A DNA stretch of 64,000 nucleotides, from positions 62,001 through 126,000 of the forward strand of contig JAGTXO010000045.1 of assembly GCA_019448385.1 (NCBI GenBank), given 5' to 3'. This document shows positions 1 to 64,000 of this stretch, piece after piece (position 1 is the first letter of the stretch; every line of letters begins with the position of its first letter). A model generated the notes under the pieces. It worked only from the letters and a program-made list of their open reading frames with translations, was not told where the DNA came from and ran no database searches. The stretch is from Diacronema lutheri (lineage: Eukaryota > Haptophyta > Pavlovophyceae > Pavlovales > Pavlovaceae). A program made the position numbers and the translations under genes.

Positions 1-75
1 GCCGCCTCGTCTCGCGCCGCACGAGCGTTGAGACGTGCGGCAGGTGGTGCAGTGAGCGCGCGCACACACTCACAG

Positions 76-918
76 CATGGCCAGAGCTTTGTGGGCTGCC
101 CGTTCGCGAGCTGGCGTGCGGCGCGTTCCACTGCCTTGTGCTCACGCATGCGGGCCGCGTCTACGCCTTTGGCGACCAGGTGCGAGCGCGCGCGCGCGCG
201 CCGCGCCGGCCGCCGCGCGCTGCCCGCTTGGTTAAGCACGTCCGGCACGTGGGGGCAAAGGCCGCGCAGCGGTCCGCGTACGGGCGGCTTTGGTTCCGCC
301 ACGCCGCGCGCGACGCCGCACGCGAACCCCTTCTTCTTCTTCTTTTCCCTCCTAAACCGATTTCCCCGCCCGCCCATCCCCCCCCCCCCCCCCCAACCTC
401 AGATCGGCAAGGACAGCTCGAACGGCAGCATGCTCGGTGTGGCGCCTTCCGGCAGGCTCACGCGTGGCGTGCACAGGCCGCAGCCCGTGCGCTTCGCACA
501 GCCCGTGGTTGAGCTACACGCGTCCACGTACTGCTCCATCGCCGTGACAGCGAGCGGGAAGGTGTTCAGCTGGGGCGACTCGGATGGTGGCGCGCTCGGC
601 CATGCCGTGCGCCGGTGCCACGTGCCGACACAACTGCCGGCCCTCGGTGCGCTGCGCGTGATGCACGCGTCGTGCTGCTACACGAACGGCGCGGCAAGCA
701 CGGCCGACGGGCGCGTCTTCGTGTGGGGCGGGCAGCGGTGGGAGGGAGGCATTTCGCGCGAGGCGCAGGGCGGGATGCCCACCGAGGTGCAGTGGGCGGG
801 CGTGCCCGCGTGCTACCGGTGCGAGTCGGTCTCGCTCGCGCACCGGCATGGCTTCCTCATCTTCCGTCTCACGGCGGGCGAGCCGCGGAGTGCGGTGCCC
901 GTTGAAGCGAAACGATGA
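76..918 (+). CDS. RCC1-repeat protein, 3' end (partial gene)
   Basis: The window opens inside this gene. The first visible exon probably begins at 76, after an acceptor ending CACAG, and runs to 179. It encodes LACGAFHCLVLTHAGRVYAF, a textbook RCC1 blade strand. A GT-AG intron (180-402) with a C-homopolymer before its acceptor follows. The last exon (403-918) continues in phase 0 with further blades: VVELHASTYCSIAVTASGKV..WGD and a second ending GRVFVWGG. RCC1 repeats form a seven-bladed beta propeller, used in Ran nucleotide exchange, chromatin binding and many other roles. Only about three blades are visible, so the specific function cannot be assigned. The stop TGA is at 916-918. The upstream part, including any other domain, lies outside the window. 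Confidence 0.8.
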   Translation, partial: HGQSFVGCPFASWRAARSTALCSRMRAASTPLATRCERARARRAGRRALPAWLSTSGTWGQRPRSGPRTGGFGSATPRATPHANPFFFFFSLLNRFPRPPIPPPPPQPQIGKDSSNGSMLGVAPSGRLTRGVHRPQPVRFAQPVVELHASTYCSIAVTASGKVFSWGDSDGGALGHAVRRCHVPTQLPALGALRVMHASCCYTNGAASTADGRVFVWGGQRWEGGISREAQGGMPTEVQWAGVPACYRCESVSLAHRHGFLIFRLTAGEPRSAVPVEAKR

Positions 919-1139
919 TCGCTTCCGCTGAGCTGAGTCAACACCGCGCGACGCCGGTGGCGGTCACGGCGATGTCTACATGCGCCTCCTCGCGGTGCAG
1001 CTGCGCGAGCAGCGCCTCCGATCTGAGCCACGCGAAGGGACGGGATGCACATGCACGTGACTCTGCACCTACTTAAGATTCTGCGATGAGTTGACTAACC
1101 TGCCGTCGCGTGGCTCAGAATCGGACTCAAGGCTCCAAC

Positions 1140-2728
1140 TCAGAGACTGCCGTCGAGGAGGGCGCGCACCCTGTCGGTGATGAAGGCGTTCTCTGCCTCG
1201 AGCCCACGCCGGTGCGGGTCGCCCGCGCGGTGCCCGGCAGCGCTCTCGATCGGCGCGAGCACGCAGCGCTTGCCGAGCAGCTCCGCCTCGGCGCGCGCAG
1301 CGTCGGCCGTGAAGTAGCGGTCGGTGGTGCCGGGCATGAGGAGCACGCGCGCCTCGACGCACGCGAGGGCGGTGGCGAGATTGCCGCCCGCGTGTGCGCT
1401 CGCGTCCGCATTTAGCCACGTGTCCAGTTGACAGAGCAGGTCGTCCGGATCGGAGAGGGCAAAGCCGGACTCGTACGACTCGCTGACGAAACTGGCGACC
1501 GTCGCGTCGGTGCGCTGGCCGTGAAGCGCGCTCCTGTACAGGCCTTGCTCGTACCACTCGCCGCCGACGCCCCAGCCCGCGTAGACGCGCGCAAAGGCGC
1601 GCAGCCCGTCGGCGGGCATTGCGTCGAAGCAGCGCGCGGCCGGGTCGTACCGCGCGTCGGCGGTGAGCGCGGCCTGCAGCGAGAGGAGGAAGGCCTGGTT
1701 GACTGGCGAGCAGCGCGCCGCGCCGCACACGACGGCGATCGCCTTGGCGGCGCGCGGGAAGCGAACGGCCCACTCGAACGCCTGCAGCCCGCCCATTGAA
1801 TACCCGAAGATGAGGTCGAGGGGCGGCGGGCCGTCGGCGGCGTCGAGGTCAACGCCGAGCGCGCGCAGCACCGCAGCCTGCGCGCGCACGTTGTCGCGCA
1901 CGGTGACGGGCGGAAAGCGCGCGCGCGCGAGCTCGACGGGCGCGTTGGACGGGGAGAGGGAGACCCCGTTGCCCAGCATGTTGACGACGAGCACGGCGTT
2001 ACGCTCCGTGTCGAGAGTGCGTCCTGGGCCGATCCGGTACTCGAGCTCCGTGTGCACGGCGTCAAATGACGTCGGGTGCAGCACGAGGCCGCGGCCGGCC
2101 GAGCGGTCGGGCGGCGCGCCGTACATGCGATATGTGACACACGCGGCTGGCGGCAACGTCACGCCGCAGTCGAGCGCAAAGCCGCCGAGCGAGAGCGCGC
2201 GCAGCTCCGGGTCGGCGCGCGCAAGCACCGCCGCGTGCCCACCACGCTCCTCGCCGCGCGGCAGCGGCGGCGGGCGCAGGGCGCCACCGCCAGCGACGCC
2301 AGCGACGCGCGCGGATGTGTCGCCCCGCGCCGCCGCCACCGCCGCCTCCGTCGCCGCCTCCGTCGCCGCCTCCTTCGCCGCCTCCGTCGCCGCCTCGCGC
2401 TCGGCGAGCCAGCTGCGTGGATCCCAGCCGAGGCGCGCGCGCGCCTTACGGCTGCACAGGATCGACGCGTGCCCGTCGATGGGCGAATGCTCGCGCACGC
2501 CGACGAGGCCGGCCGCGCTCGCGAGGAGTTCGCGCGTCGGCGCGTCAAAGCGAATGTCGGGCGCGGCGAGCACATACACCTCGTGCGTGCCCGGCTCAGC
2601 GCAGTCCGTCTCGACGGCGCGCACGTGCGCGTCGACGACGTCGTCCTCGTGCGCGTATGCCCAGAAGAGGAGCGGCAGGCCCGGCGAGAGGGCGGGCGAA
2701 TGGCCGGCCGGCGCGCCGGCGGCGGCGT

Positions 2729-2763
<35 letters not shown>

Positions 2764-3467
2764 GCGGCGGCGGCAGGGGCGCACGGCGGCGGCGGCGGCC
2801 AGGGAAGCTCGGCCCAGCGCTCCGCTTTGATCACGTTCGTGAAGCGGAGCGAGACGAAGCTCGTCGAGCGCGCCGTGCGCGCGGCGGTCGCGAGGAGTTC
2901 CTCACAGAGCCGCTTGCTCAGACCGTACGACTCCGTGGGCGATGGCGGATGCGCCTCGTCCATGGGGAGGTAGCGCGGCGTGAGCGCCTGTGGGCCAGAT
3001 GCGGCGTGCGACCAGCCCATGGCAAACGCCGACGACGAGAAGACGAGCCGGCGCGCGCGCGCGCCGACGGCGGCGTCGCACACGGCGCTCGTCATCGCGA
3101 CGTTGTCGAGCAGCAGCGCGGCGGGCGAGCAGACCTCGAGGCCGATGCTCCGCGCGGCGAGCGCGCCGATCGCCGGGTCGACAGCGGGCGGCGGAGTCGC
3201 CGACGGACCAGGCCACGCCGCGCAGTGCACGACCGTGTCCGCGCCGTCGACCGCGGCGACGAGCGCGTCGCGCGCGGCGCCGTCGTGCGCCGCCGCGGAG
3301 AGGTCGCAGCGCACGTAGCGGTCCCACGCGCGCGGCTCGCGCTCGGGCTCGCGGTCGAGCCCAACCACCTCATACCGCCCCGTCCGGCGCAGCGCCGCCG
3401 CCACCTTGCCGCCGAGCCGGCCCGCCGCGCCCGTCACGACGACGATTGCGCGCGGAGGCGTCGTCAT
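1140..3467 (-). CDS. SDR epimerase / homoserine O-acetyltransferase-like fusion protein
   Basis: Intronless ORF of 775 residues. The start is the ATG at 3467, because the reading frame upstream of it has no family similarity and overlaps the divergent gene. Residues 1-430 are an extended short-chain dehydrogenase/epimerase: dinucleotide motif TGAAGRLGG (12-20), SSSAF around 145 and the YGLSK active site (Y181, K185). An Ala/Pro/Glu-rich linker follows. The C-terminal half is an alpha/beta hydrolase of the MetX-like family, with RDNVRAQ, nucleophile elbow GYSMGG (Ser557), ARVYAGWGVGG, an Asp in PGTTDRYF and a His in SAAGHRAG. MetX enzymes acylate homoserine, but many eukaryotic relatives have other acyl acceptors. 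The fusion suggests two sequential steps on one metabolite; this is inference. It is transcribed divergently from the PhyH gene. Confidence 0.85.
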
Positions 3468-3570
3468 CGACGTCACCAACGGCGGTGGGTAGACCACATA
3501 TGGGTACTTATTACTACAGTGGTCGTACGACCTACACGTCTCACGGAAGCGGCACCGGTTGCTCGGCGTC
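3468..3570. promoter_or_regulatory. Compact divergent promoter region
   Basis: Only 103 bp separate the ATG codons of the minus-strand SDR/MetX fusion and the plus-strand PhyH gene, so both promoters and 5' UTRs must share this stretch. It is less GC-rich than its surroundings and includes ATATGGGTACTTATTACTAC. No consensus TATA box is clear. Co-regulation of the two genes is possible but not shown. Confidence 0.45.
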
Positions 3571-4566
3571 ATGATCGCCGTGCATCGCGCTGTTCGCCTC
3601 GCCCTGCCGCGCTGCAGGGCGCTCTTGCGGAGCGCATCGGTGGTGCCGGCGCGCTCGCCGGCCAGCGCGCGCGCGCCGCTCCCGACTGCCTCGCTTGCGC
3701 CCGTCGACGCGTCCGCCGTGCTGAGCGAGGCGGACGTCGAGCGCTTTGCGGCCGACGGCGCGATCGTGGTGCGCAACGTGTTTGGCACCGAATGGGTGGA
3801 GGCGCTGCGCGACGCGGTCGAGGCGAACATGGCGTCGCCCGGACCGCTCTGCGACGAGCACGCCTCCGCTGCTGGCGTCGCCGGCCGCTTCCACGACGAC
3901 CAGTTCCTCTGGCTGCGGCACGAGGCCTTCCGCGAGTACGTCACGCGCTCGGGCGCGGGCGCGATCGCGGCGCGCGCGATGCGCAGCCGCTCGGCGCATA
4001 TCTTTTACGACCAGCTGCTCGTCAAGGAGCCGGGCACCTCCACGCCCACGCCGTGGCACAACGACACGTCATATTGGCACCTCGCCGGCGGGCAGATCTG
4101 CTCGCTGTGGGTGGCGCTCGACACGGTGCCGGCCGACTCGGGCGTCGCGTACGTGAAGGGCAGCCACGCGTGGAAGCTCAACCACCGCGTGACCAACTTC
4201 TCGGGTGACGCGCACTCCGCCAAGAACACGTACGACGGCGTCGACGGCGCCGCGTTCGACGAGTTGCCTGACGTGGACGCAAAGGTGCGCGCGGGCGAGT
4301 ACGAGCTGCTCAAGTGGGACATGGAGCCGGGCGACGTGATCCTCTTCTACTCGGCCGCGATCCACGGCGCGCCCGGCCTGCCGCCAAACTCGACGCGCCG
4401 GCGGCGCGGCTACGCGACGCGCTGGTGCGGCGATGATGTCACGTACGAGCAACGGCCGGGCACGATGGCGACCGGCTGGCGCGCGGCGGGTTATGACTGC
4501 GGGCTGCGGCACGGCGACCCCATCGGATGCGCGCTCCACCCGAACGTGCTCGCGCCGGACCGTTGA
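3571..4566 (+). CDS. Phytanoyl-CoA dioxygenase (PhyH) family protein
   Basis: Single-exon gene, 331 residues, starting at the first ATG (3571); an in-frame TTG at 3559 was not used. Residues 1-45 are rich in Arg, Ala and Ser with almost no acidic residues, which looks like an organellar presequence. The core carries the Fe(II)-binding facial triad of the family: PWHNDTSYW (His163, Asp165) and the distal His265 in SAAIHGAP. LWVALDTVPADSGVAYVKGSH, in the double-stranded beta helix, is typical of PhyH proteins. PhyH enzymes use iron and 2-oxoglutarate to hydroxylate lipids or small molecules. The substrate cannot be read from the sequence. It is divergent from the SDR/MetX fusion and is followed by glutamine synthetase on the same strand. 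Confidence 0.88.
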   Translation: MIAVHRAVRLALPRCRALLRSASVVPARSPASARAPLPTASLAPVDASAVLSEADVERFAADGAIVVRNVFGTEWVEALRDAVEANMASPGPLCDEHASAAGVAGRFHDDQFLWLRHEAFREYVTRSGAGAIAARAMRSRSAHIFYDQLLVKEPGTSTPTPWHNDTSYWHLAGGQICSLWVALDTVPADSGVAYVKGSHAWKLNHRVTNFSGDAHSAKNTYDGVDGAAFDELPDVDAKVRAGEYELLKWDMEPGDVILFYSAAIHGAPGLPPNSTRRRRGYATRWCGDDVTYEQRPGTMATGWRAAGYDCGLRHGDPIGCALHPNVLAPDR

Positions 4567-4684
4567 GGGCGAGGCGTTGAGGGCTGCAAGACGGGCCACG
4601 CCGCACGCGGCGGGCCGGGGCACGGGCGTCACGAGCGCTCGTCGCTTGGTGCCACACGGCGCGCCGGCACTCGTCAGTTCGCCG

Positions 4685-6407
4685 ATGACGAGTTCCCGGG
4701 TCTATGCAGGGCGCGGTCCGGGCGAGCGCAAGTATTTTACCCAGGGGGTTACGACCGGCGTCGTGTTGCCTGAAACGTCGCGTGGCGCGATGAGCGCCGA
4801 GATCGGTCGCGCGCTCGCGGACCAAGCCAAGCGCGACGGCCTCAAGTATTTCCTGGTTTCGTTCCTTGACCTGTTCGGCGTGCAGCGCGCCAAGCTTGTG
4901 CCAGCGTCGGCGATCGCCAGCGTGTCGTCGGCGGGCGCTGGCTTCGCTGGATTCGCCGCGCATTTTGCCCTCTCGCCCGCCGACGCGGACAGTGCGCCGC
5001 GCGCCGCGCGCCGCGCCGCCGCTTGACCTGCGTGGGGCGCCGCGCGCGCTTTCCCACCGGCAGCACATGCGCGCGCGCCGTCCGCCCGCGCCCGTGCCTC
5101 GCAGTGGTCGCCGTGCCCGATCCCGCATCGCTCATCCGGCTGCCGTGGAAGCCCGAAGTCGCGTGGCTTGCGAGCAACCTCTACCTTGGCGGCCAGCCCT
5201 TCGAGCAGTGCCCTCGGCGCGTGCTTCAAAAGCAGCTCGGCCGCGCGGCCGAGCTTGGTTACCGCTTCAAGACGGGCGTTGAGGTCGAATTCATGCTGCT
5301 CGAGCCCAAAGGACCACCCGCCGTCGACGCGCGCGACAGCTACTTCAAGCCGTGCTACGACCAGACCGCGCTCATGCGCCAATTCGACGTGTTGAGCGAG
5401 GTCTGCGGGTACCACGAGCAGCTCGGCTGGGAGCCGTACCAGGTGCGGCCGAGCGGGTCTTGCTCTGCCGCGCGCGCCGGCCGTGCCGTTTCGCGCACAG
5501 GCCGCCTCTGCGGCCGCGCGCCGGCAACGACGTGCTGCGCCGCCGCGGCACGCGTCTCGCCATGCGCGCATGCACACCCGCCTACGCCCGGTGTCGCCTC
5601 GCGCCCGCGGCGCAGGCGGACCACGAGGACGCCAACGGGCAGTACGAGGTCAACTGGAAGTTCGCCGAGGCGCTGCTCACGGCAGACCGTGTGGCGTTCC
5701 ACAAGTTTATGCTCCGCTCTGTCGCCGAGGCGCACGGCCTGCGCGCCACCTTTATGCCCAAGCCGCTTGCGAGCAAGACTGGCAACGGAATGCACATGCA
5801 TGTGACGCTGCATGACAGCGTCACCGACCGCAACGTCTTCAAGGCGGCGAGCGCGGATGACGGCTTCGGCGACGCGTACGGTCTCTCCCGGATTGCAAAC
5901 ACCTTCCTCGGTGGGCTGATGGCGCACATGTGCGGCCTCGCCGCGATCTCAAACCCGACGGTGAACTCGTACAAGCGGCTGGGGTCGGCCACCACCGACT
6001 CGGGCGCGACGTGGGCGCCGACGCTCGCCTCGCACGGCGGCAACGACCGCACGCACGTCGTGCGCGTGCCGGACGCACCGCGCTTCGAGCTGCGCATCGC
6101 CGACATGGCGGCCAACCCGTACCTCCTCCCCGCCGCAACGCTCGCCGCCGGACTCGACGGCATGGCGACGTGCGCGGACCCGGGCCCGCGCGCGACGGTG
6201 CCCGCGGCGCAGCTGCCGCGAGACGCCGCGCGCGAGCTGCCGTCCAACCTGCTCGAGGCGGTGCATGCGCTCGAGGCCGACGCGCCGCTGCGCAAGGCGC
6301 TCGGCGAGGAGTTCTGCTCGGCGTACCTGCGGTTGCGCCGCGCGCAGTGGCGCGAGTACTGCATGCACCTCACGCGCTGGGAGCTCGACACTTACCTCGA
6401 CGTGTAG
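4685..6407 (+). CDS. Glutamine synthetase, type III/GlnT-like (three exons)
   Basis: Exons are 4685-4991, 5105-5442 and 5616-6407; both GT-AG introns (113 and 173 bp) restore family motifs. The first junction makes ADADMVAVPDP, the second WEPYQADHEDANGQ. The product is 478 residues. Residues around 45-75 (KYFLVSFLDLFGVQRAKLVP) form the beta-grasp start. The catalytic part contains VEVEFMLLEP, DHEDANGQYEVN, the GNGMHMHVTLHD metal/ATP region, NSYKRLG and FELRIADMAANPYL. The enzyme ligates ammonia (or a small amine in GlnT/gamma-glutamylmethylamide synthetase relatives) to glutamate using ATP. Start ATG 4685 keeps an N-terminal extension; ATG 4790 is an alternative nearer the bacterial start. 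Its stop lies only 22 bp from the stop of the convergent HNH gene. Confidence 0.88.
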
Positions 6408-6429
6408 ACCACACTTGAGTACACACGGG

Positions 6430-7652
6430 TCAAAAGAAAAAGTTGCGCCAGCTGGGGTGCATTATGTGTGGCGGGAACATCTTGCTCCCCGCCTGCAGCG
6501 CCGAGAGCTTGGGCGCGACCGGCTCGTTGCGCAGCTTCATGTCGCTCAGCTCCTTGAGCAGCTTGGAGCCCTTCTTGTTGTTGCATGGGCCGCACGCGGT
6601 GACCGTGTTGGTCCACGACGTCTTCCCTCCGAGCGCGCGCGGGTGCACGTGGTCGTACGTGAGCTTGGCGGCTGGGAAGTTGCCTCCGCAGTACTGGCAT
6701 TGGAAACGGTCGCGGAGGAAGAGGTTGCGCCGGGTGAGAGGCGCCTCCTTGGTCGCGTAGATCGGGTTGTACTTCTTGAGCACGATCACGGACGGGAGCG
6801 GGATCGCGATCGACGGGCTGCGCGGCGACATGGAGGCGGCGCGCGGCGTTTGGCGGCGGGCGCCGGCGGAAGACGGGAGCCGCGCACGCGCGGGCTCGGG
6901 GCGGGTGAGGGCGCGGGCTCGGGGGCGCGCGGCGACGCCGTGCGTGGCGCGCGCATGCAGAGAGAAAGGGGGCTGCGGTGTGTGTGTGGGTGGGGGGGGG
7001 GGGGAGGTGGGGGTAGCCAGCACCTGCGGATGCATCGATCGTACGTGGCGACGACCTGCACAGAGTCCCTGCACACGGCCCTGAGGGGGCGCGCGCGCAG
7101 CGGCCAAGCCACGCTCGCGGTTAGGCGCGCCGCACGCTCACATCTAACAGCGCGCGCGCGCGCGCACTTTATGCTATCTTGCCACGACATGAGGCTGAGC
7201 GGGAGGTAGGAGAGTGGCCGAAAGTCCGCATTGAGCACGAGCGCTGGGTACGAGCCGCTCGTCAGCCGCCCGACAAGCTGCGCCCGTTGCTCGGAGGTGA
7301 GCGTCGCGCCCGGGGCGCCCTCCACCGCCGCGTCGACGGCCGCGTCAAATGCCTGGAGCTTATCCTCGTCGAGCTGTGGCAAATGGAAGGTTTGCAGCTT
7401 CACCCGCCGCTGCGCCGTGCGCGAACGCGGCAGCCGCGGCCGCTTCGCCTTGGTCGGCGCCGGCGCGCCCTCCAGCGTGGCAGCCTTGTCCGCCGTGCCC
7501 GCCACCGCGCCGCTGCCGTGCTTCATGCACGCGGCTGCGCGCGGCGCAGCGCGAGCGTGTGCTCTGACGGAAGCGTGCAGCGCGCCGGCGGGCGCGGCGC
7601 ACGTGCCCAGCGCCAGCAGGAGCGCCGCGGTGCTCCTCCGATCCGCCCACAT
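6430..7652 (-). CDS. HNH endonuclease with secretory-type leader (possibly plastid-targeted)
   Basis: Three exons on the minus strand: 7652-7168, 7080-7024 and 6817-6430 (309 residues). The splices join SWQDSIK to AVCRDSVQVV and CIR to SPSIAIPLPSV, matching the bacterial/plastid HNH family order. The HNH core is in the last exon: FQCQYCGGNF, YDHVHPRALGG (catalytic His and Asp) and CGPCNNKKG, with the paired CxxC zinc ligands of the family. The chosen start (7652) begins MWADRRSTAALLLALGTCAA, a good signal peptide followed by an Arg/Ala-rich stretch. This resembles the bipartite leaders of algae with secondary plastids, so plastid import is an inference. Its 206-bp second intron contains a homopolymeric C tract on the sense strand. 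It is convergent with glutamine synthetase. Confidence 0.82.
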
Positions 7653-7725
7653 TCCACCGGCCCACCCGTCCGACTCCACCGTCGGAGAAACGCGAAAAGG
7701 CGCGTTTTCTTGGGGAGTCATCAGC

Positions 7726-10342
7726 ATGGCGGCACAGGATGCGCGTCGGACCGCGCTGCTCCTCGCGGGGGCGCTCGTGGTGGAGTCGGTGGGCGGGCTG
7801 ATGTACGCCTTCTCGCTCTACTCGGAGACGCTCAAGCGCGTCTACGGCCTCAGTCAGGGCGCCGTCCAGACCATCGGCATGGCCGCCAACATTGGCGGCA
7901 ACGTCGGCGTGCACGCCGGCATCTTCTACGACGCGCTCGGCCCGCGCGCGACGGTGCTCGTCGCGCTGGTGCTCGGCGGACTCGGGTGGGGTGGACTCTG
8001 GCTGGTCCTCGTCACGCGCTGGAGCGCGCCCGTTGCGCTTCTCGTTGCGCTCTCTGCCATGCAGGGCCATGCGCAGATGTTCTCCGACTGCGCGGTCGTG
8101 CCAACGATCGCGCGTACGTTTGCGACGGAGCAGTGCGCGCGGCGGCGCGGCGCGCCGTGCGTCACGCAGACGAGCGGGACACACACACGCCACAGCACGC
8201 AGCTGTGACCGACTGCGCGCGTCCGTCGCCCGCGCGCCCGCGCCCATCGCCGCCGGCCGCCGACCGCCATCGGCCCCGCGCCGCCCGCCCACCCACCACC
8301 CGCGACGCGCCCGCAGGTACGCGCTCGCGCTCGGCCTCGCCAAGGCTCTCGTCGGCCTGTCGGGCTCGCTCGCCGCGCAGCTGTACGCTGGCTTCTTCGC
8401 GCGCGCGCCGCCGAGCGTCGACGATGGCGTCATCGCGTTCCTCCTCGCCGTTGCACTCTGGTTCTGCGGCGCGTGCGCAGTGGGCGCAAGCACGCTCGGC
8501 CCGCGCGTGGGCAAGGCCGCGAGCGCGGCGCTCGGCGCGCGCGCACCGATGAGCGCGGACGAGCGGCGGCGCTCGGATCGGTGGCTGAGCACGGGCTACG
8601 CGCTGATGCTCGTCCTAGTCGCCATACTGCTCAGCAGCGCCCTCGTGCAGGAGCGCGCGCACGCGCGCGCGCAGCACCTGCCGCCGCCGTCGCCGTCGCT
8701 GCCACCTGCGCTGCCACCGTCGCCGCTGCGGCCATCGCCGCCGCCGCCATCACCATCGCCGCCGCCGTCACCATGGCCGTCGCCGGCGTCGTCGCCGTCG
8801 CCGCCGTCGCTGCCGCCTTCGTCGTCGCCGTCGCCGCCGTCGCTGCCGCCTTCGTCGTCGCCGTCGCCGCCGTCGCTGCCGCCTTCGTCGTCGCCGTCGC
8901 CGCCGTCGCTGCCGCCTTCGTCGTCGCCGTCGTCGACGCCGTCGCCGTTGTCGCCGCTGGTCGCGCACGATTGGCTCGCCGCCCTGCCGCGCCCTCGCAC
9001 GGCGCACGATGGCGGCGGGTCCACCGAGCGTGCCTTCTCTGCGCTTGCGCTCGGCGCGCTCATCGCGCTCATCGCGTCTGTCGCGTGCGGCCCGAGCCAC
9101 GCCAAAAGGGTGCGCGCGCAGCGCGCGGCTGAAGCCGAGGCGCCGATGTCCGGCAACGAGGCGGGCGGGCCTGAGTCGGGGCCGTTTGAGCCGTTGCAGC
9201 CGCTGCACGCCCAGCCGCTCGCAAGCGTGGTCGTCGCGACCGACGGGTCGGGCGGCGGTGGCGGCGCAGTCGGCGGTGGTGGCGTGGCGGACGGCGCTGG
9301 TGACACGGTCGGCGGTGTCGGCTCGCCCGCCATGCTCGAGGGTAATTGGCACGATGGCGACGCCGACGCGGCCGCTGACTCGAACGTCCGTGCCGAGCGC
9401 GCCGCGGCGGAGGACGGTCACACGCCCTTGCCTCTGCCCGAGGCGGAGGGTGGCGCCTTGCTCAGCGCCAGCGCCTCGCTCCTCGGAGCGAACGTGGCGC
9501 GCTCGACCGAGCCGACGCGCGTGGCGCGGCGCGGCGGAGGCGCGGGCGGGTCGGTCTCGCCGCGCGGCGGGTGCAGCAACGATGGCGTCGCTGCGGCCGG
9601 CTCGACCGTAACGGTCGTAACGGTCGCCGCCCCCTCCGCTTCCGCCGCAGGTGCCGCTGCCGGCGCTGCTGGCGGCGACGAGCTGACGCTGCGCGGCGCG
9701 CTGGTGAGCGCGACGTTCTGGCTGCACTTCTCCGTCCACTTTGCAATCTCGGGCAGCGCCTTCTTTTTAATCAACAACCTCGCGCAGGTCGTGCGCGCGA
9801 TCGAGCCGGCGGCGGAGGCGAGCGCGAGCGCGGCCGCGCTCGTGTCCGTCCTCTCCGCGTGCAACTGTCTCGGCCGCCTCGCCGGCGCGTGGGCGTCTGA
9901 GCTCGCCGGCCGGCTGCGCGCGCCGCGGACGGCGCCATTCGCGCTCGCGGCGGCGCTGATGGGCGTCGCGATGGTCTGCGTGAGCGTGCACTCGCGCGCC
10001 GCGCTGCTGCCCGCGTGTGCGCTGTGCGGCTTCGCCTTTGGTGCACTGAACGCGCTCAACGCTTGCGTCGTCCCCTCATTGTACGGCCTGCGCTCCTTTG
10101 GCGCGATCTACACGACGATCGTCCTGGCGGGTGCGTGCGGCTCGGCGCTGATCGCGAACGGGCTGGCGGTCGCGGTGTACGACGCGCACCTTCAGCCGGG
10201 CGCGACGGCGTGCGAGGGCGCCGGCTGCTTCCGACACACCGCGCTCGCGTGCGCGCTGCTCGACGGGTTTGGCTGCGCATGCGCGACGGTTTTGTCCCTG
10301 CGAGTGCATCGGGCGGCGGCTGTTGCGGCGGCTGCGCGCTGA
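7726..10342 (+). CDS. Nodulin-like major facilitator superfamily transporter
   Basis: Exons 7726-8132 and 8317-10342 (intron 184 bp; the junction gives TEQYALALGLAKALVGLSGS), 810 residues. The N-terminal half has six hydrophobic segments beginning LLLAGALVVESVGGLMYAFS and GNVGVHAGIFYDALGPRATV, the loop signature of nodulin-like/NFD MFS carriers. A long hydrophilic insert (about residues 255-580) holds a Pro/Ser repeat and Gly/Asp-rich sequence. The C-terminal half resumes at SATFWLHFSVHFAISGSAFF with NCLGRLAGAW and CALCGFAFGALNAL. Such proteins move small metabolites or monocarboxylates; the substrate is unknown. Only 73 bp separate its ATG from the divergent HNH start. Confidence 0.82.
8788..8919 (+). 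repeat. 33-bp coding minisatellite, four units, in the MFS gene
   Basis: Four adjacent, nearly identical 33-bp units encode SSPSPPSLPPS-type peptides in the cytosolic or lumenal loop of the MFS carrier. The repeat preserves the reading frame and is probably variable in copy number. Confidence 0.85.
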
Positions 10343-10608
10343 CGGTCACGGTGCCGCGCGCTGCACGGAGGGGGCGGGGAAAGCTCCACGGCGCTGCGCG
10401 GGTAAGCTCCCCGGCGCGTGTGTGGAGTCCGTCGCACGGCCTCACAGAGCCTCCGCCCTCGTCGTCACGGAGCATTTGCCCGACCCCGTCCAGCGCCGCC
10501 TGCGTGGGGAGGGGCCCAGGGCAGGAGCTCGATTCATAATTTATTTTCCTCGGGCCTGTTGTCGGTTTGCCGAGAAACTGAAACTGCCGTCAAAGCCTCG
10601 ACCGCGCC

Positions 10609-13600
10609 ATGGGTGACGACGCCCTCGGCCTCGACGAGACGTGGACGCCGCCGCCGATCACGGCGTTCGAGCGGGCGTGGGACCGCTCGGCCGAGCCACA
10701 CGCGCCCAACGCACGCGTCATCCCCGCGGGGGCACCACCCGCGACGGCGGCAAACGCCGCCGCGGCGCGGCTCTATACCCAGGCCGCCGAGCAACGCGCG
10801 CGCCGCGAGGCGTTGCACAACGCGCGCAAGCTCGAGCTTGCCCAGGCGGAGCGCGAGCTGTCATTCGAGCCGCATGATTTCATCCCGCTCGAGCGTCGCG
10901 CGCGCACCGAGTCGCTCGCTACGCACTTTTGGGCGTGCGCGGCCGCCGAGGCGGCGGGCGACGGCGCGCCCTCGCTCCGTTCCTCGCCGGCGCGCACGAA
11001 CGCCGCGCCAAGCGAGGGCGAGTGGTGGGCCTTGCCGGCGCGCGCGTTCGCATCAGGCCGCGCGCGCGCGCGCTCGGACGCACGCGCCGGCGCGAGCGCG
11101 TCGCCCGCCGGCCATGGTCGGCCGTCGAGCGCGGGCGGCAAGCCCGGATGTGCGCTCGAGGCCGGCGCGCTCGACCTCAGCTGGGCGCTCGGCTCGCCGC
11201 CGCCCGCCACGCCGGAGCGTTTTGACCCGCTCGCGCCCTCAACGGGCCGCGCCGGGCGCCGCACCGCGAGCAGCGCGAGCCACGCCGCCGCCATCGCCGC
11301 TGCCGGCGGTGTTGGCGGCGGCGACGACGACGACGACGACGGCGAGGATGGCGCACGCGCGTTCGCGGCCGCGCTCGCCGCGCTGCCCGTCGAGCGGCGG
11401 CTCGCGCGATACGCCGAGCTGCTGGAGAAGCGCAAGAACCGCGCGCGCGTCGCGGCGCACGCCGCTGCACACCGTGAGCTCCCGTTCCACCCGACGCGCG
11501 AGGGCGCACTCGCTGGGCTGCCCGCCCGCGTCGCGGCCGTGGCGAGCGCGCCGCCGCCCGCCGTCGCCCATTCGCCGGCTGCGCGCCCGGCGCTCGGCGC
11601 GCCGCACGTCGGTGTCGGCACGGGGCGGCAGGCGAGATCGACGTGCGAGGCGTCGGGTGCACTTGACGGCGCGGGCGCGACGAGCAGCGCGGACGAGGGC
11701 GGCGCGGCCAACGGCGTCGCGTTCATCGTCGCTCGCGATGCGCGCGGTTCCGCGCCGCAGCCATGGCGTGCGAGCGGCTCGGCAGCATCTGACGCCGGCT
11801 CGGCGGCGGCGGGCGAGGAGGAGGCGAGCAACGAGGCGCACCAACTCATCGCCGCGGAGCCGCTGAACGGCACATGGCGAGGGCTCGGAAGCCCGCCCGT
11901 GCCGGGCAGCGCCGGCTGGACCGAACGGCTTGCGCACGGCGACGTGCTGGCGCGTCGGCGGCGCGCGGCCGACGCGGAGCGCGCGGCGCTCGCCGAGGCC
12001 GCGGCGCGCAAGCCGTCCATTGATGCGCTCTCGCGCAAGACGGCGCGCGCGCTCCGCCGGCTCGGGGCCGCTGCCGCCGCCGCCGCCGCCGCCGCGGCCG
12101 ACCCATCCGCCGCCGCGGACGCGGCGGCGGGCGTGACCACGCCGCGCGCGCGCGTCTCAGGCGGCGCGCAGGCCGACGTCGCGGCGAGCGGCGGCGGCGT
12201 GCACGACAGACTCTACGCAGGTGCGGCTGCGCGCGCCGAGCGACTGCGGCGGAGCATCGCCGCCAGCCTGCGGCGGAGCGCAAAAGCGCGCGCCCCTTTC
12301 CACGCCGGCGCTCGCTCGGCCCTGCACGCCGCGGCACTTGACGGCGTGGCGTGCAGCGCAGCGGCCGCGAGTGGCGCAGCAGCGTCGGAGGAGGCCGCGG
12401 TCGGTGCGATGGCGGACGTGAGCGCCGCGCGCACGGGTGCGCCCGAGGCCGCGCGCGCTGCCGCCGAGGGCGGCGTGGACGCGCCCGCCGCCGCCGGCGG
12501 TGGTGGCGACGGCGCGCGTGCCGCGGGCGTCTCGCCGGCGCGCGGCGACACCTTGGCGCTCGTGCCCTTTCGACGACTGCGCGGGCAGGTGGGCACGCGG
12601 CTTGAGGCGCAGACCGCGCGCGAGCGCTTCCGCCTCGAGGTCGAGGCCGACCGCCGCCGGGAGCGCGGCACGCCCGCGCGCGAGCGCTCGCGCGCGTTGC
12701 GCGTGCGCGCACTGCACGTCGCCGCGCGCGAGGCGTGCGCGCGCATCGCGCGCGCGCGCGGTACGGCGGGCACGCCGGCGGATGGGCAGGGGCAGGCGCC
12801 TGCAGCGCTGCACTCGGCAGCTGAGCTGCGGCATGCGCTCTGCGGCCTTGGGTTGATGCCAATCTGTGCGGCGGACGGCGGCGGCGGCGACGACGACGAC
12901 GACGATGATGGAGTCGACGACGGCGGAGTCGACGGCGGAGTCGACGGCGGCGACGGCGACGGCGTCGGTGCCCGCCCCGGTGGCGGCGATGGCGGCGGCG
13001 ATGGCGGTGACGGTGACGGTGACGGTGGCGGTGGCAATCAAGGCGAGATGGGGGATGGCGGCGCGCGCGGGAAAGCAGCCGCGGCCACGCCCACGGCGGA
13101 TGGGGCAGGCGCGGGCGCAACCGACTCTGGCAGCGGCTGCGCGCTGGCGCGCTCGGCGGCGGCAACGGCTGGCTGTTCGCCGTCCGTTACGGGCGGAGCG
13201 CGCGTCGCGTCGGTTGGTGGCATGCGCGCGCAGCGCGCGGCGTGGTGCGCGGCGTGCGCGCGGCGCGCATGGGTGGCGCTCACGGGCGATGCGGCTCCGG
13301 TCTCGCGCGGAGGACGGCCGCTCGGCGTTCGTCTGCTTGGGGCGTTCGCCGTCGCGGCCGCCGAGGGCGGCATGGACGCGGCGCCGGGTGGCACACGGTC
13401 CCCGCGCGCGGCGACGCTCGGCTCGCCATCGCATGCGCACAGTCATGGCCGCCTGGACTGGTCAGGCGGGCTCGGTAGCCTGGGCTGCGCGCTCGAGGCG
13501 GCATGGGCGGACGAGGCGGCCGCGCTCGACGCCGCGGGCGCCGCGCACCCGGCGCAGGCGCTCGCGCACGCGCGCGCGCTCGGCGCGCGCGCAAAAGCCG

Positions 13601-16235
13601 CGGCGTTGCTCGGCCCGCCACCTGCGACCGTCGCGGCTGCACGCGTCGGTGCGAACGGCGGTGGTGAGCGTGGCGACGAGGGGCCAGGGCGGCTGGGCTC
13701 GGCGTCGCCGCACGCCGCCACGCGGCCGACCGGCGGTGTGTCGCCACACTCGCCACACTCGCCACACTCGCCACACTCGCCACGTTCGCCCGCCGTTTCC
13801 AATTCGCCGCCATGCCGTCTGTTCCCCACACATGCCGACGCGCTCGAGCGCGCGCGCGCCGAGGCCGCGCGCCGCTCGCTCGAGGAGTGCTGCTTCGCGC
13901 CGGCGTTGGACGCGCGCTCGCGCACGCTCGACGCGCTGCGCCTCGAGCGCGTCGCGGCGAGCGCCGCCGTGGCGCGCGCGGCCGCCGCAGCGGCGCTCGC
14001 AGCGTCGCGCGCGCGGAGCGCGCACGCGGGTGACGATGTACCGCGGGTGACGGGTGACGATGTACCGCGGGTGACGGGTGACGATGTGCCGGGGGTGACG
14101 GGTGACGATGTACCGCGGGTGACGGGTGACGATGTACCGCGGGTGACGGACGTGCAGCGCGCGGCGCACGCCGCCACGCTCGACGCGCAATGTGCGGCGG
14201 CCGGGGCCGCGCCCACGCCGTCAGCGCAGCCGGCAGGCGGCCGCTGCAGCTGCGCGCGCGCGCCGCTTGCCGGCGCGGCGGACGACGCGGCGCCGGCCGC
14301 GCTCGCTCGGCACGCGGCACTGCACGCGCGCGCGCGTGAGAAGGAGGTGGGCGCGCGGCGCGGCCTTGGCCCACCAACGCGTTTGCGCGGGCGCCTAGGG
14401 GAGGGGTAAGGGGGCGAGGGGTAAGGGGGGGAGGGGTAAGGGGGGAGGGGTAAGGGGGTGAGGGGTAAGGGGGGAGGGGTAAGGGGGCGAGGGGTAAGGG
14501 GCGAGGGGTAAGGGGGGAGGGGTAAGGGGGGAGGGGTAAGGGGGTGAGGGGTAATAGGGGCTTACGGCGTGCTCACTGCGCGAACTGCGCGCGCCCGCGC
14601 GCCGCGCCGCGCGTCACCAGGTGCGCCTTGCGGCCAGGCGGCTGCAGCTCGAGGCTGAAGCGGCAGCGACGTGCCCATTTCGCCCACAGACCTCCACACA
14701 CCGCGTGCCGCACCGCAGCGGTGCGAATCTCACACGCAGCGGCGCCGGCGGCACGGCGGGGCGCGAGCGCGGCGGCGAGAGCGACTCGTCGTGGGAGGAA
14801 GCGGAGGCGGAGGCCGCCGCCGCTGCAGCCGCCGAGGCCTCCGCCGACCCCGTGACCGCGTCGATTGCACTGCGCGACGCGCGAGCGGCGCGCGCCGTCG
14901 CGCGCGAGCGCCGGCGCGCACGCGAGCGGTTGCTCGGGCTGCGGCCTTCGCCTGGGTCTGCGCGCACGCGGGCAAGTCGTACGTCGCCCACGCCGCCCGT
15001 AGCGTCCGCGCCCGCGCCTGCGCCCGCGGCCGGCGGCGGTGGCGGCGGTGTTATGCCGCGCGCGCGCGCGGCCGGCGCGCTGTCTTCGTCGTCGTCACCG
15101 CGCGGCTGTGCCGGCGGCGGGTCGGTACGCGCGCGCTGGACCCCGGACTCACCCCCGGACCGACCCCGCACTCACCCCGGACTCACCCCCGGACGCACCC
15201 CGGACTCACCCCGGACTCACCCGCCCATCCCCGCGCGACATTTTGCGCCGCCATTCGCATGCGCTCCAGGCACGCGTCGGCAGTGGCCACGCCCACGGCA
15301 GCCCCGCCATCATGGAGGCGTCGGTGTCCGCAGCGTCGCCCCCGCCGCGCGCCAAGCAGCCGCGCTCGCCCGCTCTATCGACAGCCGCCGCCGCTCGCGC
15401 GCGCCATGCACTCGTGACGCCATCCACGGCCGCGCCAACCAGCCCGCGCGCGTCCGCCGCCGTGGCAACCGCCGCGCGCGGCGCGGCCGGGCGCAGGCCG
15501 GCGCTGCCGGCAGCCGCCGGTGCGGTGGACGCGGCCGCGGGCGAGGACGCCTGCGCGACACCCCCGCCGCGCGGCGCGGCGCCGTCCAACGGCGCGCGCG
15601 ACGCGTGCCCGCGCGAGCGTCCGGCGACGGCGGCGCCCGCGGCTGCGGACGCGAACGCCGCGTCGGTGTCGGAGGCGCGCGCGCGCTTCGCCGCGTCGCG
15701 CATGGCCGCGAGCGGGCTCGACGCGGGCAGCGCCGCGCGCCCTCCGCCGTCGGCGCTGCCTGCGTCGAGCCCGCGCTCCGCCTGCACCGAAGCCCACTCT
15801 GACGGCGGGGGGGTCACAGCGGGCGCGCGCGCGCGGCGCGGCGGCGGCGGCGGCGGAGCGGGCGGCTCGTTTGGCCCGACGGTGCTGATCGTCGACGTCG
15901 ATCTGGGCGGCGGGCACGTGGCGCGCATCGGCCTGCGAGACGGCGACTCAGCGTCGATGCTCGCGTCCAAATTTGCCGCGCTCCATCGCCTCGACGAGGA
16001 GGCGGCGGCGCGATTGACGGGTGTGCTTGCGGGGTACCTCGCGGACGCGGTGCCGCGCCTCGCTGCAGAGCGCGCGCGCTTCGGCCGCGCCGGCGGTGGC
16101 GGCAGCGTGAGCGCAGGCTCGCTCAGCGTCGGCGCGTCGACGCGGCGCGGCGCCGGCGCCGGCGGGTACGCGCCCGAGCGGCCGTGCTCGGCGAGCGGCC
16201 GGTTGAGCACGGGCGGGTTTGGCAGGCTGCTCTAG
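10609..16235 (+). CDS. Giant low-complexity protein with F-x-P motifs and a conserved C-terminal domain
   Basis: Exons 10609-14346, 14621-15124 and 15270-16235 keep frame (all phase 0) and give 1735 residues. Most of the sequence is Ala/Arg/Gly-rich, but short motifs recur at helix ends: ERELSFEPHDF, HRELPFHPTRE, EECCFAPALDAR and ATCPFRPQTST. The C-terminus contains a compact ordered stretch, TVLIVDVDLGGGHVARIGLR, followed by a predicted helix. I recall the combination of repeated (C)TFxP motifs and a V-D-V-x-L-G-x-G domain from large flagellar or protist proteins, but I cannot name the family with confidence. Tracts of Asp/Gly (12885-13030), a GDDVPRVT repeat and two intron minisatellites lie inside. 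Function unknown. Confidence 0.65.
14031..14150 (+). repeat. 24-bp coding repeat, five units (GDDVPRVT)
   Basis: Five tandem 24-bp units encode GDDVPRVT with one G-for-R change in the third copy. It lies in exon 1 of the large F-x-P protein, directly after an Ala-rich helix. A separate 9-bp repeat encoding HSP lies at about 13743-13785. Confidence 0.85.
14397..14560 (+). repeat. G-rich intronic minisatellite with repeated GGTAAG
   Basis: About eleven units of roughly 14 bp (core GAGGGGTAAGGGG) fill most of the 274-bp intron 14347-14620. Every unit contains GGTAAG, a perfect 5' splice-site core, and four-base G runs able to form quadruplexes. Confidence 0.85.
15130..15235 (+). repeat. C-rich tandem repeat in the second intron
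   Basis: Imperfect repeats of ACTCACCCCGG/ACTCACCCCCGG fill the 145-bp intron 15125-15269 of the F-x-P protein gene. Nothing else is visible in it. Confidence 0.75.
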
Positions 16236-16382
16236 GCGGGCCGCGTGCGGTCGCGTGCGGGGCGATGGCCGTCGAGCCGCGGTCGGGCCTCTTGACTGCG
16301 ACTGTTGTCACTGACTGGTCTTCGCACGTCTTGCCATACTGACCCTATCTGTTGACCGTCGGAAAGCGTCGTTAGTATTCAT

Positions 16383-16462
16383 GCGCGGGAATCGACGACA
16401 TTGGTGGCTACTCGATCCCCCCGCAGCTGGTGCTGACCCCGCTGTCCTGACGTAAGCGCCGC
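16383..16462 (+). repeat. Dispersed stem-loop repeat, copy 1 (candidate Fanzor RNA/element end)
   Basis: About 80 bp sharing near-identity with copies at 27753-27849 and, inverted, 57598-57675. It contains GGGAATCGA, a 16-nt loop and TCGATCCCC (9-bp stem with one mismatch), then CAGCTGGTGCTGACC and TGACGTAAGCGCCG. TAGTATTCAT flanks it as a 10-bp direct repeat (16373-16382 and 16466-16475), as a target-site duplication would. No Fanzor ORF is attached to this copy. Confidence 0.7.
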
Positions 16463-16474
16463 TAGTAGTATTCA

Positions 16475-17554
16475 TTATAAGGGGGCGCTACCCTGGGGCT
16501 GATGCCGGACTAAAGAATGCACGGAGTCGAGTCTTGTGAGCGACCGAGGCTTGAAGGCCTGCCGGCCGGGTCTGAGGCTGCGACACGTTTGGCCGTCTCG
16601 GCGTGTGGCAGTGACGACGGCCGGCGGCCGGTGGAGGACCACGCGGTGTGAGGGGCGGCGCGCGCATGGCGGCCGCGCCGCGGTCGGTCCGACGGCGCGA
16701 GCTGCGGCGTGCGGTGGTGGCGCGCATCGGCTAGCATCCCTCGGGCAGCGCGAGTTGGCCGGCAAGCGGGCCGGCGGCGGCGGCGTTCGCGACGTTGGCG
16801 GCGACGGGCTCGTCGTGGCCGAGGACGCGATACACGCGCTTGGAGTCGTTGAAGTAAGCGAGGCGCCGGCGTGCGTGGTGCCAGGCGCGGCGCTGCCGGT
16901 CGTGTCTGTCGCGTCGTCAGCCGTGCCCAGAGTGCGCGCGCCGCCGCCGCGCGCAGCCACGTGCGCACCGGTCAATGCCAGGCGTTGGCGCACGGCACGG
17001 CCACCCGTGCCGGCGGACGCGGCGGGAGCGTCCGCCGCGGAGCGACTGATGCCGGTGGCGGCAACCGTTGCGTTCAGCGTTGTGCCGTCCGTCGTGCGGC
17101 GGGCGCCGCCGAGCGCGAGCGGGCCACCGCCGGCGTGCGCGTTGAGAACCGGGTGGCTCGCCGGACGAACAGCACGCACGAGTCCGGGAGAAGCAGCGAG
17201 GCCGGCGGCGGCCAATGCTCCTTTGAGCGCAGCGCCGTTGGTCGTGTCGCGTGCGGCGCCGAGCGGGCGGACGCCGCCGCAGGCGTGCGCGTGCGCGGCA
17301 GTCGACGCGAGGCGCGGGCGCACGTCACGGCCACCGGTGCCTCCGGAGGGCGGATGCGTGCGCGGCTTGCCACCGCCACCGAGCGGCGGCTCGGTCTTGG
17401 CGGCGCGCGCCAGCGCTGGCTGGGCGGCGGCGCGCGGCGGCGACGGCAGCGACGGCGACGGCGGTGGCGAAACGCAGGGGTCGTCCGGGGGAGCGGGCGA
17501 GGGTAGCACGCAGCACACGGTGGCAGGGAATGCCGCAAATGCTCCGCGCGCCAT
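16475..17554 (-). CDS. Doubtful hypothetical protein with three diverged internal repeats
   Basis: An open minus-strand frame of 359 residues from ATG 17554, with a hydrophobic leader (MARGAFAAFPATVCCVLPSP) then Pro/Ser- and Ala/Thr-rich sequence. Three degenerate repeats are visible: GTGGRDVRPRLASTAAHAHA, VLNAHAGGGPLALGG and GTGGRAVRQRLALTGAHVAA, each followed by a D-T/D-D-T-T segment. The opposite strand is also open over 16536-17585, so coding strand is uncertain. No known domain was recognised. The AT-richer block at 17.68-17.83 kb could be its promoter. Confidence 0.3.
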   Translation of the reverse strand: MARGAFAAFPATVCCVLPSPAPPDDPCVSPPPSPSLPSPPRAAAQPALARAAKTEPPLGGGGKPRTHPPSGGTGGRDVRPRLASTAAHAHACGGVRPLGAARDTTNGAALKGALAAAGLAASPGLVRAVRPASHPVLNAHAGGGPLALGGARRTTDGTTLNATVAATGISRSAADAPAASAGTGGRAVRQRLALTGAHVAARGGGARTLGTADDATDTTGSAAPGTTHAGASLTSTTPSACIASSATTSPSPPTSRTPPPPARLPANSRCPRDASRCAPPPHAAARAVGPTAARPPCARRPSHRVVLHRPPAVVTATRRDGQTCRSLRPGRQAFKPRSLTRLDSVHSLVRHQPQGSAPL

Positions 17555-17680
17555 CACGGAGGAGCGTGGCCGCCCAGCGGGCTGAGGAAGAGAGGCTCCC
17601 GCGCAGCGTGCTGGGGAGGAGAGGCTCTCGCTTGGTTGAGGCTGGTCATCTACCAAAAAGTGCGCCATCTCCGACCGTTT

Positions 17681-17830
17681 TCCCGTTGGCCGGTTCAAAA
17701 TGACATACTCGTGGGACAAAACGTTCGATTGGCCAATTCAATTCGATTGGCGGGTTCAACAATGCCAATCCGTCGGAAAAACCTCCGATTGGCCAGGCTA
17801 ATTCGATTGGCTGGTCATATACCAAAATGA
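17681..17830. promoter_or_regulatory. AT-richer cluster of CCAAT/ATTGG boxes in ~60-bp repeats
   Basis: Three degenerate units of about 60 bp (near 17685, 17746 and 17806) contain ATTGG at 17728, 17746, 17788 and 17806 and CCAAT at 17733 and 17765. The 17728-17737 pair is palindromic. It lies between the doubtful minus ORF and the O-GlcNAc transferase gene (ATG 17953), the position expected of a divergent promoter. CCAAT boxes bind NF-Y in many eukaryotes; binding here is inference. Confidence 0.45.
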
Positions 17831-17952
17831 CGAACCCGTCTGAGGAAAATCGTTTGGATTATAGCATCCCAGGGCTCGGTGTCCACCTCAGCTCTGTTTT
17901 AAAAAGCTGAGGGGTCTCCAGGATTCAACGGCAACGGGTGGCCGGCCGTGCG

Positions 17953-20234
17953 ATGGCGGCGGGCGTGCGCGTCGCAGCGCGCCTGCTCGCCGGCGCGCTG
18001 CTCACGTGCGCGGTCGGGCCGGCGCGCGGCGTGGACGAGGCGCGCGTGAGCGCGCTACGAGAGAGCTACGCGAGTGGCGCCGCAGCGTTCAACGCAGGTC
18101 GGCATGCCGACGCCGCCGCGGCCCTCGAGCGCGCGCTCGGCCTCGCGCACGCGATGGGCGGCGAGCCGCCGGCGACGGCTGAGACAGTCCGCTCGCTCGA
18201 GCTCGTGCTCGCGAGCGCGCGGCGCGCGTTGCTCACCTCCTCGCCGCCGCCCGCCGCCGCCGCTGTCGCCAGCGATGCGCGCGCGCGCGGCTCGGGCGCG
18301 TCGCGCCTCGATGCGGAGGTCGCCGCGACGCGCGCGCGGCCGCTCGACGCGCTCGCACACCTGCAGCTGGGCATGCATGCGTTCGGTGAGGAGCGCGCGC
18401 ACACGGTGGCGGCGTGGGCGTTTCAGCGCGGCGCGTCGCTCGCGCCCTCGCTCCCCTTCGTCGCGTACGGCGTTCCGTTCCTGCTGATGCACGCGTTGCA
18501 GCACCGGTGCGACTTTGCCGCGGTCGAGGCATGGGAGGCGCGGCTCGAGTTTGCGATGGAGGCGCCGATCAGCTGCATTCTGCACGGCGCGTGCGGCCCC
18601 GCCGACGAGCACCGGTACGTTCTCACAGAGCCCGCGCGCGCCGTGTCCAACGCGTACACCGTCCTGACCAATCCGGTGATATTCCGGCGACCCGAGCTCC
18701 TCCTCCCTTTCGTGCGCTCGCGCGTCGCGCTCGAGCCGGCGGCGGCGGAGTTGGCGCGCGGCTCGTTCGCGCCGCTTCTGCGCGCGCCGTCGCCCCCACC
18801 GCCGCGCGACGGTGGCGGCGGCGCGCCACGCGGCCGGCGTCTGCACGTCGGGTACATCACGGGCGTGCCGTCCGCGCACGTGACGTACGAACTGGTCGAG
18901 TTGCTGCCGGCGTTGCACGAGCGCGAGTCGGTCGCGCTCTCGTGGTATGCGTTGCACGCTGGCGACGCGCTCTTCCTCAAGCGCGTACCGTCGTTCAGCT
19001 CGATCCGCACCGTCGACCTCTCCATGATGACGCACGTCAACGCGGCCGCGGCGATCCGCGCGGACGGCGTGCACGTGCTCGTCGACCTCGACGCGCACAT
19101 CGAGGCGCGTGCACGCAGCGCGCGCCGCCGCGCGCCGCGCGCCGCGAGCCGCGAGCTGCGAGCGCCCTGCGTGCGCGCCATGGCGGCGGTGCGGCCTCGC
19201 CGCGCGCGGGGCAACCCCCCCCCCCCCCCCCCCCCCCACCCTCCCACCCAACCCCCCCTTGGCGCCCCGCCGCTGCCTGCGCTCGCACTCGGACTAACGC
19301 TCCAAGCGCACGCCGCGCACCGCAGGTCTCGTCGGCCAAGCCGATGGCAGTGATTGCGCATGGCGGCACTCCCGTCGCGATGCAATGGCTTGGCTGGGCA
19401 GGCACGTCAGGCCACCCCCTCGTGCAGTACGCGGGGCTTGACGCCATCGTCGCACCGCCCGCCTCCGCGCACCTCTTCTCCGAATGCCTCGTCCTCCTGC
19501 CCGGCACCTACCAGGCGAACAGCCACGCGCTCAAATGGCACGCCGAGGCCGCGCGCGCGCCGCCGGCCGCGCGCGCGCGCGCGCGCGCGGCGCTGCTCGA
19601 GGCGCTGTCGACCGGGCAGCACGGCGTGCGCGACGACGACGACGACGGCGATGGCGGCGGCGGCGGCGCCGAGGCGCTCGCCGGCGCGCCAGCCGACGCG
19701 GCATCGCGCGACGCGTCGCGCGATGCGGTCGCATTCCTCCGCTCGCGGCGCGCGCGGCGTGCTCCGGTCGCGTGCTCGTTCAACCAGCTTTTCAAATTGA
19801 GCGGCGACGTGTTCGCCGACTGGCGCTCGATCCTACGGCGCGCACCCGCCGCCGCCATCGTGCAGGGCGCGGGCGTGTCGCACGGCCGGCGCTACTCAAC
19901 GTCGGACGCGCCGCGCATGCTACACGCCGCCGCACACGCCGACGGCGCATGCGCGAGCGAGGCGCTCTTCTTCGCGAAGGCGCTGCCCAAGGGCGCGCAC
20001 CTGCGCCGGATGGGCGCTCTGTGCGACCTCGCGCTCGACACGCTGCAGTACAACTCGCACACGACGGGAGCCGACGCGCTCTGGAGCGGAGCGCCGCTCG
20101 TCACGCTGAGCGGCGTCTCCATGGCGTCGCGTGTGGGCGCGTCGCTCGCGCGCGCGGCGGGGATGGCCGACACGATCGTCTTCTCGCACCGCGGCTACGC
20201 CGACTTTGCGGCCGCGCTGCTGCGCGCGAGTTGA
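17953..20234 (+). CDS. O-GlcNAc transferase-like glycosyltransferase (GT41) with signal peptide
   Basis: Exon 1 runs from ATG 17953 to about 19104. Exon 2 is 19326-20234 after the acceptor CACCGCAG. The N-terminus (RVAARLLAGALLTCAVGPARG) is a signal peptide. TPR-like helices follow (NAGRHADAAAALERALGLA; LAHLQLGMHAFGEERAHTVA). The catalytic half matches SPY/OGT proteins: LHVGYITGV..H, MQWLGWAGTSGHP, ACSFNQLFKLSGDVFADW, LQYNSHTTGADALWSGAPLV and VSMASRVGASL, including the UDP-sugar-binding HTTG. The donor is uncertain. A GC-AG junction after 19104 gives DLDAHIEVSSAKPMAV, which reads well; the canonical GT after 19170 also keeps frame. An entry to the secretory pathway would be unusual for the nucleocytoplasmic family. 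The intron has a C20 tract. Confidence 0.82.
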
Positions 20235-20383
20235 GTCACTGTGACTCTTACGCCAGGTTGAAACTGGAAACTGGAAACTGGAAAGCCCCCGACTCGAAGT
20301 GCCTCGGCCGTATTCGTCGGAGTGGCTAGCGGCCACGTGTAACCGTCGCGGTCGATATTCGCGGGCGCAGCTTTTCACCCGAC

Positions 20384-21953
20384 ATGGTGGTGGTCGAGCG
20401 GCTCGGCGTGGCGGGCGCGCGCGGCCGCCGGATCCTCGGCAGCACGATCTGCGCCGCGCGCGGGCGGCGCGTATTTAGCACCATCTCCGCCGACGGCAGC
20501 TCGCCCTCGAACGCGCGCGCGCCGCCGTCCTACACGCAGCTCTGGAAGCAGGCCGTCGCGTCGGCCGTGCCTATGGTCGGTTTCGGGTTCATGGACAACA
20601 CGATCATGATCCACGCGGGCGAGTACCTGGACACGACCGTAGGCGTGACGTTTGGGCTCTCGACTCTCACCGCCGCAGCCATGGGCCAGGTGCGACCGCT
20701 GCGCGCAGCCGCGCGCAGCCGCGCGTGCCGCTGCGCCGCACGTGGCCTCACGCCGAGGCTGGGCTGCGCGCGCGCGACGCCCCGGGGCGCCGTTTCGGCG
20801 CTTCCTCCCTGGCCAGGTGATGTCTGACTTTAGTGGCGTCATCTTTGGCGGCACCGTCGGCGCGCTCGCCGCGCGGTGTGGGCTGCCCGACCCGCAGCTC
20901 ACCGACTTTCAGATGCGCACGCGCGCGGTGCGGTGGGTGAGCGTGGGCGGCGCAGCGATCGGTGTCCTCTTCGGCTGCACACTCGGTGGGTCGGCTCGCC
21001 GCGCGCTGCCACGCTTTGCCGCGGAGGTTTGTGTGGGCAGTATCGCCGCCTGGCGCCGCGCCGCGCGCGCGCGCGGGCGCCCGATCCGCGAGATGCGGAT
21101 ACCCAGTCACACCTGGGCGCAACATGTGCCCCCCCCCCCCCCCCCCGGCTTGGCCCGCTTCGCTCCACCGCAGGGATGACGTCGCTGCTCTTCATGGATC
21201 TGACGAGGGCAGACCGTGAGAAGCGAGCTAAGCAGGTGCGCCACCGCGCCTTCCCGCACGCGCCGCGCCGCACCGATGCGCGAGCGCGCGCCGACAACGC
21301 ACGTCCCTGCCCCCCTCGCCCCCCTCGCCCTGACCCCCCTCGCCTCCCGCCCGCCGACAACGCACGTCCCTGCCCCCCTCGCCCCCCTCGCCCTGACCCC
21401 CCTCGCCTCCCGCCCGCCGACAACGCACGTCCCTGCCCCTGAATGCGTACAGCTCGACGCGGTCTTCAGCGCCGTGATGCGCAACTCGCTCCACGTGCTC
21501 TCCACCGAGCGCACCACGCTGTGGCTCTACGACGCCGACAAGCGCGAGTTGTGGACGCGCGCCTCATGCGCCGCGCCCGGCGTCGACGCCGCCGAGCCGG
21601 ACAGCGGCGGCAACGACCGGCGCGACGCTCTGAAGCTGGTGCGCCTCGACGTCGACGACACGTCGGTCGCGGGCGCGTGCGCGCTGCACAAAAAGTCGAT
21701 CGTCGTGCCGCACGCGTACGCAGACCCGCGTTTCAACGCCAAGGTCGACAGGCGGACGGGGCTCCGCACCGAGTCGATTCTCGTGACGCCCGTGCTTGAC
21801 AAGACCGGCGGGCTCGTCGGCGTGCTGCAGTGCATCAACAAGCGATTGCCGCACGCGCACAACGACGCGGAGCGGCCGTTTGGCGAGGAGGACGTACGCA
21901 TCGCTGAGATGCTCTCGCTGCACATCAGCATGTTCATCGACGCACTCGACTGA
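20384..21953 (+). CDS. TMEM65-GAF domain fusion protein
   Basis: Four exons: 20384-20689, 20817-20985, 21174-21235 and 21453-21953 (345 residues; all junctions GT-AG and in frame). The N-terminal 37 residues resemble a mitochondrial presequence. Residues about 40-175 are a TMEM65 domain with three hydrophobic segments: QLWKQAVASAVPMVGFGFMD, GVTFGLSTLTAAAMGQVMSD and SVGGAAIGVLFGCTLGMTSL. A short charged linker (DREKRAKQ) leads to a GAF domain: FSAVMRNSLHVLSTERTTLW, ILVTPVLDKTGGLVGVLQC. TMEM65 proteins sit in the inner mitochondrial membrane. A GAF sensor attached to it suggests ligand or redox control, which is inference. Introns contain a C17 tract and a 63-bp repeat. Confidence 0.87.
21293..21440 (+). 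repeat. 63-bp tandem repeat in TMEM65-GAF intron 3
   Basis: Two full units and a part of a third, each starting GACAACGCACGTCCCTGCCC, occupy most of the intron 21236-21452. The unit is C-rich on the sense strand, like other introns in the window. Confidence 0.85.
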
Positions 21954-22437
21954 ATACGCCTCTCTTTCGCTCGCTAGGTTCGTTACTCCGCGGCCCTATG
22001 GACGCGCCCAAAAGCGTCGTTAGTATATACGACGGTTTGGGGGCAAGGGCCGGCCGGATGCGCGAGGGGCGCGCGCGCAGCCGGTGCGCTCTGCGGAAAG
22101 GCCCTTCTTGCACAAGGCGCTGCTGCAGCGACGAGTGCTGGTGCGCACGGCGACCAGGCCGGCTTGGCATGCCCTGCGCGACAATGGGCGATCGCGCCAG
22201 GAACTGCGATCGGGCGTTGGCGAGTGAGCCCGAGGGCCGGGCGCAGGGCTGCACACGCAACATCGCGCAGCGCGCGCGCGGCGCTGCTCGCTGCAGCAGG
22301 TGCGCGTTGTCGCACTTGCCTGCACTCACGCGCGCGCGTCCACCATCGGCGCCAGCTCGACCCCTCGCCATGCCCACCCCCTCCCCCTCCCCCTCGCCAT
22401 GCCAGCCCCCTCCCCCCCCCCCCCCCTACCCCCCCCT

Positions 22438-22472
<35 letters not shown>

Positions 22473-22669
22473 CCCTCTCCCTCTCCCGCCTACCTCCTCC
22501 CATCCCCTCTCAACCCCAACCGCGCCACTGCCCCACCCACTGCCCCATTCTCCACCTTGCGTCGCGCCTACACGGCGGCTGCTGCGCACGGCACTGGCGT
22601 GCCCTGCGCGCGCCAACGGGCGAATAGCCTAATGGCACGTAAAGCGTTCTCAGCGCAACCGGCGCGCTG
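21954..22669. other. Non-coding, C-rich low-complexity stretch
   Basis: No credible gene. Position 22009-22030 has AAGCGTCGTTAGTATATA, which resembles the 3' edge of the dispersed stem-loop repeat (AAGCGCCGTGAGTATATA). Poly-C and CT-rich tracts fill 22370-22500. The end of the stretch touches the acidic tail of the Fanzor remnant on the minus strand. Confidence 0.5.
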
Positions 22670-22673
22670 ACCC

Positions 22674-22728
22674 GCCTTCGTCGCCATCGCTGCCACTCTC
22701 ATCGTCGTCGCCGCCGTCGCCGTCGCCA

Positions 22729-22760
<32 letters not shown>

Positions 22761-23170
22761 GTCGCCGCCGCTGTTGTCGTTGGCACGCGCCTTCCACACG
22801 GCTCGCACCAGCTCCCAGCAATAAAGCGTCGAGGTGATGTCGTCGGCCTGCCCGTCGACATGCGCGACCATGTTGAGGACGTCGTGGTAGATGCCGCGCG
22901 CGCCCGCTAGGTCGCGGTGCTCCACCATGCGCCCGCCGTCGCAGCGCGGGCAGCGCAAGAACGCGTGGTGCGCCGAGCCTTGAGCGACTTCGGCAGAGAG
23001 TCCTGCTTGACGACCGCGCAGCAGCGCTGCAGCTTGCCTGGCGCGACCTCGCGCATGCGCGAGCAGTGCATGCTCGTGTACAGCTCGGGCACGTCGACGA
23101 CCGCCACGTCGCGCGCTCGCAGCGCGCACGCCACACCGACGATGATCGCCTCCGCGGGGTGCGCCGCCGC
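22674..23170 (-). pseudogene. Fanzor remnant C (RuvC-II and RuvC-III region, frameshifted)
   Basis: Read on the minus strand. The segment from about 23170 encodes ALRARDVAVVDVPELYTSMH, the RuvC-II strand with its Glu followed by the TS..C signature, then LQRCCAVVKQD. Around 22985 the frame shifts by one. The next frame continues FLRCPRCDGGRMVEHRDLAG, with the CxxC zinc pair and RuvC-III Asp, then ARGIYHDVLNMVAHVDGQAD and a Gly/Asp-rich tail. The order and spacing match Fanzor A and B in this window. RuvC-I and the N-terminal lobe are missing. With the frameshift and the decayed ARGI (ARNI in A and B), it is a pseudogene. Confidence 0.8.
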
Positions 23171-23215
23171 ACAGCAGCGCGCCGCCGCTCAGATGAAGTA
23201 GCTAGAGCCGCGGCA

Positions 23216-24529
23216 GGCGGCACCAGCCTTGCTCCGAGTGGCGCACGCGTGGGCCCAAGATCATCCACGGCAAAGGGCGCGTGGCGGTTGCGAAGGTTCA
23301 GAGAGCGGACACTTCGTTACCTCAACCGCATCCGTTTCAAAATCCTTTCGCGAATAGGATCGGGATGATTCAGGGTGGCGCGAGGAACATAGACGATCGG
23401 CTCTAATTCCGCCCGATGCCACGGCTCCATCGGCCACGGCAGCGAGCGTGCGCATCGAAGCCTCATCACGCCGAGAGCGCACAGTTGCTCGTGGGGCGGC
23501 AGGCGACGCGGACGCGCGTTCGGCTGCTGACCTGCTCAAAAGCGCGCCGGGAAAGGGCGCGGGGTTGACGGGGGCAGGGGAAGGTGGTGGGTGGGTGGGT
23601 GGGGGGTGGGGGGGGGGGGGGGGGGTTGATGATGATGATCACCTGAGAGCATGGCAAGATAAGGCGTGGGCGGGGCTTGGCTCAAATGTGCGTGTACCGG
23701 CCCCCACCCTTGTGCGCCTCGCCCCGCGCCGCATGATGCCGCACGTGCGAGCCGCGTGCCCTCGCGCGCGCCGACGGCAAACAACGGTACGACCTCGCGC
23801 CTTCCTCCGGCGGCGCGTGACATGGTGTGGGGCTCTCGCTGCTCTTCTCGCTCTACACCGCGCACACCACGTGCTCTCTAGGCGAGCAGATGCTGACACG
23901 GCGGCGTTGCGCAACGTGGAAACGGCCAGCATCGCGGCGATTGCGCGCCGCAGCTGCACCCTGCAGCTCGTGTGCACGCTGCACGAAACAACTTCCCTTT
24001 GGCGTGATACGCTGCTCGCTCGGCCCGAACTTCGAAGCGCCGCCGGCGGCATGCTGCGCGATCTTTTCCTTGCCCCGCCCCGCCATCCTCATCTCGCCCA
24101 CCGTTCTCCAGTCTTCCCTTGGCCGACGAGCAGCCGGCGCGCAGCTGTGACTGGGCGCATTCCCCGCTTCAACCACTGCGCGGCGCGATGTGAGCATGAC
24201 ACACGCGCTGGTGCAGCCACGCGCGCCGACCTCAAAGCGCGCCGCCGCATGCCTAATTTGCCGATGTGCGCAGCCGCCCTCCGGGCGGGTGCACGCCCGA
24301 AAGGCCGAGCGTTTTGAGCCGGTTGGGGGCACCAGATCACCGACAGCCTGGTCCCAGTGACCGCATTGCCGCTCCGTATGTCCGCGAGCAGCGCACCGTG
24401 CACACGGGGAGCGTCTCATTCAGGGTCGAGCGCGATAGTGTGTATAAGAGCTCTATGTATAGAGCTTTTTCGAAGTCCTTTGTGAATGATGGCTAAAAGG
24501 TGCTCCAACCAGGGGAGGAACTCGCATAT
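23216..24529. other. Intergenic stretch, no gene supported
   Basis: Base composition drops towards average in places. A poly-G tract with ATGATGATGATC next to it lies at about 23605-23640, and a short inverted repeat (AGCTCTATGTATAGAGCT) at 24450-24467 lies just upstream of the AP2 gene. Open frames here have no recognisable domain. Confidence 0.45.
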
Positions 24530-27500
24530 ATGGGCCGCGGCTTAACGACACTCGAAGCCGAGTGCAATGATTTTCGCGTAGAGGCGGCCTCCAACGAGAG
24601 GATCAATCGAACGTGCGACCGACGCATGAGCGTCGGCAGGGGGGACGAGCCGCAGCGCGGCGAGCTGGTGCTCGTGCAGCGCGCCGCCGGCCCGCCCGTT
24701 GAGTCGATCCTCCTCGCCTGCGCAGGCGGCGGCGACGAGTTTGTGTACGTGCAGCCGCTCGGCGGCGGCGATTCTGTGTCGGTTCGCGCGAGCGCCGTCT
24801 CGCGGCTGCAGCAGGCGGCGTCGGAGAGCGTGCCGCGCGGCTTGGAGCCCGGCGCACGCGTGGTCATCCTCGCCACCAGCGTGCACGCCGCGCCGTCAGA
24901 CGGCTCCGTCCTCGACGTGCGCACGAGCGTCGGCGAGGCCGACGAGGCGCTTCGCTTCCAGGTCCTGCTCGAATCGGGCGCGGCAGATTGGTACACGCTC
25001 GAGCAGCTCCGCCCGGCAAAGCGCGGGCGCGCGGATGTGGTCGATTGCGACTCATCAATTGATGAGCGCTTGCTCGGCGACCACGTGTCGCCCGCCGCCG
25101 TCGACGCGCGACCGGCGGCGCTCGCCGCGTGCGCATGCGCGGGCGGCGTGGCCGAGCGCCAGTCGGCGCCGTGCTGCGGCGGCGGCGGCGGCGCAGCGAG
25201 GGCGGTGAGCGATGGTGTGGGGAACAACGGTTGCAAAGTGCCGAGCATGGCGAGCGGCGCGCCGCCGCTCGCCGCCGCGCCCATGCCCCCGCGCGAGCGG
25301 TGCGCGACGTGCTCGCACGAGTTCACCCGCGCCGACGTCGTCGCGCCTGACGGGCAGTTGCTACTCGATTGCGCGGTGCTGCGTTCGTCGGATGAGCTGG
25401 ACGACACGCTCTTCTGCGCGCAGTGCGCGCGCCCCCTCCTCCGCGCCGTCACCTCCGAGCACGCGCTCGCCAGTGCGCTCGGCGCGCTTGGGCTCGAGCT
25501 GACGGAGGCGGCACGCGTCGACTACCCGTCGCCGCCCGCGCACGCGCCCGCGGACGTCGCCAAGCGGCTCGGCGCGGCGGACGGCGCGGCAGGTGCGCTG
25601 GCGAGCCGCGCCATGGATTGCAACGTTCCCGCCGGCGCGCCCTCGCTGTACCCGCTGCCCGCCACGCGCGCTCCGGCAACGCAGCTCGAGATCGCGGCAG
25701 CCGTGCGAGTTGCGCATGGCGGCGGGGCGGCCGGCAGCAGCGTCGAGAACGCAACGTGCGTCGGGCCGCACGCGGTCACGCGCGGCGCGTGGCCGCCGCG
25801 CGCGCTGGCGAACATTGTCGCCGCAGCCGCCGCGCCCGCGTCCGCCGCACCGCTGCCGCCATCGCCATCTTCGTCGTCGCGGTGGCTCGCTTTGCGCCTA
25901 TCGCCGTCGATTGGGCCGGGGGCGCGCGCCACGTTCTCACTCGACGGCGGGCGCAGCGCGTTCGAGCTCGATGCGCCAGCGGACTACAGCGCAGGCGAGC
26001 TGTTGTGCGTCGAGCTGGGGGCGGCCGAGGCGAAAGTGCGCACACCACCATCGCCTTGCGCCGGCGACGACGGCGACGGCGACGTGCAACCAGACGCGGG
26101 CGCGCCCGTGGCGGCGCGCGGCGCCGACGACGGCCCGTGCGCGGTGGGCGCGCTCGCCGGCGAGCGTGACGCGCCCGGCTCGCCGTCACCGCTCGACCCA
26201 AACAAAAGTGACGGTGCGGCTACCATCGTGACCGTCGCGCCGCCTGCCGTGCTGCCGCGGCCGATCGTGAAGGTGGCTCGGTCGGACGCGACCCACGCAC
26301 CGCCTGTGAGCCGGCGGCGCGTCATCTCTTCCAACCTCGTGCACTGGCTGACTTCGCTGAAGGAGGGCGAGACATGCCCCGAGCTGATCGTCTCGCACAA
26401 GACGGAATCTGGGTACAAGGGCGTCACGCGCTGCCAGCCCCTCGGCAAGCGCGGGCGGCACAAGTGGCAAGCACAGATGTGCATCTCCGCACGCGTGATT
26501 CACCTCGGCTCGTATGAGGACCCGAAGACGGCCGCGCAGGCGTACACGCTCGCGCAGCACCGCGTGCGCACGCTCTCGGACCAGGAGATTTCGCAGCTCC
26601 TCCCGCCATCGCTTACGACCGCGCGCAACGCCCAGCTTCAACTCGCCCAACAACAGCGCGCCGCCGCCACGAGGCACATGCCCATGTGCGCGACACAGAT
26701 GCGGGCGATGGCTGCGGCGCACGGCGTCGGCGCGATGGGCCCGACGGGCTGCTGCCCAGCCGGGAGCTGGATGTGCTGCTGCTGCAACGCGCCGCCGTCG
26801 CACGCTGGTCGGAGTCATTACCACCCCGCCGGGTCGATGGGCGCATACGCGCAGCCCGCCGACGCGCACGCATACGCGCAGCCCGCCGACGCGCACGCAT
26901 TTGGCGGCCATCATGGCGCGCCCGGCGGCCACGTCGGCGCGCACTGCGGGCCGCCGCCGTTACACCTTGCGTGCATGCCGCCTCACGGCACGCACGCGGC
27001 GGACGCAGCGGCGGCAGCGGCAGCTGCGCAGCACGGGGGCTACGCGCCCACCACGCACTCCATTTTCATCCCGGCACCGCCTGGTGGATTCGCGCACTAC
27101 GCCGCCAGCTACTGCGCCGGCGGCGCGTATGCGCCCGGCCCGACGCACCAGCCGCCGCCTGATTGCTACTACACCGGCCCGACCAGCTGCTACGGCAGCG
27201 CCGCCGCCGCCGGCGCCGCGCCGGCGGTTGGGTACGATCGCGTCCCTCCTCCGGGCTGCGATGCGGACATGCGCTCGTGCGGCGCGCACGGTGCGGCTGG
27301 GTCCTACTGCATGGATGTGCACGCGCCGCAGCCCGTGGCCGGGCTTGGGCTGCACGTGCCCGCGCCGCTTGCTGTGCGGGCACAGCCGTCGCAGATGAGC
27401 GTGCACGCGTCGCCGCCTCCGCTGCCGCCTCCGCCGCCGCAGCAGCAGCCGCCGGCGCAGCCGGCGCAACCAGTGCAGCAGCAGACATCGCCCTACGAGT

Positions 27501-27580
27501 ACTACTGGGGGTCGACGCAGACGCAGCAGCCGCCGCCCAGTCACGATCACACCCGTGCGCAAGGCGACGATTGCACTTGA
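24530..27580 (+). CDS. AP2-domain DNA-binding protein
   Basis: Single long exon; the first ATG is 24530 (1016 residues), with ATG 24626 as an alternative. The N-terminal 150 residues form an ordered charged region (LVLVQRAAGPPVESILLACA). A putative zinc motif follows: RCATCSHEF, LLLDCAVL and LFCAQCARPLL. The diagnostic feature is one AP2/ERF domain near residues 625-680: SGYKGVTRC, HKWQAQMCIS, RVIHLGSYEDPKTAAQAYTL. AP2 domains bind GC-rich DNA through a three-stranded sheet. The C-terminal 350 residues are rich in His, Ala, Pro, Gln and Cys, including a short AYAQPADAH repeat, and look like an activation region. Likely a nuclear transcriptional regulator; targets unknown. Confidence 0.85.
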   Translation: MGRGLTTLEAECNDFRVEAASNERINRTCDRRMSVGRGDEPQRGELVLVQRAAGPPVESILLACAGGGDEFVYVQPLGGGDSVSVRASAVSRLQQAASESVPRGLEPGARVVILATSVHAAPSDGSVLDVRTSVGEADEALRFQVLLESGAADWYTLEQLRPAKRGRADVVDCDSSIDERLLGDHVSPAAVDARPAALAACACAGGVAERQSAPCCGGGGGAARAVSDGVGNNGCKVPSMASGAPPLAAAPMPPRERCATCSHEFTRADVVAPDGQLLLDCAVLRSSDELDDTLFCAQCARPLLRAVTSEHALASALGALGLELTEAARVDYPSPPAHAPADVAKRLGAADGAAGALASRAMDCNVPAGAPSLYPLPATRAPATQLEIAAAVRVAHGGGAAGSSVENATCVGPHAVTRGAWPPRALANIVAAAAAPASAAPLPPSPSSSSRWLALRLSPSIGPGARATFSLDGGRSAFELDAPADYSAGELLCVELGAAEAKVRTPPSPCAGDDGDGDVQPDAGAPVAARGADDGPCAVGALAGERDAPGSPSPLDPNKSDGAATIVTVAPPAVLPRPIVKVARSDATHAPPVSRRRVISSNLVHWLTSLKEGETCPELIVSHKTESGYKGVTRCQPLGKRGRHKWQAQMCISARVIHLGSYEDPKTAAQAYTLAQHRVRTLSDQEISQLLPPSLTTARNAQLQLAQQQRAAATRHMPMCATQMRAMAAAHGVGAMGPTGCCPAGSWMCCCCNAPPSHAGRSHYHPAGSMGAYAQPADAHAYAQPADAHAFGGHHGAPGGHVGAHCGPPPLHLACMPPHGTHAADAAAAAAAAQHGGYAPTTHSIFIPAPPGGFAHYAASYCAGGAYAPGPTHQPPPDCYYTGPTSCYGSAAAAGAAPAVGYDRVPPPGCDADMRSCGAHGAAGSYCMDVHAPQPVAGLGLHVPAPLAVRAQPSQMSVHASPPPLPPPPPQQQPPAQPAQPVQQQTSPYEYYWGSTQTQQPPPSHDHTRAQGDDCT

Positions 27581-27752
27581 AGAACACCCGAACACCCGCG
27601 GCAAGCGCGCGGTCGGCGGCACGCACAGGCGCGCGCTGGTGCAGGCGCGCGAGGCGCGAGCGCGGCAGCGCCATCCGCGCGCCGCGCCAAAGCGCGCGCT
27701 CGCGCGCAGCGCTTTGCACGCCTCGAGGACTAGTAATTGCTGACTAGATCGA

Positions 27753-27849
27753 GGGGGGGATGCGACATTGGTGGCTACTCGATCCCCCCGCAGCTGGTGC
27801 TGACTGCTGACAGTGACAGCTGACCCCGCTGTCCTGACGTAAGCGCCGT
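27753..27849 (+). repeat. Dispersed stem-loop repeat, copy 2
   Basis: Shares the loop GACATTGGTGGCTACTCG and the tail TGACCCCGCTGTCCTGACGT with copies 1 and 3. The stem differs (GGGGGGAT paired with ATCCCCCC), keeping eight base pairs with changed bases. A 20-bp insertion lies after CAGCTGGTGCTGA. It ends in AAGCGCCG, then TATATAGGG. Confidence 0.7.
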
Positions 27850-27974
27850 GTATATAGGGCGCGGTCCGGGCTGGTCCGGCCAGTGTAAGGCTGAGAGTAC
27901 GACCCGGGTCGTACAATCAAGGGTTAAAAGCCAGCCAATGAGCGCTCGAGGGGTCGGGGCGAGGCTTATGACGA

Positions 27975-28568
27975 GCCTAGGACCGAGACACCCTCCTGAC
28001 CGGCCGATTTGGAGTAGAATTCGGGGTCGAGCGGGCGCGGCGGACGGAGGGCCCGAGCCGGGCCGACGGAGGGTCCGACCCCGGAATGCGGGCGACCGGA
28101 AGGGCTTGGGTGATTTACGCCTAGTAGAATAGAATGGCGGATTCCGGGGGGGCTCGCAACTGGCATCGCGCAAGCTGAGGCCCCCTGACTGACCGGACCG
28201 CGCCGAGTGCGCGTGCACCCCGTGGAGGGCGCGGCCAGTCGGACACTCTTCGCGACTGAGCTCGCCGCGGCATACCGTGCGCTGCGCCGGCGCGCTACTT
28301 GCCGTTGGCCGAGCTGCGGGTGTTGCGCACCGCCGTGTTGCGCAGCCAGCGGCTGGATGCGCCGGTGGCCGGAACCTTGGCGCGCTTTGGCTAAGCGACC
28401 TCGGCCTGCACAGACTCGAACGCGTGCGTAAACTCGAGGCGTTGCAGCTGGCGAGCACGTGAGTTCGCGTAGGAGGTCTTGTACTCGGTGGCCTGACTGT
28501 CGACCGACGAGAGCTTGGGCGAGTTCGGCGGCACGTTGGCTCACTTGGGCTCGGTGCGCGGCTCTGCC

Positions 28569-28601
<33 letters not shown>

Positions 28602-29539
28602 CTTCGGACTCGCTGCCCGGCTCTGCCTGTGCGGGCGCGATGCACTCGGACTCGATGCCCGGCTCTGCCTTCGTGGGCGCGGTCGCGGGCACGGGCGCGC
28701 CCTCGACCCCGTCGCGGTTGAAGACATCGAACTCGACGCACACGCCGTGGTCCTTGAAGTCGGTGGCCTCGCTGTCGTTCGCGTAAGCCTCGGGCGAACT
28801 CGCAACGAGCGACGACATCTCGGCGTGGAGCCAGCACATCTCATGCTGCACCGCGTGTTCAGGTTCTCGAGCGCTCCGTTGAAAGAGTCACTCTCACCGA
28901 GGCGCTCGCTGCACCACACCAGATAGCCATCGAGCTTGTGAGCGTGCTCGTGCGCCCGTGCGAGGTCCTTGGAGAGCGCGTCGGCGCGCGCGCACATGCC
29001 GTCGCATGACTTGGCCGGTGTCATGCTGTGCTTCCAAGGCCTGGTGCTCGGCGTTGAGCGTGTCGTGATCCTCGCGAACGAGCTGCAACCAGCTGCAGCA
29101 GCCGCGCGACGCCGCTGTCGCCGACGATGCGCTGGAGCATGTGGCCCATGAGGTGTGCGCGGCACGTGGCGAGCGCCACATTTTTGCGCAGCAGCGCGAG
29201 GATCCGGGCGCCGCGGACGAGCCGGCCCATGCACTTGAGCGCGTAGATTCGGCCGCACATGCACGCGCCGACGACCGAGTCGGCGGGCCCGCCGTCGAGC
29301 CAAAAGTTGGCCTCGGCCGCATCGCGGCGGCGGGCGACGCGCTGAAGGATGCGCACGCGGTAGTGCCGGTCGACGAGCAGCTCGTCGCCGAAGATCTCGT
29401 CGGGCAGCAGCTCGGAGACGTTCTGGGGGTACATGCTGTGCGAGCGTGCACGCGACGAGATCTCGTCGGGCGTGCCGTCCGTTCGTTCAGAGCAGAGCGC
29501 GTCGGACCGGCAGACAGACGATGCAGCGCGCGAAGGCAC
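27975..29539 (-). pseudogene. Decayed unrecognised gene with coiled-coil and internal repeat
   Basis: Several minus-strand frames join into one protein-like reading broken by frameshifts. It begins near 29430 with MYPQNVSELLPDEIFGDELL, continues with helix-rich ILALLRKNVALATCRAHLMG, then (new frame) REDHDTLNAEHQALE, then (new frame) ADALSKDLARAHEHAHKLDG. It ends in EAYANDSEATDFKDHGVCVE and a Pro/Glu-rich stretch. The AYANDSEATDFKD segment is echoed downstream by DSQATEYKTSYANS, an internal repeat. I do not recognise the family. At least three frameshifts argue for a pseudogene. Confidence 0.5.
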
Positions 29540-29849
29540 CTGCGGCGCGCGGCGTGGCCTCGCGTGCCGTCACGAAGCCGCCTGCGCGCACTGCGGAGGC
29601 GGCGAGCGCGACGAGGGCGGGCGCGGACGAGGTGCTGAGCGGCGTCACGTACGCGCCCTCGCTCGCCGAGCTCGACGCCGCGGCGCTGACGATGCGCGCG
29701 GCGTACCACACCGACCGCCCCTGAGACGATGCGCGGCGCCCGCGGAGGACTGGTCCGTTGGCGCGCAAACCGTGGGCGAAAGGGCGCGAAGCCAACGGCC
29801 GTCCGCGCACGTTCAAACGCGCGCATACGGGTGGCATCCTCCCACCTTC

Positions 29850-30174
29850 GGCGCCGCTTTCTAAAAGGGTGTAGGGTGTAGGGTGTAGGATGCAAAACAA
29901 GCCCTCCCCACATTTGGGCCCGACGTCATTCCTTCTTCGAAGCCGTGACGTTACTCACATACGAGTACCTTTACTTAGTGTAGGATGTATCTATTCTCTA
30001 GGTATTTGCATAGTGTAGGGTGTAGGATAAGTACGGTTATGAAAGTCCCATAGGGGGGAGAAGGAATGACGCTGTGACGAAAGAAGGAATGACGTCGGGC
30101 CCAAATGTGGGGAGGGCTTGGTTTGCATCCTACACCCTACACCCTACACCCTTTTAGAAAGCGGCGGCGCCTCG
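29850..30174 (+). mobile_element. MITE-like element 1
   Basis: About 325 bp with terminal inverted repeats of about 90 bp. The ends read GGCGCCGCTTTCTAAAAGGG then three GGGTGTA units, GCAAAACAAGCCCTCCCC and GGGCCCGACGTCATTCC. The interior is AT-richer and has no ORF, so it is a non-autonomous element. No transposase with matching ends is in the window. Confidence 0.75.
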
Positions 30175-30397
30175 GAGCATGGCGGCTCGACAGCATGGCG
30201 CCTCGACAGCATGGCGTCGTCCAGCGTGGCGTCCAGGATGGCGACTGCGCCCGGGCCGTGACGCCGCGACGTCGTTCGGCTGCGTCACGGAGGAGCGCCA
30301 TCCGTGCGCCACGGAGGAGCGGCAGGACCACGACGCGGCGTGACGCTGGACGACGCCATGCTGTATAGGCGCCATGCTGTCGAGCCGCCATGCTCTG

Positions 30398-30726
30398 AGG
30401 CGCCGCCGCTTTTCAAAAGGGTGTAGGGTGTAGGGTGTAGGATGCAAAACAAGCCCTCCCCACATCTGGGCCCGACGTCATTCCTTCTTTCGTCACAGCG
30501 TCATTCCTTCACTCCCTGTAGGACCTTCGTAACCGTACTTATCCTACACCCTACACTATGCAAATACTTAGAGAATAGATACATCCTACACTAAGTAAAA
30601 GTACTCGTATGTGATTAACGTCACGGCTTCGAAGAAGGAATGACGTCGGGCCCAAATGTGGGGAGGGCTTGTTTTGCATCCTACACCCTACACCCTACAC
30701 CCTTTTAGAAAGCGGCGGCGCCTCAG
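30398..30726 (-). mobile_element. MITE-like element 2, inverted copy of element 1
   Basis: About 329 bp, reverse orientation to element 1, with ends GAGGCGCCGCCGCTTT and the same GGGTGTA triplets. A few substitutions and a small indel separate the two copies. Confidence 0.75.
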
Positions 30727-30816
30727 AGCATGGCGCCCGCCCGCTCGAGCCGGACCTCCGCGCAGCCGGACTCGCCCCGCCCCGGGCTGCTCTGGCTGGG
30801 CGACGTCGTGCGCGCC

Positions 30817-31115
30817 TCAGAACGCCGCGCTCGCCACGCGCACGTAGCCCTCGTCCGGGTCCGGCTCGGGCGCCGCGTCGCGCACCGAGCGCGACGCGGC
30901 CTCGACGCCCGGCGTTTCGGCACGCGAGGCGACGGATGCCTCGTCCGGCCGGCCCCACGGCAGCTGCAGCTCGAGCTGGCGCTGGATGATGCGCGGCGTC
31001 GCCACGCGCCCGTGCTGCACCTCGCGACGTCGCGCGCGCACGTAGAGCACGATCGCCACCGAGCCGCTGAGGCCCATCATCGCGCCGAGCAGCACCGAGA
31101 TTGTGGTCTCATTGT
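30817..31115 (-). CDS. Possible 3' terminal exon of a truncated membrane protein gene
   Basis: After an acceptor (AAGCAG at 31116-31121, minus strand) an open frame encodes NETTISVLLGAMMGLSGSVA, IVLYVRARRRE and a polar tail ending EGYVRVASAAF. It has one clear transmembrane helix followed by Arg, a type I anchor. The rest of the gene is missing; its 5' side runs into the helicase pseudogene. It may be a host gene cut by element insertion, or a chance frame. Confidence 0.35.
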
Positions 31116-31291
31116 CTGCTTGGGCGCGAACGGAAAACGCGCGAAGGGTGGCGACGAAGATCGTTGGGTTGGGTTGGGCCACCGGCTCCCGAGGATTGCT
31201 TGTGGCGCTCGACTGACCGTTGGCCCAGCTTTTTTTTTTCTCGAACCTACTGTGGAGCCGCCTGCAGCGTGATCTCCCGCGCACAACGACC

Positions 31292-33665
31292 ATGGCCGCC
31301 ATCGACCTGCGCGCCTTCGACGCGGCGCTCGTCAACTGCGAGATCGTGAGCACGCGGCCGGTCAAGCCGAGCGAGCAGGCGCGCACGGTCGACAAGCTGA
31401 GCTACGGGCCGTCGCGCCGCGCGCTCGCCTTCGTCTCGCCGCCCTGCGTCGTCGACTGGCCCGAGCTCACGGGCGACGGCAACTTTGGCACCATGTACGG
31501 GCCGACGGACGTCGACAAGGCGGCGTAAACGGCCGGCGTGACCGACAAGGAGCTGCCGATTGAAGGCGCGCCGCTCGCGCAGATGGACGCCTACTTTGGC
31601 GCCCTGCGCGCCATCGACGATCAGCGCGTCGAGACGGTGCACGCGCGCCAGAAGGAGCTGCTCAACACGCGCGGCCTCTCGAAGGAGGAGGTGCGCGGCA
31701 AGCTCTCGCCCGCCGTCAAGCCCAAGTACGAGGACGACACGCTCGCGCACACGCGGCTGAACATGTCGACGCGCACGTTCACGTGGGCGGGCTCCGAGCG
31801 CGTCGTGCCGCTCGTCGACGCGCGGCGCGAACCGGTCGACGAGATCCGGCACGAGGACGTCTGCGCCATCGCCACGCAGCTCGACTGCGTCTACACGGGG
31901 CTCACGGGCTCGATGTTTGGCACCAAGTGGAACGTGTGCGGGGTCATGCTCCTGAAGCGCGCCGAGCAGCGGCCGCAGCCCGGCTCGGACGCCTTCGCCT
32001 CGTACGGCGTGCCCGCCTGGGCCGACACGTTCGACTCCACGGGGCTGTACGTGCCCGACGAGCGCGAGCGCGCGGCGGCGCTCGCGGCGGTGGCCGGTCT
32101 GCGCACGGCGCGCGCGCCGGCCGGGCCGGGCGGGCGCGAGCTCGCGCGCGCGCAGGGCTACCATCGCGCCGAGCGGGCTGCGAGCGCGGCGGCGGCGCGC
32201 GCGGCGATGGCCGAGGGCGGCCAGCAGTGCGCGCTCCACGGCGCGGTCGTCAAATCGGCGCTGCGCGGCGTGGGCAACCGGCTGCATCTTTGCGACGCGC
32301 CGGGCGGAACGGGCAAGACGTTCGTCGAGCGCGCCATTATCGCCGCCGTGCGCGCGGATGGGCACGCGGTCGTCGTGGGCGCGTCCTCGGGCGTCGCCGC
32401 CACGCTGCTGCCCGACGGCCGCACCTTCCACTTGACCTTCAAGGTGCCCGGCGGTGCCGACTCCGACGGGCAAGCCGTTCAATGGCGTGCCGCGCTCCGA
32501 GCGCGGGCGCTCCCTGGCCGCCGCGGCGGCTGGTCGTGTGGGACGAGGCGCCGATGCAGACGCGGTGCCACCTCGACTCGCCTGATCGGTGTTTGCGCGA
32601 CGTGACGGGCGTCGACGAGCGCTTCGGCGGCGAGACGCTGCTGCTCGCCGGCGACTTTCGCCAGTGCTTGCCGGTGGTGCGGCGCGGCTCGCGCGCGCAG
32701 ATCGTGCGCTCCTGCCTCAAGTACTCGGCGCCGTGGCAGCACGATCGGCAGCACGCCTTGGTCGAGAACGTTCGCGCCTCGAGCGCGGCGCGCGACACGG
32801 GCGACGCGCTCGGCGCGGGCGAGTGGGCGGAGCTGCTGCGCAGCCCCGGCGACGGCGCCGTTCCCGCGGCGGTGCCGGCGGCCGGGGCCATGCCCGGCGC
32901 ATTCCCGCTCGATCCCGTGCAGCTGCCCGAGGCCGTCGGCGGCGTCCCCATCCGCGTGGGCTCGGCCTACCCGACGGAGCTCGTGACGACTTTGTCCACG
33001 GCGCGACGTGTTGGACCGACGACGGCTCGCTGTGCGACCGCGCGGTGCTCTGCGCCAAGCAGACGGACGTGGCGCGGATCAACTGGCTGGTGATCGGCCG
33101 CTTCCCGGGCGCGGCGGCGAGGTGCGCGTCGGCGGACGAGCTGGCGCGACGACGGGGCGGGCAAGCAGATTGCGCGGGCGTCGGTCGAATTCCTCGACTC
33201 GCTCGAGCACGCGCAGATGCCGCACCGCGTCCTCGACCTGAAGCCCGGGATGGTGGTGATGCTGCCGCGCAACCTCTCGCCCGGCGAGGGGCTGTGCGGC
33301 GGCACGCGGCTGATCGTGCGCGGCGTGCGCGCCGGCGGCCGGCTGCTCGAGTGCGCACGACCCGGCGCGGCCGCCGGGCGCGACAGCACCGTGCTCGTCG
33401 CGCGTGTCGACCACCACTCGCCCGACGACGGCACGTTCGCGCTTGTGCGGATGCGCCGCCAGTTCCCCGGTGCGGCCGGCGTAACGAGGCGCAGGGGCAA
33501 GCGCTCGGGTGCGCGGGCGTGTGGCTCGCCGAGCCGTGCTTCACGCACGGCCAGCTCCACGTGGCCGCTTCGCGCGTCGGGCACACGTCGCGCGTCCGCT
33601 TTGCGCTCGGCGCGGACCTCGTGACGCGCAGCGTCGTCTTCAAAGAGGTGCTCCGCGCGGTCAGC
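31292..33665 (+). pseudogene. PIF1-type helicase pseudogene, frameshifted
   Basis: From ATG 31292 an N-terminal module reads FVSPPCVVDWPELTGDGNFG and, after an in-frame TAA at 31526-31528, QMDAYFGALRAIDDQRVETV and CVYTGLTGSMFGTKWNVCGV. The helicase core has Walker A CDAPGGTGKTF (32300 area), ASSGVAATLLPDGRTFHLTF, Walker B LVVWDEAPM (32530), LLLAGDFRQCLPVV, VVMLPRNLSPGEGLCGGTRL and motif VI FTHGQLHVAASRVGH. These are the motifs of Pif1/Helitron helicases in the right order, but they fall in successive different frames (changes near 32.5, 32.98, 33.15 and 33.48 kb). It once encoded a replication-type helicase of a mobile element or virus-like element. Confidence 0.8.
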
Positions 33666-34610
33666 GGTGGCGAGACGGCGGCGGCGGCGCTCGCCGCGGC
33701 CGCCGTCGCCGCCGCGCGCGAATGCGCGGCGGCGGCGCGCGGTGGCGGCGAGCGCGGCGGGCGCGGCGCGGACGGCGCGCGCGGCGCCGGCGGCGGGCGG
33801 CGCGCTGGCGGCGGGCGCGCCGCCGGCGCGCGGTGCTGGCCAGCACCCGCCGGCGCGACGCCCGCCGCGCCGCTCGCGCCGACGCGCAGCCGGCGGGTGC
33901 TCGCCAGCACCGCGCGCCGCGCGACCGGCCCGCGTACCTGCGCGCCCTTCGCGGGCGCGCAGGGCGGCGCCAATGCGGCCGGCGTGCAGGGGCCTCAAGC
34001 CGGCGCGCCGCCCGCCGCCGCGTGGGTCGCCGCCACGCGCGTGCCGTCGGCGCTGCCGCCGCCCGGCGTCGCGCTCGCGCCGCAGCCGCCGCCGCCGCCG
34101 TCGCCGCCGCCTGCCGCCTGCCGGCAAGCTGGGCAAGCGCGCAGCAGCGGCGACGGCGGTGCGCGATCCGGCGAGCAGGCGGCGCGCCGCCGAGCCGGGG
34201 GCGGGCTCCGTGGGCGACGAGGCTCGCCCGCCACTGGCACCACTCGCGCGCCGAGCGCGCACAACGCGCGGGAGTCCGCTGCGTGGCCGGACGAAGCTGC
34301 GGTCACGGCTGAGGGGCGGATCCGACACGCCGTGGCCGTACAGCACATCGAGCAGGGAGGCCGTCACATCGACATGAATTTAAGTGCCACATCGAGCACG
34401 TGATACCCTGCGGACTGGCGCCACTCCTGCCGCCCCTCGCGCCGAGCCCGCGGCGCGCGCCGGGCAGTTGTTGCGCGCGCACGCAGCACGCAGCGCGCAG
34501 ACAGGACGTGAAAAATGTGTCGCGGCGAGGACGAGGGCGAGCCCCGGCGGCTCGGCGAGGCGTCGCATCTCACACACACAGTGGCGCACTCCGAACGGCC
34601 CGGTCCACAT

Positions 34611-34656
<46 letters not shown>

Positions 34657-34899
34657 CGCGCGCGGCTAGCCGACGCGCCGGCCTCTTGCTCGCGGCTGTA
34701 GACCCGGGCGCTGAGGGCCTCGTACATGCCGGGTGGCCGAGGGACAGAAGCCCGTCTCGGTCACGCTCGTGCAGCGCAAGCGCACTGCGCACGCGCGGCA
34801 CGCGACCGCGCGCGAGACGGGCCACCGTGCAGCGCATCGGCCCCCGTCGGCGCCGGGTGCGCCGGGCGGCCGCGCCCTATGCGGCGCGCGGCGTGGAGC
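33666..34899. other. Low-complexity GC-rich stretch with a C~41 homopolymer
   Basis: Arg/Ala/Pro-rich open frames without recognisable domains, partly tandem (GCTGGCCAGCACCC-like and its inverse near 33835-33910). A run of about 41 C lies at 34614-34655. In this window sense-strand C runs mark introns just upstream of acceptors, so it may be a relic intron of the Fanzor remnant that follows. Confidence 0.45.
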
Positions 34900-35310
34900 A
34901 CCGAGGGCGCACGGTGCTGGAGGCCAACGAGCGGGTCAGCTTCACGCGCGCGCACACGCATGTGCGCACGCAGACGCGGCACGTGCACAACCCGCCCGCG
35001 CGGCTGAGTGCGCGGGCGGCGCGGCGACCTCAACTGGCGCGCGTGCGCGCTTGCGGCGGCGCGGTTCGAGCGCGTGCATGCGACCGGGCGCGGGTTCCGG
35101 CCCGAGCAGCTGCTCGTTGTGTGCGGCAGCTGGCTGCACCGGTCGCGCGGCGGCGGCCGTGTGCGAGGCAAGCCGCCCGCGCTCGGTGAGGGGCTTGCTT
35201 TGGGCGCTGCGCCGGCTCGACATCGCGACGACCCTCGTACCCAAGCTGCGGAGATCCAACGGATGCTCGCAGCTGCGCGAGGTGAAGCGGAAGTGCGCCC
35301 GCTCCGAGCG
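34900..35310 (+). pseudogene. Fanzor remnant D with lost RuvC-II glutamate
   Basis: Three short frames align in order with Fanzor B. The first (LEANERVSFTRAHTHVRTQT) matches its TEANQLLGYNNARARMRAET. The second (HATGRGFRPEQLLVVCGSWL, HRSRGGGRVRG) matches HATDVGLRPDQLLVACGDFL, HRSRGGGFARG. The third (LLWALRRLDIATTLVPKLRR) matches LLRALRKLGVATTFVPEPLS. The catalytic Glu of VPEP is Lys here. Frameshifts and the lost residue show it is dead. It is closer to Fanzor B than to A. Confidence 0.75.
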
Positions 35311-35460
35311 CGACGCCCGCCGCGGACGCCGACGGCGCGCCGCTGGCCCGGCCGCGGCTGGCGGGCCGCGGCCGGTGCGGCGCGGCACCGGCACGCTGCA
35401 GCCGTACGTACGCGCGCAGAGCGCCGGGCGGTCGCAGCGCGTGGCGGGTGGCGCGGCGCG

Positions 35461-35945
35461 ATGCCCGCGGCGGCAAGCGTGACTCAGCGCGGCAACGTCG
35501 GGGGCGGTGCAGGCGGCGTTGAAGCGAACGAGAAGGTGGACGCGGCGGCGATGAGCGGCCACGGCCACACCGGCGCGTCACGGCCGCCGCCTCCGTCGCC
35601 TCGCGCGCGGAAGCGCGCGCGGCCGGCGCGACGGACGACGGCAGGGGCGTCGGCCGTGGCGGGCGTCGTGGGCGCGCCGCGCGCCAGCCACGCCGGCCTA
35701 GCCGGGCCGTCGTCGGCGTCGTCGTCGTCGGCGGCCTCGTCGTCGTCGGCCGGAACGGCGGCGCACTCGGCGCGAAGGAGGCCGACGGCAGCGCCGGCGA
35801 CGCGCGCGTGTTGCCGCCTGCCGACAAGCTCGTCGCGCCGTGCGAGCGCGGTGTCGCCGTGTCGCCCTCGGCGGGCGACGTGGCGTGCGGCGCACGCGAC
35901 GTCGACGCGGCCGCTGCCGCACGGCGGAGCAGGCGTGGCTGGTGC
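35461..35945 (+). pseudogene. Truncated duplicate of the giant Fanzor gene 5' end
   Basis: Begins ATGCCCGCGGCGGCAAGCGT and encodes MPAAASVTQRGNVGGGAGGV. The giant gene at 36285 encodes MPMAASVTKGPGVGDGAGGD. Similarity continues through the KVDAAAMSGHGHTG (KVEETAKTSGDGCTG) region and then fades into Arg/Ser-rich sequence and a poly-G run (35948-35975). It is a 5' fragment lying about 820 bp upstream of the full copy. Confidence 0.65.
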
Positions 35946-36146
35946 GGGGGCGGGGGGGGGGGGGGGGGGGGGGGGTTGGTTGGGGGGTCGGTCGATAAGG
36001 TCGCTGGGGACAATCTCCCATCAGAAACTCCCGCTTAAACAGCCGCTAGGGCGGCCGCGTCCGGCACGCCCAGCGCCGCGACGAGCGCGATGCATTCCAC
36101 GAGCGCAGTGGTACATCGCTCGCCGTGGGGCGCACTACGGGCCTTC

Positions 36147-36156
36147 TATAAATTTA
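36147..36156 (+). promoter_or_regulatory. Possible TATA box of the giant Fanzor gene
   Basis: TATAAATTTA lies about 115 bp upstream of the preferred ATG (36261) in an otherwise GC-rich region. It could place transcription start near 36180. No experimental support. Confidence 0.35.
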
Positions 36157-36260
36157 TGAGGCCAAGAGCGACGTCTTATCACACTTTCAAAAGCAGCGGA
36201 TCAAAAGGCGTCTGCCAATCCGCCCGCGAGGACGACCGACGCGGACGACCAGCACGCGCG

Positions 36261-39200
36261 ATGGCGCAGGAGACGACCGGCTCGATGCCCATGGCGGCAA
36301 GCGTGACCAAGGGCCCCGGCGTCGGAGATGGCGCAGGTGGCGACGAAGCGATCAAGGTGGAGGAAACGGCGAAGACGAGCGGCGACGGCTGCACCGGCAC
36401 GCCTCCTCTGCGCCCGGCCGCGCGCGCGGCCGGCGCGGCGGACGACGGAGGGGCGGCGGTCGTGGCGGGCGTCGAGGGCGAGCGCGACGCACTCGCCAAG
36501 ACGGGTGCCGGCGGCTGCGACGACGACGCTCGCGAGCCGCTGTCGGCCGGCAAGCCCGGCGCACTCGCCGCCGCGGCGACCGTCGGGGGTCTCGGCGAGC
36601 TCGTCGGCAGCCTATGCGCGTGGCTGGCGCACGGCGCGGCTGGTGGCGCCATCGCGGCCATCTCCCCCGGGACGGCCGCGCGCGGAGCAAACGGCACGCC
36701 GCAGCGCGCCGAGCCGCCGGCCGCCGGCGATCCCGTCGCTCCGCACGCGTGCGTCGCCGCTGCGGCGCCCTTGGCGGGCAGCGCGGCGGCGCCGTCGTCG
36801 GCCGCGCGCGACGCGCAGCGCGGCGTCGCGGGATTCGACGCGGCCGCGCACGCGCACGCGCGCGACGGCAGGCGGGCGGCACGGCGGATGCGCAAGCAAG
36901 AGGGGGCGGTGCACAGGGCCTTCCGCAAGTCCCTCTGGCGCGACGCGACGTTTGTCGAGTTCGTTGAGAAGCTGCGCCCCGACGGCAGCGCGCAGCTGCT
37001 CGCGCGCGAGCCCACGCGGCACGCGGCGGCGGTGCTGTGCGAGCTCGCGCGCGGCCGCGACGGCGCGAGCGGCGCGGCCGGGCTGCTGCACGAGATGAGA
37101 GCCGCCGATGCGCGCGCGCGCGAGGCCGCCAAAGCGGCGGAGGCAGCGCGGCTTGCGCACGGGACGCTGCGCATCGTGGCAACCGTGGCGCTGGGCGGTG
37201 CGGTCTTCGCCGGCATGTCAGCGCTGGTCGTTGCTTGCGCGGCGCGCACGGCGACCGGTGCGCTTTTTGGGGCCCGCCGCCCGCGGGCGGCCGCGCGCGG
37301 AGCCGACGACGCGCTCGGCACGCTGCAGCGCGCCGAGCCGCCGCCCGCCGACAAGGGCAAGCGCAGGCGCGCCAGAGCCAACGACGACCCCGTCGACGCG
37401 GCGCGCAAGGCCGTGGGCAAGGCGGAGGGCAACTGCCGCAAGGCAGCCCGCCGGCTGCACCTCGCTGCACTGGGCGAGGAGGAGGCGCAGCAGCGCGTGC
37501 TCGACGCCGAGGCGGCGGAGCAGCTGGCGCGCTCGCGCGAGCCGGCCGGCGGCTGGGTAGGCAGCGCGCGCGCGCGCGCGCGCGCCCCGCCGCGCGCGCG
37601 CCCGTCGATTGGCGTGCGCGCAGCGCAGAACGGCGCGCCAGCTCCGTCACCTGCGCGCCGCCGCGCCCGTGCCCCTCGCGCGCAGGGGCGCCCTGCGGAC
37701 CTGCGGCTGCAACAGGCGCACTTTGGCATGCGCGAAGATGCCGACGCGGATGTGCGCCGCGCGCACGAGGCGCTGCGCCGGGCGAGACAGGGTGTGGCGT
37801 GCGCCAAGGCCAACGTGCGGCAGATGGAGGCGGCGTTGCTCAACGCGACGCGCTGCGCCACCGCGGTGCTCGCGCCGCGTGGCGTGCCGGAGGGTGACGA
37901 GCAGGCCGCGGCGAGAGAGCAGGCGGCGCTGGACCGGGAGGCGCCGCCGGCCGCGGAACGCGCGGCGCCGACGGCGCGCTCGCCCTCGGAGCTGCCGTCC
38001 GAGTGGGGCCCGCCAGCGGTCGGCCGGCGCCCGACGCCGCGTGCACTGTCGCACGCCGCGGGGTGCGGGGACGACAACCCGTTTGCGCCGCTCGCAACCG
38101 TCAGCGGTGATTGGTCGCCCACGCCGAGCTTGCGCCCGCCGTCCTCGCCGCCGCGGCAGCCGCCGTCCGACCGCCGCAGCGCGCAGCGTCGCAGCGCGCG
38201 CGCGCGGCCGCCGAGGCCGACCGTTTCACCCGAGGAAGCGCTCGCAGCCGAGCGCCAGGCGCGCGCGCTGTCGGAGCAGGCGGAGCAGAGGCGCGCCAAA
38301 AAGGCCGCCGCCAAGGCCGCGCGCCGCGCCGCGCGCGCCGCCGACAAGCGGACGGCGCGCGTCGTCCACGCGTGCGTAAGCGCCGCCTTGCAGCGCGTCT
38401 GCACGAGCGTCGCCACGGGCACGCCGCTCGCCGTGCTCCGCGAGCGCGCCGAGAGGCCGCGCGCGCCGAAGGCCGCGCCCGCGCCACCACGCCGCGCAGC
38501 GGACGGCGGCCGCGCGCTCCGCCACGCGCGCCGTGCGGCCGATGCGGCGGCGGAGCGCGAGGCGGCGGTGGCGGCCGACGCCGACGAGCGGTTCGAGCGG
38601 CAGCCCTCCGCCGCCCGGTTCGACGGCGGCGATGGCGGCGGAGGCGGCCACGTCGAGGCGAGCGCGCGACCGCGCGCCGGCGAGGCCGGCGAGGCTGGCG
38701 CGCACGGCGCGCCTGGCGCAGCGGGGACCCCGGCGGCGTCGCTCGCGTCGCGCAGCCCGTGTGATGCGCGCCGCACGGCACGCCTCCCGCACGCACGCGC
38801 CGCAGCCACCTACGCAGGCAACGGCGGCTGGGGTGGCAACGTCGGCGGCGACGTGTGCGGCGATTGTTTCGGCGGCGGCGGCGTCCGTCGCGACGCCTGC
38901 GGCGGCGGCGACGCCACCTGCGGCTGCGGCGATGGCGGCGTCGGTGCTGGCGCTGGCGAGGCCCCTGCACACGGTGCGCCGGCGCGCGCGACGGCGTCGC
39001 GCTTGCTGCGCTTGCTCGGCGCGCCACGCGCCGTGCTCGGTGCGATGGCGCACGCCGCGGCCGTGTTGGCGCGCGGCGTGGCCGCAGCCGTCGCTGGCGT
39101 GCGCGCCGCCGCGCGCGCCGTGCGGCGCGCGCGCCGCCGAGCGCCTTGCGCGCGCCGCACGGCTGCGCGGCGCGCTCGCAGCCCGCCGATGCGCGACGTC

Positions 39201-42200
39201 GACGGCGCCCTGCGGCCCTCACCGTCCTGGCCGCGCACACGCCTCGTCTGCGGCCGGCGCCTCGCGCCTCTGCGCCGCGCGGGCGCGCGCCCGCCGCCCG
39301 CACACGCCGCGCCGAGTTCCCGCGCGCGCGCTGCGCAACCCGACAGCGACGCGCCGGCGTGCGCGCCGCGGCGCTCGGCGCCTGTCGGTGCGCCGCCGCG
39401 CGCGCGTGGCCTGTGCGCGGCGCGCGCACGGCGCGTCCTCGACGTCGCCGGCCGCGCGGCGCGGAGCGCGCGCCTCGGCGCGCGCATCACGCGCCAGCGC
39501 ACGCCGGGCCCGTCATCGGAGCCCTGCACGGCCGAGAGCGGCGACGGCGCGGGCGCCGGCGGCATCGGCGCGGCGGCGCCTGGCGCGGCGACGATGCGCG
39601 CCACCGGCGCGCGCGCAGCGCGCGCTGCGGCGGCGGCGGTCGGTGGCGCCTCGCGTCTCGCGCGCCGCGCGATGGCAAGCGCCGCCGCCGCTGCCACCTC
39701 CATAGCCGGCGCTGCCGCCTCCACCGTCGCCGCCGCCGCCGTTGCCATCGGCGCGGCCGTCACGTCACCGGCGTTCGCCGCGGCGCGTGGCATGGCGGCC
39801 GCATGCGTCGCTGCCTGCGCCCGCCCCACCGCCGCGCAGGCGGCCGCGTCGCGCGCGCTCGGCGCGCTCTTCGTGCTCGTCGACGCGGCCGACGCGGCGG
39901 GCGACAGCGACGCCGCGCTCGGCGCGCTCGCGGCCGCGGTCGACGCGACGGAGCTGCGCCCGCCGCCGGCCTTTTGGCGCGCGGGCCGCGCCGCGGCGTA
40001 CGCACCGCGTCCGCCGCCCCTCAACTCGGCGCGGCCGCGCTACAACCGGCGCGCGCGCGCACCTAGCCCTCCCGTCGCGGCCGCGCCGCGCAATCTCGAG
40101 CGCGCGGTGCGCGAGCTCACGCGCGCCGCGCGCGCTGAGCGCGAGCGCGCGCCGGCGCCGCGCGGCGCGCGCGGCGGCGTGCTCCACGCGCTGCGCGCGT
40201 CGCTCCCCGTGCACGCGCGCGTTGCGCTCGGCACGGACGCGGAGCTGCGCGCGGACATTGCCGCGTTCGCGCGCGCGCGCCGCGAGCTGCACAGCTTCAC
40301 CGACGCCGAGGTGGCGGCGCTCGCGCGCCCGGACGGGCCGCCGCTGCCCGTGCGGCTCGCGTGCACGGCGGTCGCGCGCGCGCGCGGCGTGACCGTGCTG
40401 CTCGACATCGTGCCGCGCGGCGGCGGCGCACCCGAGCGGCTCGTGTGCCGCGCCCGTCGCCGCGGCGCCGCCACGCGCACGCCACGGCCGACAGCCGCCG
40501 TTATCGCGCGCGCGCCTTGCATAGCGGCGCGCGTTGGCCACACTGAGCCGGCGCGCGCGTGCGCGGGCGGACCGATCGGGGTCGTGCGCCTCCGTTCAGC
40601 GCGCCGCCGTTCTTGGCGTGGGGCGCGGCTCGACGTGCACACCCGCGAGCGGCTGGCCACACCGGTGCCATGCCACGTCGTGGCCTGCGCCGCCGCCTCG
40701 GCCATCGGCGCGTGCGTCGCTCGCGCGCGGCTTGGGCTTGCACGGCTGGCGCGCGCGTGGCCCTGCGCCTCCGCTCCACTAGCCACTGCTGCTGTCGCCT
40801 TCGCGCCTGCCGCCGACGGTGTTTTCCCCGCCGCACTAGCCGCTCCTGCATCCGCCTTCGCGCCTGCCGCCGATTTTCCCGCCCCACTAGTTGCTCCTGC
40901 ATTCGCCTCCGCGCCTGCCACCACCGGCGTTTTCCCCGCGCCACTAGCCGCTCCCGCTGTCGCGTCCGCGCCTGCCGCCGCGGGCGTGTCTTCCGCCCCA
41001 CTAGTCGCTGCCGCTGCCGCCCTCCAGGCCGCCTCCGACGGCGTTTTCCCCGCCCCACTAGTCGCTGCCGCTGCCGCCTTCCAGGCCGCCTCCGACGCCT
41101 TTTCCCCCGCTCCACTAGCCGCTGCCGCTGCCGCCCTCCAGGCCGCCTCCGACGGCGTTTTCCCCGCTCCACTAGCCGCTGCCGCTGCCGCCCTCCAGGC
41201 CGCCTCCGACAGCGTTTTCCCCGCCCCACTAGTTGCTCCTGCATTCGCCTCCGCGCCTGCCACCACCGGCGTTTTCCCCGCGCCACTAGCCGCTCCCGCT
41301 GTCGCGTCCGCGCCTGCCGCCGCGGGCGTGTCTTCCGCCCCACTAGCCGCTCCTGCATCCGCCTTCGCGCCTGCCGCCGATTTTCCCGCCCCACTAGTTG
41401 CTCCTGCATTCGCCTCCGCGCCTGCCACCACCGGCGTTTTCCCCGCGCCACTAGCCGCTGCCGCTGCCGCCCTCCAGGCCGCCTCCGACGGCGTTTTCCC
41501 CGCCCCACTAGTCGCTGCCGCTGCCGCCCTCCAGGCCGCCTCCGACGCCTTTTGCCCCGCTCCACTAGCCGCTGCCGCTGCCGCCCTCCAGGCCGCCTCC
41601 GACGGCGTTTTCCCCGCTCCACTAGCCGCTGCCGCTGCCGCCCTCCAGGCCGCCTCCGACAGCGTTTTCCCCGCCCCACTAGTTGCTCCTGCATTCGCCT
41701 CCGCGCCTGCCACCACCGGCGTTTTCCCCGCGCCACTAGCCGCTCCCGCTGTCGCGTCCGCGCCTGCCGCCGCGGGCGTGTCTTCCGCCCCACTAGCCGC
41801 TCCTGCATCCGCCTTCGCGCCTGCCGCCGATTTTCCCGCCCCACTAGTTGCTCCTGCATTCGCCTCCGCGCCTGCCACCACCGGCGTTTTCCCCGCGCCA
41901 CTAGCCGCTGCCGCTGCCGCCCTCCAGGCCGCCTCCGACGGCGTTTTCCCCGCCCCACTAGTCGCTGCCGCTGCCGCCCTCCAGGCCGCCTCCGACGCCT
42001 TTTGCCCCGCTCCACTAGCCGCTGCCGCTGCCGCCCTCCAGGCCGCCTCCGACGGCGTTTTCCCCGCTCCACTAGCCGCTGCCGCTGCCGCCCTCCAGGC
42101 CGCCTCCGACAGCGTTTTCCCCGCCCCACTAGTTGCTCCTGCATTCGCCTCCGCGCCTGCCACCACCGGCGTTTTCCCCGCGCCACTAGCCGCTCCCGCT

Positions 42201-43711
42201 GTCGCGTCCGCGCCTGCCGCCGCGGGCGTGTCTTCCGCCCCACTAGCCGCTCCTGCATCCGCCTTCGCGCCTGCCGCCGATTTTCCCGCCCCACTAGTTG
42301 CTCCTGCATTCGCCTCCGCGCCTGCCACCACCGGCGTTTTCCCCGCGCCACTAGCCGCTGCCGCTGCCACCCTCCAGGCCGCCTCCGACGGCGTTTTCCC
42401 CGCCCCACTAGTCGCTGCCGCTGCCGCCCTCCAGGCCGCCTCCGACGGCGTTTTCCCCGCCCCACTAGTCGCTGCCGCTGCCGCCCTCCAGGCCGCCTCC
42501 GACGCCTTTTGCCCCGCTCCACTAGCCGCTGCCGCTGCCGCCCTCCAGGCCGCCTCCGACGGCGTTTTCCCCGCGCCACTAGCCGCTGCCGCTGCCGCGT
42601 CCGCGCCCGCCGCCGCGGGCGCGTCTTCCGCCCCACCAGCCATCGCCGCCGCGCCCGCCGCCAACGCGCGCACCGCCAACGTGCCCGTTGCCAACGAGGC
42701 TACCGCCACCGAACCAGCCGCCCTTGAGCTTCCCCTCCAACCCGCCAACTCGGCGCTGCTTGCGTGGGCGGGCGACGCGGCTGCGCGCCGGCTGGCCGCC
42801 GCCGCCGCGAGCGCCGGCCTCCCGCAGGCAGAGGTGGAGCGCATCGCCAGCGGCGACATGCTCGCCTCAACCGTCGACGCGTGCTGCGAGGTCGTGCTGC
42901 GCGTGCACGGGCAGGCCGGCGGCGGGCATGTCTGCCACGTGCCGCTCGCCGCGCAACCCGCGGTGTTTCAGGACGACGCCGAGCGCGCCGCGCTGCTGCA
43001 CCGCCTGCGCAGCGAGGCGACAACGCAGGCTGTCATCGGCGTGTGGAGCCCGTCGGACGAGCGCGGCGGCGCGGGCGGTGACGACGGCGCGCAGCTCGCC
43101 TCCGGCCATTTCACCGCGTTGCGCCTTGTGCGCGTCGCGCGCGCGGGCGAGCATCGCTACGACGCGGTGCTCGTCGACACGCTCGCGTCGCCCTGCAGGC
43201 AGGCGCTCATGCTCGCCAAGGCGATAACTGCCACGCTGCACGCGGCGGGTCTCGACATTTCGCGCGTGCGCCGCGCGCTGCTGCTCAACGAGGCGGCGCA
43301 GCGTGGCGCGACGTGCGGCCTCGCGATAGTGGGCGCGCTCAACGACGCGCTCGCCGCGGCGGGCTGCTCGTCCGCGCCGCGCACGTTCAGCGTGGCGGAC
43401 ATGTACGCTGTCGGCGAGCGCCTCCGCGTCGCGCTGACCGGCGCGGCCAGCGATCGTGCGCCGGGCGGCGTCTGCGCGGTCACGAGCGCGGTGCGTGGCG
43501 GGGGCAGCCCCGATCGCGCCGAAACGCCGCCGCAGACGCGCGGCGCCAAGGCCGCCGCTGGCGTCACCGCCGCCGCCACCGCCGCCGCCACGCCGCCGCC
43601 GCCCGCGCTGGGCGCCGCCGCCGCCGCCACCGCCGCCGCCGCCGCTGCTGCCGCCGCCGTGGCCGCGCCGCCACCGCCGCCACCGCCGCCGCCGGCCGGC
43701 GACGAGGGCGA

Positions 43712-43780
<69 letters not shown>

Positions 43781-46700
43781 GCGCACGTTCTTGAAGCTCG
43801 CGCCCAGGGCGCGCGCGGCCGCCTCGGCGCGTGAGGCGTTGCGCGCCGCGTGTGCGCGCGCGGACGCGGCGGCGTCGTCACACGCGTCGGCGCCGCACGC
43901 GCCCGCCGGTGCGCGCCGCCGGCGGCGCGCGGGCGCAGGCGAGCTGGCGCTCGCGGCTGCGCGCGCGCTCGCCTCGACGGAGCACGGCGATTTGACGGAC
44001 GACGCGCTCGAGGCCGCCATCGAGCAGGAGCTGGGCGACGAGCGCGGCCAACTGCTGCTGTGCACGCGGGGCGCAGCGGCGCAAAGGCCCGCGCTTTGCC
44101 GGCTCCTGAAGCACGCGTGCGCGTCGGCGCGCGCGGCGAAGCGCGCGCAATTCACGGTGTTCGTCGTGCGCGCGCCCACGCGCGGCGAGCGGGGGGGCGC
44201 CGCCGCGACGCGCGTGGACTCGGTGGTCGAGCTGTCGTGCGCGCTGCACGAGAAGGCGGGCGCGCTCGGCGGCCTCCAGAGCGTCTGTGTGCGTGGCTTT
44301 GCCCTCGAGCGCCGCCGGACACTCGACGCTGGCGCCGAGGCCGGCGCGTCCGCCATCGGCCAGGACGAGCAGGTCGAGGCAGAGGCGGGCGAGGCGTCCG
44401 TCGCCGGCGTGACGATGGCCAAGCAGCTGCGTCAGTTTGCCGAGCAAGCTGCCCGCGACGACGTGCTCTTCCACGTCGCCGTGTCCGAGGCCGACGCCCA
44501 CGCCCGGCTGGCGCGCGTTGCGGGTGACGATGTCGGCGCGTACAGCGTCGTGCTCGCAGTCGCCGGGCTCGTCTGGCTGGCCAAGGCCGACGAGGTTGCG
44601 CCGGCGGCCGCCCAGCCCGCCGCCGTGCCGCCCGCCGCCCCGCCTGCTGCCGCCACGTCCGCCGACGCCGAGCGCGACGCCTCGCCTTCCGACCGCCTGC
44701 GCGCGCTGACGCTCGCCGTGCGAGTCGCGCTCGCGCGCGGCGTGCTGCGCCACCTCCTCGCCGACGCGTCGCCGGGCGCGTCCGCGACCGCTGGCGGTAG
44801 TTGCGCGACGCCCGTCGAGGCGGCCACGTCCGCCGCCGCGCCGCCCGCCACGGGCGTCGTGACGAGTGGCGTTGCGGCGGGCGCTGTGGCGGCCGCACCG
44901 GCTGCTGCGGGCGGTGCGATGGCGGGTGCATCGCCCATCACGCGGCCGGCGAAGCGCGCGCGGCGCACGCTCACCGCCGCTCCAGCCGCCTCGGCCGTTG
45001 CGGCCGCTGGAGGCGCACGCGCGGGCGCACGCGGCGCGGCCGGCGCGCCTCGCGCGCGCGCCGCGCGCGCGCCGGCCGAGTACGTCTGGCTTGCCATCGC
45101 GCGCCGGATGCTGGCGGCGCGACACGCGGCGGCCGCGGGCGGCGACTTTGTCGCGTCGTGCGTCGCCGCGATGCAGGCCGAGTACGGCGACGGCTGTGCC
45201 GTCGTCGTCGGCGACGCGCCTGATGACGCCTTGGTCGAGGCTGCGGCGGCGGCGCTGCTCGAGGGCAAGCACGCGGCGGTGAGCCTCGGCTGCGTCGACC
45301 GGCCGGCGGTGCTCGTCGTGCAGCGCGCCGTGGACGCGCCCACGTCGCGCGTGCACGGGTGGTGCGCGCACGCGGCGGGCGCCGCCGAGTTTGACGAGGG
45401 CGCCGCGCACGGCGTGTTCAACGCGATCGTCGAGCGCGCGTGGGCGCTGCGTCCGGACCCGGCCGACGGCAGCCCGCCGCCCACGCGCACGTGGGAGGTC
45501 GAGCAAATCGCTGGCGACGCGCCCGACCAGGCGGGCGTGGCCGCGCTGCGCGTGCTCTACGCGCTCGTCGCGGCGCACGGCCGCTACCGCTCGGCCGCCG
45601 CGCTCTTTGGCGCGCTCGCGCAGCTGCACGCGCCCGACGCCGCCGGCGCGCGCGCGGAGGTCGTCGCGGCGGCGTGCGCGGTGCCGCCCGGCGCGCGGCC
45701 GGGCGCCGCGCCGGCGGCCGCGCGGGACGACGCGAGGGAGCGCGCATGGGAGGGCGCTCAGATCGCCGCGCTCGCCGTCGGCGCGGACGCTGCGCGCAGG
45801 CGTGTCGCGCCCGTGCGCGCGCTCGTCGACGCGCTCGGCACGCCACCGACCTCGGCGATCACGGGCGGGCCGGCGGTCCGGCTCGCGGGCGCGGGCGACG
45901 GCGGCCACGGTGCACGGTGGGTGGGCGGGCAGGCGGCGACGCCCGCCGAGCAGCTGCCGAGGGAGCTGCTGCGCGCCTACCACGAGGCGGTGCTTTGCGT
46001 CACGCCCGGCAGCCTCCAGCTCGGCCCGGCGGCGCTCGACGCGGTCACGCGGCCGCGCGAAAACGACACGCTGGAAGGCCTCCTCGCGCGCGTCAGCTGG
46101 CAGTGCGGCGCGAGGGCGAGCACGTGCGCCATGCTCGCCACGTTTTCCGAGCAGGCGGGCACCGGCTCGCGCGTCGCGCTCAAGGCCCTCCGCACGAGCT
46201 CCGACCTGGCCGGGCTGACGGCGGCTGCGGTCGGGCAGCAGGCGCCGCAGACGCCGCCGCCGCCGCTTCTCGTGATGCTCGGCCGCTGCCCCAGCCCGCT
46301 CGTCGGCGGCGGCCTCTTCCCGCCCGACCGCGCGACGGGCGAGCCGGCGGTGCACGCGGCGACGTCCGAGCTCGCCGTCGAGCTGCTGCGCGACGCGCGC
46401 GCGCTGGCCGGCACGGACGGGCGGCTCGTCGTGCTGTGCCTCGAGGCGTCCAACCCGCTCTGGTTCTGCCCCAAGGTGCGCGAGCTCGAGCTGCCGCGGA
46501 CGCGGTCGGACGGCGTGCGCGCGTCCGGCTGCACCTGCCCTGCGACGTGCAGCGATGCGCGCGGCGCGGCGGGTGGCGCTGCCCGCGGCGCATCGACGCG
46601 GCCGGCGGCGCGCGCGATCAACAAGGCGGTGCTCGACCACTTCGTCGCGCTTTTCGGCCGCGAGGGCTTCGCGACCTTTGAGTTTGCGGGCGGCGGCGAG

Positions 46701-49700
46701 GCGAGCTGGCTGTGCGACAGCGCGGCCGGCACGACGACCGTCGCGGCGTGCGCGTCGCTGCCGCCGCGCATGGGCGATGGGCAGCTGGCCATCCGGCGGC
46801 ACACGCTCGGCACGGGCGCCGACGCGCCGGCGCACGCCGTCGTCTCGCTCCGCGTCGCGCACGTGAGCCACGCCATCCGCCGCGCGGCGGACGACGGCGG
46901 CGCGCGCGCCGAGCGGATGGCGCGCGCCGCGCGCGCGTTTTGCGATGTGGCGGCCGCGCTGCGCGTCGACGCGATCCTGGCGGAGGTGCCCGAGGACCGC
47001 CCGACGGGCACGCCCTTCCTTGGCGGGCTGCTCAAATGTTGGGACAAACGCAACGGGAGCTGGACGGCGCCAGCCACGCTCGCGCTCGGAGACGTGCGCG
47101 AGGTGGCCAAGCGGACGGCCGACGCAGCGGCCGGCCGAGCGGACGAGGTCCCTGCGGCTGGCCGTCCGCAGGTCGCGGCGCGCGCGTGCGCTGGCGCGAT
47201 TGGCGGCGGCGCGGGCGCGGCGGGCGCCTCGGACGCTGCGCCGCGTGCACTGGCGGGCGCGTCGGGTGCGCGCACGGACGGCGGCCCTGCCGACGCACCG
47301 CGCCAGCTGGAGAGCCGCTACGGCGAGGCGAGCAAGCTCGACCTACCCCAAGATTCCACTACGGGCCGCGTCCTCGACGCTCGCGAGGCCCAGGACCGCG
47401 CGCGCGTGCCTGCTGCGCCCGACGGCACAGCGCTGCGCCGCGTGCTCGACGCCGTCGGCGCGGGCGCGCCCGCGCAGCGCAGCCCGCGCTGGCACGACGA
47501 GCGATGGGAGGAGGTCACGGGCAGCAAGGTTGGCGACGTCGTGAACGACAACGCCGGCGTCGCGCACGAGACGCTCACCGACGAGTACGTGCACCGGCGG
47601 CGGCGCGAGGTGCGGACCAAGGCGACGACCGCGGGCATCCTCGGCGAGGCCGTCGCGCTGCGCAAGCTGGCGGCCGCGTACGGCATCACCGTCGTGTGCA
47701 ACCTGCCGATGGTGCGTGCGGACCCGCACGACAAGAGCGCGCCGTTCGCCTTCTCGCCGGACGGGCTCGCCATCCTCCCCGAAAACAACGAGCAGGTCCT
47801 CGTCGAGGTGAAGACGCTCACCAAGGCGGGCGCCACGGCGCACGAGGACGGGCCGCCGCAGCCGCACCGCGATCAGCTGCAGCTCGGCATGCACGTCCTC
47901 GGCGTGAGCAAAGCGCTCTACGTGCAGTACCTCAGGCACGAGGACCGGATCGTCGTGCACGTCGTGACGCGCGGCGCCGGCTGGCTTGCATTCGCGCAGC
48001 CGAGGGTGCAGGCCTTCTGGGCGCGCGTCGTCGAGCGGCGCGCGCGGCTCGAGCGCGCGCGCGCCGACCACCCGGCTGCGAGCCGGCGGCACCGGCGGCA
48101 GCAGACGCCGGCCGGGCCGCCGCTCGTGCTCGCGCTGGACGGGCGCATCCCCGCCGCGCGCGCCGCCGCGCTGCACGCCGTCGCGCACGGCACCGCGAGC
48201 GCGGCGGCGGTGACGGCGGCGGCGGCGACGGGCGACGCGACGGCGTTGCAAGACGCGATCGCGGCGCTGCGCGCGCCCGTCGGCAATGCGGCGATCGACA
48301 GCGCAGCGCGTGCGGAGCGCGCGGCCGTCGAGCGGGCGATCGCGTACCTCGGGCAGCCGGCAGGCGACGCCGCCGCCCGCGGCACGGCCGAGGCGGCCGA
48401 GGAGGAGAGGACGGTCGACGCCGACATCTGCGCGTTGCTGCACCAGCTCGGCGCGAGCGTGGCGCACGTGCACGTCGAGGACGCGGATTGCGTCACGCGT
48501 GAGCACTGGGGCGGGGCGGTGCTCGCTGCAGCGGGCGACCCGTCGAGCGCCCCCGCCATTTCGAGCGTCATCGTCGCGCACATCGTGCGCCTCGCCGGCT
48601 TTGGCGTCGAGCTCCCGCAGTCGATTCGCGTCGCCCCCAGCACGGCCGACTGGCACGAGGGCTGGCTCGACGTGCAGTGCGTGCTGCTGCGCACGCGCCG
48701 GCGCGGGCGGCGCGACGACGACTTTGTGGCCGTCGTCAGGCGCGGTGGGCGCTGGTTTGCGTGCGAGCCCGGCCGCGCGCGGCGGCTGCAGTGGCGGTCG
48801 GTCCTGCGCCGCGCGCGCGGCGGCGTCGACGGGACCGGCGAGGAGGCGTTCGCGGTCGTCTACGTGCGGCGCGGCGACGCGGCCGGCGACGCGGCTGGCG
48901 ACGCGCAGGCCGAACGGGCGCGCGGCGGGCGCGCGCGCAGGCGCACGCGCGGCGGCACGCGCAAGCGCAAGCGCGGCGCCTCCGCCGGGCTCGAGGCGGC
49001 CGCGCCCGCCGGCGCGCCGGCGGGCGCTGCTCACCGCCCGCCCGCCAGGCGTGCTACGGTCGCCGCGCGCACCACGCGCTCTGTGACCGACGCGCGGCAC
49101 TCGGCGCCTGCCGCCACGGTTGCACCTGTCTTCGACTGGCGCGCCGGCCGCCCGCCCCCTGCCGCCGCCGCCGCCGCCAAGCGCGGCCAGGCGCTCGAGC
49201 CGGGGCAGTTCGCGCGGCCGCGTGGGCGCGCGCCATGGGGCAAGGTCTGGGACAGAGTCTCGGGTGCGTGGGCGGACAAGCCGACTGGTGCTGCCGTCGC
49301 CGCCGCGCCGCCGCCGCTGCCGCCCGCCGCCGCGCCGCCGCCCGCCGCCGCGCCGCCGCCCACCGCCGCGCCGCCGCCCGCCGCCGCGCCGCCGCCCGCC
49401 GTCGCGCCGCCGCCCGCCGCCGCGCCGCCGCCGCCGCCGCCACCGGCGGCGCTCGGCCGCCGGCAGCACGTCGGCGCGGGCGGCAGCGCGGCGGGCCGGC
49501 GGCTCGCGGCCATCGCACGGCGGCAGCGCGGCGTGCGCGCGCCGCCGCCCGCCGCGCGCTTCCTCGCCACGCTGCCGCCACCGCCACGCGACGGCCTCGC
49601 GCGCACGAGCAAGCAGGCGCGCGCGAGGCGCAACGCGGACGGACGGCCGGCGCACGCGCGCGCGGCCAACGCGCGCGCCTTCTACCGCGGCGTGGAGCTC

Positions 49701-52700
49701 GGCGTGCACGCGACGCGCGCCATCGTCGACGCGCGCCACGCCGACCTGCCGCAGGCCGTCTTCGTGGCGGAGGCGCGGGCGATCGTCGCGCGCTCCGCCG
49801 GCGGCGGCGCGCTGCTCGCGCCGGACGACGTGCGCGACCTGTGCGACGCGCAGACGGACGCCGATCGCGCTGCGATCTGGGCGTCGGTGGGCGCGCACGA
49901 GGCGACGCGCATCTTCGCGCTCGTCACGCGCAACGCGAGCTTGGCGGGCGCGGCGCTGCTCGTGCTGCACACGCCGGCGGGCGCGCCGGCGCGCGCGCTC
50001 GGGCTCCTGGCGACGCGCTCGCGCGCGCCGTCGACGGGCGCGCCGCGCGACGCGCACAGGGCGCTGGTGCAGCGGTTGGACGTGCTGATGGACGCGATCG
50101 CCGCGGCGCGAGGCGCGTCGCCGCTCGAGCTCGAGCTCGCGCTCGCGCCCGAGCCGCAGAGCGCGTGCAACGCGCGTGCGGCCGCGCTGCTCTGCCTGCA
50201 GGCCGTCGCGGACGCGAGCGGCCGTCCCGCCGCTGAGGACGCGCTGGCCGCGCTCGACGACGCGCGCGGCATCGACCGGCACTGCCACGCCGTCCGGCAG
50301 CAGATCGAGGCGAAGCTCGCGTGGCGGCGCGCCGACGGCGCCGTCGGCGTTGACGGCGCCGACGGCGCGCCCGCGCTCGCGCCTGCCGCCGCACCGCCGG
50401 CGTGCGCGCCGGCGCACGCTGCCGGCGAGGCGGCGGTCGACCAGGCGATCGTCACGCGGGTGCGCGACGCGCTGCGCGCGTGGGCGACGACTGGCACCGC
50501 GCCCAGCGCGGCGGTGCTCGACGACGCCTGCGCCGCGTACACGGCCCGCGCACGCGCGCGCAAGGACGCGCGCACGGCGCTGGGCCCGACGCGCGCGGCC
50601 GAGCTGCTCGCCGCGGCCGCGCGCGGCGGAGCCGACGGGGCGGATGCCGCGCGCGCGCTGCTCGGCGGCACGCCGCGCCTGCTCGTCGTGCTCCTCTGCG
50701 TGCCCGTCGCCGCGCCGTCCGGCGAGCCGCCGCGCCCGGTCGGGCTGCTCGTCGCCGACCGGCCGACGGACGACTCGCGCCCGGCCGCGCTCGTGCGCTA
50801 CGACTTTGCGCCGCTCGACGCGGACGTGGCCGTCGCGGTCGGCGCGCATGCCGTCGCGCTGGCCAGTGCGATCTGGCCGCTGCTCGCGGCCGAGGGGGAG
50901 CCGCGGCCATCGCCCGTCGTGCGCTCGCAGCCGCGCGGCGGCGACGATGGCGCGCGTGCGCTCGCAACGTTCGCGTGCCTCGACGCGCTGATGACCGCCA
51001 GCGTCGGCGCGCACGGCCTCGCGGGCGGCGCGGGCATGCTGCCCGCGCTGGTCGCGCGAGGCGCCGCGGCCGCCCAGCGCGAGCGGCAGCTGCGCGCGGC
51101 CGCCGAGAGGCTGGGCGGCACGGTCGCTGGGTGGCCGGACACGGGCGCGAGCGCGGCGGGCGCGAGCGTCGACGAGGAGGCGCGCACGTACGAGGTCGAG
51201 GCGGTCGTCGACGAGCGCCGCAAGGCGGGCAAGAAGGTGACGTTCCAGTTCCGGATCAGGTGGCGGGGCTACGACGAGAGCGCCGACACGTGGGAGCCTG
51301 AGGCCAACGTGAGCAGCGACCTCGTCGCCCAGTTCCGCAAGACGCGCGACGAGCAGAAGCGGCGCGCGGGCGTATCGGGCAGCGGCAGCGGCGGCGCGGG
51401 CGCGGCGTCGGCATTGGCGTCGGCGCCGCTTCGCGCGCACGGCGAGTCGGGCGCCGCGGGCAAGCGCGCCGCGGCGGGTGCCGCCGCGAGCGCGCGCGAC
51501 GCCGCGGGCGCGCGCGCGCCGAGCGTTCCCCGCGCGCGCGGCGTCGAGCGCGCGCGCGTGGACGAGCCCGCTGCGCCGAGCGCGCGCGCCGCCGGCGGCG
51601 CGACGGCGCGCACGCGCGGCAGCGTGCTCCCGGGCTTCGTGGTCAAGCGCTCGACGCTCAACGCGGGGCCGCAGGCGGTGACGGCGCAGCCCGGTGCGCG
51701 GAAGGAGCTGCGGCGCATCACGGCGGCCGTGCACAGGCTCACGACACAGGCGTACCGCGTCATCAACAAGGTGGTGCGCGACGAGGCTGCGGTGGCGAGC
51801 GCGCAGGCCGTCGGCGCGGCGTCGGGCGGCCCGTCGACCAGCGTGCACACGTCGACCACGATGGACAAGGGAACCGTCCGTGCGATCTTCTCGGCCATCG
51901 GCTGGCACAAGGACGAGAGCACGTACGGTGCAGCGCCCCGAGGCAAGCCCGCCGAGCAAGCCGCCGCGCAGACCAAGGCGGCGACGGCGCGCGCCGTCGG
52001 CGAGATGGCCGAGGGCGTCCAGCCCGTCTGCGCGGTGGGCCTCACGGAGATCCTCGAGGCGGAGGCGACGCAGGTGTCCACCGCGTGCCTGATGCATCCA
52101 TCGCGCGTCGTGAACGGGCTGCTCCGCGACGTCGTCCGCGCGGCAGTCGAGCGCGACGAGGCGCTCGTCGCGCTGCCCGAGATGCAGCGAAACGCGCGCG
52201 TGCGCGAGCTGTGCGAGCGGCTGCTGCGCGGCGACGTGGAGGGCGCGCGCGTCGGCTGCCCCGCCGCGCTCGACCGCCACCTGCCCGACATGGTCCTCCA
52301 CAAGATCGACTACAAGTGCACGCCCACGAAAAGGTGGAACTACGACCGGCACACGACGCGCTACTTCCTCGTGCAGATCCGCACCCTGCAGCACGTGGCC
52401 GAGGGGCAGGCGCTGCTCTGCCGGCTCGCGCACATCCACACGCAGCTGACCGGACGGCCGCCGCGGTACAATGTGGCGCCGCTGCGCACGCACAATGTGC
52501 GCGCGAGGCGTGGCTGCCGCTGCCGCCGCCGAGGGCCCAAGCGCGCGCGCCGCCGCCGTGCGCGCCGCCCCGCGGCCAGGTTGGTCACGCGCCCGCGCGC
52601 TCGCGCGCCGCGCGCTGCGCGCAGGTGCCGCGCAACGTGCGCTTCGCCGCGAGCGCCATCTGGGTGACGCTTTCGGATGACGAGCGCAAGGAGCTGCGCG

Positions 52701-54349
52701 CGCGGCTCAAGGCGCTGGACCTGCGCGACCACGATGGCGAGCCGATCAAGTGGACAGGCACAAACGGCAACACCCCGCCGATGTCGGACGTGCGCGTCAG
52801 GTACGCGGTCTTTGCGACGCGCTTCGACATCTCCAACCGCGTCTTCGACTACGCCGGGCGCGAGCGGCCGCCGGCCGATCTGCCGTGGCACGCGCGGCGC
52901 TCGTGGGTTGGCCTCGCGCCGCTGCCGCGCGTGCCGCTCCCGGGCCGGCAGCCCGTCAAGTCGGTGGTGACAGATGGCGTCGCCGTGCACGCCGTCGGGA
53001 CCGTCCTCGTGCCGAAGGCGCAGGCGCCGGCCGGCGGCTCGGGCGTCCTGCACCGCTGGCGCCGGCCGGACGGGCGCATCGCCGTCGCGCTCGGCTCCGA
53101 GCTGCGGCGGGCGATCGACGTCGAGGCGGCGGTCGTCGTCGCGGCCGACCCGAACATGGGCAACATCACCACCTACTCTGCGCACGTCGGGCGGGCGGCA
53201 GTCTGGCGGCAGTTCACGCAGCGCGCGCGCGCGCGCGCCGCGGGCTTTGCGCGCGAGACGGCCAAGACCAACGCGGCGCGGCGGCGCGTGCGCAAGGACG
53301 GGCGCGGCGAGGAGTTCAGCGTGGAGGCGGACGAGGCGCGGCTTGGCGAGGCGCACAGCGCCAAGGTGCTCGGCGAGGGCGAGTTCCACGCCTTCCACCG
53401 CGAGAGCGCGCGGGTGCGCGAGCGCGCCGCCGAGCACGTGTACGACGCGCCGGCGCGCCGGAAGGAGCGCTGGCGGCGCGACAGCGGCGGGCGGTCCAAC
53501 GCGGCGCGCGTCGCCGAGGCGCTCATCGCGGCGCACTGTGTCGACGGCGTGACGCGCGACCGGCTGCTCGTGTGCGTGGGCAAGTGGCTGCGCGACCACA
53601 AGGGCGCGCAGCCCAAGGGCGCGCCGCCCGCCTTCCAGGTGGGGCTGCTGCGCGAGCTGCGGCGGCGCGGCGTCGCGGCCGTCTTCGTGCCCGAGCCGTA
53701 CACGTCGATGCACTGCTCGATGCCGCGGCTCGCCAAGGGCGGCAGGCTGCAGCGCTGCGGCGCGGAGCTCGCGCAGAACCCGCGCCTGCCCGTGGCAAAG
53801 GGCGGCACGCGCACGGTGCACGCGCTCGTCATCTGCCCGGCGTGCAACGGCGGCAAGAAGCCCGTGCACCGCGACTACAACGCCGCGCGCAACATCTTCT
53901 ACGACGTGCACGACATGGCGGCGCACGCGGCCGGGCGCGACACCACGTCGACGCCTGAGCGCTTTGCCCTCGTGCTCGCCTGGTGGGCGCGCGGCGAGGT
54001 GTGGGAGCGTGAGGAGCGCATGGTGCACGGCGAGGGCGACGACTGCGACGACGAGTGCGACGGCGACGACGAGGGCGACGACGAGGGCGACGACGACGAC
54101 GACGACGATGGCAGCGGCGACGGCGGCGGCGGCGAGGGCGACGGCGACGGCGACGGCGACGGAGGCGGCGGCGGCGACGACGACGATGACGGCGGGGGAG
54201 GCGGCGGCGGCGACGGCGGTGGCGACGACGGCGGCGGGCGCGGCGGCGGTGGCGGCGGCGGCTCTCGCGCCCGCACCCCCGCCCGCGGAGCTGCCAGCGC
54301 CAGTGCCGGCGGCGGCAGCGCGCGCGGGCCGAAGCGCGGCCGGCGTTGA
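36261..54349 (+). CDS. Giant polyprotein: protease, YqaJ nuclease, chromodomain and C-terminal Fanzor (Fanzor A)
   Basis: Exons 36261-52496 and 52625-54349 (GT-AG, phase 0) give about 5986 residues; in-frame introns inside exon 1 cannot be excluded. Domains in order: a hydrophobic helix (37163-37262); Arg/Ala-rich sequence; a 1.8-kb repeat domain; a C48/Ulp1-like protease (His 43107, Asp 43176, Gln 43299, Cys 43314); decayed papain-like modules (45.1-45.7, 49.6-50.4 and 50.5-51.0 kb); a YqaJ-type exonuclease (47.4-48.0 kb; Asp 47760, Glu 47805, Lys 47811); a UCH-like piece (48.4-48.9 kb); a chromodomain (51186-51345); and Fanzor. The Fanzor part has an N-terminal lobe (51.6-52.5 kb), RuvC-I Asp 53147 (AADPNMGN), RuvC-II Glu 53693 (VPEPYTSMHC), zinc CPAC and RuvC-III Asp 53873 (HRDYNAARNI), then an Asp/Gly tail. 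Fanzors are RNA-guided DNA nucleases related to TnpB. ATG 36090 is an alternative start. Confidence 0.85.
40790..42610 (+). repeat. Higher-order coding repeat, 450-bp period, in the giant gene
   Basis: Basic units of 45-57 bp end in TTTTCCCCGCNCCACTAG and encode FPAPLA-AAAALQAASDGV or APAFASAPATTGV variants. They are arranged in a higher-order unit of 450 bp: the block starting CACTAGCCGCTCCTGCATCC recurs at 41341, 41791 and 42241. The copies are almost identical, showing recent homogenisation. The encoded domain is Ala/Pro-rich and probably an extended spacer. Confidence 0.9.
43711..43784 (+). repeat. GCC triplet expansion (polyalanine)
   Basis: An almost uninterrupted run of about 24 GCC codons encodes polyalanine between the protease domain and the next module of the giant polyprotein. 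Confidence 0.85.
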
Positions 54350-54790
54350 CGCACGGCCGAGCCGCGCAGCGGTCGACGCTTTGCGGGCTCTGCCCAGGTC
54401 GCGCGCGGCTGGCGACGCGTGCCGCGCGCGGCACGACCGTGCACGCCGCCACCCGTGGCCGAGCGCGCCGCACCAGCCGGCCCGCTCCAACCGCCGTGCG
54501 GATCACGGACGCTCGCTACGGCTCGTCGGCGCGCGTCACCTGCGCCGGCGGCCACGGCGCCGTCTGCTCCGGCCTCGTCGCGAGCAGCCCGACCGCTGCT
54601 CGCCGCCCGCACGCCGCCGCAGCAACGCTGCGCGTCGTGCTCCCCCGCTCGCCAAACGCGAAGAGCTCCCTCACAAGGACGTCCTTCCGAACGGCCCGCG
54701 CTGCACTCGGGGCGCGATCGTGCCCCTGATCGGATTTGGCTTGACCATCTATACGCTGACTACTGACAACTGATGGGGTAGGGGTTGAGA
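54350..54790. other. Spacer after Fanzor A
   Basis: No gene seen. It should hold the 3' end of the Fanzor A element and the promoter of the next gene. CGCTGACTACTGACAACTGA at 54757 weakly resembles the insertion in stem-loop copy 2 (CTGACTGCTGACAGTGACAG). No full copy of the stem-loop repeat is present. Confidence 0.45.
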
Positions 54791-56551
54791 ATGAGCGCGA
54801 CGCTGGTTGTGCCGGTGAGGATACACGCCGCCGGAGCGCGCGAGCAGCGAGCCGCTGCTCTGCGCAGGGCGATCGAGCGGCAGCGCGAGTGGTTACTGAC
54901 GAGCTGTCGCGTCGATGACCCGACCGTCGACGGCGTGCGTCGGGCCTCGGCGCCCGTGCCGCGCGCCGCCGCGCCGGCCGCGGACGAGCGTGGCGCCGCC
55001 GCTGACGAGCCGGCGCTCGTGGAAGCGGACGCGGACGCGTGCTGGGTGGAGTACTTTGAAGGCGTGTCACCCCTCATCCTCGCTTCGCCGCATGATGGCC
55101 GGCTTGAGCCTCGCTTCGCCGCGCGCCGCGGCTCAGGCACGGTGACGGTGCGCGACAAGGGCGCGACGGCAATCGCGTGCGCGGTCGCGCTCGACCTCGC
55201 GGCAGCCGGCGCCGCCGACGTCGGCGCGCGAACGAGTAAGCCGCCTCGCGCGAATGGCGTAGCTCCGGCGTACGCCGCGCTTCCGCACGTCCTCCTCTGT
55301 CACGTGAGCCGCTCGGTTGTCGACGTGAACCGCGCCGAGGCGGACGGCGCCTCGTGCGCGCGTGGCCGGGCGGTGTGGCGCGCGTACCACGCGCTGCTCG
55401 CGCGTGCGCGCGCGAGCGCGCACGCCATGCACGCCGGGTGCGAGCTGCTGTGCGACTTCCACGCGCAGGCGCACTTCAAGCTGAACGGTGGGCACGATCT
55501 CGTCGAGCTCGGCTACCTGCTGCCCCTTCACTCCCTCCCCCACCTTCCTTCCCCCGCCGCACCGGATGAGCCGGACGAGCCGAGTGGCGACGATGGCGAC
55601 GCCCAGCTGCGCACCTGCAGCGCTGCCGAGCGTAGCTCGCTCCGCCGGCTATGGCACGCACACGTTGCCGCCGCACGCGCTGCCGGCGATCGTCGCCCGC
55701 CCTTTGCCTTCTCGCAGCTGGTGCGCGGCAACCGCTCGCTCGGCGAGCTGCTGCGCGCGCGCGGCGTCGACGCGGTGCCGCGCGTGGACCTCCCTTGCGC
55801 GCGCGACACTGCGCCCGCGCCGCGCGCCGCGGATGCGCCCCGCGGCCACGGCGCGTGCCACGGCGCGGCGCACGGCACAAACGACACCTGCTCGGAACGA
55901 CGAGCTGGCGGGGTCGCAGCTGGCGGGGTCGCCGCTGGCGGGGTCGCAGCTGGCGGGGTCACAGCTGGCGGGGTCGCCGCTGGCGGGGTCGCAGCTGGCG
56001 GGGTCGCAGCTGGCGGGGTTGCGGCCGGCGCGGTCGCAGCTGGCGGGGTCGCAGCCGGTGACCAGCTGGACAGCGGCGATCACGATGGCGGCGGCGGCGA
56101 CGGCGGCGGCGACGAGGCTCAGCCGGAGGGCGCTCGACCCGCGCGCCTCGCGCCAACCGCCGAGGCCCTCGCCACGTCGCCGCTCTCGCCACGCGCCGTG
56201 CGCCGGCCGTCGCGCGCGCCGCTGCGCCCTCTCAACGCTCGCGCGCCGGTCGAAGGCGCCGGCCGCACGGGCGGCGCGCCGGGCGCGAGCGCAGCTGATT
56301 CGGGGCCGCGCGTGCGAAGTTACTTTTGCGGTCGACTGTCGTACACGCTGAGCGCCGTGGTCGCCGCGCACGGCTCAGTCGGCGATGGGATCGACGGCGT
56401 GCAGCTCGAGCTGCCGATTCGGCTGTGCGCAAACCCGTTCCACTGGGAAAGACTCGCGCGCGCGATTGCGGGCGCGTTGGGCGAGTGGCACCGCCTCAAT
56501 TACGACTGCCTGCCCGTCGAGCGGCCCAGGGCCGACAACATTGCTTGGTGA
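54791..56551 (+). CDS. N-formylglutamate amidohydrolase-like protein
   Basis: Single exon, 586 residues, from the first ATG (54791; the frame opens with TTG six bases earlier). Family features: SPLILASPHDG with the metal-binding His and Asp, VTVRDKGATAIA, LLCHVSRSVVDVNRAEAD (Arg and Asn-Arg of the family), ELLCDFHAQAHF and GHDLVELGYLLPL. The family hydrolyses N-formylglutamate or similar amides, with a fold like carboxypeptidases. A large low-complexity insert (about residues 340-500), including a 15-bp repeat, interrupts it. The C-terminal segment SYFCGRLSYTLSAVVAAHGS to the end is again conserved-looking and probably carries the last beta strands. Its stop is 36 bp from the convergent hydrolase gene. 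It is probably a resident host gene between two Fanzor elements. Confidence 0.75.
   Translation: MSATLVVPVRIHAAGAREQRAAALRRAIERQREWLLTSCRVDDPTVDGVRRASAPVPRAAAPAADERGAAADEPALVEADADACWVEYFEGVSPLILASPHDGRLEPRFAARRGSGTVTVRDKGATAIACAVALDLAAAGAADVGARTSKPPRANGVAPAYAALPHVLLCHVSRSVVDVNRAEADGASCARGRAVWRAYHALLARARASAHAMHAGCELLCDFHAQAHFKLNGGHDLVELGYLLPLHSLPHLPSPAAPDEPDEPSGDDGDAQLRTCSAAERSSLRRLWHAHVAAARAAGDRRPPFAFSQLVRGNRSLGELLRARGVDAVPRVDLPCARDTAPAPRAADAPRGHGACHGAAHGTNDTCSERRAGGVAAGGVAAGGVAAGGVTAGGVAAGGVAAGGVAAGGVAAGAVAAGGVAAGDQLDSGDHDGGGGDGGGDEAQPEGARPARLAPTAEALATSPLSPRAVRRPSRAPLRPLNARAPVEGAGRTGGAPGASAADSGPRVRSYFCGRLSYTLSAVVAAHGSVGDGIDGVQLELPIRLCANPFHWERLARAIAGALGEWHRLNYDCLPVERPRADNIAW
55907..56057 (+). 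repeat. 15-bp coding minisatellite, about ten units
   Basis: Tandem GGCGGGGTCGCAGCT units with a few substitutions encode AGGVA repeats inside the amidohydrolase-like gene. Confidence 0.88.
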
Positions 56552-56587
56552 AATGGTCTGATGGCTCGCTCAAGAATGGGCTTCACT

Positions 56588-57574
56588 CTAGGTCGTCCCA
56601 GCCACGAACTCGCCGCCCGCCTCGTCCACGAGCGCGCAGAGCGCTCGCACAAACTCCGTCTCGGCCGAGCCGTGGATCGAGTGGGTCGCGCCCGCAAAGG
56701 CGCGCGTGCGCGCGCTTGGCAGCACGCGGCGCATCTCGTCGAGGCCGCCCGCACCGCCATGCTGGCACGCACTCACCGCCTCGTCCGCGTGCCACACGTG
56801 CACCGCCAAGGGCGGCGCGCCGCCGCCCGGCTCGCCGGCGCGTCCGGCGCGCGCGCCCAGCTCGGCCCACGCGGCCGTGCCGTCGCTCGAGGCGAGCACG
56901 CGCTCGCGCGCAAGGAGCTGCGCGTGCGGGTTGATGTCCGACCACCACCCGCCCGCGCGCTCGCGCACGCGAGTGCCGCGCCAGCCGTCGATGCGCGCGG
57001 GCTCGTAAAAGGGGAGGAGTGCCGCTTTGCACTCGTCCCAGCTATGAAAGAAGCGGCCGCGCGGCTCGGCAAAGCGCGCGAGTGCGGCGCGCGCGGCGTC
57101 GGTCGAGGGCGGACTGACCGGCGCGCGCTCGCGCATATCCATGTCCTCGATTACGAGCGCGCACAGCAGCGGGCGCTCGGCGCGCTCGTCGATCGCGGCG
57201 GCTCGGACGGCGACCCTACCCCCCATCGAATGGCCGACGAGGACGGCGCGCTTCACGCCGTGCGAGCGGATCGAAGCAAGCACATCGTTTGCAAGCGCCT
57301 CCGCAGAAAACTCACGCGCGTCGCCCAGCGCGCTCTCACCGTGCCCGCGCAGGTCGAGCGCGAGCGCCGGGACGCCGCGCTCAGCGAGGCGGCCGAGCGT
57401 GCCGCGCCATGTCTCACGGCTCGAGTCGAGGCCGTGCAACAGGACCGCTGTCGGGTAATGCACGGTGCGCGCCGATGAGGCGAGCGCCACGGGCGCGCAC
57501 GCGCTCGGCTCGGCGCACGCCGCCGCGCCCGCGACGGAGAGCGCGAGGCCGCGCGCCAGAAGTCGGCCGGCCAT
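56588..57574 (-). CDS. Alpha/beta hydrolase with signal peptide
   Basis: Single exon, 328 residues, from ATG 57574 (an upstream in-frame GTG at 57598 lies in the repeat and was not used). The N-terminus MAGRLLARGLALSVAGAAAC is a likely signal or transit sequence. The fold signature is clear: TAVLLHGLDSSRETW (oxyanion loop HG), ALALDLRGHGES, nucleophile elbow VLVGHSMGGRVAV, an acid residue probably in IEDMDM or VWHADEAV, and the catalytic His in FAGATHSIHGS. It is most like the ABHD11/YbfF esterase group. Substrate unknown. A TATA-like GTATATAC lies about 15 bp upstream of the ATG, at the edge of the dispersed stem-loop repeat, so the inserted repeat may have replaced its promoter. Convergent with the amidohydrolase-like gene. 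Confidence 0.83.
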   Translation of the reverse strand: MAGRLLARGLALSVAGAAACAEPSACAPVALASSARTVHYPTAVLLHGLDSSRETWRGTLGRLAERGVPALALDLRGHGESALGDAREFSAEALANDVLASIRSHGVKRAVLVGHSMGGRVAVRAAAIDERAERPLLCALVIEDMDMRERAPVSPPSTDAARAALARFAEPRGRFFHSWDECKAALLPFYEPARIDGWRGTRVRERAGGWWSDINPHAQLLARERVLASSDGTAAWAELGARAGRAGEPGGGAPPLAVHVWHADEAVSACQHGGAGGLDEMRRVLPSARTRAFAGATHSIHGSAETEFVRALCALVDEAGGEFVAGTT

Positions 57575-57597
57575 TATGCACGGAAAGTATATACTCA

Positions 57598-57675
57598 CGG
57601 CGCTTACGTCAGGACAGCGGGGTCAGCACCAGCTGCGGGGGAATCGAGTAGCCACCAATGTCGTCGATTCCCGCG
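57598..57675 (-). repeat. Dispersed stem-loop repeat, copy 3, overlapping the Fanzor B 3' end
   Basis: Read on the minus strand it contains GGGAATCGA, a 16-nt loop and TCGATTCCC (perfect 9-bp stem), then CAGCTGGTGCTGACC and TGACGTAAGCGCCG. The last 20 codons and the stop TGA of Fanzor B lie inside it. A second hairpin (TAGGGTTC, TTC loop region, GAACCCTA) lies just upstream at 57690-57710. This is the position of the guide-RNA scaffold in TnpB loci, so it is a candidate Fanzor RNA. Confidence 0.7.
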
Positions 57676-60600
57676 TAGCTTGAGTATATAGGGTTCTTCC
57701 GAACCCTACGCAGCCCCCGTGGGAGCTTGAGCCAGCGTGTTCCGGAACGTGTTTTGCGTCGATACGGGCTGCAGCCGCGCCGCTGTCGCGGGGGTGCCGC
57801 ACATGGCGGCCCAAAGCGGCCGCCTGTCGCGGCGAGCGATCGCGGGTCGTGCACGTTGTGCCGACTGTCGGCGCAGGCGACGCCGCCCGCGGTCGCATCG
57901 AGCGACGCGTCGCCCAGCGCGCCTCGCGCCGCGGGCCAGCTGGCCGTCGGCGGCGTCGCGCTGGGCCTTGGCGGCTGCACGTGGGTGGCTGTGGGCGCCT
58001 CGTCGGGTCCGCCTGGCCGGCAAGCCGCGCCGTCGCACGTCGGCGAGAGCGCGTCGTCCGTTGCACCTCTGCCGCTCCGACCCCGACCGCGCCCGCCACT
58101 CGCCGCGCCGCGCGCGGCAGCCGCACCGCGCCCACCGCGCGCGCCACCTCCACTGCGCGCGCCGCGCGCAGCGCCGCTGCCGCCGCTGCCGCCCTGGCTG
58201 CCGCGGCCGCCGTCGCCGCCGTCGTCGCCGCCTTCGTCGTCGTCTTCGTCACCGTCGTCGCCGCCGCCAGCATCGCCGCCGCCGGCGTCCGCCGCTCCGT
58301 GGCGCACGTCGTGCGTGCGCTCCTGCTCGTAGGCCACGCCCCACAGCCGCGCGACCTTGGCGAAGCGCGTGCGCTCGGACGTGATCTCGTCGCACCACTG
58401 CTCGCCGGCGGCATGGTACGCGACCATGTCCAGGACGTCGTAGTAGATGTTGCGCGCCGCCGTGAAGTCGCGCTGCAAGAAGGCGTTGCACCCGGAGCAG
58501 AAGGCGATGCGGCGGACGTCGCGCTGCCCGCCGGTCGGACGTGCCACGCGCACCTTTGCGTGGTCGAGCTGCGCGCAGCAGCGCTCGCGCCTGCGCCCGC
58601 CGGCGGCGCCGGCATCGGCGCCAGCGGCGGGCGCCGCGGCGGCCGGCGGTCCGGCCGCAGCGGCGTTCCCCTCGCCGCTCGCAGCGCAGCCACCGCACGT
58701 CGCGTCGCGCGGCGCGGCGGGGCCGGCGGCGCGCGCCTTGGCGCGGAAGACCGAGCAGCTCTTGCTCGACAGCGGCTCGGGCACAAACGTCGTCGCGACG
58801 CCGAGCTTGCGCAGCGCGCGCAGCAGCCCGACGCCGAGCGCAGGCGCGGCGCCGCGCGCAAAGCCGCCGCCGCGCGAGCGGTGGAGGAAGTCGCCGCAGG
58901 CGACGAGCAGCTGGTCCGGACGCAGCCCGACGTCGGTCGCGTGCGCCTTGACAATCCGCGCCGCCGCCGCCGCCGCCGCCGCGCGCCCGCACATGGCCGA
59001 GCGCGCGTTCGAGCGCAGCTGCGCCGGCGTCGCGTACACGGGCGCGGTCTCGGCGCGCATGCGCGCGCGCGCATTGTTGTAACCGAGCAGCTGGTTCGCC
59101 TCGGTCGCCGTGTGTCCGACGTGCGCCGCGCGCAGCGCTGCCTCGAGCGACGCCGCCGTCGGCCCCGCGCCGGCGCCGCCGGCCGGTGGCACGCCGAGCG
59201 GCGCGTGGCGCCTGCGCTCAAGCGCCGCGCGCGCGCGCGCGTGGCCGGCGCGGTGCGCGCGCGCCGCCTGCGAGATGGTCACCGAGATGGGCGCGAGGCC
59301 TTGCCCGCCCGGCTCGTACGTCACCTGCGCGCGCGCGCCCGGGTCGATGACGACGAGCTTGAGCTTGTGCTCCTTGAGCGCCTCGCTCAGCTCGGCGGGC
59401 GTCGCGAGGTCAAGCGGCCCGTTCGGGTCGCGCCACCGGTCGAGGCAGGTGCGATCGCGCAGCGGTGCGGGCTCGAACACCCGAGCGACGAGGTTCACCT
59501 TCTGCCCGTCGCACAGCGCGTACAGCACGGGCTGCCGGCCGGCCGCCGCCTGCGCGGGCAGGGGCTCCGAAGCGACGTACGTCTCGCGCTCCGCCGCGGT
59601 GAGCGTGTTTGGCGGCAGCTCCTCGAGGGCGTAGCGGAAGGCGCGGATGGACACCTTGAAGAAGCGTGCAAAGGCGCGCATGCTCACGCGCGGGTCGCTC
59701 CACGGCCACTCCACCGAGGCATTCGGCCGCAAGCGCGCGCCCTCGGCGGTCACCAACGTGGCGAGCTCGGCGTCCAGCGCGTGCCGCTCGTCGGTGGTGA
59801 GGAGACGGTAGAGATCGCGCGCGTGGAACGCGACGCAGCGCGGCACCTGGTCGCTTCGCCTTGGGCAGATGGCGTGCGGCGGCGGCCTGCCACGGATGCG
59901 CGTGTAGAAGAGCGCGAGGCGCGCGACAAGAGCGACGCTCTCCGCTGCGTGCTTGTCCTGCGGGCCGCCATGCGCGCCGCGCGACACGGGGGTCGGCCGC
60001 CATGCGCGCCGCGCGCACACCGCCCGTCGCGCGCCCGTCGCCCGGCCACACGGCCGACCGCTCGCGCGCCGCGGCGCGCACCTTGTGGAAGAAGTAGCCG
60101 GTCTTGTACCGCAACGTGCGGGTCGCGCCCTTGCTGTCGGTCTCCTCCTACGTGTACTGGACGTCCTTGAGCACGAATTGGCCGAGGTGCTCGCGGAGGG
60201 CGGGAGAAAACCGATCCCTCTGCGCAATATCGCCCTCCCACACAGAGTGGGCGAGCTCGCGCGCGCGCCTCTCGCGCTTCTTGGCGCTGCCGCCGCTGCC
60301 GCCGTCGATCGCGTGCTGCTCGTCGAGCGCGGCGCGCATGAGCTTGCGCAGCAGTAGCCACGCGACGCGGCGCGGCTGCTCTTGGAACGCTGTCGCCATC
60401 TGCGTCGCCTCGTGATCCCTCGCGTCAGTGAGCGAGTTGCCTTGTTGCGACGGCGGCGTGTGCCCCTCGAAGACGCGCCGGGCCGACGGCGCGAGCGACG
60501 CGCGCGCGGCTTGCGTGGTCTCGATTGGCGGGCGACCGCCGTGCCTCGGGTCGGGCGGCGAGACGACGTGCAGGGCGGCCGTGCACAGCGTCTCGCCCAC

Positions 60601-63600
60601 GGCCAAAAGTCGCGCGGGCAGGCCGCCCTCGGCCGGCATGCCCAGGAGCACGCGGTCGGCGAGCGTGTCGTACGCCTTGATCACGTCATCGTGCATCTTG
60701 CGCGCGGCGTCAGAGAGGCGCGCGCGCTTCTCGGCGCTGATGAAGGCGTGCGGCCCGAGCGGGATCGCCCTGACGATCTCGCGCAGGTGCGGCGGGCGCT
60801 GCAGGACGGAGGTCTTGGCGCCACGGCGGGGGCGGTCGACGGGGACGCCGGCCGCGGCGGCGGCGGAGCTGGCGGCGCCCGAGCCGACGCCGCCCGCCCC
60901 GCCCGCGCCCGGCGCGCGCGCAGCATGCTCGGGGCTGCGCGCGCGCGCGGGCGCCTTGCCACCGCGCGTGCGCTTGGCCTGGCCAGGCGGCGCGTCGTCC
61001 TGCTCGGCGCGCGCCCGCCTCGTGCCCCCGCCCGCGCCCGCGCCCGCCCCGCCGCCGCCGCCGCGCCCGGCGCCGCCGCCGCGCGCGCCGCCGCCACGCC
61101 CACGCCCTTGCCCACGCCCTCGCTTTGCGCCCGGCGCGCCCGCCTGCCCTGCCGGCCGCTTGCCCGGCGCGCCCCCGCCGGTGCGGCCGCCGCGGCTCGC
61201 AGACCCGCCGCCGCCGCCTCTGGCCCCATCATCGTCATCGTCGTCGTCGTCGTCGCCGTCGCCGTCGTTGCCGTCGTTGTCGTCGCCGTCGTTGTCGTCG
61301 CCGCCGTCGCCAGCGCCGCCGGCGGCGCCGGCCGTGCCGCTCCGCTCGCGCGCGTCGCGCTGCTGCCGCACGACCCGCACGCCGGCCGCGCACACGTCGC
61401 GCGCGCTCGGCCGCAGCCAGCCGAGGTTGACCAGCAGCGCGCTGCGCGCCGCGCACAGCGCGCGCTGCGCGTACGCGAGCGCGCGCAGGTGCGCCGTGCC
61501 CTCGTCGCCCTCCTCCCTCCGCCAGTGCTCGACGGTCGGCGCATCGCCCGCATGGTAGCCGAGCGCGCCCGCGTACGCGCGCGCGAATTCGGTCGCCCAG
61601 CCGGACGCGAGCGCGCTCGCGCCGCCCGCCGCGCTCGACCCCGCCGACGGCCCGGCCGCGCCGGTCGCGACCGCCGCCGGCACGCTCGACGGCGCGACGA
61701 AGGTGACGACGAGGAAGCGCCGCGCCGACTGGGCGTCCGCCGCCGGCAGCACGAGCAGCAGCTCGGGTGGGCGTCCAACGCCCGGCGCGTGCGCGACGAC
61801 GAGGAGCTCGGTCGCGTTCGTGAGGTGCTGCGCCGCGAGGTCCTTTTGCGCGCGCGCATCCGCCGCGAGCATCTGCGAGGCGACGGCCGTGCCGAGCGCG
61901 AATCGCTTCTGGCGCGCGCGATCGGGCAGCGTGACGAGCACCGCGTCGAAGGCGGCCTCGGGCACGCTGCCGCGCGTGCCGTTGGACTGCTCCAGCTTGG
62001 CCTCCCACGCGGGCAGGCCGCGCGTGGCCGCTGCGCCGGCCGCCGCCGCCGCGGGCGCCACGCCGCGCGCGCCGCCCGCGGGCGCCGTCGGCTGCGGCGG
62101 ATCGGACGCGGCCCGTGGGACGAGGGCGCCGTGGGCGGCGGTGTCGCGCACCAGCTGCGCGTACATCTCCGAGCGCACCTGCCGCAGCCGCAGCGCGCGC
62201 CGCGGGTCGCGCGCGAGGGCGGCGACGGCGCGCTCGAGATCGAGCGGCGCGTCCACGGCGGCGAGCGCGCGCTCGACGCACTCCGACGCAATGACGAGCG
62301 CCCCGGTGCGCGAGTCGGCGAGACGATCGACGCGGAACCGGCCCGCGTCCTCGCACGGCCCGCCGACGGCGGCGCGGTGCTCGACTTGCAGCACCGCCGC
62401 CAGGTCCGCGACGAGCGCGCTCGCCTTCTTCTCCACCTCCGTCGCGCGAAGGCTCGGCCGCGTCGGGTTGGCGAGCTGCGCGTAGCCCGCGCGCGCGCCG
62501 TCGCGCGGCACGACGATGACGACCGCCGCGCCGACGCGCCTTGACCAGCACGTGACGAGCAGCACGACGCCGCGCGCGCCACCGTCGCCCCGTTGCTTTT
62601 CCCACGCGTCGCGCAGCGCCGCCTCCGCGGCAGCGCGCGCGCGCCCCGACGGCGCGGCGCGCATCGCCTGCGCGGCGTCGGCGAGCGCGTCGACGGCCTT
62701 GACGCCCAGCACGCGCGCGCCGCGGTCCAGCGCGCGCGCGTCGAGCGCGCGAAGCTCCGCTTCGAGCATGGTCTCGGGCAGCTCGCACATGTGGCCGACG
62801 AGCGCGCCCACGTCGCGCGCGCTCACGACCGCGCCGCGGTAGCGCCACTGCAGGCGCTCGAAGCACCGCGCCGCATCGGCCACGCGCGCAAGCGCCTCGG
62901 CGTACGCACGGCCCGCCTCGCCCTCGCGCGCGCGCGGCACGGCGGCGAGGTGCGCGCACCCGCGCAGCCGCGGACCCGCCCCGGGCGGCTGCGCCAGCTG
63001 CTCGGCGCGCCGCGCGTCGCTCGCGGCGTCGGGCGGCGGCGGCGGCGCCGCCGCCGCCGCCGCGCGCGCGCGCCGACCGCCATGCCCCGCACGGTGCTGC
63101 GGCGCGTGCGCGGCCGGCGCATCTGGCGCGCGCGCGTCGAGGTTGGCGTCGCGATCCGGCCCGTGCGCGCCGCAGTCCACCGCCTCCTCCTCCGCATCGA
63201 CGCGCGCGTAGACCAGCAGCTCGACCGTGCTCGCCGACACCTTCACGTCCGTGAACCGCCGCACCGTCGCCTGCGCGACCTGCACCCAGCCGCGCGCGCG
63301 CCCGGCGCCGTCCATGGCGAGCGCGAAGCCGGCCCGCGCGTCCGCACCGCCGCGCGCGTCGGGCGCGACGGCCGCGCGCAGCCGGTACGACGCGCGCGCC
63401 GCCGCGCCGGCCGCCGCGCCGGCCGCCGCGCCCTCGCGCGCGGCGACGCGCAGCTCGAGCGGCGCGCGCGGCAGCCGCGCGCCCGCGCGCACGGCGCGCA
63501 CGACGAGGAGCGGAGGCGGTGGCCGTGTCCCGAGCGCATCGCGCACCCTCTCCGCCAAGTCGGCCTCGCCGGCCGCGCCCGCGCCGTCGACCTGCACGAA

Positions 63601-64000
63601 GCACGCCTCCACCTCGGCGCGCGGCTCGCGCGGCCGAGTCGCTGCGGCGGGCGGCGCGAGGCCCAGCAGCGCGGCGAGCTGCGCGCCATCGTCCGCGCCG
63701 CCAGGAGCGGCGGCGCGCCGTGGCTCGGTGCGCAGCGTGCCGAGCAGCGCGCCGAGCAGCGCGCCGAGCAGCGCGCCAGCGTCCGCCGACCGGCCGCCCC
63801 CCTCGCCCGCATAGCCCGTCAGGGCGCGCGCGAGCTCGGCGATGCGCACCGGCCGTGTGCTGCGCGCGAGCTCGCTCAGCGTGCGCGCGAGCGCCGCGCA
63901 CAGCGCGCGCGCGGCGGTGGGCGACGCGTCGGCGGCGTGCGACGCGCCGCCCGCGCCGCCCGCGACGACAGCTGCGGGCGCGCCGCGCGTCGCGTCGGCC
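57609..64000 (-). CDS. Fanzor B with large N-terminal extension, in-frame TAG, runs off the window
   Basis: Minus strand. The upstream exon is open from the window edge (64000) to a TAG at 60148-60150; reading continues in the same frame to 60082. A GT-AG intron (59958-60081) then joins GYFFHK to DKHAAESVALVARLALFYTR, and the last exon ends at 57609. The Fanzor part has the N-lobe, RuvC-I Asp 59343 (VVIDPGARAQVTY), RuvC-II Glu 58776 (VPEPLSSKSC), zinc CSGC and RuvC-III Asp 58467 (QRDFTAARNIYYD), plus a Gly/Asp tail. The N-terminal extension resembles the modules of Fanzor A: a UCH-like tail (SYRLRAAVAPDA..FALAMDG..GWVQV) and protease-like ELLVVAHAPGVGRPPELLLV. The catalytic residues are intact, so only the TAG separates it from function. 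It may be a recent pseudogene or a readthrough case. Confidence 0.78.

Follow-up and report, generated by a model that had tools for sequence, protein, structure and literature searches.

A putative giant DNA transposon, recently amplified in a pavlovophyte alga, with a Fanzor at the C-terminus of a ~6000-residue protein

Introduction

Eukaryotic transposons carrying Fanzor1 were described by Bao and Jurka (2013, PMC3627910). In the part of their account drawn on here, the Fanzor lies in the 3′ part of the element, the Mucor MCi-2 family keeps its Fanzor end constant while its 5′ parts vary, the carriers belong to several transposase classes or to none recognised, and Helitrons are among the elements known to carry Fanzors; neither "exonuclease" nor "protease" appears in the main text. 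Fanzor cutting of the sister chromosome has been suggested to aid the propagation of transposons of the ssDNA type (PMC10432273). Polintons/Mavericks (PMC6431247) span 15–40 kb and offer a second comparison among large elements.

Here we analyse a window of 64,000 nucleotides from Diacronema lutheri (contig JAGTXO010000045.1, positions 62,001 to 126,000), in which we find one copy of a repeated giant element. It is like the Fanzor1 transposons in its 3′ Fanzor, in its 5′ parts, which vary beside a constant Fanzor end, and in having no recognised transposase; unlike them, it measures 21–31 kb, has about 225 near-identical copies and encodes its Fanzor as the C-terminus of a ~6000-aa protein that also contains a chromodomain and a RecE-type exonuclease. 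The element is a variant within the known Fanzor-carrying transposons. Its size falls in the range of Polintons, with which it would also share a cysteine protease if the one here is real; unlike Polintons, it gave no profile match for a DNA polymerase B, a capsid protein or a packaging ATPase in the scanned open reading frames (27850–31500 being scanned in one reverse-strand frame).

Results

Ends, copies and junctions of the element

The copy in the window, of a type of about 26.9 kb, occupies positions 27850–54754 (+ strand, as do all features below). Its ends are fixed across the sampled copies, the flanks of which differ except for a recurrent short repeat. The left terminus (27850–27880, here GTATATAGGGCGCGGTCCGGGCTGG) was seen in 13/13 left ends, the bases around its TATA differing from copy to copy, and a 25-mer from it has 234 genome-wide matches at up to one mismatch (reversed-pattern control, 0). 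The right terminus (54730–54754, ending in GGCTTGACCATCTATAC) was placed by end comparison and by a 21-mer count of 224 at the same tolerance (control, 0). These counts correspond to about 225 copies, and since they are so alike, one-ended transposition was rejected. Most copies belong to size classes of 31 (31.0), 29, 26–27 and 21.5 kb, and the family is estimated to make up about 11–15% of the 43.5-Mb genome. Giant-gene stretches compared between copies are mostly 97–100% identical. The Fanzor end is constant and the left halves are mosaic: a type-specific middle segment (34304–36287) is represented by full matches of the query 35000–37500 in 16 of 40 scored copies, and the 31-kb type has a different sequence in its place.

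The initial annotation had treated the region as a single locus and suggested a self-contained giant element. A giant element is indeed present, but as one of about 225 copies; the region reported corresponds to the right-hand two-thirds of a copy that starts about 8 kb further left, and that account lacked the frame-interrupted helicase gene upstream of the giant gene. A search of positions 27700–55000 against Rfam returned no match, and of 12 pattern matches to possible viral relatives none was confirmed.

Thirteen junction pairs combine precise ends with differing flanks. TATA flanks both ends in 12 of them (it is missing to the right of L048/L025), and a longer target duplication, as would be looked for in a DDE transposon, is not clear, although the L057/L058 pair can be read as having one of 5 bp, TATAC. 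At 4/15 left ends the neighbouring sequence is a recurrent short repeat, one end of which bears TATATAC; some 95 extra bp at the left end of the window copy and of L040 belong to a separate short repeat and were rejected as part of the element. The paired TATA with its variable adjoining bases, together with the TATATAC-bearing neighbour, would suit movement by an integrase, such as a tyrosine recombinase, that uses TATA as its core site and is either provided in trans or too divergent to be recognised. We regard this as rather unlikely, given that none of the 16 PF00589 matches in the genome falls on the contig of the window (one is found on contig C17, some 4.5 kb away from an element copy) and that no integrase profile was found in the scanned open reading frames. 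The genome-wide search for tyrosine recombinases covered PF00589, so the enzyme could still be of the Crypton type.

Contig boundaries coincide with the right terminus in at least 10 of the roughly 100 right ends listed, and also on C26 and C29; with the left terminus they coincide in 1 of 100 listed left ends. Telomere targeting, which this pattern suggested, was set aside in favour of a presumed assembly effect, PacBio/Canu dealing here with near-identical repeats of about 30 kb; the asymmetry is perhaps due to the mosaic left halves.

A Helitron-like helicase and the search for a mobility enzyme

A PIF1-type (Helitron-like) helicase gene lies at 31529–33621, in pieces of differing frames (31529–32602, 32455–33090 and 33094–33621), either because the gene is interrupted or because introns not recognised here split it; it is frame-interrupted in the copies examined. 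Its Pfam matches are PIF1 (2.5e-14 and 1e-24) and Pif1_2B (9.6e-14), and in the PDB the Helitron transposase Helraiser alone matches at E below 0.01 (6.2e-7 and 4.9e-13). It is our impression that a single-strand-binding domain precedes the helicase, and likewise that the 31-kb type holds a PD-(D/E)XK-like domain.

The Helraiser match, the 3′ hairpin described below, the lack of a clear target duplication and the published occurrence of Fanzors in Helitrons (PMC3627910) would suit a Helitron-derived element mobilised by rolling circle with Rep supplied in trans, the Fanzor polyprotein being cargo that aids retention. We hold this possible but doubtful. The single HUH pattern used for Rep had no match in the six frames of 27701–54900, and a genome search with PF14214 gave 1 match, on contig C63, where the element ends are absent from the 3.2 kb of that Rep locus (L038). 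The termini are TATATAGG..CATCTATAC and not the TC..CTRR of Helitrons, the ends occur about 1:1, and the gene product is a giant polyprotein, unlike in Helitron or Helitron2. Asymmetric terminal inverted repeats were rejected as chance, an ATIR-like match being equalled in 73/300 controls. Because neither a Rep nor Helitron ends were found, membership in the Helitrons was rejected despite the helicase. Taken together, the HUH pattern, PF14214, PF00589 and the profiles on open reading frames found no known transposase in the element.

The giant gene

The open reading frame at 36090–52667 (5525 codons) contains 0 stops, and the other five frames of the stretch have 21–69 each. Codon-position GC is coding-like from 36.5 to 52.5 kb and the frame switches at about 52.5 kb, from which, together with the frame itself, we delimit exon 1 (36090–52496; 5469 codons, no stop). 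It is followed by a GT-AG intron of 128 nt (52497–52624), at whose junction four relatives start exactly, and by exon 2 (52625–54349), which encodes the Fanzor RuvC and TNB according to PF07282 and motif. The spliced junction reads ..YNVAPLRTHN followed directly by VPRNVRFAASAIW.., and the joined model has 6043 aa if the start is the ATG at 36090. Exon 1 includes about 33 copies of a 57-bp tandem repeat (40771–42615). Stretches at 43.8–47.4 and 48.2–51.1 kb, between which the exonuclease lies, match no Pfam family. Earlier claims of a near-uninterrupted coding region and of one gene that combines a chromodomain with a YqaJ-type exonuclease and ends in a Fanzor are borne out by this model and by the profiles that follow.

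The YqaJ/RecE/lambda-exonuclease domain (47400–48200) matches PHROG_434, a RecE-like exonuclease, at 5e-17; lambda-exonuclease TIGR03033 (4.5e-7) and Pfam YqaJ (0.0014) are below cut-off, and no relative was found in the PDB. It has E 47646, D 47760, ExK 47805–47813 and Q 47874, which we take to be catalytic. The domain and these residues are those of the phage RecE/lambda-Red exonucleases; unlike those, it is fused to a guided nuclease in a eukaryotic transposon protein. Two structure models (pLDDT 45 and 38) are uninformative even for this clear exonuclease. The chromodomain (51189–51341) matches PF00385 at 4.1e-13, with 49.5 bits against a cut-off of 25.1.

The segment at 51645–52496 has no Pfam match; from its position and translation, it is presumably the N-terminal part of the Fanzor. 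In exon 2 the TNB domain (PF07282) scores 1.7e-6 and 28–28.5 bits against a curated cut-off of 26.3. The Fanzor/TnpB motif, tested in its published form as D-X(125,275)-[TS][TS]-X-X-C4 zinc finger-X(5,50)-RD, is present as D175-X184-TS..C..C..C..C..RD417. The triad D 53147, E 53693 and D 53873 (E-D spacing, 60) is in the right order and invariant in 4/4 aligned sequences, the SpuFz1 triad being D383/E541/D606 (PMC11423790). The NCBIfam TnpB match (0.023) is below cut-off, and the PDB gave only a chance-level row for Cas12f1 (0.26). The 3′ non-coding end (54350–54754) is, by position, a candidate region for a guide RNA (omega-RNA). It has a hairpin with a 7-bp stem, and its last 200 nt are not more stably folded than shuffled sequences (z −1.29).

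A C48-like segment

A Ulp1/C48-like protease had also been proposed. Its motif is present at 43107–43316 (first codon bases H 43107, D 43176, Q 43299, C 43314), but the profiles give no support: Pfam has no Ulp1/C48 match at E up to 10, HMMER filters dropping most weak matches, PHROGs none, and NCBIfam a single row that is unrelated (0.064). A screen of 8000 candidate proteins yielded none that scored, and a genome search with PF02902 gave 9 matches, all of them on contigs other than that of the window, although the genome has at least 150 copies of the segment. The strict H..D..Q..CG pattern, written after seeing the sequence, occurs in 10/2000 shuffles. That this is a protease is a weak, motif-based suggestion. 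Could it cleave the polyprotein and free the nuclease? In the 31-kb type a second such motif is found towards the N-terminus, and two or more strict matches occur in 0/2000 shuffles; however, the looser pattern is frequent by chance (511/2000), no profile or homologue supports the idea, and the single-sequence model, at pLDDT 45, lends it no support from fold. We consider such cleavage unlikely.

Divergence between copies

The copies are very young, and therefore differences between them are spread roughly evenly over codon positions, with the exception of L010, where 13/25 differences in part of exon 1 are at third positions. In L011, an 84–88% variant, changed codons in the C48-like region are 19 synonymous to 28 nonsynonymous in a first piece, slightly enriched for synonymous changes, and 17 to 42 in a second, which is not. 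Purifying selection is not clearly visible in either comparison, and the proposal that intact catalytic residues reflect recent selection is unsupported.

If the element is a dead relic whose proteins are no longer made, its copies might stem from segmental duplications in the host or from ectopic recombination. The frame-interrupted helicase would agree with this, as would a GC-run length change that shifts the N-terminal frame in 5/6 sampled 31-kb-type copies and in L032. However, the giant frame is at least 4400 aa from stop to stop in 85/144 scored copies, and these open frames, with the precise ends amid differing flanks and the near-identity of copies, indicate recent mobilisation; we find a relic very improbable.

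Discussion

We hypothesize, with confidence evenly balanced, that a giant DNA transposon has recently amplified in this pavlovophyte alga and that the protein of its main gene, ~6000 residues long and made up of the C48-like segment, the RecE/YqaJ exonuclease, the chromodomain and the Fanzor, serves guided cutting, resection and copying. The Fanzor, guided by RNA from the 3′ end of the element, would cut DNA that matches the guide, for example empty target sites; the linked exonuclease would resect the break, the chromodomain may tether the complex to chromatin, and host repair would copy the element in. First insertion at new sites would need a recombinase or Rep activity, acting in trans or hidden in those parts of the giant protein that have no assignment.

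The sequence establishes the ends of the element, the number of its copies and the gene model, together with the Fanzor, the chromodomain and the exonuclease. Speaking for the mechanism are the fixed ends of some 225 copies, the mosaic left halves beside a constant Fanzor end, the open giant frame, the order of the Fanzor triad, the exonuclease and chromodomain, TATA junctions without a clear longer duplication, and the published suggestion on sister-chromosome cutting (PMC10432273). Against it stand the missing transposase, the interrupted helicase, the lack of a clear selection signal between copies, the 3′ end without significant RNA structure and the stretches of the giant gene without a Pfam match. 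It is improbable, in our view, that the transposon is self-contained, one transcript giving a guided nuclease to break empty sites, a RecE-type exonuclease to make the broken ends recombinogenic, a chromatin reader and a separating protease, while an ancestral PIF1 helicase would assist the synthesis of long copies. If this self-contained version is true, cutting, resecting and copying lets a 30-kb element reach more than 10% of a genome mainly via directed recombination.

Because the fusion puts a resection exonuclease and an RNA-guided nuclease into one protein, the role of Fanzors in transposons becomes directly testable, and the fusion is a natural design for break-plus-recombination editing. 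The D. lutheri genome was reported to contain 22.9% repeats, with LTR elements accounting for 32.7% and LINEs for 3.8% of masked bases (PMC8379373), and the family described here could make up a large part of what these classes leave unexplained. D. lutheri would then be a genome with a Fanzor-encoding element as a leading repeat, and a programmable cutter combined with a DNA-resecting exonuclease would rank among the most successful selfish genes of that genome.

Copies, ends and insertion sites

The window holds what is almost certainly a giant transposon carrying a Fanzor nuclease. Sampled copies share a left end at 27850 and a right end at 54754, and their outside flanks differ. In the genome searched (43,492,796 bases in 103 contigs, with the window at C42:62001-126000), a 25-mer from the left end occurs 234 times and a 21-mer from the right end 224 times at no more than 1 mismatch, with 0 occurrences for each reversed control. 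Among the matches listed, 99 left ends were typed, a partner being a right end within 40 kb: 69/99 had one, with a mean span of 28.2 kb, and 30/99 had none. The paired ends fall into classes of about 31 kb (n = 30), 29 kb (n = 9), 26–27 kb (n = 7) and 21–22 kb (n = 13), with 10 further spans from 12.6 to 37.8 kb. The element would occupy about 15% of the genome if every end marked a complete copy, or about 11% when scaled by 69/99. Identity to the window across the giant gene is mostly 97–100% in the compared copies; the helicase part of the 21.5-kb type is 92–96% identical, and copy L011 has stretches at 84–88%. So many near-identical copies with precise ends imply recent mobility. Because contigs break at the right end of the element (starts of C1, C5, C6, C10 and C12; ends of C3, C8, C13, C14 and C43), it limits assembly contiguity. 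The published assembly of Diacronema lutheri, a pavlovophyte haptophyte, has 43,502,671 bp, 103 contigs and 73.25% GC, and that paper's text contains no word starting with "transpos" (PMC8379373).

TATA flanks both ends in 12 of 13 junction pairs, one of the 13 having a right flank truncated where its contig stops; the L057/L058 junction could be interpreted as a 5-bp TATAC duplication. Searches for a mobility enzyme were negative for the HUH pattern and PF14214 in the window copy and for PF00589 on the window's contig, and the sole Helitron Rep match in the genome lies at C63:35738-36019 (PF14214, 8.3e-23). A short repeat (CGACATTGGTGG...GTAAGCGCCGTTAGTATATAC), present in the window at 16395-16520 and 57589-57675, stands directly left of the element at 4 of 15 examined left ends, and by eye the flanks of three further loci (L042, L049 and L056) are related to it; it is possibly a preferred target. 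The copy on C11 (about 767400-799600; L051 and L052) appears to interrupt a gene; its right-flank reading, ..LMGADYHVLHHKYNY.., resembles a fatty-acid/sterol hydroxylase.

The giant gene and its protein

The frame at 36090-52667 has 0 stop codons over 5525 codons, against 21–69 in the five remaining frames, and the codon-position GC profile switches frame at about 52.5 kb. A GT-AG intron at 52497-52624 connects exon 1 (36090-52496) to exon 2 (52625-54349), giving 6043 residues, in agreement with the polyprotein of some 6000 residues proposed in the initial annotation. Four sequences related to the Fanzor exon, all from short contigs (P0004–P0007; 39–46% identity, two of them partial), begin exactly at the exon 2 junction, which fits a conserved intron position, with the caveat that gene callers may favour such starts. 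We consider a two-exon fusion gene very probable. A Pavlova_lutheri-labelled database protein shows 97% identity over 8% of query 47301-48599 and, by eye, also agrees with the sequence immediately before it.

Three of the four domains first read from motifs were recovered. The C-terminal Fanzor exceeds the PF07282 cut-off and has the published motif in full; D175, E357 and D417 follow the same D, E, D order as D383, E541 and D606 reported in SpuFz1 (PMC11423790), and they are unchanged in 4/4 aligned sequences, which also cover a second Fanzor family in this genome. That second family comprises L060 (C85:59500-67000), where a 1779-aa frame starts with repetitive, low-complexity sequence and ends in the Fanzor, and genome-search rows at 43.9 bits. 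The YqaJ-type exonuclease matches the RecE-like PHROG_434 (5e-17), with Pfam YqaJ (0.0014) and TIGR03033 (4.5e-7) both below cut-off, and the chromodomain matches its profile at 4.1e-13. For the proposed Ulp1/C48 protease, the catalytic-type motif is present and is the sole support, whereas profile and homologue searches were negative; an active protease seems doubtful. Slices at 43.8–47.4 and 48.2–51.1 kb matched no Pfam family.

A second gene is marked by matches to PIF1 helicase profiles at 31.5–33.6 kb, spread over several frames, which may be divided by unrecognised introns. The nearest solved protein is Helraiser, a Helitron transposase. A 31-kb-type copy (L037) has the same helicase frames, its sole indels relative to the window being at 33751 and 34079, and parts of the gene are missing from L028 and L030. 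Codon changes between L028 (21.5-kb type) and the window in the two main helicase pieces (12 nonsynonymous to 3 synonymous, and 21 to 5) gave no sign of purifying selection.

Mosaicism among copies

The 31-kb type has a different middle segment and a giant protein longer at its N-terminus, the extension bearing a second C48-like motif. With 35000-37500 as query, 16 of 40 scored matches were full-length, 23 started at 36279 and 1 at 36160. Inspected by eye, the reading frame at 35008-36159 looks like a diverged copy of the giant protein's start, which suggests past recombination between element lineages. A GC dinucleotide run at 37564-37601 varies in length among copies and determines the frame of the giant ORF. 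Of six sampled copies of the 31-kb type, five carry a +4 change at 37563, as does L032 (window type), and the sixth carries +6; the +4 change puts the N-terminal part out of frame with the remainder of the protein. This probably explains why 64/144 scored frames measure 4490–4525 aa; 85/144 reach at least 4400 aa, 10/144 at least 4800 aa, and 24/144 fall below 3000 aa. In the left part of the element, 29849-30717 forms an inverted repeat (90.5% over 878 bp, L040 against the window's opposite strand), and a small reverse-strand frame of coding-like composition near the left end (29021-29569) has no Pfam match.

Possible mechanism

We found no report of Fanzor together with YqaJ in the open-access full-text literature. 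Papers naming Fanzor alongside polyprotein (5) or chromodomain (3) do occur there, and one of these, PMC6338049, treats Fanzor in general terms only. A link between Fanzor cutting and propagation has been proposed before (PMC10432273). Tentatively, and with more doubt than confidence, we hypothesize that the element's Fanzor would carry out guided DNA cutting, that the exonuclease linked to it would then resect the cut, and that repair may subsequently copy the element in.
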